Below are positions 1 to 28,909 of a stretch of DNA of 28,909 nucleotides, piece after piece. Position numbers and translations under genes: made by a program. The notes under the pieces were generated by a model, which worked only from the letters and a program-made list of their open reading frames with translations, was not told the origin of the DNA and did not search any database. Source of the stretch: a virus; the IMG/VR virus record IMGVR_UViG_3300025425_000111, positions 1 to 28,909 of that record; one strand, given 5' to 3'. Within the stretch, counting starts at the first letter, position 1; each line of letters begins with the position of its first letter.

Positions 1-30
1 GACACTAGAACAGCAGTAGCTGCTTCGTAG
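1..30 (+). CDS. 3' end of an upstream gene (possibly major capsid protein)
   Basis: Frame 1 is open from the first base and stops at a TAG at 28-30, giving the C-terminal residues DTRTAVAAS. The other two forward frames stop within the first 20 bases. The gene is cut by the window edge. By position, immediately before a stable hairpin and a run of small virion and neck genes, the capsid protein is a natural guess. Nine residues cannot establish that. Confidence 0.4.
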   Translation, partial: DTRTAVAAS

Positions 31-42
31 TTTAAATAATTT

Positions 43-64
43 AAGAGCTCCTTCGGGAGCTCTT
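43..64 (+). terminator. Perfect 9-bp hairpin with UUCG loop after the upstream gene
   Basis: AAGAGCTCC (43-51), TTCG loop (52-55), GGAGCTCTT (56-64): a perfect 9-bp stem closed as C(UUCG)G, an exceptionally stable tetraloop. Only a short T-rich tail follows (TACT), so it may be a partial terminator or an mRNA-protecting 3' end rather than a full stop. It lies 13 bases after the stop codon of the upstream gene and just before the AAGGAG ribosome site of the next, suiting differential expression of a highly expressed upstream gene. Confidence 0.65.
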
Positions 65-80
65 TACTAAGGAGAATAAA

Positions 81-398
81 ATGGGTTCATATAAAGCAGA
101 CATACAAGCAACAAGAATTGCAGGAGCAACTACCAATGTAATCGTAGCACCACCTGTAAGACTAAGAGGAATTGTTGTTGCAGGACTAGCAACGTCCGGT
201 ACTGTTATTTTAAAAACTACCAGTGCAACTGGAGACACATTATTCCAAGCGGATGTCCCTGCAGGAGATATTATTAATTTTTCTTTTCCTGAAGATGGAA
301 TTTTATTTCCAAAAGGAGTTTATGTTTCTACTTTTACAGTAGCTGCAGTTACTTTATTAACAGATAAATATTCTGGTCCAGGTCTAACAGCAGGGTAG
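81..398 (+). CDS. Small virion protein, 105 aa
   Basis: A 105-residue protein, MGSYKADIQATRI..., with a strong AAGGAG ribosome site 5-10 bases before the ATG. It is rich in V, T, G and A, with alternating hydrophobic residues typical of a small beta-sandwich, and has no signal peptide or membrane segment. Its position between the presumed capsid gene and the neck genes suggests a head-decoration or small structural protein. No catalytic motif is visible. Proteins of this look are common in marine podovirus structural modules, usually unannotated. The next gene's ribosome site (TAGGAG) overlaps its stop codon, so the two are translated as a unit. Confidence 0.75.
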   Translation: MGSYKADIQATRIAGATTNVIVAPPVRLRGIVVAGLATSGTVILKTTSATGDTLFQADVPAGDIINFSFPEDGILFPKGVYVSTFTVAAVTLLTDKYSGPGLTAG

Positions 399-406
399 GA
401 GTCTAA

Positions 407-1357
407 ATGACTAACATTACTTCCGGCACATATACTTGGGATAAGAATTTCTTCATTGATGACGTTATCACGGAAGCTTTTGAAAGATTAGGATTAAATC
501 CTATGTCTGGAAATAACATGAGAACTTCTAGACGTTCTTTAAATATTTTATTTTCAGAATGGGGAAACAGAGGTCTTAAATTTTGGGAAGTAGAAAATAA
601 TTCTTTTACTTTAGTTCAAGGTCAAATCGTTTATAATTTTTATAGATCTCCTTCTGATGGAACTTCCAGTGGGGTTTTCAATAGTTTATCCGCAGCCATT
701 AATGATACAGCGACCACTATTCCTTTAAATTCTTTAGTAGGGTTTCCTACTTCTGGAACTATTTTAATTGGAACAGAACAGATTACTTACTCAGGACAAA
801 ATTCAGACACTACTAGTTTAACCGGAGCCACTCGTGGCGCGAATAGTACTTCCGCAGCTAGTCACGCGGATGATGATGTCGTATACGACCATGCAACTAT
901 TTTATATGGTTATGACGATATGTTAGAAGCTTCTTATAGAAATTCTACTCAAGTAGATTTTCCTTTGACTAAAATTGACAGATCAACCTATCAAGGTTTA
1001 TCGGCTAAGTCTCAACAAGGAACTCCTACTCAATATTTTGTTCAAAGACTTATTGATAGAGTATCGGTTACTTTATATCTAGCACCTAGTGCTACGGAAG
1101 CAGGAAATACTATTAACTTCTTTTTTGTAAAAAGAATACAAGATGCAGGATCGTACACGAACGCTTCGGATATAGTGTATAGATTTGTTCCGGCAATGTG
1201 TTCAGGACTTACTTATTATTTAGCACAAAAATTAGCACCTCAACGTGTACAAGAATTAAAATTATTATACGAGGATGAATTACTAAGAGCTTTACAAGAA
1301 GATGGTTCTTCTGCTAGTTCTTATATTAGTCCACGAACTTATTACCCAGGAGTCTAA
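407..1357 (+). CDS. Head-tail adaptor/neck protein (P22 gp4-like), with beta insert
   Basis: 316 residues. The N-terminal helical part (about residues 15-65: FIDDVITEAFERLGL, then RRSLNILFSEWGNRGL) and the C-terminal helical part (about 260-305: YYLAQKLAPQRVQELKLL) match the pattern of phage connector/tail-accessory proteins of the P22 gp4 type, which sit between portal and tail. Between them, residues about 95-165 form an inserted beta module with the motif GFPTSGTILIGTEQITYSG and a TRG...SHADDD segment, an insertion seen in many marine phage virion proteins. The ribosome site TAGGAG overlaps the previous stop codon. The assignment as adaptor rests on helix pattern and gene order, so the exact family is inferred. 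Confidence 0.7.
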   Translation: MTNITSGTYTWDKNFFIDDVITEAFERLGLNPMSGNNMRTSRRSLNILFSEWGNRGLKFWEVENNSFTLVQGQIVYNFYRSPSDGTSSGVFNSLSAAINDTATTIPLNSLVGFPTSGTILIGTEQITYSGQNSDTTSLTGATRGANSTSAASHADDDVVYDHATILYGYDDMLEASYRNSTQVDFPLTKIDRSTYQGLSAKSQQGTPTQYFVQRLIDRVSVTLYLAPSATEAGNTINFFFVKRIQDAGSYTNASDIVYRFVPAMCSGLTYYLAQKLAPQRVQELKLLYEDELLRALQEDGSSASSYISPRTYYPGV

Positions 1358-1959
1358 TGACTAATTTATCGAGAGGAAAATTTGCACAATTTATTTCCGA
1401 TAGAAGTGGTATGGCATTTCCTTACAAAGAAATGGTAGTAGAGTGGAATGGAGCAAGAGTTCATACTTCTGAGTTTGAATCAAAACAACCTCAATTAAAT
1501 CCAAGACCAGCAGGTACCGATGCACAAGGTTTACAATTTGCTAGACCCGATCGTAAAGAACCACCGGTTACTGTGTTATTAGTTCCTAATCCATTTGAAA
1601 CTATTTTATATTCTGGAAGTACTTATATTAATGTAAACTCTCAAAATCATGGATTAAGCACTGGCAATACAGTTCGATTTAGAGGTTTAGCAGGTAGTCC
1701 TCCTACCGGTCCTATTATACCTGATCCAACTAATGATAACGATTTATATTACTTTAATCCGATTCCTACTTTTGACTCAATCAGTGACATTGATAATGAA
1801 AACGGTTATACTATTACCGTAGGACAAATAAATTCTTCTGGAATTGTAGGAGATGTTTTAAATTATTATTATTTCCAAATACCGGGAACGGCTACTTTTG
1901 GAAATGTACAAGGAGGAGGAATTGGCTGTAGTTCAGGACCAATTACTTTACAACCATAA
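1357..1959 (+). CDS. Virion structural protein of unknown role (neck region), 200 aa
   Basis: 200 residues starting in a TAATG overlap with the gene before and ending in the same kind of overlap with the gene after, so the three are translationally coupled. AGGAG precedes the ATG. The N-terminus (GKFAQFISDRSGMAFPYKEM) is strongly charged. Residues about 90-110 carry the HGL-x2-G (here HGLSTGNTVRFRG) pattern of an immunoglobulin-like beta module also present in the 8211 gene. No enzymatic motif is visible. Placement between two adaptor-like proteins argues for a neck or tail-tube component. Function not recognised beyond structural. Confidence 0.65.
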   Translation: MTNLSRGKFAQFISDRSGMAFPYKEMVVEWNGARVHTSEFESKQPQLNPRPAGTDAQGLQFARPDRKEPPVTVLLVPNPFETILYSGSTYINVNSQNHGLSTGNTVRFRGLAGSPPTGPIIPDPTNDNDLYYFNPIPTFDSISDIDNENGYTITVGQINSSGIVGDVLNYYYFQIPGTATFGNVQGGGIGCSSGPITLQP

Positions 1960-2624
1960 TGACATATGCAGAATTAGTACAAAAAATTAGAGATTATTGT
2001 GAAGTAGATGCCAATGTATTTACCTCTACTATTGTAGATGGCTTTCTTTCAGATACTGAATTTAGACTTTTAAGAGACGTAGACTCTGATAATAATAGAC
2101 AATATGCACAAGCAGATATTATAGCAGGGCAACGATTTGTAAGTACCCCTCTTATTAATAATCAAACTTTAATAATCAGGTCTTGTCAAATTACTAACTC
2201 TACCGGTGGAGCAGATAATTCAGATAGATATTTTTTAGATTTTAGGGATACCAGCTTCATGTCGGAGTATGATCCTACTGGAGTACAAGGATTACCTAGA
2301 TATTACAGTTATTGGGATGAGAACACCATTGTGGTGGCTCCTACCCCAGATATAAATTATAACATGCAGATAAATTATATCTTGAAACCAGAGGGATTAT
2401 CTAGTAGTAATACCACTACATACTTAAGTACAGAATTTCCTAATGGCTTATTGTATGCATGCCTAGTAGAGGCTTTTGGATTTTTAAAAGGTCCAGCTGA
2501 TATGATTCAATATTATGAAGGTAAATATCAACAAGCTCTACAAGGATTTACAATTGAGCAAATGGGAAGAAGACGAACTGATGAATTCCAAACAGGAGTT
2601 CCGAAAGTCGGAAAACAAAAATAA
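1959..2624 (+). CDS. Second neck/adaptor-like protein, 221 aa
   Basis: 221 residues with N-terminal helices (MTYAELVQKIRDYCEVD, then FLSDTEFRLLRDVD), a beta-rich middle, and a C-terminal helical end (YACLVEAFGFLKGPADMIQ, then YEGKYQQALQGF). This layout matches the head-tail connector/adaptor proteins common in marine and T7/P22-like phages, and parallels the 407 gene in overall pattern. The start overlaps the preceding stop (TAATG) with no clear ribosome site of its own, so translation probably depends on re-initiation. It is followed by AAGGAG for the next gene. The structural role is likely; which connector layer it forms cannot be told. Confidence 0.7.
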   Translation: MTYAELVQKIRDYCEVDANVFTSTIVDGFLSDTEFRLLRDVDSDNNRQYAQADIIAGQRFVSTPLINNQTLIIRSCQITNSTGGADNSDRYFLDFRDTSFMSEYDPTGVQGLPRYYSYWDENTIVVAPTPDINYNMQINYILKPEGLSSSNTTTYLSTEFPNGLLYACLVEAFGFLKGPADMIQYYEGKYQQALQGFTIEQMGRRRTDEFQTGVPKVGKQK

Positions 2625-2634
2625 GGAGTAAACT

Positions 2635-3075
2635 ATGGCTATAACACAAGCGGTTGCAAACAGTTTTAAACAAGAACTACTAGAAGGGGAACATACGTTT
2701 CAATTTTCTGGTGGTGATACTTTTAAACTTGCTCTGTACACTTCTGATGCAACGTTAAATTCTACTACTACGGCATATGCTTCTACCAATGAAGTTCCAA
2801 ATTCTGGACAATATGCTGCCGGCGGTGGAACCTTAGTAAAACCAAATCCAAGTACTTCAGTCTCATCAGGTGTTGCGATTGTTGATTTTGCAGATTTATC
2901 TTTTACGGGTGTAACGATCACAGCTAGAGGAGCTTTAATTTATAATACTTCATCGACTAACAAAGCGGTGGCAGTATTAGATTTTGGTGCAGACAAAGCA
3001 GCGACTTCAGGAACTTTTACAATTCAGTTTCCAGCATTTACCACTTCAGCAGCTATTCTAAGAATCGGCAACTAA
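2635..3075 (+). CDS. Conserved phage virion protein, 146 aa
   Basis: 146 residues with an ATAAGGAG ribosome site 7 bases before the ATG. The pattern MAITQAVANSFKQELLEG, then DTFKLALYTSDATL, TARGALIYN and a C-terminal AAILRIGN is one I recognise as recurring in marine podoviruses and myoviruses as an uncharacterised structural protein. It has no membrane segment or catalytic motif and looks all-beta after one N-terminal helix. The position just before the fibre-like genes suggests a tail or baseplate component. Role inferred from neighbours. Confidence 0.75.
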   Translation: MAITQAVANSFKQELLEGEHTFQFSGGDTFKLALYTSDATLNSTTTAYASTNEVPNSGQYAAGGGTLVKPNPSTSVSSGVAIVDFADLSFTGVTITARGALIYNTSSTNKAVAVLDFGADKAATSGTFTIQFPAFTTSAAILRIGN

Positions 3076-3091
3076 TAGGAGCTAACCTATT

Positions 3092-3955
3092 ATGGTCAAT
3101 ACTTGGGGTACACTAACCTGGGGAATAAACAGCTGGGGAGAACAAAGTGATGTAAGTATATCTGTCACTGGTACTCAATTAAGTACGTCTCAAGGAGACG
3201 TAACTACTACTGTAGAATTAAATTCAGGATGGGGAAGAGAACTCGGTTGGGGTACTCTTGACTGGGGAAACAATTCTATATCTACTCAAGTTCCTATTAC
3301 CGGTTCACAATTAAATTTAGATCTTGGAGATACTACATTAGATCTTTTGACAATTGCTTCACCAACAGGTGTTACTGCTGCTTTTGCATTAAGTTCTGTA
3401 GACGCTTCACCGGATGCTATGGCATCTGGAAATCAAATCCCACTTTCTTTAGGAGATGCTATTGGTAAAACCGATGTAGCATTTAATGTTACCGGTAATG
3501 AATTATCTATTGTCTCTGGCACCGCGACGCTCGATGCTATTACCTTTGCAGATTTAACTGGTTTTGTTTTAGAAACCGATACTGGAAATGTAGTCATAGG
3601 AGGTATTGCAAATATACCGGTTGTAGGAAATGAATTATCAACAGCTGTAGGAACCGTAGATGTAGCACCGGATGTGGCTTTAACCGGTCAACAAATAAGT
3701 GCTACTTTAGGAACCGCTGTTTTAGATGCCAATACTCTAGTAGATGTTACTGGACAACAGATTAATACGACTGCAGGAAGTGTTACTTTTACGATCTCAG
3801 GATCCGTACTATTAACAGGAAATCAGTTAACTTTAGAGCTTGGAAATGAAGTGTCTCAGATATGGACAATCGTTGACACAGGCACCTCTGTAGCGTATAC
3901 TGAAGTTTCTACCGGATCTAATGTCACTTGGAATAATATTGACACAGCCGCATAA
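3092..3955 (+). CDS. Repeat-rich tail/fibre protein (22-residue T-G repeats), 287 aa
   Basis: 287 residues with three architectures in order. Residues 5-15 and 47-59 are tryptophan-glycine motifs (WGTLTWGINSWG; GWGTLDWG). Residues 26-257 carry a 22-residue repeat beginning TG-x-[QE]-[LI]-x4-G, seen at residues 26, 70, 92, 112, 134, 156, 178, 198, 220 and 242. Residues 258-287 carry an 11-residue repeat with W258, Y269 and W280 in register (for example YTEVSTGSNVT). The regular beta period suggests a solenoid or stacked fibre shaft. GGAGC lies upstream of the ATG. No enzyme motif is visible; the fibre role is inferred from repeats and neighbours. Confidence 0.75.
   Translation: MVNTWGTLTWGINSWGEQSDVSISVTGTQLSTSQGDVTTTVELNSGWGRELGWGTLDWGNNSISTQVPITGSQLNLDLGDTTLDLLTIASPTGVTAAFALSSVDASPDAMASGNQIPLSLGDAIGKTDVAFNVTGNELSIVSGTATLDAITFADLTGFVLETDTGNVVIGGIANIPVVGNELSTAVGTVDVAPDVALTGQQISATLGTAVLDANTLVDVTGQQINTTAGSVTFTISGSVLLTGNQLTLELGNEVSQIWTIVDTGTSVAYTEVSTGSNVTWNNIDTAA
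3164..3955 (+). repeat. Protein-level tandem repeat, 66-bp period turning into 33-bp period
   Basis: Repeat starts (T-G or S/V-G) at residues 26, 70, 92, 112, 134, 156, 178, 198, 220 and 242 of the 3092 gene are spaced 20-22 residues apart, apart from one double interval at the W-rich insert. The last 30 residues show aromatic residues exactly 11 apart (W258, Y269, W280). The copies have diverged at the DNA level, so this is an old protein repeat and not a recent DNA duplication. Confidence 0.8.
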
Positions 3956-3993
3956 TTTGAATAAAAACTATTAATTAAGGAATTATATAAAAT

Positions 3994-4998
3994 ATGCCAT
4001 CAAGCTATTCTGGAGATTTAAAACTAGAACTCATGGTCACTGGTGAAAAAGCCGGTCTATGGGGAGATATTACTAATACCAATTTAAACATCGTACAACA
4101 AGCCATTGCTGGTTATGAAGCAATTCCATTAAATGCGACTACCGGTGTAACTTTAACTTTTTCCAATGGAACTATTTCTGATGGTAAAAATGCAGTTCTT
4201 GATTTAACAGGAACGATTACTACTTCTGTTAATGTTATTATTCCAGATGCAATTGAAAAAACCTATATCGTTAGAAACTCAACTTCAGGAGCTCATGACG
4301 TAGTAGTTAAAACAGCGTCTGGTACGGGAGCTACCTTTAGTACTACTGATAAAGGTACTAAATTATTGTATTCTGATGGAACTAATGTTGTGGATACAGG
4401 TTTAACTGCAGGTATTACAGCGGTTGTTCAAGATACCTCTCCACAGCTCGGTGGTATGTTAGATGTTAATACATTTGGTTTAGGTGATGGAACTTTACAA
4501 CTCTTAAACTTTACAGAAACCGCAAGTGCAGTTAATGAATTTACTATTACAAATAATGCAACAGGTTCTGCACCTATTTTATCTGCGACAGGGGATGACT
4601 CTAATATTGGAATAACTTTAACTCCTAAAGGAACAGGGGTAGTTGATGTTACTGGCACACTGCTAGCTGACAAAGCATACTTAGCTGAAACCACTTTAAC
4701 AGATGGTGCTACGATTGATTGGGATATGGCAACACAAGCTGTGTCCGCAGTAACACTCGGTGGAAACAGAACTTTAAACGCACCTACCAATGGAAGTACA
4801 GGTCAATTTGCTTCTCTATTAGTTATTCAAGATGGAACTGGCGGAAGAACTATTACATGGAACGCAATATATGAATTTGCAGCGGATACTGCACCAACAT
4901 TAACAGCAACAGCTAGTCTTGGAGATGTATTTACTTTTAGATACAATGGAACAAAATGGTTAGAAGTTGGAAGAAATTTAGCATTAACTTTATCATAG
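3994..4998 (+). CDS. Tail fibre-like structural protein, 334 aa
   Basis: 334 residues. The N-terminus (GEKAGLWGDITNTNLNIVQQ, about residues 18-37) is the WG-x2-TN-x-N pattern found at the start of many marine phage fibre and structural proteins. The middle is Thr/Gly/Ala-rich beta sequence with a VQDTSPQLGGMLD segment (about residues 145-158). The C-terminus (about 240-334) has QDGTGGRTITWN, then FTFRYNGTKWLEVGRN, a terminal beta domain typical of marine phage fibres and a likely surface-contacting end. An AAGGAA ribosome site lies upstream at longer than usual spacing. Adsorption or fibre-shaft role inferred from domain pattern. Confidence 0.75.
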   Translation: MPSSYSGDLKLELMVTGEKAGLWGDITNTNLNIVQQAIAGYEAIPLNATTGVTLTFSNGTISDGKNAVLDLTGTITTSVNVIIPDAIEKTYIVRNSTSGAHDVVVKTASGTGATFSTTDKGTKLLYSDGTNVVDTGLTAGITAVVQDTSPQLGGMLDVNTFGLGDGTLQLLNFTETASAVNEFTITNNATGSAPILSATGDDSNIGITLTPKGTGVVDVTGTLLADKAYLAETTLTDGATIDWDMATQAVSAVTLGGNRTLNAPTNGSTGQFASLLVIQDGTGGRTITWNAIYEFAADTAPTLTATASLGDVFTFRYNGTKWLEVGRNLALTLS

Positions 4999-5005
4999 GA
5001 ATATT

Positions 5006-5662
5006 ATGTACACATTAGTCATAGACGAAACAATCACAAAATACTTTAGTTACCCTAAAGGATTTACTCTTAATGGTAATCAATACCCAGCAGACATATT
5101 TAGTAAATGGTCTGTAGCTGAAAAAGAAGCTATTGGAATTTATGAAGTAGTCTTTGATAGTTCTAATAAAAAAGATGAAGACTATTACATTAATACAAAT
5201 CAATCTTTTAATTATGCAGATGGAGTAGTTACTGCTTCTTATGGAACTGCTGTTGGTAAAAAACTAACAGACACGAATGAAGTTTGGACACAAGAAGATG
5301 TAGATAACGAAAGCTCACCAGAAGGTGCTTCTGCAGGTGATCCTATGAATGATGAAAAAGGCAATCAAATTGTAACCACTGGTTTAAAAACAAAATACAA
5401 AACAGGTTTTAATTTAGAAGCAGCTGGTCTATTAGCTCCTACAGATTGGTATGTGGTTAAGGCAACCGAAGTTTCAGATTATTCAGTACCTAGTGCTGTT
5501 ACTACTTACAGAGCAGCAGTTAGAACTAAAGTCAATGCAATGGAAACTGCAATAGATAATTGTGCCAATGTAAATACTCTTATAACTTTACTTACCTACA
5601 CAATGCAAGATGATGGTACAGTTACTAGACCTCTTGGAGAATTTCCAAAAGAGGTAGTTTAA
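5006..5662 (+). CDS. Fibre-associated protein with tail-assembly-chaperone-like C-terminus, 218 aa
   Basis: 218 residues. The C-terminal third (about 145-200: APTDWYVVKATE, then VPSAVTTYRAAVR followed by a short helix) resembles the W-x-[VI]-RK/KA...P...YR-x2-[VL]R pattern of phage tail-fibre assembly/chaperone proteins and DUF4376-type domains. The N-terminal part (MYTLVIDETITKYFSYPKG) is not recognised. TAGGAATATT precedes the ATG. Lying directly before the LamG/SPRY gene, it may help that fibre fold or attach. Codon use (ACT rather than ACC, no CCGG) matches the next two genes rather than those outside, so it probably travels with the receptor-binding cassette. Function moderately supported. 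Confidence 0.65.
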   Translation: MYTLVIDETITKYFSYPKGFTLNGNQYPADIFSKWSVAEKEAIGIYEVVFDSSNKKDEDYYINTNQSFNYADGVVTASYGTAVGKKLTDTNEVWTQEDVDNESSPEGASAGDPMNDEKGNQIVTTGLKTKYKTGFNLEAAGLLAPTDWYVVKATEVSDYSVPSAVTTYRAAVRTKVNAMETAIDNCANVNTLITLLTYTMQDDGTVTRPLGEFPKEVV

Positions 5663-5663
5663 T

Positions 5664-7109
5664 ATGCCTTTTATCTTACCAGCTAACTCTCTATCAGCAG
5701 GTGGTTATACAGTAGATAATTCTTTACGATTTAATTCTGCTAGTTCAGATTATTTATCAAAAGTTCCAACTACAGGGACTAATAGAAAAATACAAACTTT
5801 TTCAACATGGGTTAAAAAATGTCAAAACCCTGACGGTGATAATACATTATTCTTAAGTTATTATTCTATAGATGAAAGAATAAAGATATTATTTGATAGT
5901 TCTCAACGACTAAGTATCGGTAATAGAAGTGGTGGTAGTAACACAATAATTTTAGTTACAAATAGATTATTTAGAGATGTATCAGCTTGGTATCATATTG
6001 TAGTTGCTATGGACACTACACAAGCAACAGCTTCTAATAGAGTTAAAATATATGTTAATGGAGTTCAAGAAACTTCTTTTGTTACAGCTATTTATCCTTC
6101 ATTAAATGAAGACTTAAGACTTGGTACAAGTTCATATACCTATTATTTAGGTTCTTATGGAGGAAGTTCAGGGTATTTAGACGGCTACATGTCTGATGTT
6201 TATGGTATAGATGGTCAAGCATTAGCACCTACAGACTTTGGAGAATTTGATGAAGATAGTGGAATATGGAAACCAATAGATGTTTCTGGATTAACCTTTG
6301 GTACTAACGGATTCTATTTAGACTTTGAAGATAGCGGTGCTTTAGGTGCAGATACATCAGGTAATGGTAATGATTTTACAGTTAATAATTTAACAGCAGT
6401 AGACCAGACTACCGACACACCTACTAATAATTTTGCAACCATGAATCCTTTAGATAATTATTATGCTAGTGCTCTTTTTGCAGAAGGCAATATAAAACTT
6501 ACAACTGATGCTAGTGCAGAAGCTATGAGTACAGCAACTTTTGCTGTATCTGCTGGTCGTTGGTATTTTGAAGTTGATTGTATTTCAATAGGTGCTAGTG
6601 GTACAGCAAATCTTGGTGTAACTGCAACACCTTCTCATCAAAACTCTTCTTATGGAAAATCTGGGGGTGTTACACCTTTTACTCATACTTGGAATAAAAG
6701 TGGAACATTACAATCAGGTAATGGATCTGGTGGTAGCATTACTCTTGCTACATTAAGTTCATATGCTGCTGGAGATATTTTAGGAGTTTATCTTGATCTT
6801 GAAGATATGAAAACTTATTGGAGTAAAAATGGTACACTTGAAAATAGTGGAACTGGTATTGCTTTAACTGCTTTGGCAAGTAATGGAACAGGTCATTATA
6901 TTCCATTTGTAGGAGATTATAATACTGGTGGTGCGGCTGTATTTGAAGTTAATTTTGGTAATGGTTTTCAAGCTTTAGCAGACACAGCAATAGCAGATGA
7001 TAATGGATATGGTGCGTTTGAATATTCGCCAAACATTACTGGAGATGGTGCAGCAAAAAAATTTTATGCACTTTGTACAAAAAACTTAAATGAGTTTAAT
7101 TATGACTAA
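5664..7109 (+). CDS. Receptor-binding protein with LamG-like and SPRY-like domains, 481 aa
   Basis: 481 residues starting two bases after the previous stop. Residues about 40-170 form a LamG/concanavalin-type lectin domain (TFSTWVKK near the start, WYHIVVAMD, VKIYVNGVQETSF, then the YLDGYMSDVYGIDGQ segment usual in marine phage copies). Residues about 275-450 form a SPRY-like domain (GRWYFEVDC, LGVYLDLEDMKTYWSKNG, YIPFVGDY, FEVNFGNGFQAL). Both folds bind glycans or proteins, which fits host recognition. There is no signal peptide, and the fibre position between two small structural genes agrees. The carbohydrate target is unknown. Codon use differs from the neck genes, suggesting exchange as a cassette. 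Confidence 0.85.
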   Translation: MPFILPANSLSAGGYTVDNSLRFNSASSDYLSKVPTTGTNRKIQTFSTWVKKCQNPDGDNTLFLSYYSIDERIKILFDSSQRLSIGNRSGGSNTIILVTNRLFRDVSAWYHIVVAMDTTQATASNRVKIYVNGVQETSFVTAIYPSLNEDLRLGTSSYTYYLGSYGGSSGYLDGYMSDVYGIDGQALAPTDFGEFDEDSGIWKPIDVSGLTFGTNGFYLDFEDSGALGADTSGNGNDFTVNNLTAVDQTTDTPTNNFATMNPLDNYYASALFAEGNIKLTTDASAEAMSTATFAVSAGRWYFEVDCISIGASGTANLGVTATPSHQNSSYGKSGGVTPFTHTWNKSGTLQSGNGSGGSITLATLSSYAAGDILGVYLDLEDMKTYWSKNGTLENSGTGIALTALASNGTGHYIPFVGDYNTGGAAVFEVNFGNGFQALADTAIADDNGYGAFEYSPNITGDGAAKKFYALCTKNLNEFNYD

Positions 7110-7136
7110 ATCAATTAACGCACAGGAGTACAGCTA

Positions 7137-8168
7137 ATGGCACAAATAAATAAACCCTCAGATTATTTTAATACTAAACTTTACACTGGTACTGGTGCTA
7201 CACAATCAATAACTGGGGTCAACTTCACCCCAGACCTTACATGGATTAAAGGTAGAAGTGGTGCAACTGAGCATGTATTAACAGATTCAGTAAGAGGAGT
7301 AACAAAAGAATTAAGTTCAAATGATACTGGTGCAGAAGAAACTGTAGCACAAGGATTAACAGCTTTTGGTACAGATGGTTTTACAGTTGGTACAGATGGC
7401 TCTTATAATACAAGTTCAGCAACTTACGCATCTTGGAATTGGTTAGGTGGTGGTTCAGCATCATCTAATTCTGATGGTTCAATTACTTCTAGTGTTTCAG
7501 CTAATACAACCGCTGGATTTAGTATTGTAAGTTATACGGGTAATTTAACTGCTGGTGCAACTATTGGACATGGGTTAGGTGTTGCACCTTCAATGGTAAT
7601 AGTTAAAAATAGAGCTGTTGCGGCATGGGATTGGACTTGTTATCACTCAAGTTTAGGTAATACTAGAAGAATTTTTTTAAACAGTACTAGTGCTGGAGAT
7701 ACATCAATTGGTGGGTGGAATAATACTACTCCATCTAGTTCAGTAGTTACTCTTGGTGCTGGAAACGAAACCAATAATAATAATACTATGATAGCTTACT
7801 GCTTTGCAGAAATTAAAGGCTACTCAAAATTTGGCTCATACACAGGGAACGGAAATGCTGATGGTACATTTATATACACAGGATTTAAACCAGCTTTTAT
7901 AATGTTTAAAGATACAGGTTATGCATCAAATTGGTCTATGTTTGACAATAGACGAGCAGGTTATAATAGTAAATCAGATATTCTTGCTCCAAATACAAAC
8001 AGTACTGAAGATACATCTAATACAACTTTTGCTGATTTCTTATCCAATGGTTTTAAATGGAGATTTACTAATGCAGACTTTAATGCTTCAGGAAACAATT
8101 ACATCTACATGGCATTTGCTTCTTCTCCTTTTGTAACTTCAACAGGAATACCAGGAACAGCAAGATAA
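7137..8168 (+). CDS. Marine phage fibre/adhesin-like protein (DUF7483-type), 343 aa
   Basis: 343 residues with a CAGGAG ribosome site. It opens with INKPSDYFNTKLYTGTGA and a VNFTPDLTWIKGRSG segment. Later it has a GFSIVSYTGNLTAGATIGHG and GVAPSMVIVKNR stretch (about residues 127-160), and a second, similar unit FIYTGFKPAFIMFKD (about 240-255). This duplicated ...GF-P-[FM]-[VI]-[FV]K pattern is characteristic of uncharacterised marine phage fibre proteins (I believe Pfam DUF7483, from memory). It ends MAFASSPFVTS. No catalytic residues are apparent. It forms the last gene of the 5006-8168 cassette and is likely a co-receptor-binding or fibre-tip protein. Function inferred. Confidence 0.75.
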   Translation: MAQINKPSDYFNTKLYTGTGATQSITGVNFTPDLTWIKGRSGATEHVLTDSVRGVTKELSSNDTGAEETVAQGLTAFGTDGFTVGTDGSYNTSSATYASWNWLGGGSASSNSDGSITSSVSANTTAGFSIVSYTGNLTAGATIGHGLGVAPSMVIVKNRAVAAWDWTCYHSSLGNTRRIFLNSTSAGDTSIGGWNNTTPSSSVVTLGAGNETNNNNTMIAYCFAEIKGYSKFGSYTGNGNADGTFIYTGFKPAFIMFKDTGYASNWSMFDNRRAGYNSKSDILAPNTNSTEDTSNTTFADFLSNGFKWRFTNADFNASGNNYIYMAFASSPFVTSTGIPGTAR

Positions 8169-8210
8169 AACATCTTTATTTTAGGTTCAAAAGGTATTAT
8201 AAATACTATT

Positions 8211-10151
8211 ATGCCATTACAGAAGATACAATTTAAGCCTGGATTCAACAAACAACAGACCGAAACCGGTGCCGAAGGGCAATGGGTAGACGGTGATAAC
8301 GTACGTTTTAGATACGGCCAACCTGAAAAAATAGGTGGTTGGGAAGAATTAGTTAACTCTACCATAGCAGGACCTGTCAGAGGACAACACACTTGGACTG
8401 ATTTAACTGGTGTTCGATACGCAGCACTAGGTACTTCTAAAGTGCTAGTTATTTATTATGAAGGAGCGTTTTATGATATTACTCCTTTAGAGACCCCTAT
8501 TACAGGATTTACCTTTACTTCTACTACTGGATCAGCAACCGTTACGGTTAATAAAGTAGCTCATGGAGTTGCAAACGGTTCTTATATTATTTTTACTAGT
8601 ATTACCTTACCTACTGGGGGTGAAACAGGTTTTTCAGCTAGTCAATTTACTAACAATACTTATGAAGTTACTTCCACAGATGATGATGATTTTACTATTA
8701 CTATGTCTACTACCGAATCTGGTTCAGGTATGTCTACTCAAGGTTCTGCAACGGTTACGCCTTATGTAACCATTGGTCCTGTATTTGAAACCCCCGCTTA
8801 TGGATTTGGAACCGGTCCTTATGGAAGAGAAGCATGGGGAACTGCACGATCTGCTTCTACCGTGGTCTTAGATCCTGGCTCCTGGTCGCTCGATAACTAT
8901 GGACAGTTGTTAGTTGCAACTGCTAGAAACGGTTCTACCTATACTTGGACTCCTTTAGCAGGAGAGCCTGCAGCATTAGAAACGAGAGCTGCTATCGTAG
9001 CAGATGCTCCTACTAGATCATTAATGAGTTTAGTTTCTGACAGAGATAGACATTTATTTTTAATGGGAACCGAAACTACTGTCGGAGATGCTTCTACACA
9101 AAACAAAATGTTGGTACGTTTTTCTAATCAAGAAGATATTAATACTTGGGCTCCTACCGCGACTAATACAGCAGGTACTTTCTTGCTTGACCAAGGAAAT
9201 GAAATCGTAACAGCCGTACAAGGAAAAGATTATGTATTAGTGTTAACCGATCAAGCAGCTTATGTAATACAATTTGTGGGAACTCCTTACACTTTTTCAT
9301 TAAGACAAGTTGGTTCCAACTGTGGATGTTTAGGGCAACACACTGCCGTCTATGCACAAGGAGCGGTGTACTGGATGGGTTTTGGTGGTGGATTTTTTAT
9401 GTACGATGGAACGGTAAAACAACTTCCATCCTTAGTAGAAGATTTTGTATTTACCACTCAAGGAGATGGATTAGGAATTAATTATGATGCTAATCAAATT
9501 ACCTATGGATATCACAACTCATTATTTAATGAAGTGGGTTGGTACTATGCAGCGAGCGGCTCGCAACAAATTAATAGGAATGTAGTATATAACTTTATCG
9601 AACAAAGTTGGACTACCGGTTCTTTATCTAGAACTACCTATAATGATGCTACTACCTATGATTTACCCTACGCTACTGAATTTACTACTAATGGAACTCC
9701 GAGCTTCCCAGCCATTCAAGGGGTAACCAATAGATATGGTTCTTCTCAGTACTGGGCTCAAGAAACAGGGACCAATGAAGTAACCGCTGGAGGATCTACT
9801 ACTGCTATTGCTTCTTATATTTTGTCAGGGGATTATGATATTTCCGAACAAGGAATTGCAGGAGATGGTGAATATATTATGAGAGTATCTAGATTTATAC
9901 CAGACTTTAAAAACTTAAGTGGAAATGCAAAAGTAACCATGTTCTTTACTAACTATCCAGCCACCGATTCACAATCATCTGCTTCAGGATCTTTAATTAC
10001 TGGTCCTTTTACTATTAGTACCACTACTAATTTTGTAAGCACTAGGGTTAGAGGTAGGCAGGTTAGTTTAAAAATAGAAAACGATGGTCAGGATGAAACT
10101 TGGAGATATGGAACCTTGAGGTTAGATATTCATGCAGGAGGAAGAAGATAA
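8211..10151 (+). CDS. Large tail/stabilisation protein (P22 gp10-like hub), 646 aa
   Basis: 646 residues. The N-terminus (KIQFKPGFNKQQTETGAEGQ, then WVDGDNVRFRYGQPEKIGGW) is the hallmark start of a large tail protein family common in marine podoviruses, often annotated as packaged-DNA stabilisation protein like P22 gp10. Residues about 98-170 are an inserted beta module with AHGVANGSYIIF, related to that in the 1357 gene. The middle (about 260-450) has repeated beta blades such as DRDRHLFLMGTE, GKDYVLVLTDQAAYVIQF and GAVYWMGFGGGFFMYDG, consistent with a beta-propeller. The ribosome site is weak, with AAAGG about 15 bases upstream. Likely a tail hub below the neck. It ends in TAATG with the next gene. 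Confidence 0.75.
   Translation: MPLQKIQFKPGFNKQQTETGAEGQWVDGDNVRFRYGQPEKIGGWEELVNSTIAGPVRGQHTWTDLTGVRYAALGTSKVLVIYYEGAFYDITPLETPITGFTFTSTTGSATVTVNKVAHGVANGSYIIFTSITLPTGGETGFSASQFTNNTYEVTSTDDDDFTITMSTTESGSGMSTQGSATVTPYVTIGPVFETPAYGFGTGPYGREAWGTARSASTVVLDPGSWSLDNYGQLLVATARNGSTYTWTPLAGEPAALETRAAIVADAPTRSLMSLVSDRDRHLFLMGTETTVGDASTQNKMLVRFSNQEDINTWAPTATNTAGTFLLDQGNEIVTAVQGKDYVLVLTDQAAYVIQFVGTPYTFSLRQVGSNCGCLGQHTAVYAQGAVYWMGFGGGFFMYDGTVKQLPSLVEDFVFTTQGDGLGINYDANQITYGYHNSLFNEVGWYYAASGSQQINRNVVYNFIEQSWTTGSLSRTTYNDATTYDLPYATEFTTNGTPSFPAIQGVTNRYGSSQYWAQETGTNEVTAGGSTTAIASYILSGDYDISEQGIAGDGEYIMRVSRFIPDFKNLSGNAKVTMFFTNYPATDSQSSASGSLITGPFTISTTTNFVSTRVRGRQVSLKIENDGQDETWRYGTLRLDIHAGGRR
9549..9564 (+). repeat. 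GCAGCGAGC word, copy 1, with palindrome
   Basis: GCAGCGAGC (9549-9557) in the gp10-like gene; the same bases extend into GCGAGC-G-GCTCGC (9552-9564), a short palindrome. Other copies: 14078, 19407 and 27249. Confidence 0.5.
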
Positions 10152-10315
10152 TGGCAAAAATTACTGCAGTGATTCCAGAACCAAGAGAAGAATATGATGT
10201 GTTTAATCAACGACAGTTGAACGAAGGGTTGAATACATTAAAGAATGAGTTAAACTTTGGTTATCAAAAAGATTTAAAAAATGAACAAGCGCAAATAGAA
10301 TGGTTTTTAACGTAA
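10151..10315 (+). CDS. Small virion-module protein, 54 aa
   Basis: 54 residues, MAKITAVIPEPREEYDVFNQ..., starting in a TAATG overlap with the gp10-like gene. A longer in-frame reading from 10100 exists, but those extra residues lie wholly inside the preceding gene, and GGAGGAAG sits just before the 10151 ATG, so the short form is preferred. The middle is predicted helical and charged (QRQLNEGLNTLKNELNFG), perhaps a coiled coil. It is directly abutted by the next gene. Small proteins of this kind recur here in marine podoviruses; function unknown. Confidence 0.7.
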   Translation: MAKITAVIPEPREEYDVFNQRQLNEGLNTLKNELNFGYQKDLKNEQAQIEWFLT

Positions 10316-10651
10316 ATGGCAAATTTTTTTAAAAGCAATACATTTGATTTAACCACTACTAATGTAACTATTGTATTATCCGTAAGTACTTCTTCTGTAG
10401 CTATTGTTAAAACGGTACAAGCGGTTCATGATACTGCTAGTAATGTAGATACAGATCTTTTTCTTACTAAGAATGGTGCAAGTGCGGTTCAAATAGGTCA
10501 TGCACAATTAAATAAATCTACTGCAAATCTATTAGTAGATACCTTGAATTTAGAAGCAGGAGATGCTATAAGCGTGCAAGCGAGTACTGCTGATGCCGTT
10601 AGCGGAGCAGTGTCTTACATGTTAATAGACAGATCACAAGAGAATGGATAA
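10316..10651 (+). CDS. Small beta-rich virion protein, 111 aa
   Basis: 111 residues whose ATG follows the previous TAA with no gap. It has alternating hydrophobic beta strands (TTNVTIVLSVSTSSVAIVKT; DTDLFLTKNG; LEAGDAISVQAS) and ends SYMLIDRSQENG. Size and composition resemble the 81-398 protein, although I see no clear sequence identity. No catalytic or membrane motifs. Placed between a tail hub and glycosyltransferases, it is probably a small structural or decoration protein. No separate ribosome site, so translation is likely coupled to the 54-residue gene. Confidence 0.7.
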   Translation: MANFFKSNTFDLTTTNVTIVLSVSTSSVAIVKTVQAVHDTASNVDTDLFLTKNGASAVQIGHAQLNKSTANLLVDTLNLEAGDAISVQASTADAVSGAVSYMLIDRSQENG

Positions 10652-10823
10652 AATAGAAACGACCACGAAACACACCTTTAGAAGTAAGTCTACTAATAAG
10701 ACGTATGAAACAAAGGAACAGTTTTTACAACATCATGCTGAAGACGATTTAGCAGTCGATACAGCAGTGACCGTTACCAATGAAGGATTAAATCTTTTAC
10801 AGAAAATAATGGGACAAAAATAA
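10644..10823 (+). CDS. Small hypothetical protein, 59 aa
   Basis: ATG at 10644 overlaps the end of the previous gene by 8 bases and the frame runs to a TAA at 10821-10823 that itself overlaps the next ATG (TAATG). The translation, MDKIETTTKHTFRSKSTNKT then YETKEQFLQHHAEDD..., is 59 residues, hydrophilic, with a charged N-terminal half and a C-terminal amphipathic segment (NEGLNLLQKIMGQK). The perfect fit between two overlapping start/stop junctions and the absence of any other frame across this gap support a real gene. An AGAG stretch precedes the ATG. Function unknown. Confidence 0.7.
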   Translation: MDKIETTTKHTFRSKSTNKTYETKEQFLQHHAEDDLAVDTAVTVTNEGLNLLQKIMGQK

Positions 10824-11758
10824 TGCAGCCACTTGGTGGAACCGAACTGCAAATGCAGTTCTTAGAAAGACATGTAGATAAAGAACTATTAGATCAAGTT
10901 CAAATTACTACTTCCGTTCCTGAAAAAATTCCTTTGTCTAAAGATAAAGTAAATATCTTATGGCAACATAATTCATATGATCAAGCTAATTTAGCACCTT
11001 GGTTTAAAGATACTTCGAATCATTCTAAATATGATTGGTATGTATTTAATTCTCATTGGAACTATGAAAAATATAGAATGCATTTTGATATTCCTACCGA
11101 ACGATGTTTGGTTATTAAAAACGGAATTCCAGAAATTACACCTAGAAATTTAGTTTACAAAAAAGGGGATCCCATCAAACTTATCTTTCAACCTACTCCT
11201 TGGAGAGGATTGAATGTGATACTAGCAGCAATGCAAATGATTCAAAATCCCCTCATCACCTTAGATGTTTATTCTTCTACCGAAATTTACGGAGATCAAT
11301 TTAAACAAGCAAACAATCAACAATTTGAAGGTTTGTTTGAACAAGCAAAAAAATTATCCAATGTTAATTACATTGGATATAAATCGAATGAGTATATTGT
11401 AGATCAATTAAAAAACTATCATATTTTTGCCTATCCTAGTATCTTTGAAGAGACCTCTTGCGTCTCGGCGCTCGAAGCTATGTCGGCAGGACTCTATTGT
11501 ATTACTACCAATTATGGAGCTTTATATGAAACGTGTGCAGAATATGCGGCCTATATTCCTTATCAAAAATCGTATGCAAATTTAGCTAAAAATTTTGCCT
11601 ATGCTATTGAAACAGCGGTAGGTAATTTAGACAACGAGATTGTTCAAAAACATTTACAAGATCAAATTATTTATACTAACCGATTTTATAACTGGACTCG
11701 TATTGGTTCGTTATGGAATAACTTTTTAAAAGGAGCTATCAATGCAAGATCCAAGTAA
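10823..11758 (+). CDS. Glycosyltransferase, GT-B fold (GT4-like), 311 aa
   Basis: 311 residues. The N-terminus starts at the glycine-rich loop PLGGTE, and the C-terminal half has a VKNG-type hinge (CLVIKNGIPE, about residue 95), the sugar-nucleotide strand KLIFQPTPWRGLN (about 119-131), and FEETSCVSALEAMSAG, in which E210 and E218 form the E-x7-E signature of GT-B retaining enzymes. Donor and acceptor are unknown. The first beta strand usually found before the GGTE loop is missing, and no start codon upstream in frame restores it, so the domain may be naturally trimmed or slightly defective. It overlaps the next glycosyltransferase by 17 bases, implying joint action, perhaps glycan modification of virion or host surface. 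Confidence 0.85.
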   Translation: MQPLGGTELQMQFLERHVDKELLDQVQITTSVPEKIPLSKDKVNILWQHNSYDQANLAPWFKDTSNHSKYDWYVFNSHWNYEKYRMHFDIPTERCLVIKNGIPEITPRNLVYKKGDPIKLIFQPTPWRGLNVILAAMQMIQNPLITLDVYSSTEIYGDQFKQANNQQFEGLFEQAKKLSNVNYIGYKSNEYIVDQLKNYHIFAYPSIFEETSCVSALEAMSAGLYCITTNYGALYETCAEYAAYIPYQKSYANLAKNFAYAIETAVGNLDNEIVQKHLQDQIIYTNRFYNWTRIGSLWNNFLKGAINARSK

Positions 11759-12572
11759 ACCTATCTGGGTAAAAGATAACAAAAAAGAAGTACCTAATGT
11801 AAGTAAACTACCTTCTATCTTTGTAGCTACTCCGGTTCATAGCGAATGCTCTATTCATTACACTCAAGCGTTATTAGCATTTCAACAAAAATGTATGGTC
11901 AATGGTATTCTAGTTTCTTTTTCTTTATTAAAATCTTCTTTAGTAACGCAAGGTAGAAACTTATGTGTCAATGCGTTTATGGAAGAATTTGAAAAACATC
12001 CCTACACTCACATGTTATTTATTGATTCCGATATTGAGTTTTCTTTTGATACCATTATGAAATTAGTAGCAGCAGAAAAAGATGTAATAGCTGCTCCTTA
12101 TCCATTAAAAGATTTAGACTGGAATAAGATTGCTAATAGAATTAAATATAAAAATATACAAGACGGTGCTACTATGTCTAAACAAGGATTTACTTGGCCG
12201 TTAAAATTAGATGGAAAGAATCAAATAACTGCAATCAATGGAGTAGCAGAAGTAAGTCATGCTCCTACCGGATGTATGTTAATTAAAAAAGAAGTGTTTG
12301 ATACCATGATTGAGAAGTTACCAGAATTAAAAATTAATCAACCCACTATTGTTAATGGTGAAATGGTTGAGAAGAAGTTTATGTACAACTTCTTTGATTG
12401 TTATCATGAACCAGAAACCAAAAAGTACTACGGAGAAGACTTTGGATTCTGTAAAAGATGGGCTGAAATAGGTGGTAAATGTCACATTTTAGTGGATGAA
12501 TATATTACTCATATAGGTGAGTATCGATATACCGGTAGGTTTATGGATGATCTTGATTTTAAAAAAGATTGA
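11742..12572 (+). CDS. Glycosyltransferase, GT-A type with DSD motif, 276 aa
   Basis: 276 residues. The start is fixed by AAAGGAG 6 bases upstream, inside the end of the previous gene. SIFVATPVHS opens the nucleotide-binding fold, HMLFIDSDIEF contains the metal-binding D-x-D (D95-S96-D97), and the C-terminal GEDFGFCKRW (from residue 231) plus the later THIGEYRYTG segment match phage GT-A family transferases of the GT2/Anp1-like kind. The acceptor is unknown. It pairs with the GT-B enzyme upstream. Both lie inside a virion gene block, so modifying a structural protein or masking host surface glycans are both possible. It ends in a TGA embedded in a candidate promoter for the next gene. Confidence 0.85.
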   Translation: MQDPSKPIWVKDNKKEVPNVSKLPSIFVATPVHSECSIHYTQALLAFQQKCMVNGILVSFSLLKSSLVTQGRNLCVNAFMEEFEKHPYTHMLFIDSDIEFSFDTIMKLVAAEKDVIAAPYPLKDLDWNKIANRIKYKNIQDGATMSKQGFTWPLKLDGKNQITAINGVAEVSHAPTGCMLIKKEVFDTMIEKLPELKINQPTIVNGEMVEKKFMYNFFDCYHEPETKKYYGEDFGFCKRWAEIGGKCHILVDEYITHIGEYRYTGRFMDDLDFKKD

Positions 12573-12597
12573 CCTATACTGTAAAAACAAGTAAAGT
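12553..12597 (+). promoter_or_regulatory. Candidate sigma70-type promoter(s) before the ejection-protein block
   Basis: Two overlapping candidates lie at the start of the largest intergenic gap. TTGATT (12553-12558) with a 16-base spacer to TATACT (12575-12580) matches consensus well at the -10. TTGACC (12569-12574) with a 17-base spacer to TAAAGT (12592-12597) matches well at the -35, and contains the stop TGA of the preceding gene. Either would fire the genes from 12652 on. Sequence match only. Confidence 0.4.
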
Positions 12598-12651
12598 ATG
12601 TATTTTCAGGACTTTTGCGCCTGCTTCATTACTAACAATATTTAAAGGATT

Positions 12652-13719
12652 ATGATATCTAGATCACAGATGAGCAGACAATTATATCAAAACGGCGGAA
12701 TTATGGGCGTAGCAAGAGAGAACTACGGCTTTGGAAGTAAATTTAAAAAATTCGTAAGGAACATTATACCTAATGAAATAGCAGATATTGCAGTGAAAGC
12801 TGCACCGTTTGTTGCACCTTTTCAACCAGGTATTGCAGCAGCAATGAGAGGTATTGGAAGATTTGATCAACGAGGAAGTATCAGCGATGCTGTAAAACAA
12901 GCGGGAGCAACGTATGGTTTTGGAAAAGCAACTGGTGCAGATGGTTTGAATGTACCGGGAATGTTTGGAGGAGAAGTCCAAGCAGGAACTGGAGATACAT
13001 CTTCTTTTTTTGATAGACTTGGTGGTAATATTTCAGGAGGAGTTGACGGGATTACTAATTTAATACCTGAATCTGTAAAAAGCATAGACATACTAGAGAG
13101 TATTCAAAGCGGAGCTTCTAGTGTAGGAGAATTTATTTCACAAGGATTTAACTCATTAATGAATGCTGATCCAAAAACATTGCAAGAGTTGTTTAAAGCA
13201 GCTACTTACCTTGCAGGTACGACTTTAAGTTACTTAGATCAAAAAAGAATTAATAAATTAAGAGAAGAAATTCAAGCAAAATTTGAAGCCGCTCAAGCAG
13301 GTAAACGAGCACAATATAATCCAGGTGAAGCAACCAATGCTCCTAGAGCATCTTTTACTGCAGCCGATGTAGTACGAGCACCTGCAATGAATGGTGGAAG
13401 AATGGGTTATGCATATGGAAATTCAGTACAAGACGGAATTATGTCAGCTCCTCAAATAGCAGATCAAATGGGAATGCCGGTAGGTAACCCTAGACAAAAT
13501 CAACAAGGAATTGCAGAACTAGATTATAGAGATCAGGGTGGATTTGTTCCGCCAATTGGTATAAAAGAAAAGGAGGATGATATCCCTGCGATGTTATCTA
13601 ATAACGAATTTGTATTTACAGCCGATGCAGTAAGAAATGCAGGCGGTGGAGACACTAACTTAGGTGCTCAGAAAATGTATTCTATGATGAAACAACTTGA
13701 AAACGGAGGAAGTGTTTAA
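12652..13719 (+). CDS. Internal virion protein with conserved C-terminal LSNNEFVFTADAV module, 355 aa
   Basis: 355 residues from 12652, but AAAGG is very close to this ATG, and a second in-frame ATG at 12670 (MSRQLYQNGG) matches the usual start of this family, so the true start may be 12670. Residues about 30-75 are hydrophobic and helical (IADIAVKAAPFVAPFQPGIA). The C-terminus (about 310-350: DDIPAMLSNNEFVFTADAVR, then GAQKMYSMMKQLE) is a module I recognise as widespread in marine podovirus and cyanophage virion proteins. It is followed by other ejection-type proteins, so a DNA-ejection or internal core role is likely. It overlaps the next gene by one base (TAATG). Confidence 0.75.
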   Translation: MISRSQMSRQLYQNGGIMGVARENYGFGSKFKKFVRNIIPNEIADIAVKAAPFVAPFQPGIAAAMRGIGRFDQRGSISDAVKQAGATYGFGKATGADGLNVPGMFGGEVQAGTGDTSSFFDRLGGNISGGVDGITNLIPESVKSIDILESIQSGASSVGEFISQGFNSLMNADPKTLQELFKAATYLAGTTLSYLDQKRINKLREEIQAKFEAAQAGKRAQYNPGEATNAPRASFTAADVVRAPAMNGGRMGYAYGNSVQDGIMSAPQIADQMGMPVGNPRQNQQGIAELDYRDQGGFVPPIGIKEKEDDIPAMLSNNEFVFTADAVRNAGGGDTNLGAQKMYSMMKQLENGGSV

Positions 13720-14603
13720 TGGCTTATAATATTACTACCCCTGCTCCTTTTTTAGAACCAGCGGGTGAACGAATAACAGATCTTACCATAGATCAAATTA
13801 ACCAACCAGTTAATATAGGTGGAATGGCGCCTAAGGTTTCCCAAGTTAATCCATTAATTCAAGCATCTCAACAAAGAACCGCAACGCAAGCAGGATTAGG
13901 ATCCTTACAATTTTCTCCTCAAGGAGATGTAACAGGAGTAGGCGCTGGAACCGGTGTTGCAGCATATCAACCTTATTTACAAGCAGCAGAAGATTTAGCT
14001 GCGCCAAGTGCATATCAATCGTATATGTCTCCGTATCAAACAGAAGTCATTGACGCGACTCAAGCACTAATGAACGAGCAGCGAGCGTCAGGGTTAAATA
14101 CATTACGAGGAGGTCAATATGCACAAGGAGCTTATGGACAAGGACGAGGACAAATTGGAGAAGCAGAATATTTAAGAGGTAGAGATATTTCAGATGCAGG
14201 ACAGCTAGCGGCACTAAGACAACAAGGTTTAACACAAGCACAAAGTTTACAACAACAAGGTTTACAAAATCAATTAGGTTTTGGTCAACAACAACAAGCT
14301 TTTGAATCAGGTATCACCGGACAATTAGGGGCTACAGGTGCAGGAGCGCAAAATTACTCTCAATCTATTCTAGATGCTATTCAACAAGGAAATATTTTAC
14401 AAGAACAATATCCACTACAAAGGTTAGGAACTGCTTCAGGTATATATGGAACAATTGCAAGTGGTACACCTCAAAGCCCTCAACAACCGATTATGACTAG
14501 CCCTGGTTTAGCAGCATCACAAACGTTAGCTAATTTATATGGAATGTTCAATCCAAGACCAACAGCTGCTTACGGTGGATTAATGTCATTGATGGGTAGG
14601 TAA
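13719..14603 (+). CDS. Gln-rich internal virion protein, 294 aa
   Basis: 294 residues. N-terminal residues are mainly loop (APFLEPAGERITDLT). Residues about 100-200 are helical and glutamine-rich (YMSPYQTEVIDATQALMNEQ, then QQGLTQAQSLQQQGLQNQLG with QQGL repeats at about 167-190). The YMSPY-x2-[EQ]VID motif is a recurring feature of marine podovirus internal proteins. The C-terminus ends AYGGLMSLMGR. No enzymatic motif. It starts in a TAATG overlap with the previous gene and is followed 2 bases later by the next. A T7 gp14/gp15-like ejection role is inferred from position and composition. Confidence 0.75.
   Translation: MAYNITTPAPFLEPAGERITDLTIDQINQPVNIGGMAPKVSQVNPLIQASQQRTATQAGLGSLQFSPQGDVTGVGAGTGVAAYQPYLQAAEDLAAPSAYQSYMSPYQTEVIDATQALMNEQRASGLNTLRGGQYAQGAYGQGRGQIGEAEYLRGRDISDAGQLAALRQQGLTQAQSLQQQGLQNQLGFGQQQQAFESGITGQLGATGAGAQNYSQSILDAIQQGNILQEQYPLQRLGTASGIYGTIASGTPQSPQQPIMTSPGLAASQTLANLYGMFNPRPTAAYGGLMSLMGR
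14078..14086 (+). repeat. GCAGCGAGC word, copy 2
   Basis: GCAGCGAGC in the Gln-rich virion gene, within a longer CGAGCAGCGAG (14075-14085) shared exactly with the 27246-27256 copy. It uses GAG, CAG, CGA and GCG codons, which are unusual for this genome. Confidence 0.5.
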
Positions 14604-14605
14604 CC

Positions 14606-15433
14606 ATGCCTAATATATTTAAAAGACCTATGTTTCGAAAAGGAGGTTCTACTTCCGAAGGTACTGGTATTACTTCTGGATTAACTCCTAGACAAAACTA
14701 TCAAGAGCAAGGAAACGTACAAAAAAAAGAACCCTACGAGATTCTTATTGAAAACCAATATCAAAAGATGCTTCCGAGCCAAGGAGATAGCATAAGAAAT
14801 TATATAACTGGATTTGGTGCAAGTGCTGCCAAAGACCCTATGGCACTTCAAACGTTTGGAAGCGCTTTTGGACAAGCTTCAAAAATAGGTGCTGGTTTAA
14901 ATGCACAACAAACTGCAGAAGCAAATAAATTTAAAACACAAGCTGGAATACAAGCAGTTAAAAATTTAACTAAAGATGATAGAGATATTTTAGAAAAAAG
15001 AGCTGCTTTAGTAGCTCAACAAAGAGGCATACCTTACAATGAAGCGTTAGGTTTAGTATTAGATAATTACATGAAAGAAAATTCTCCTTTCTTAAAAGGA
15101 GACTCTCCTGAAAATAGAATGATTAAAGCAGCAAAACAATATGAAGAAGCAGGATATGATGAAATTGAAGCAATTAATTTAGCTAAATATAAAATAGCTC
15201 TTCAGTCTAATAAAATACCACCAGATCTAAGAGCAAAATTAGATGTAGGCAATACCATATTAGATACTAAAATAATTATAGTAGATCCTAAAACTGGAAT
15301 AGGGTCCTTTAAAACAGAAGCGACTGATAGTAAAAGAACTAGGTATAGCCCTGGCAGAGCATACGTTAGTCCAGCGGACGGAAAAATTTATATATACGAC
15401 GGAACAAAATTTGTAAAAGCACCAGGATACTAA
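14606..15433 (+). CDS. Internal virion protein with N-terminal FRKGG motif, 275 aa
   Basis: 275 residues, beginning MPNIFKRPMFRKGGSTSEGT and then GITSGLTPRQNY. This FR-x-GG...GI-x-GL-x2-R-x2-Y start recurs among marine podovirus internal proteins. The middle (about 60-175) is helical (GASAAKDPMALQTFGSAFGQ; KNLTKDDRDILEKRAALVAQ), and the C-terminus is beta-like (RYSPGRAYVSPADGKIYIYD). It has no membrane segment. It lies two bases after the preceding gene and 9 bases before the large ejection protein, whose AAGGAGG ribosome site follows. Ejection or scaffold-like role inferred; no family function known to me. Confidence 0.7.
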   Translation: MPNIFKRPMFRKGGSTSEGTGITSGLTPRQNYQEQGNVQKKEPYEILIENQYQKMLPSQGDSIRNYITGFGASAAKDPMALQTFGSAFGQASKIGAGLNAQQTAEANKFKTQAGIQAVKNLTKDDRDILEKRAALVAQQRGIPYNEALGLVLDNYMKENSPFLKGDSPENRMIKAAKQYEEAGYDEIEAINLAKYKIALQSNKIPPDLRAKLDVGNTILDTKIIIVDPKTGIGSFKTEATDSKRTRYSPGRAYVSPADGKIYIYDGTKFVKAPGY

Positions 15434-15442
15434 GGAGGTTCC

Positions 15443-18400
15443 ATGGCGGAAGAATTTAATAATATAGAAGACTATATCGAGTCCGATTACCAATTAATTC
15501 CAGAAGAATTAGAAGAAGAACCTAAAAAAATTATACAAGTACCAGAACGAACGGGAGAACCTACTCCTGTTGCAGATATTTTATTTGGACCTAAGGGCGT
15601 AGAATTAGCAGGAGATACTTTTCTAAAAGCTGGAAAAACAGCTAGAAGAATAGCGGAACGAGTACAAGGTGTTCCAGAAAGTGAATTAACTCCTTTAGGA
15701 AATGTTAATGCATTAGATGGATTTGTAGCTGGAATTATAGATTCCACTATTAAAATTCCTTATGGGGTAGTATCTTTGACTGCAGAAATTGCAGACGCAT
15801 TAGCTGAAGAAGGAGTTCCAGCCGATCAAGGAAAAATAGCTGCATTAGAAGAATATTTTAGTAACAGTGTATTTGGTAAAATAGTACAAGGATCAGAAGA
15901 TATTATAAAAGATTCTGCGGTAGGAAAATTAACTTCTGCCTTAGGTCAGTTATATGCTTTTGGAAGAGTAGGAGCAAGTTATGGAGTTAAAGCAGCAGTT
16001 AAAGCAAAACAAATTTATGGCAAATGGTCTAAAGCTGCTAAATTAAATAAAGTAGCAAGAGCTAATCCAGGGGCGGTAAAGGCTTCTATTAGTGCTAAAA
16101 ATTTTAACAAATTATCAGGAAAACAAAATTTTGCTGCCGTTACTTTAGGAGGAGCTACGGGAACTGCTCTGGTAGCAGATTTAGAAGGAATTGGAACTTG
16201 GGGAGATGTGTTAGGAGGACCCAGTGCTTTAGATAGAGACAAAAAATTTACAACACAAGATGAAGCAGCTAGAAGATTGTGGAATCGGTTTAAATTTGGA
16301 GCAGAAGGAGCAATCGTATCCGTTCCTATTGCTTATGGAATTAATAGAGTTGTAAAAAGAATATCCGAAGCTGGAAAAAATTTAAAATATAGCGATGATG
16401 AGTTAGATAGATTAATTGATAAATATATAGCACAACCTTTTAGACCTAGGGGAGCTAAAGATCAATTAAGTTTTGAAGGTGTAAAAAAAGTAGAAGGAAA
16501 AATAGCAGGAGGTCAAATTACTGCTAGAGATTTAATTAAAGACATTGATAAAAGTTTATATAACATTGCTAAAGAATCGGGAATGTCTAGTCGTAATCCT
16601 GCTTGGAAAAGATTAACAGGAAGATTAGATGAATTATTAACTTCTACGGATGATGTTATTCAAGGAGGCAATGTAGTCTTTAAAGGATTTGATGGTAAAC
16701 AATTAAATCAATTCTATGGTTTCTTAGATGAAATAGGACTTACTAAAAAACAGGGAAATGTTTTAGTAGGAGAAATGATGAAAGTTAGAAATCAAATGAA
16801 TGTATTTAAAAATACAGTATTACAAGGGAAAAATATCAATGCGTCTAGTTCAGAGTTTTCCAAAATTATGAATGACCGAATGAGAAATATTTTTAATTCC
16901 GAATATAGAATAGCAGAAGGTAAAAGTATTCTTCCTATGCTTAATTATAAACCAGCTCAATCTGCTATTGATGGAGTTAAAGAAGTATATAAACGTTATG
17001 CAAAACAAAATGGAGTAAATCTAGGTCCTCAAGATTTGGATGACATTATAGATGATGTCTATAATAATATTACATTTAATCCTCTTACTAAAACTCCAGA
17101 ATTTCCTTTAACCGTATTAAGCGTATTAGATGATAAGGCAACTCAACTTATTAATATTGCAGATAATGTTAAAGGGGGTACTTTTAAACCTACTACGTTA
17201 ATTCAATCTGAAAAAGATTTAAGATCTTTTCAAAGATTTTTTGGTCAAAAAAGAGATATAAGAAATACCATTATTAACACCATGAGCGATCTATCTACGT
17301 TGGCAGCTAAGGATGATTTTTATAATGGAGTCTTACAACAATCTAAAGAATTAATAAAAAAAGGAGAACGTGCTGCGGTGTATCCTACTCGTGTACAAGC
17401 TATTAAAAATTTAAGAAATCAACCGGTTATTGCTAACCCACAAGGTATGCAAATAAAATCTCCTTTAGGAGAATCTATTTATACCAATCCTTTAAATGGT
17501 CAGTTTACTACTAGAGAATTACAAGACGCATTTAATTTTAGTGAAAAATTATTGTTTGACGATATGGCAAAGACCACTATTTATAGAAATTTAGTTTTAA
17601 TTCCTAAAGGATTAACTCAAATATCTAAAACAATGTTAGGTCCTTTTACCCATGCTAGAAACTTTACAACATCCGCTCAATTTGCATTAGGGACCGGTAA
17701 TTTATTTAAAAACCCAGTTACTATGGTAAAAAATTTTAAACAAGCGTTTAACACGATTCAACCACAAATATTGTATCGTAATGCACCTAAAGATCAGGCT
17801 ATGTATAAATTTTTGTTAGAAGAACAAGTCGTAAGTTCTTCTGCTTCTGCAAGAGATATTCAAGGATTATTAGATGATATTGGAAGCGGTGGAGATGTGT
17901 ATATGAAATTTTTTGGCAAGTTTGGAAAAGCCATGAAAAAAATATACGAGAAAGCAGCCGATGTATATGTAGCAGAAGATGACCAATGGAAAATATTTAA
18001 CTTTTTAGGAGAATTTGATACCTATAAAAATGCGTACACTAAAGCATTAAAAAAAGGATTAATTAAAAAAATGCCTGACGATCTTTCTATCATGAAAGAA
18101 GCTGCTAATATTGTTAGAAACACAGTTCCTAATTATGCATACGTAGGACAATTTGGACAAGCAAGTAGAAGATTACCTACTGGAAACTTTGTATCATTTC
18201 CTATTGAAGTAACCAGGACCGCTGCTAATATTGCGGAGTTAGGATTAAAAGAAGCTCAAAATCCTATTTTACAAACAGTGGGATTAAATAGATTAGTTGG
18301 ATTTGGAGCTGCAACAGCAACGGCACCAGTAGTAGCTACCGCTATGGTAGCAGGAATGTATGGAATTACGAAAGAAATGATTTCTGCGGCTAGAGAATTT

Positions 18401-19588
18401 ATTCCAGATTTTTCAGAAACCTCTACTTTGTTTTTAACTAGAAACGAAGATGGTAGTTTTAATTACATCGATGGTACGGGAGCTTTAGTTTATGATACCG
18501 TAGTCAATCCCTTTCAATCAGTCATCGCTGGAGTAAATTCAGAAGATGCGTTTAATCCTGATGCTCCCTTAACCGTAGGAGTTTTAAAAGGTTTAACTAA
18601 AGGTTTAAGAAGATTTGTACGACCTTATGTAGATGAGTCTATTTGGTTTAACGTTATGAATAATTTAATTATTAGAAATGGTCGAACTGCAGAAGGAAGA
18701 CAGTTATGGAATGATAGGGCTCCTTGGGGTGAAAAAATAGCTAAGGCTGCTAAATATGCATTTATAGAAGTAGCTCCTTTATCTTATAAACAAACCGACC
18801 GACTAGTAAGAGCTATGGCAGAACTCCCAGGAAAACGTGGAGAAAAATATGACACGGGAAAAGAATTAGCAGGATTAGTAGGATTAAGACCTATTCCTTT
18901 AAATCCGATTAAAAGTCTTAACTATAAAATTAATGACTTTAAACAAGGAATTAGACAAACAAGAAATTTATTTACTTCAGATGTATTAAAAGGTGGTGCT
19001 ATTGATGAAGACACTATTATTTCAAGATATTATGTAGCGAATCAACAACGTTTTAAAGAGTTTCAAACATTAAAAAGAAAAATACAAGCTGCAGAAATAT
19101 TAGAAGCAGATAGAAAAGATTTGTTTGTTTTGTTTAAAGAACGTGCAGAAAGTAAAAACTACAACGCTATTCGTAGAGATAAATTTATTCCTTTTGATAT
19201 AACTAAAACAGCTAGAAAAAAATTTCAAGAACAAGAAGAAGCATTGAGAGAAGAGTTTAATGATCTAGAAATTCCAGCTGGATTAAGTAGAGAAACATTT
19301 AGAGTCATTCAAGAAATGAGAAGAGATATGTTTAGGCTTGATTTAAATGACGATTTTAATATAGAGATACCTTTAACAGATTACTTAAGCCAGGCCCCAG
19401 CAGCTAGCAGCGAGCAGCAAGTGACTATGGTTCCACCATTAGCGCCGCAACCTCAACCTAATGCTCAAGTAGTTACTCCACCTGCACCTCCAATGGCAGC
19501 GTTAAATCAAGGATTGACACCGACGGAAAGTGCTTTATTAAGTCCTGATGAACAACAAATGCGTTTAAGACAAAGAGGATTAAGTTAA
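15443..19588 (+). CDS. Very large internal virion/ejection protein, 1381 aa
   Basis: 1381 residues, the largest gene here, with a strong AAGGAGG ribosome site. The N-terminus is acidic (MAEEFNNIEDYIESDYQ). Several hydrophobic helices occur at about residues 92-118 (DGFVAGIIDSTIKIPYGVVS), 287-303 (AEGAIVSVPIAYGINRV) and 953-977 (GAATATAPVVATAMVAGMYG), which fits a protein that enters the host membrane during DNA ejection. The rest is mostly long charged helices. The tail is proline-rich (PPLAPQPQPNAQ...) and ends LLSPDEQQMRLRQRGLS, a motif common at the end of such marine phage proteins. No lysozyme or transglycosylase motif was recognised. Size and order resemble T7 gp15/gp16-type ejection proteins. 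Confidence 0.75.
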   Translation: MAEEFNNIEDYIESDYQLIPEELEEEPKKIIQVPERTGEPTPVADILFGPKGVELAGDTFLKAGKTARRIAERVQGVPESELTPLGNVNALDGFVAGIIDSTIKIPYGVVSLTAEIADALAEEGVPADQGKIAALEEYFSNSVFGKIVQGSEDIIKDSAVGKLTSALGQLYAFGRVGASYGVKAAVKAKQIYGKWSKAAKLNKVARANPGAVKASISAKNFNKLSGKQNFAAVTLGGATGTALVADLEGIGTWGDVLGGPSALDRDKKFTTQDEAARRLWNRFKFGAEGAIVSVPIAYGINRVVKRISEAGKNLKYSDDELDRLIDKYIAQPFRPRGAKDQLSFEGVKKVEGKIAGGQITARDLIKDIDKSLYNIAKESGMSSRNPAWKRLTGRLDELLTSTDDVIQGGNVVFKGFDGKQLNQFYGFLDEIGLTKKQGNVLVGEMMKVRNQMNVFKNTVLQGKNINASSSEFSKIMNDRMRNIFNSEYRIAEGKSILPMLNYKPAQSAIDGVKEVYKRYAKQNGVNLGPQDLDDIIDDVYNNITFNPLTKTPEFPLTVLSVLDDKATQLINIADNVKGGTFKPTTLIQSEKDLRSFQRFFGQKRDIRNTIINTMSDLSTLAAKDDFYNGVLQQSKELIKKGERAAVYPTRVQAIKNLRNQPVIANPQGMQIKSPLGESIYTNPLNGQFTTRELQDAFNFSEKLLFDDMAKTTIYRNLVLIPKGLTQISKTMLGPFTHARNFTTSAQFALGTGNLFKNPVTMVKNFKQAFNTIQPQILYRNAPKDQAMYKFLLEEQVVSSSASARDIQGLLDDIGSGGDVYMKFFGKFGKAMKKIYEKAADVYVAEDDQWKIFNFLGEFDTYKNAYTKALKKGLIKKMPDDLSIMKEAANIVRNTVPNYAYVGQFGQASRRLPTGNFVSFPIEVTRTAANIAELGLKEAQNPILQTVGLNRLVGFGAATATAPVVATAMVAGMYGITKEMISAAREFIPDFSETSTLFLTRNEDGSFNYIDGTGALVYDTVVNPFQSVIAGVNSEDAFNPDAPLTVGVLKGLTKGLRRFVRPYVDESIWFNVMNNLIIRNGRTAEGRQLWNDRAPWGEKIAKAAKYAFIEVAPLSYKQTDRLVRAMAELPGKRGEKYDTGKELAGLVGLRPIPLNPIKSLNYKINDFKQGIRQTRNLFTSDVLKGGAIDEDTIISRYYVANQQRFKEFQTLKRKIQAAEILEADRKDLFVLFKERAESKNYNAIRRDKFIPFDITKTARKKFQEQEEALREEFNDLEIPAGLSRETFRVIQEMRRDMFRLDLNDDFNIEIPLTDYLSQAPAASSEQQVTMVPPLAPQPQPNAQVVTPPAPPMAALNQGLTPTESALLSPDEQQMRLRQRGLS
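19407..19415 (+). repeat. GCAGCGAGC word, copy 3
   Basis: GCAGCGAGC in the C-terminal part of the large ejection protein gene, in a different reading frame from copies 1 and 2. Confidence 0.5.
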
Positions 19589-20217
19589 TGACTAATATTT
19601 ACGAAGCATATCAACAGTATTTAAGTGACATAGGAGAGTATGTGCCTTCGGCAAGTGATGTTTATAGTGGTATTGCTGGATTAACTTCTAGAGTTCCACA
19701 AGTTGCGAGAGATGTTCTTCTTCCTTCTGATGACGGAGATGGTGGTATAGGTGGAGGCCCAGGTGGAGGCGGCACAGGTGGTATTGGAGATTTATTGGAT
19801 CAATACAATAATGCAAGTTTTTTAGAAAGAGGTCTTGTTAATACGGGAATAGGTTTAGCTTTTCCACAAGCGGCAGCTTTGTTGGGAATGTATAATACAG
19901 GTAAAGGTATCTATGATTTTGGTAGGGGGGTTCTTGGTTATAATGATCCTAGGGATCCTTTTGGAAATGTAATTGATTTTAATAAACAACCTGATTACCC
20001 AGGTGGATCAATGGGTAGTTTTGGTGGAAACGAAGTGACCGCTAACGATGCAATAGCTATGGGCTTCGGAAATGTAAGAGGACCAGATGAGGAGTTTAGT
20101 TTAAGAGAACAAATGGAAAATGATGGTACAGATGGGGGCGGTGAAGGATCTGGAGAAAATGAAGGTGGAAGTGGAGCGGATTCAGGTTCAGGAACTCACA
20201 GTGATCCAGGAGATTAA
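19588..20217 (+). CDS. Gly-rich small virion protein, 209 aa
   Basis: 209 residues starting in a TAATG overlap with the ejection protein. It has a helical N-terminus (MTNIYEAYQQYLSDIGE), a glycine linker at about 52-68 (DGGIGGGPGGGGTGGIGD), a hydrophobic middle (about 85-115: GLVNTGIGLAFPQAAALLGM), and an acidic Gly/Ser C-terminus (about 178-209). The two low-complexity segments suggest flexible tethers. It is followed after 2 bases by the one-helix membrane gene. Probably a minor virion or core protein in the ejection cluster. Function unknown. Confidence 0.65.
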   Translation: MTNIYEAYQQYLSDIGEYVPSASDVYSGIAGLTSRVPQVARDVLLPSDDGDGGIGGGPGGGGTGGIGDLLDQYNNASFLERGLVNTGIGLAFPQAAALLGMYNTGKGIYDFGRGVLGYNDPRDPFGNVIDFNKQPDYPGGSMGSFGGNEVTANDAIAMGFGNVRGPDEEFSLREQMENDGTDGGGEGSGENEGGSGADSGSGTHSDPGD

Positions 20218-20219
20218 TT

Positions 20220-20435
20220 ATGGCAAACGGTAAAAAACCACAAACAACCGGAGAACATATCATATCTTTATATGGTCATGTGACTGGTGTGAAAAAAGAT
20301 GTAGACAATATTCGTTGTACACAAAAACATATTCATCAAGACATAGATAAAATACACGGCAAGGTAGATAAGTTATTATACATTTTAATCGGTGCATTAG
20401 TTAGTGGAGTTATTGCATTTGTACAAATTAATTAG
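20220..20435 (+). CDS. One-helix membrane protein, 71 aa (XhlA/holin-like candidate)
   Basis: 71 residues: a hydrophilic N-terminus with a likely helical or coiled-coil part (about 13-50, GEHIISLYGHVTGVKKDVDN... then HIHQDIDKIHGKVDK) followed by one transmembrane segment at about 52-69 (LLYILIGALVSGVIAFVQI). This layout resembles hemolysin XhlA-type and some holin-accessory proteins of phages. With the similar-sized, oppositely arranged membrane protein at 20855 it could form part of the lysis machinery. No endolysin was found nearby. Lysis role is inferred from topology and position, not proven. Confidence 0.65.
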   Translation: MANGKKPQTTGEHIISLYGHVTGVKKDVDNIRCTQKHIHQDIDKIHGKVDKLLYILIGALVSGVIAFVQIN

Positions 20436-20441
20436 TTTCCC

Positions 20442-20840
20442 ATGAAAGATAGTCTACTCGTTCATAAACATCTTATTGTCCGAGCAGAAGCGGTAAATCC
20501 ACCGATGGATGAAACCTTCTTAAAAGAATGGTTGCAAGACTTCATTAAATGTATTAACATGAAGGTCTTGATGGGTCCGTATGTGATCTACCATAACGTT
20601 CCAGGTAATAGAGGTATTACCGGCGCAGCTATCATAGAAACATCACACATTGTGATGCATGTCTGGGATGAACCTTCCCCAGCTTTAATGCAATTTGACG
20701 TATATTCTTGCGGGGAATTTGACCCTGAAGTGATATGTGAAAAAATTAAAAAAGATTTTGATATAACTAAAATCGAATACAAGTTTTTAAACCGCGAAAC
20801 GGGTTTAGTAGACCTTAAAGGCGGTGTATACAAATATTAA
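20442..20840 (+). CDS. speD: S-adenosylmethionine decarboxylase homologue (SpeD family)
   Basis: 132 residues, a usual length for bacterial-type AdoMet decarboxylase proenzymes. GNRGITGAAIIETSHIVMH-x-W and the YSCGEF segment align with the family's self-cleavage and active-site regions. Ser68 is the predicted pyruvoyl-forming residue, His73 lies five residues after it as in the family, and Cys90 matches the catalytic cysteine. The residue before Ser68 is Thr67, where the family normally has Glu, with a Glu one step earlier (E66). The enzyme makes decarboxylated AdoMet for spermidine synthesis. No spermidine synthase lies in the window. Phage SpeD homologues are known, and some have other decarboxylase activities. 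There is no ribosome site before the ATG, so translation is probably coupled. Confidence 0.88.
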   Translation: MKDSLLVHKHLIVRAEAVNPPMDETFLKEWLQDFIKCINMKVLMGPYVIYHNVPGNRGITGAAIIETSHIVMHVWDEPSPALMQFDVYSCGEFDPEVICEKIKKDFDITKIEYKFLNRETGLVDLKGGVYKY

Positions 20841-20854
20841 AAAGGAGTAATTAA

Positions 20855-21040
20855 ATGAGTAGAAAAACTAACACATTATTAATAGCTTTACTAGGTACTA
20901 TTTTAATGGGTTTATCTACTTGGGTATTAGTGTCACTTATAGAGCTTCAGACAATGGCAGCTATGGTGCAGCAAGAATTAATGGATCTTGACAAGGTTAT
21001 TGGTAGAATCTATAATCACATAGATAGGATGTCCAAATGA
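20855..21040 (+). CDS. One-helix small membrane protein, 61 aa
   Basis: 61 residues with a good AAAAAGGAG ribosome site. One hydrophobic helix at about residues 7-29 (TLLIALLGTILMGLSTWVLV) is followed by a helical polar tail (about 32-58, LQTMAAMVQQELMDLDKVIG...). This is the mirror topology of the 20220 protein, with the helix N-terminal. Known marine podoviruses often have such small membrane proteins near late genes. A holin or spanin-like role is conceivable, but no sequence motif fixes it. It overlaps the next gene by 4 bases (ATGA). Confidence 0.6.
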   Translation: MSRKTNTLLIALLGTILMGLSTWVLVSLIELQTMAAMVQQELMDLDKVIGRIYNHIDRMSK

Positions 21041-21234
21041 CAAGTGAAAGATTAACAAGTTTTATCATAAAAGAAAATGATAGAAAATTAAAAAAATTGA
21101 CAGACGAAACTCTTTTAAGAAGTAGAAAAGAAGTAGAAATTAATGGTAATGGCACTACCGGATATGTTATTAAGGGAGGTCCGCAGAAAGGGAAAGTTCT
21201 GAGACATATTCAAATTCCTACTAAAAATATTTAA
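21037..21234 (+). CDS. Small basic hypothetical protein, 65 aa
   Basis: 65 residues, ATGA overlap with the preceding membrane-protein gene. The N-terminal half is charged and helical (SERLTSFIIKENDRKLKKLT), the C-terminal half beta-like (GNGTTGYVIKGGPQKGKVLR). Net basic. It is the last rightward gene of the late block, and its stop codon overlaps that of the convergent helicase. I see no hairpin terminator at the junction. Function not recognised. Confidence 0.6.
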   Translation: MTSERLTSFIIKENDRKLKKLTDETLLRSRKEVEINGNGTTGYVIKGGPQKGKVLRHIQIPTKNI

Positions 21235-22664
21235 ATCCAGTCCTTTAACTCTTCGCCCATAACTTGGGACGCAATGTTAATTTTCTTTCGTAAAGCTAAT
21301 ACAATTTTTTCATCAATTGTTTTTTCTGCAATGATATCAATGTAGGTCATGTTTCTAGTTTGACCAATACGGTCAATCCTTGCTTCGGATTGAGTTCTTT
21401 TTTCTAAATCATATCCATTAGAATAATAAATCATGGTACTAGCACCGGTTAGTGTGATACCATAACCACCCGTTTGTGGAGTACCTACAACGAAACGCAC
21501 AGGACTATCTGGATTTTGAATAGATTTAATTGCTTTTTGTCGATCGTCTGTAGAAGTATCTCCATAATAAGTAACCACTGAATTATCTCCATATTCTTTT
21601 TTAACAGCGTTTACAATCGTTTGAATGTCATGTCTCCAGTGAGCCCAGATAACTGCTTTACCTTCCATCTCTGATAACACATCTAGTAATTCACTGAGTC
21701 TATTATTTTTAATCACCTGAACTTTTCCATCATCTGATTTAAAATGACCTGAAGTAATTTGTTGTAATCTCATCATTTGAGTAATAACGTTTGCGGTCGT
21801 GGTAAGTTTACCATTCAATTCTGCAAGAGCCATTTTTTTCATTTGATCATATATTTTTTGTTGTTCCGATGTCAGTTGAATGATTCGTTTCATGTAAGTT
21901 TTTGCAGGAAGATCTAAACAATCATCTTTTAAACATCTAAAAGAAAAAGGTTTTAACTGATTAGATAATTCGCCAAGATTTCTGTATCCACTTACGATGT
22001 GGATCATTCTTCCGCTCACATTGATTTGTCTGGTAATAGCGTACCTAGTTTTAAAACTATAATACGATTGTTGTTCTAACAACCAGGGATCTAAAAAATA
22101 ACATTGAGTAAATAAATCAAGAGGTGATTTAGTAACCGGTGACCCAGTTAAAATTCTTTTGTACTTAACATCTTTTCCTAAATCTAAAATAGTTTTAGTT
22201 CGGATGGCCGTAGGATTTTTAATGGTAGTAGATTCATCAATCGCCATCATAGACTCATGACAAGATAAAAATTTAGCTGCAAATATTTTTCCTTTTTTAG
22301 TAGATAGAGCTTCTACGTTCATCACTAAAATATGAAGGTCGTCGGAAGATTTATATAATTTTTGTAGTTCCTCTTCTTTCTTTTTACCTGCCGTAGATTC
22401 CCACAATACCACTTCTTTTTCTATGTGCTCAGGCATATGGTCTGGAATTTGTTCGTCCGTCCAAGTTTTATAAACCCCTTTAGGAGCAATAATTAACGCT
22501 CCATTAATTCTACCTTTGTCATAAAGCATAGCAATATTATCAATCAAAACTTTAGATTTACCAGTACCCATTTCCATAAAGTACGCAAATACTTTTTTGT
22601 CCCACGACATTTCTAAGGCCTTTAATTGATGAGCAAAAGGCTTGCTTTTAAATTTATAATGCAT
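21231..22664 (-). CDS. SNF2-like superfamily 2 DNA helicase/translocase
   Basis: 477 residues on the minus strand. Motif order: Q-like HQ (12-13), Walker A MGTGKSK (32-38), motif Ia IIAPKGVYKTW (58-68), DEST box (143-146), LTGSP (172-176), a second RecA domain with WAHWRHD, motif V GGYGITLTGA, and motif VI QSEARIDRIGQ (from 425). This is a full SF2 helicase core of the SNF2 family, single domain length, no accessory nuclease. It probably moves along DNA during phage replication, recombination or transcription. It is the only minus-strand gene, fed by a -35/-10 pair that overlaps the divergent promoter of the next operon. A weak AGAAAG ribosome site precedes its ATG. Confidence 0.92.
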   Translation of the reverse strand: MHYKFKSKPFAHQLKALEMSWDKKVFAYFMEMGTGKSKVLIDNIAMLYDKGRINGALIIAPKGVYKTWTDEQIPDHMPEHIEKEVVLWESTAGKKKEEELQKLYKSSDDLHILVMNVEALSTKKGKIFAAKFLSCHESMMAIDESTTIKNPTAIRTKTILDLGKDVKYKRILTGSPVTKSPLDLFTQCYFLDPWLLEQQSYYSFKTRYAITRQINVSGRMIHIVSGYRNLGELSNQLKPFSFRCLKDDCLDLPAKTYMKRIIQLTSEQQKIYDQMKKMALAELNGKLTTTANVITQMMRLQQITSGHFKSDDGKVQVIKNNRLSELLDVLSEMEGKAVIWAHWRHDIQTIVNAVKKEYGDNSVVTYYGDTSTDDRQKAIKSIQNPDSPVRFVVGTPQTGGYGITLTGASTMIYYSNGYDLEKRTQSEARIDRIGQTRNMTYIDIIAEKTIDEKIVLALRKKINIASQVMGEELKDWI

Positions 22665-22680
22665 ATACTTATTCTTTCTG

Positions 22681-22709
22681 TTGAAAAGATATATAGATTA
22701 GGTTATATA
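22681..22709 (+). promoter_or_regulatory. Promoter for the replication operon (plus strand)
   Basis: TTGAAA (22681-22686), 17-base spacer, TATATA (22704-22709). The expected start near 22716 is about 3 bases before the ATG at 22719, which would give a nearly leaderless mRNA. It overlaps the minus-strand helicase promoter. Confidence 0.55.
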
Positions 22710-22716
22710 AAGTCAA
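22688..22716 (-). promoter_or_regulatory. Promoter for the SNF2-like helicase (minus strand)
   Basis: Read on the minus strand, TTGACT (22716-22711) is followed by a 17-base spacer and TATATC (22693-22688), close to the sigma70 consensus. Expected start is near 22681, 17 bases before the helicase ATG at 22664. It overlaps the plus-strand promoter over almost all its length, so polymerase at one should block the other. Confidence 0.55.
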
Positions 22717-22718
22717 GA

Positions 22719-23072
22719 ATGAATAATACAGTATATGTAATACAAGATGTCCCAGGGACAAGAGAAGGTAGACCAAAAATTAATATTATTGGTGCCTCTC
22801 AATTTGGTACACTAAAAGTTTTATTACCTGAGAACGCACAAATTATTTTAAGTGCAGGACCTTTAATTTTTAAATTAAGAAAACTGCTACAAAATTACAC
22901 ACCCCAAGATTATTTATTATTAACAGGAGATCCCGCTATTATTGGTGTTGCCTGTTCTATTGTTTCTGATATTACCAACGGTAAATATAACTTATTGAAG
23001 TGGGATAAACAGGAAAGAAGATATTATCCAATTGAAATTGATCTATATCAAAAAGTTAGTTCGGAGGCTTGA
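22719..23072 (+). CDS. Conserved phage protein of unknown function, 117 aa
   Basis: 117 residues, MNNTVYVIQDVPGTREGRPK..., then GTLKVLLPENAQIIL, YLLLTGDPAIIGVA and KWDKQERRYYPIEIDL. A longer in-frame reading from 22626 exists, but it runs through the divergent promoter and into the helicase start, and those residues do not look like protein, so 22719 is preferred. There is no clear ribosome site and the predicted transcript start is only a few bases upstream, so initiation may be nearly leaderless. I recognise the sequence pattern from marine phage genomes as an uncharacterised protein. Its TGA stop is embedded in the next promoter's -35. Confidence 0.75.
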   Translation: MNNTVYVIQDVPGTREGRPKINIIGASQFGTLKVLLPENAQIILSAGPLIFKLRKLLQNYTPQDYLLLTGDPAIIGVACSIVSDITNGKYNLLKWDKQERRYYPIEIDLYQKVSSEA

Positions 23073-23097
23073 CAAACGTATTTTGAGGGATTATATT
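23069..23097 (+). promoter_or_regulatory. Strong sigma70-type promoter of the replication genes
   Basis: TTGACA (23069-23074, perfect), 17-base spacer, TATATT (23092-23097). The TGA stop of the preceding gene (23070-23072) lies inside the -35 hexamer. Start expected near 23104, with GAAAGG before the ATG at 23124. The best promoter match in the window. Confidence 0.7.
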
Positions 23098-23123
23098 AGA
23101 AAGAAAATTAGAAAGGTTATAAT

Positions 23124-23672
23124 ATGAGTATAGATTTTAGAGACGACAAAATAGATGCAATGAAAGCTGTGGTTGATCCAAAACAACTAACCGATAAAGT
23201 GCAGGAATTAAAAAATTTAGAGGATGAAATTGCTAATGCTGAAGAAGGTGTTAAGAAATTAAAAGAGCAAGCAAAAGTTTTAGCAGAGTTTGAAATTCCT
23301 TCCATGATGAAGGAAATGAATATTACAAAATTAAAGCTAAGTGACGGAGAGTCTGTAGAAGTAGGAAAATTTTACAGCGCGTCTATCCCTGCCGACAAAC
23401 AAGGGGATGCTTTTCAATGGCTTCGTAATAACGGTCTAGGTGATGTTATTAAAAATGATATCACCGTTACCTTTGGTCGTGGCGAAGATAACAAGGCAGC
23501 AACTTACGCTGTCCTTGCACGAGGTCAGGGCTTTGAACCTATCCAGAAAATTGGTGTTCATGCTCAGACACTCAAGGCGTTAGTCAGGGAGCGCATCGAG
23601 TCTGGACTCGATGTGCCTTCTGATCTTTTTAAACCTTACGAGGGTAACCGTACAAAAATAACAAGGAGTTAA
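23124..23672 (+). CDS. Coiled-coil conserved phage protein, 182 aa, with codon-usage break
   Basis: 182 residues. Residues about 18-55 form a charged coiled coil (KQLTDKVQELKNLEDEIANA, then GVKKLKEQAKVL). Residues about 90-182 are a compact globular part (AFQWLRNNGLGDVIKN, then RGQGFEPIQKIGVHAQTLKA). I recognise the C-terminal pattern as belonging to an uncharacterised phage family encoded near replication genes. Codon use changes about residue 75: after it Arg is CGT/CGC/CGA/AGG with no AGA, and Leu is mostly CTN, against TTA and AGA before it. It stands first behind a strong promoter, upstream of a possible ssDNA-binding-like gene. Function unknown. Confidence 0.7.
   Translation: MSIDFRDDKIDAMKAVVDPKQLTDKVQELKNLEDEIANAEEGVKKLKEQAKVLAEFEIPSMMKEMNITKLKLSDGESVEVGKFYSASIPADKQGDAFQWLRNNGLGDVIKNDITVTFGRGEDNKAATYAVLARGQGFEPIQKIGVHAQTLKALVRERIESGLDVPSDLFKPYEGNRTKITRS
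23591..23616 (+). other. Perfect inverted repeat inside the 23124 gene
   Basis: CATCGAGTC (23594-23602) and GACTCGATG (23605-23613) are exact reverse complements separated by TG; a G-T pair and two further pairs extend the stem to about 12 bp. A T-rich stretch ending CTTTTT follows (to about 23630), so it could act as an intragenic terminator or attenuator. It lies in the compositionally odd end of the gene. Confidence 0.5.
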
Positions 23673-23674
23673 CT

Positions 23675-24388
23675 ATGGACGAAGTACAAGTAAAGAAACC
23701 GGCACAAATGCCTTCTACTATATTATTTAGAGAAGATGCCGACAAAGGTTTTGAGAATGTAAGACAAGAATCTCTTGCTCTACCTATCTTAAAACTTTTA
23801 CAAAACAGTTCAGGAGAAGCACAGAAACGTAATCAAAATTACGTAGAAGATGCAGAACCTGGAATGCTACTAAATACAGTAACTAAAAAACTGTATGCAG
23901 GTGAACAAGGTATTAACGTAATACCGTGTTACTATAGAATGGAGTATCAAGAATGGGCAGAGTTTGGAACTGGTTCAGGTAGACCGGAACAAATGTATCC
24001 TGATAATTCTGATATTTTATCTAAGACAACCAAAGATGGCGGTAAAGATAGATTACAAAATGGTAATTATATTTTAACGGTACATCAAAACTACGTTCTT
24101 ATCGTGGGAGATAATGGATCGGCAGAAACTGCTTTAATATCTATGAGTTCATCTCAAGGTAAAGTAAGTAGAAAATGGCAATCACTACAAATGTCACAAA
24201 CCATGACAGATGCTACGGGTACTTTTACTCCAGCTTCGTACAGTCATATGTATAACATATCTACTGTATTGAATTCTGGAAAAGGGAATCAATGGTATGG
24301 GTATGCTGTGAAAACAGCAGGACCAGTAGCGAGTGCTAGCTTGTATCAAAGAGCAAAAGACTTTAATGCAAGTTTGAGTAACAAATAA
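23675..24388 (+). CDS. Conserved phage replication-module protein, 237 aa (possibly ssDNA-binding)
   Basis: 237 residues with an ACAAGGAG ribosome site. The N-terminus is loose (PAQMPSTILFREDADKGFEN), then LPILKLLQNSSGE, GMLLNTVTKKLYAGEQGINV, IPCYYRMEYQEWAEFG, GNYILTVHQNYVLIV and a C-terminal WYGYAVKTAGPV. The KLLQ...G-x-[LF]-x-NT-VT...V-P-x-Y...W pattern recurs in marine and other phages beside replication and recombination genes, where it is usually left unannotated and sometimes suggested to be DNA-binding. Position between an unknown coiled-coil protein and a primase agrees with a replication accessory role such as ssDNA binding, but no OB-fold signature is certain. Confidence 0.6.
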   Translation: MDEVQVKKPAQMPSTILFREDADKGFENVRQESLALPILKLLQNSSGEAQKRNQNYVEDAEPGMLLNTVTKKLYAGEQGINVIPCYYRMEYQEWAEFGTGSGRPEQMYPDNSDILSKTTKDGGKDRLQNGNYILTVHQNYVLIVGDNGSAETALISMSSSQGKVSRKWQSLQMSQTMTDATGTFTPASYSHMYNISTVLNSGKGNQWYGYAVKTAGPVASASLYQRAKDFNASLSNK

Positions 24389-24398
24389 TTGACACAAT

Positions 24399-24420
24399 CG
24401 GGTGGTAGCAATACCACCCG
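24399..24420 (+). other. Perfect 8-bp hairpin between the 23675 gene and the primase
   Basis: CGGGTGGT (24399-24406), loop AGCAAT, ACCACCCG (24413-24420): a GC-rich perfect stem in AT-rich surroundings, the longest hairpin in the replication operon outside coding sequence. No T tract follows, so simple termination is unlikely; RNA processing, stability or translational control of the primase (ribosome site GAGGG at 24429-24433) are alternatives. Confidence 0.6.
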
Positions 24421-24438
24421 AACAACTAGAGGGATATA

Positions 24439-25986
24439 ATGTTAGAAAGACTAAAAGAAATCTTTAAGGGATTAGATACTGCTTATGGTCAAACCAAAAA
24501 GACAGCTGAAGTTCGACCGAACGGAAAGCAAGAAGTTAGATCTTTTACTATTAAACAACCTGTTACTGATCACTTATGGCAATCTCATATAGACGGAGTA
24601 GAACCAGCATTAGGAATTGTACCTATTAATGAAAACAACGAATGCAAATGGGGTGCTATTGATATTGATGTGTATAATTTTGATCATACTGCATTTATAA
24701 AAAAGATAAGAAAATTTGAATTACCTTTGATCTTATGTAGATCAAAATCCGGTGGAGCACATGTGTTTTGTTTTACCAGTGAGTTTGTACCTGCCTCGTT
24801 AATGAGAACTAAGTTACAAGCGATGGCATCTATCTTAGGATATGCCAAGACAGAAATATTTCCTAAACAAAATAGTGTGAAAGCAGAACGAGGAGACGTA
24901 GGTAATTTTTTAAATATGCCGTATCACGGTGGGGATCGTTCGGTTCGTTATGCGTTTGATGATGTTGGCAAGGCATTAACCATGGAACAATTTTCGGCCT
25001 ATTATAATAAACATGTTTTGACCAAAGAGCAACTAATACATGTTCAATTAGAAAAGAATCAAACCGAAGAAACTATTTTTCCTGATGGACCACCTTGTTT
25101 ACAAACCATTTTATCTAATGGTGCGATTGTAGAAGGAGAAGATGTAGATCATGCAGGAAGAAATAATGGTCTGTTTAATATTGGAGTGTATTTAAGAAAA
25201 GTTAATCCAGATACTTGGAAAAATAAAGTCGAAGAATATAACATCGCAAGATATATAAATCCACCTTTAAAAGCCAATGATGTAATCAGTGTAATTAACT
25301 CTATTGAAAAAAAGAATTATGATTACAAATGTAATGACAAACCTATCTGTGGATTTTGTCAGGAGAAACTTTGTTACACAAGAAAGTATGGAAAAGAAGG
25401 TGCAGCCATGCCGGAGATTACACAAATTAAAAAATTAGATTCTGATCCACCGTTGTTTTTTGTAACCGTAGATGGAGAAACTTTAGAAGTAGAACCTGAA
25501 ATATTACATGATCCTGAAAAGTTTTCTATTGTATGTTTAACTCAGTTGAACAAACCATTACTTCCAATTGCCAAACTCATTTGGAGAAAAATGATTTCTA
25601 AGTTATTAAATGAAATGAATGAACCTTTACCTGCTCCTGAGGACATGAGAATTGATGTTCAGTTAAAAGAAGTCTTAGTAGATTTTGTTAGCAGAGCCCC
25701 TGGTAAATCTTTATCGGATATTAAAAAGTCCAAAGCATTTATAGAAGAAGGTGTGTGTTACTTTAGATGGAAAGATTTCTGGAGAGCTTTAGTACGAACT
25801 AAGTCTTGGCCAGATAAAACCTATCCTAAGAATAAAACCATGAGATTAGTTCAAAACATTTTTAAAGGTAAGCAAGTCTTTAAAAAGATTGATGAGAAAA
25901 CAGAACGAATCTGGGCTGTCGATAAAATAGATTTAGATACCGTAATCATTAGAAAGAATAAAGCTAAAGATGCTCCATTCCAATAG
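24439..25986 (+). CDS. Archaeo-eukaryotic-type primase (TOTE-like/PrimPol) with Cys cluster
   Basis: 515 residues. Catalytic AEP signature: D-x-D in GAIDIDVY (D75, D77), SGGAHVF (S104...H108), the EIFPKQ segment near residue 139, and RGDVGNFLNMPYHGG later, the pattern of TOTE-type and related AEP primases. The middle holds a four-cysteine cluster C298-x5-C304-x2-C307-x4-C312 that probably binds zinc or an Fe-S cluster, like the accessory domain of primases of mobile elements. The C-terminal 180 residues are helical and unrecognised. It makes primers, or possibly primes and polymerises, for the PolA encoded downstream. Ribosome site GAGGG; overlaps the helicase gene by 17 bases. Confidence 0.85.
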   Translation: MLERLKEIFKGLDTAYGQTKKTAEVRPNGKQEVRSFTIKQPVTDHLWQSHIDGVEPALGIVPINENNECKWGAIDIDVYNFDHTAFIKKIRKFELPLILCRSKSGGAHVFCFTSEFVPASLMRTKLQAMASILGYAKTEIFPKQNSVKAERGDVGNFLNMPYHGGDRSVRYAFDDVGKALTMEQFSAYYNKHVLTKEQLIHVQLEKNQTEETIFPDGPPCLQTILSNGAIVEGEDVDHAGRNNGLFNIGVYLRKVNPDTWKNKVEEYNIARYINPPLKANDVISVINSIEKKNYDYKCNDKPICGFCQEKLCYTRKYGKEGAAMPEITQIKKLDSDPPLFFVTVDGETLEVEPEILHDPEKFSIVCLTQLNKPLLPIAKLIWRKMISKLLNEMNEPLPAPEDMRIDVQLKEVLVDFVSRAPGKSLSDIKKSKAFIEEGVCYFRWKDFWRALVRTKSWPDKTYPKNKTMRLVQNIFKGKQVFKKIDEKTERIWAVDKIDLDTVIIRKNKAKDAPFQ

Positions 25987-27493
25987 AACCATTATTCCTG
26001 GACCTCCTGGAACGGGTAAGACCTACCGGTTAATCAATCATCACTTGGCCCGTGAACTAGAACACACCAGTCCTGATAAAATTTTATATGTATCGTTTAG
26101 TAATGCAGCTTCCAATGAAGCAAGGAATAGAATTAGTATGTTGTATCCGAATAAAGAAGTATTGGTTAGTACCTTACATGCTTTAGGAACGAGAGAATTA
26201 GGCATCAATACCAATACACAATTACTTCAAGGGTCCAACTGGAAAGGATTTAAAAACTATTCAGGCATTTGTCAGGACCTAGAGTTTGAAACCATTACCA
26301 ATGAAAATGGAATTCCAGAGTACCGAAACAATTATATGAAAGTAATTGACTATGCGAGATCTAAAAAGATCCCTGAACTAGATGATGCCGCACTAGAATT
26401 AGATGTTATTGATTCTATTGACATGGGTTTATGTCAACAAATTAAACAAGACCTAGAAGATTTTAAAAGAGATTTTACCATGTTTGAATTTTCAGACATG
26501 ATATCCCAGTTTGTTAAGAAAGATAAATGTCCACCCCTCGACGTAGTCTTTCTTGATGAAGCACAAGATCTAAGTCCCTTGCAATGGGATATGTTCTTTT
26601 ACATTGAATCCCGATGTAAACGTTCCTACATTGCGGGGGATGACGATCAGACAATCTATTCTTTCCAAGGTGCAGACCCTACTATTTTTATTAACCTAGA
26701 AGGAACTTTAGATCCACAAACAGAATCGAGACGAGTCCCTAGAAGTGTGCATCGAGTAGCTATGTCTATCTTAGAGAACGTAGAGCAACGAAGAGAGAAG
26801 GTTTGGATCCCTAGAGATGCAACCGGGATGGTAGTGGAAGATGCCAGTTTAGAGCAATTAGATTTTAGTACAGGTAACTGGATGATTTTAACTAGGACCA
26901 ACAATCAAATGAAACCTATTGTAGAGTATATGATGTCTCTGGGACATAGGTTTGAATGTAAATATAATCCTTTACTTCCTAATGACTTAGTACAAGCAAT
27001 TAGTATCTGGAATCGTTTAAACAAAGGTGCCAGTGTTTCAGGTGCAGAAGCACAACAGGTCTATGAATATTTAACCGTTAAAGATGAGCAAGTGAAATAT
27101 AAATTCTCTGGAGGCAAGTCTCTGGACGGAGTGGATACCGTAGACATCGATGAGTTGATGCTGAACCACGGACTTCTAGTGACGGGCAGCTGGGAACTAT
27201 TGAATGTAACCGAAGAACAAAAATTACATATCCAGGAACTAGTGGCGAGCAGCGAGGATCTAAGTAAAAAAGCTAGAATTAAAATTGCAACCATTCATAG
27301 TGTAAAAGGAGAAGAGTGTGACAATGTTATTTTATTTACAGATTTAGAAAAAATTATCTACGACTCGGCTTTACGAGATAAAGACACAGAACACCGATTG
27401 TTTTTTGTGGGAGTAACTAGAGCCAAAGAACGATTGTACATCATGAGTCATGATTACGATTACCAATACAACATAGGAGAAGAAATCATATGA
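25970..27493 (+). CDS. UvrD/Rep-like SF1 DNA helicase
   Basis: 507 residues. Walker A GPPGTGKT (11-18), motif Ia VSFSNAASNEARNR, motif II DEAQD (196-200), motif III AGDDDQTIYSFQGA, motif IV/Q-like ESRRVPRSVHR, motif V ATIHSVKGEECDNVIL and motif VI FFVGVTRAKERL (from 478): a complete SF1A helicase. It is shorter than UvrD (about 720 residues), with reduced 1B/2B insertions. It probably unwinds DNA at the phage fork or in recombination. It overlaps the primase by 17 bases without a strong ribosome site, so the two are coupled, and overlaps the next gene by 4 bases (ATGA). Confidence 0.93.
   Translation: MLHSNRTIIPGPPGTGKTYRLINHHLARELEHTSPDKILYVSFSNAASNEARNRISMLYPNKEVLVSTLHALGTRELGINTNTQLLQGSNWKGFKNYSGICQDLEFETITNENGIPEYRNNYMKVIDYARSKKIPELDDAALELDVIDSIDMGLCQQIKQDLEDFKRDFTMFEFSDMISQFVKKDKCPPLDVVFLDEAQDLSPLQWDMFFYIESRCKRSYIAGDDDQTIYSFQGADPTIFINLEGTLDPQTESRRVPRSVHRVAMSILENVEQRREKVWIPRDATGMVVEDASLEQLDFSTGNWMILTRTNNQMKPIVEYMMSLGHRFECKYNPLLPNDLVQAISIWNRLNKGASVSGAEAQQVYEYLTVKDEQVKYKFSGGKSLDGVDTVDIDELMLNHGLLVTGSWELLNVTEEQKLHIQELVASSEDLSKKARIKIATIHSVKGEECDNVILFTDLEKIIYDSALRDKDTEHRLFFVGVTRAKERLYIMSHDYDYQYNIGEEII
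27246..27256 (+). repeat. GCAGCGAG word, copy 4
   Basis: CGAGCAGCGAG in the UvrD-like helicase gene, identical over 11 bases to the 14075 copy although the two genes are unrelated and the reading frame differs. Confidence 0.5.
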
Positions 27494-27723
27494 CTACTAG
27501 ACAAGACATGGAACGTTTGTTTCCTACTAAGAGACAAGAGGGAGGAGATCATTACTCTAAACATAAAATACAACCATACACTTTTATACAGACCAATGGC
27601 TTGAGTTTTTTTCAAGGAAATGTTATCAAGTACGTAGTACGTTATAAAGATAAAAATGGTATTGAAGATCTTAAAAAAATTATTCATTACTGTGAATTAG
27701 AAATAGAAAATATAAGCAAATGA
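27490..27723 (+). CDS. DUF3310 protein (T7 gp1.7-like nucleotide kinase family), 77 aa
   Basis: 77 residues carrying the DUF3310 signature: GGDHY (18-22), IQPYTFIQTNGLSFFQGNVI, KYVVRYKDKNG and EDLKKIIHY. T7 gp1.7, which contains such a domain, is a nucleotide kinase acting on dGMP and dTMP. The same chemistry here is an inference, since this copy is only the domain. Start overlaps the helicase gene by ATGA, and its own stop overlaps a 17-codon reading frame and lies just before polA. The location beside polymerase genes suits nucleotide supply. Confidence 0.85.
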   Translation: MTTRQDMERLFPTKRQEGGDHYSKHKIQPYTFIQTNGLSFFQGNVIKYVVRYKDKNGIEDLKKIIHYCELEIENISK

Positions 27724-27773
27724 ATTTTGCTTTATTAGTAACTATAGTGGTGTTGATGTATTATGTTATTTGA
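27720..27773 (+). CDS. Possible 17-residue hydrophobic micro-ORF before polA
   Basis: ATG at 27720 overlaps the stop of the DUF3310 gene (ATGA) and the frame ends TGA at 27771-27773, inside the first codons of polA. The translation, MNFALLVTIVVLMYYVI, is almost wholly hydrophobic. It fills the only gap between two genes that otherwise would be non-adjacent. It may be a coupling leader or a tiny membrane peptide, or simply chance; 17 codons are too few to judge. Confidence 0.3.
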   Translation: MNFALLVTIVVLMYYVI

Positions 27774-28909
27774 AGCAGCGACCGAATGGAATTGTCCGGA
27801 AACGTTTCCTGATCTAAGTAAAGCAAAGTATATTGCGATTGACTTAGAGACTAGGGATCCTGATTTAAAAACTAGAGGATCCGGTGCTGTCATTGGTAAC
27901 GGAGAAGTAATTGGTATTGCCGTAGCCATTGAAGGCTGGTCTGGATACTATCCTATTGCACATAGAGAAGGTAACTTAGATAAACGAATTGTATTAGATT
28001 GGTTCAAAGAAGTATGTGCAACCGATGGAGTAAAAATATTTCACAATGCTATGTACGATGTTTGTTGGATTCGTGCCCTAGGTATTCCTATTAATGGTCA
28101 CCTAGTAGATACGATGGTGATGGCTTCTTTGATTGATGAAAATAGATTTTCTTATACCTTAAATAGTATTGGTTATGATTATTTAAGAGAAGTCAAAGAT
28201 GAAAAAGGTTTAAAACTAGCGGCCGAACAAGCAGGCGTGGATGCTAAATCAGAAATGTACAAACTTCCGGCAATGTATGTGGGAGCCTATGCAGAAAAAG
28301 ATGCTGAACTAACTTTACAATTATTTAAAACATTATCCGTAGAAATTAATAAACAAAACTTAACCGAAGTATTTGATTTAGAAACTAGATTGTTTCCTTG
28401 TTTGATTGATATGAAATTTAAAGGCGTTCGTGTGGACAATGAAAAAGCGCATGTACTGAAAAAAACATTAGTTTCAAAAGAACAAACCTTATTGTTAGAT
28501 ATAAAAAGAGAAACCGGAATAGAACCACAAATATGGGCAGCAAGAAGTATTGCAACCGTGTTTGATAAACTTGGTTTAACTTATGAACGAACGGCAAAAT
28601 CAAATGCTCCTTCTTTTACTAAGAATTATTTGTCTACCCATCAACATCCTTTAGTACAGAAGATAGCAAAAGCCAGAGAAATCAACAAAGCTCACACTAC
28701 GTTTATTGATACGATTTTAAAACATTCTCATAAAGGAAGAATTCATGCGGATATTAATCCTATTCGTTCTGATCAAGGAGGAACCGTTACCGGTAGATTT
28801 AGTTATTCTAATCCTAACCTACAACAAATTCCTGCTAGAAATAAAGATTTAGGTCCTATGATTCGTGGATTATTTATTCCAGAAGAAAATCATTTGTGGG
28901 GTTGTTTTG
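27763..28909 (+). CDS. polA: DNA polymerase I family (family A), 3' partial
   Basis: The gene runs off the window after 382 residues. The N-terminal 3'-5' exonuclease is complete: Exo I AIDLETRD (D27, E29), Exo II FHNAMYD (N95, D99) and Exo III YAEKD (Y176, D180). The polymerase domain begins later with VTGRFSYSNPNLQQIPAR (342-359), the family motif before motif A, and IRGLFIPEE; motif A (usually DYSQ) falls just beyond the end. No 5'-nuclease domain precedes it, as in T7-type polymerases. No strong ribosome site precedes the ATG at 27763, and the 17-residue frame that overlaps it may couple translation. Replicates phage DNA with the upstream primase and helicase. Confidence 0.96.
   Translation, partial: MLFEAATEWNCPETFPDLSKAKYIAIDLETRDPDLKTRGSGAVIGNGEVIGIAVAIEGWSGYYPIAHREGNLDKRIVLDWFKEVCATDGVKIFHNAMYDVCWIRALGIPINGHLVDTMVMASLIDENRFSYTLNSIGYDYLREVKDEKGLKLAAEQAGVDAKSEMYKLPAMYVGAYAEKDAELTLQLFKTLSVEINKQNLTEVFDLETRLFPCLIDMKFKGVRVDNEKAHVLKKTLVSKEQTLLLDIKRETGIEPQIWAARSIATVFDKLGLTYERTAKSNAPSFTKNYLSTHQHPLVQKIAKAREINKAHTTFIDTILKHSHKGRIHADINPIRSDQGGTVTGRFSYSNPNLQQIPARNKDLGPMIRGLFIPEENHLWGCF

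Follow-up and report, generated by a model that had tools for sequence, protein, structure and literature searches.

The stretch from position 4123 to ~8264 of the window (the whole DNA analysed, i.e. the 28,909 nucleotides of IMG/VR virus record IMGVR_UViG_3300025425_000111) is very probably a host-recognition cassette at a hypervariable pelagiphage site, swapped through homologous crossover in conserved flanking genes. Three contigs, L003, L004 and L006, align with the window over positions 44-4395 (1-4395 for L006) and 8210-19949 at ~97.6%, with nothing aligned in between, an unrelated segment of 4.9-5.4 kb replacing window positions ~4123 to ~8210. Outside a few patches, the flanks of these near-clonal relatives are almost totally identical, with one mismatch in 44-3243 and none in 8411-10610. 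Another contig of the window phage (L002) carries the same cassette and the same junctions, at 99.99% identity. The initial annotation had seen here a receptor-binding-type module exchanged as a block, and the relatives bear this out: they show replacement between the same flanks instead of conserved synteny and identity across the borders. A region replaced between otherwise near-identical genomes, and the presence in it of tail fibre, lectin-like and fibre-assembly genes, are both features of metaviromic or hypervariable islands. The locus is best read as a hypervariable host-recognition site of a known kind, with unusually sharp edges.

Pelagiphages infect SAR11, which is among the most abundant marine bacteria, and to our knowledge the determinants of their host range are hardly known. 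Near-clonal phages differing chiefly in one recognition cassette of 4-5 kb constitute a natural isogenic pair, which names candidate genes as well as fusion points, namely fibre codon 43 and the start of gene 8211.

Borders of the exchanged block

The left end of the swap lies within the fibre gene (3994-4998, on the plus strand like the other cassette genes and gene 8211), after codon 43 (~4122), and not at ~5000/5006, where the left border had previously been placed. The conserved fibre N-terminus (codons 1-43, 3994-4122) has 100% amino acid identity to L003, L004 and L006 and 88% to L135, a relative with another backbone; fibre identity falls after codon 43 in all 32 relatives compared. The exchanged tip (codons 44-334, 4123-4998) is fused in frame to this N-terminus and comprises a first part still of backbone type (4123-4395) and a second part of cassette type (4396-4998). 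From ~4123 onwards, identity between the window and L003 has already dropped to 0.58-0.78 per 60 nt, and their alignment stops at 4395. Six mismatches between L135 and the window at 4179-4221 show that a single clean crossover does not explain the left junction.

As for the right side, where a breakpoint near 8170 had been suggested, the edge of the block lies in the intergenic stretch 8169-8210, at the start of ORF 8211, with the crossover just inside that gene, after 8264. This conserved gene (8211-10151) matches phrog_3287, a virion structural protein family (E 2.7e-76). An identity step at its ATG was found in 74 relatives, with a mean of 0.36 over the 150 nt upstream, which is chance level (null 0.33), and of 0.79 over the 150 nt downstream. 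Compared with L003, the first 200 nt of gene 8211 contain five mismatches, all by 8264, ahead of the mismatch-free stretch given above. A hairpin-like motif upstream of the gene was considered as a site-specific exchange site and rejected, since it is present in only 9 of 80 loci.

We propose that co-infecting relatives would recombine by homologous crossover in two short arms, fibre codons 1-43 on the left and the first ~55-60 nt (~18 codons) of gene 8211 on the right. The fibre would thus retain its virion-attachment end while the phage changes its adhesins, and this change would probably alter the host strains that the phage can bind; we infer that the cassette sets host range.

Cassette proteins and the alternative allele

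The window allele (A) has four ORFs, all intact: besides a new fibre tip, they code for a tail-fibre-assembly-like chaperone, for a LamG/SPRY protein and for a protein of the DUF7483 family. Of the assignments made in the initial annotation, SPRY holds, and the chaperone-like and LamG ones are kept as putative. The chaperone-like protein (218 aa, 5006-5662), whose gene sits directly after the fibre gene, matches phrog_4912 (tail fiber assembly) with E 1.4e-4 over 54 residues only, and is 54% identical to its HTVC202P counterpart. The 481-aa protein encoded at 5664-7109 is a candidate receptor-binding protein with two predicted domains. Its Pfam SPRY match (PF00622, E 5.6e-5) scores 23.7 bits, just under the gathering cut-off of 26.3, and its AlphaFold2 model (pLDDT 82.7) matches PDB structures of the SPRY domains of RanBP10, Ash2L and others (E down to 2e-9, probability 1.00); taken together, the profile and the B30.2/SPRY fold of the model indicate that ORF 5664 carries a SPRY domain. 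Concerning LamG, the Pfam profile search gave no match in this protein, and the LamG-like assignment comes from structure matches of LNS/LamG type: with Foldseek, the whole two-domain model was paired with neurexin/laminin LG (LNS/LamG) pairs at probability 1.00 but with an rmsd of ~12-18.

The DUF7483 protein (343 aa, all-beta, 7137-8168) spans profile positions 1-330 of 330 of PF24299, with 428 bits (cut-off 27) and E 2.6e-128. Its AlphaFold2 model has a pLDDT of 90.7; Foldseek returned no trusted PDB match (best E 3e-4, but rmsd 14), and structure comparison by VIA gave at best Z 5.2, with rmsd 3.5 over 77 residues. Three internal repeats were also considered in this protein and discarded, their pairwise scores being marginal at best (as high in 2, 11 and 19 of 300 shuffles). 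In several relatives (L103, L106, L109 and L110), the DUF7483 and LamG/SPRY proteins form one ORF, and the former is a candidate for acting with the latter as receptor-binding protein. The presence of the two across several phage lineages suggests that they may form a portable adhesin unit.

The sister allele (B), present in L003, L004 and L006, combines another fibre C-terminus with Gly-rich (Gly_rich_2) proteins and 2OG-Fe(II) oxygenases. Among 32 records scanned, a 2OG-FeII_Oxy_3 gene was found in 25 of the 25 without LamG/DUF7483, all of the window backbone type, and in none of the LamG/DUF7483 records of the window lineage (the window, L065 and, within the limits of its contig, L135); L065, a 15 kb record, keeps a Gly-rich protein without a PF13640 or PF13759 match. 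The idea that DUF7483 generally excludes 2OG oxygenases was not supported: the count of PF13640 in DUF7483/tfa/LamG records (0 of 50) equals the base rate, as an oxygenase was found in none of the nine pelagiphages of other lineages without DUF7483 and is missing there with or without it. Both genes occur together, at distant places, in one of ten fetched DUF7483 phage records, that of cyanophage ACG-2014e. As a tentative idea, held with little confidence, one locus might alternate between two non-homologous architectures, Gly-rich adhesins with their own 2OG-Fe(II) oxygenases versus a chaperone-folded tip with LamG/SPRY and DUF7483 proteins, and the oxygenases may modify the adhesins. If they do so (e.g. 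by hydroxylation), they would be adhesin maturation enzymes, not metabolic genes, and would depart with the adhesin. The other pelagiphage lineages, cyanophage ACG-2014e and L065 speak against such a pairing being general.

Several other explanations were weighed. All near-identical records are metagenome contigs, as would be expected if the fibre-to-8211 interval of one phage had been joined to the flanks of another during assembly; such a chimera is very improbable, given the same junctions in L002, the four intact ORFs with their in-frame fibre fusion, the recurrence of the tip and chaperone junction in L135 with another backbone, and the occurrence of allele B in three contigs. Fast evolution of host-recognition genes in place, under selection and without exchange, would resemble the gradual divergence described for pelagimyophage islands (PMC7029224). 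It could account for fibre codons 44-134, which align at ~65% amino acid identity between the alleles, but the remaining cassette parts are non-homologous while the flanks show, over long distances, ~0-1 mismatch per kb, and the closest relatives of the allele A genes belong to other phage lineages and are arranged alike there, making this explanation extremely improbable.

Programmed switching within one genome, by recombinase inversion or shuffling with both cassettes carried by each phage, could also give near-clonal phages with either of two alternatives at one locus. Such switching is hardly credible, since no PF13640 or PF13759 gene was found in the window contig (28.9 kb), no allele B gene in L002, and no allele A DNA in the L003 record (42.3 kb), an observation made on contigs of which some may be incomplete. 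Besides, family scans of the cassette proteins revealed no recombinase in either cassette, and no reverse transcriptase or invertase among the families named. Finally, the module could have been exchanged for another role, such as virion stability or superinfection avoidance. The DUF7483 fold has no clear match and its binding role is putative, but this reading is unlikely: the fibre position, the LamG/SPRY folds and the chaperone partner all point to adhesins, and a homologous gene pair in the Skadi hypervariable region is read as host-recognition in the available text of its description. Exchange of a host-recognition cassette by homologous crossover is preferred.

Nucleotide and codon composition

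CCGG is, as first noticed, missing from ORFs 5006-5662, 5664-7109 and 7137-8168, and ACCGGT occurs at all seven positions named in the initial annotation. The longest CCGG-free gap of the window (4142-8266, 4124 bp) fits the exchanged block and not 5006-8168. One CCGG (at 4142) is present in the four reading frames of the cassette (4123-8168), versus 9.64 expected from backbone synonymous usage, and none of 2000 simulations yielded one or fewer. Taken as the best gap of the window, under uniform placement, the signal is modest (P = 0.04), and no exchange of such size was found at another gap, of 3.1 kb, at 14317-17423; the absence of CCGG was rejected as a border marker because the gap is weak evidence.

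The shift in threonine codons relative to the rest of the window is real (ACA/ACC/ACG/ACT: 77/17/5/76 in 4123-8168 vs. 100/128/45/238 elsewhere; chi2 51, p 4e-11), but it does not begin at 5006, being already visible in the C-terminal part of ORF 3994-4998. Thr-Gly, which had been described as only ACT-GGT or ACT-GGA, is so encoded in 7 of the 16 pairs in 5006-8168, the others being ACA-GGN, ACT-GGG and ACG-GGT. Synonymous deviation within the cassette is highest for the LamG/SPRY (chi2/df 3.08) and DUF7483 (2.70) genes, and the non-cassette genes 10823, 15443 and 25970 deviate too (2.45, 2.57 and 3.67, respectively). Alleles A and B have the same threonine signature (p = 0.94 for a difference); which of the two is foreign can therefore not be read from codon usage, and the signature marks the locus rather than the allele A cassette alone. 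At 48 loci with an allele A-type cassette, threonine usage is on average close to that of the own genome (ACA 0.52 vs. 0.50), unlike the window cassette (0.49 vs. 0.19). As a sole proof of foreign origin, codon usage was discarded, with allele B showing the same threonine usage and three non-cassette genes deviating as much. It helps only beside the 48 cassette loci, and the exchange is proven by the relatives.

Origin of the cassette and known systems

Gene 8211 has 55-56% protein identity to Pelagibacter phages HTVC023P and HTVC027P, and the window phage is probably a pelagiphage related to both, its host being assigned from protein identity only. At least three changes of the LamG/DUF7483 label are required on the tree of gene 8211, where the window and L065 are nested separately among 2OG-type phages; this type appears to have been gained independently. 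Allele B could nevertheless be the newcomer, in the L003 lineage, instead of A in the window.

No donor of the cassette was found: its best relatives reach at most 72% protein identity, the L135 tip excepted, and nothing in the phage collection matched in a nucleotide search. The fibre tip (fibC) is 48% identical to that of HTVC202P and 63% to those of L098 and L099. The succession fibC-tfa-lam-duf is also present, with 45-56% identity, in HTVC202P, which belongs to another phage type, and it is complete, or kept to the fragment end, in most of the 80 tfa loci. L135 is ~92-100% identical to the window from ~4126, with 98-100% amino acid identity in the tip, and loses identity at ~5284. What it has in common with the window is confined to the tip and the first ~93 chaperone codons; the exchanged block is therefore itself composite, with one more breakpoint at ~5284 inside the chaperone gene. 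The A block would first have been built by fusion of an HTVC202P-like tip-chaperone-LamG/SPRY-DUF7483 module from another lineage to a backbone-type fibre, and the fused block would then have been handed among backbone relatives.

Among named phages, HTVC023P and HTVC027P share the backbone gene order of the window but possess 2OG-oxygenase genes and no DUF7483 match, whereas HTVC202P resembles the window in its cassette and differs in its backbone. According to the available text on the pelagiphage Polarivirus skadi (Skadi-1; PMC10504331), its hypervariable region (13,646-15,713) holds two ORFs, one of them called a lectin-domain protein; these correspond to Skadi1_45, which the DUF7483 query matched, and the SPRY protein Skadi1_46, and they are homologous to window ORFs 7137 and 5664. 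Skadi and HTVC010P-like phages have another backbone, and their region was detected, in that text, by low read coverage and is described there with no border between fibre tip and chaperone, whereas the window belongs to a near-clonal genome pair with mapped crossovers. The metaviromic islands of marine phages (Mizuno et al. 2014, PMC3909814) are under-recruiting regions for which the accessible part of the article lists tail fibre, lectin-like, carbohydrate-binding, tail fibre assembly, Gp38 adhesin and Fe(II)-dependent oxygenase genes; the window adds to such descriptions two complete alternative cassettes in backgrounds that are almost identical, and its crossover zones are located to within tens of bases. 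Lastly, Alteromonas phages A5, V22 and P24 share a host recognition module made of a tail fibre and its cognate chaperone (PMC10579305), and there, as in the window, fibre and chaperone move together between phages, of different morphotype in that case. Those phages and hosts are others and their transfers are described, in the text available, as old, whereas the exchange in the window separates near-clonal phages.

Allele replacement and its borders

Comparison with near-clonal relatives demonstrates that the genes between the fibre N-terminus and gene 8211, a conserved virion gene, have been replaced. Among the 80 loci encoding gene 8211 relatives, five (L002, L003, L004, L005 and L006) carry this gene at 100% identity. 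L002 is the same phage as the window (99.99%), and L003, L004 and L006 are ca. 97.6% identical to it on both flanks, with no similarity to window 4396-8209. The window allele consists of a fibre tip (codon 44 onwards of ORF 3994-4998), a putative chaperone gene (ORF 5006), a LamG-like/SPRY gene (LamG/SPRY, 5664) and a DUF7483 gene (7137), and was found complete in one of the nine records searched, that of L002. The L003 locus codes for a short C-terminal end of the fibre, a 120-aa protein, two proteins of the Gly_rich_2 type, one of 162 aa, a pair of 2OG-Fe(II) oxygenases and a further protein that hits phrog_2954 (label 'ferrochelatase'); the fragment L005 has the right part of this second allele. 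The second Gly-rich protein has 296 aa in L003 (6380-7270) vs. 111 aa in L004 (6380-6715) and L006 (6720-7055), with identical ends and a large in-frame deletion or insertion of its Gly-rich middle.

Between the window and L003, a single mismatch was found over 44-3243 and none over 8411-10610, the other differences clustering mainly near 10611-11610, near 15611-16410 and from 19611 onward. The first of these patches, with 113 mismatches in 1 kb of near-identical background, lies over a glycosyltransferase ORF (10823-11758) and the preceding stretch; the other two are smaller.

The left step relative to L003 falls after 4122, i.e. fibre codon 43. On the right, five mismatches fall at 8216-8264, within the opening 200 nt of gene 8211, and the next lies beyond 10610; a crossover within the 5' end of gene 8211 would leave a short diverged run of this kind beside the cassette. 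As for the whole group, the first 43 fibre codons are more conserved than codons 44-86 in all 32 relatives compared (mean identities 0.80 vs. 0.66), and in 74 relatives identity is 0.36 in the 150 nt before the gene 8211 ATG, which is chance level (null 0.33), and 0.79 in the 150 nt after it. Variable content is thus bounded by the same pair of borders across the group. The border that the initial annotation had placed near 5000 is not the outer edge, but is near a second, internal breakpoint (ca. 5284). A hairpin-like motif, GCTAGGRTAGATT...AATCTRTCCTRGC around CACCACACC, is conserved immediately ahead of gene 8211 in 9 of 80 loci (L003, at about 9428-9470, L004-L007, L011-L013 and L017) and is missing from the window allele.

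A composite cassette with a recurrent gene set

The cassette, initially proposed to be exchanged as a block, is itself composite. L135, a phage whose backbone clearly differs from that of the window (88% over fibre codons 1-43, and 87% and 59% in two genes upstream), shares with it fibre codons 44-334 (98-100% aa) and the first 93 or so codons of the chaperone gene, after which similarity collapses near 5284; six mismatches at 4179-4221 make the left junction slightly ragged. Thus, the fibre tip and chaperone gene start moved separately from LamG/SPRY and DUF7483. These last two proteins lie in one open frame of ca. 790-820 aa in L103 (open at its 5' end), L106, L109 and L110, which suggests that they work as one unit when separate. 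The DUF7483 query region is also part of one long annotated protein in CRP-406, MEP301 and SS120-1, matched by the LamG/SPRY query in the first two. The predicted structure of LamG/SPRY (pLDDT 82.7) is matched by SPRY domains (E 2e-9) and, with a looser fit, by LNS/LamG pairs. For DUF7483, the model is confident (pLDDT 90.7) and all-beta, and structural comparison gave it no trusted match.

Concerning the 35 loci with both anchors, the usual content is Gly-rich ORFs and 2OG-type genes, LamG/DUF7483 being found between the anchors only in L002, L065 (in the order LamG, DUF7483, chaperone), L153 and L154. On the gene 8211 tree, where the window and L065 are nested apart, the LamG/DUF7483 label requires at least three changes. 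In L085 and L097, where the fibre-to-8211 interval is just 0.6 kb, LamG/SPRY and DUF7483 are found outside it, upstream of the fibre N-terminus. A chaperone relative is encoded at 80 loci, and there the order fibre tip, chaperone, LamG/SPRY, DUF7483, or the part fitting on the fragment, is nearly universal.

2OG-FeII_Oxy_3 was detected in 25 of 32 scanned records, many of them fragments and non-independent; these are all 25 without LamG/DUF7483, and no match was obtained in the window, L065, L135, L139, L153, L154 and HTVC202P. PF13759 is present in L003 and L011 and absent from the window, L002, L065, L135, L139 and L153. Outside this lineage, a zero for 2OG-FeII_Oxy_3 carries no weight, since the family occurs in 0 of 50 records with the module and 0 of 9 without, and one of ten fetched DUF7483 phage records carries both DUF7483 and an oxygenase.

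Composition of the cassette

The reported lack of CCGG in ORFs 5006, 5664 and 7137 was confirmed, as were all listed ACCGGT positions, although the CCGG-free stretch is longer than described (4142-8266). One CCGG occurs in 4123-8168 vs. 9.64 expected under synonymous resampling (0/2000 simulations as low). Threonine codons do shift between 4123-8168 and the rest of the window (chi2 51, p 4e-11); the claimed ACT-GGT/ACT-GGA encoding of Thr-Gly, however, accounts for just 7 of 16 cases in 5006-8168. Overall codon use also deviates in other window genes, among them that of a 1381-aa protein (15443-19588) that lacks a Pfam match and has no PHROG match that convinces (best E 0.03). Across 48 loci carrying the module, its threonine codons resemble on average those of their own genome (ACA 0.52 vs. 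0.50). The window cassette is out of step with its genome (0.49 vs. 0.19), and the L003-type allele equally so with the shared backbone. The sound reading is that the locus keeps receiving genes of pool-like codon use within an ACC-rich backbone.

Phage background, proposed mechanism and known systems

The window record, an IMG/VR virus of 28,909 bases, holds no tRNA and carries an S-adenosylmethionine decarboxylase (20442-20840; PF02675, E 4.5e-17). Gene 8211 matches the virion structural family phrog_3287, its best named relatives being those of Pelagibacter phages HTVC023P (56% protein identity) and HTVC027P (55%), which share with the window the order fibre, variable genes, gene 8211, glycosyltransferase; SAR11 is therefore the likely host. 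Co-infecting relatives would exchange alleles by homologous recombination through the two conserved arms, and the exchange would probably change receptor specificity. Family scans of the cassette proteins named no recombinase.

The module may originally have been imported from a lineage like that of HTVC202P, a phage of another lineage with all four genes at 45-56% to the window. In HTVC121P, HTVC204P and Skadi-1, the LamG/SPRY-DUF7483 pair comes after the fibre gene, and the Skadi hypervariable region (PMC10504331) covers two ORFs, which correspond to the window's DUF7483 and SPRY/LamG. For metaviromic islands, PMC3909814 describes genes for fibres, fibre assembly, lectin-like proteins, Gp38 and Fe(II)-oxygenases; PMC10579305 describes fibre and chaperone modules common to different phage types, and PMC7029224 a large host recognition island of pelagimyophages. 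Since such islands and modules are already published, the window cassette belongs to a known kind of variation, of which it is a new, well-resolved example.
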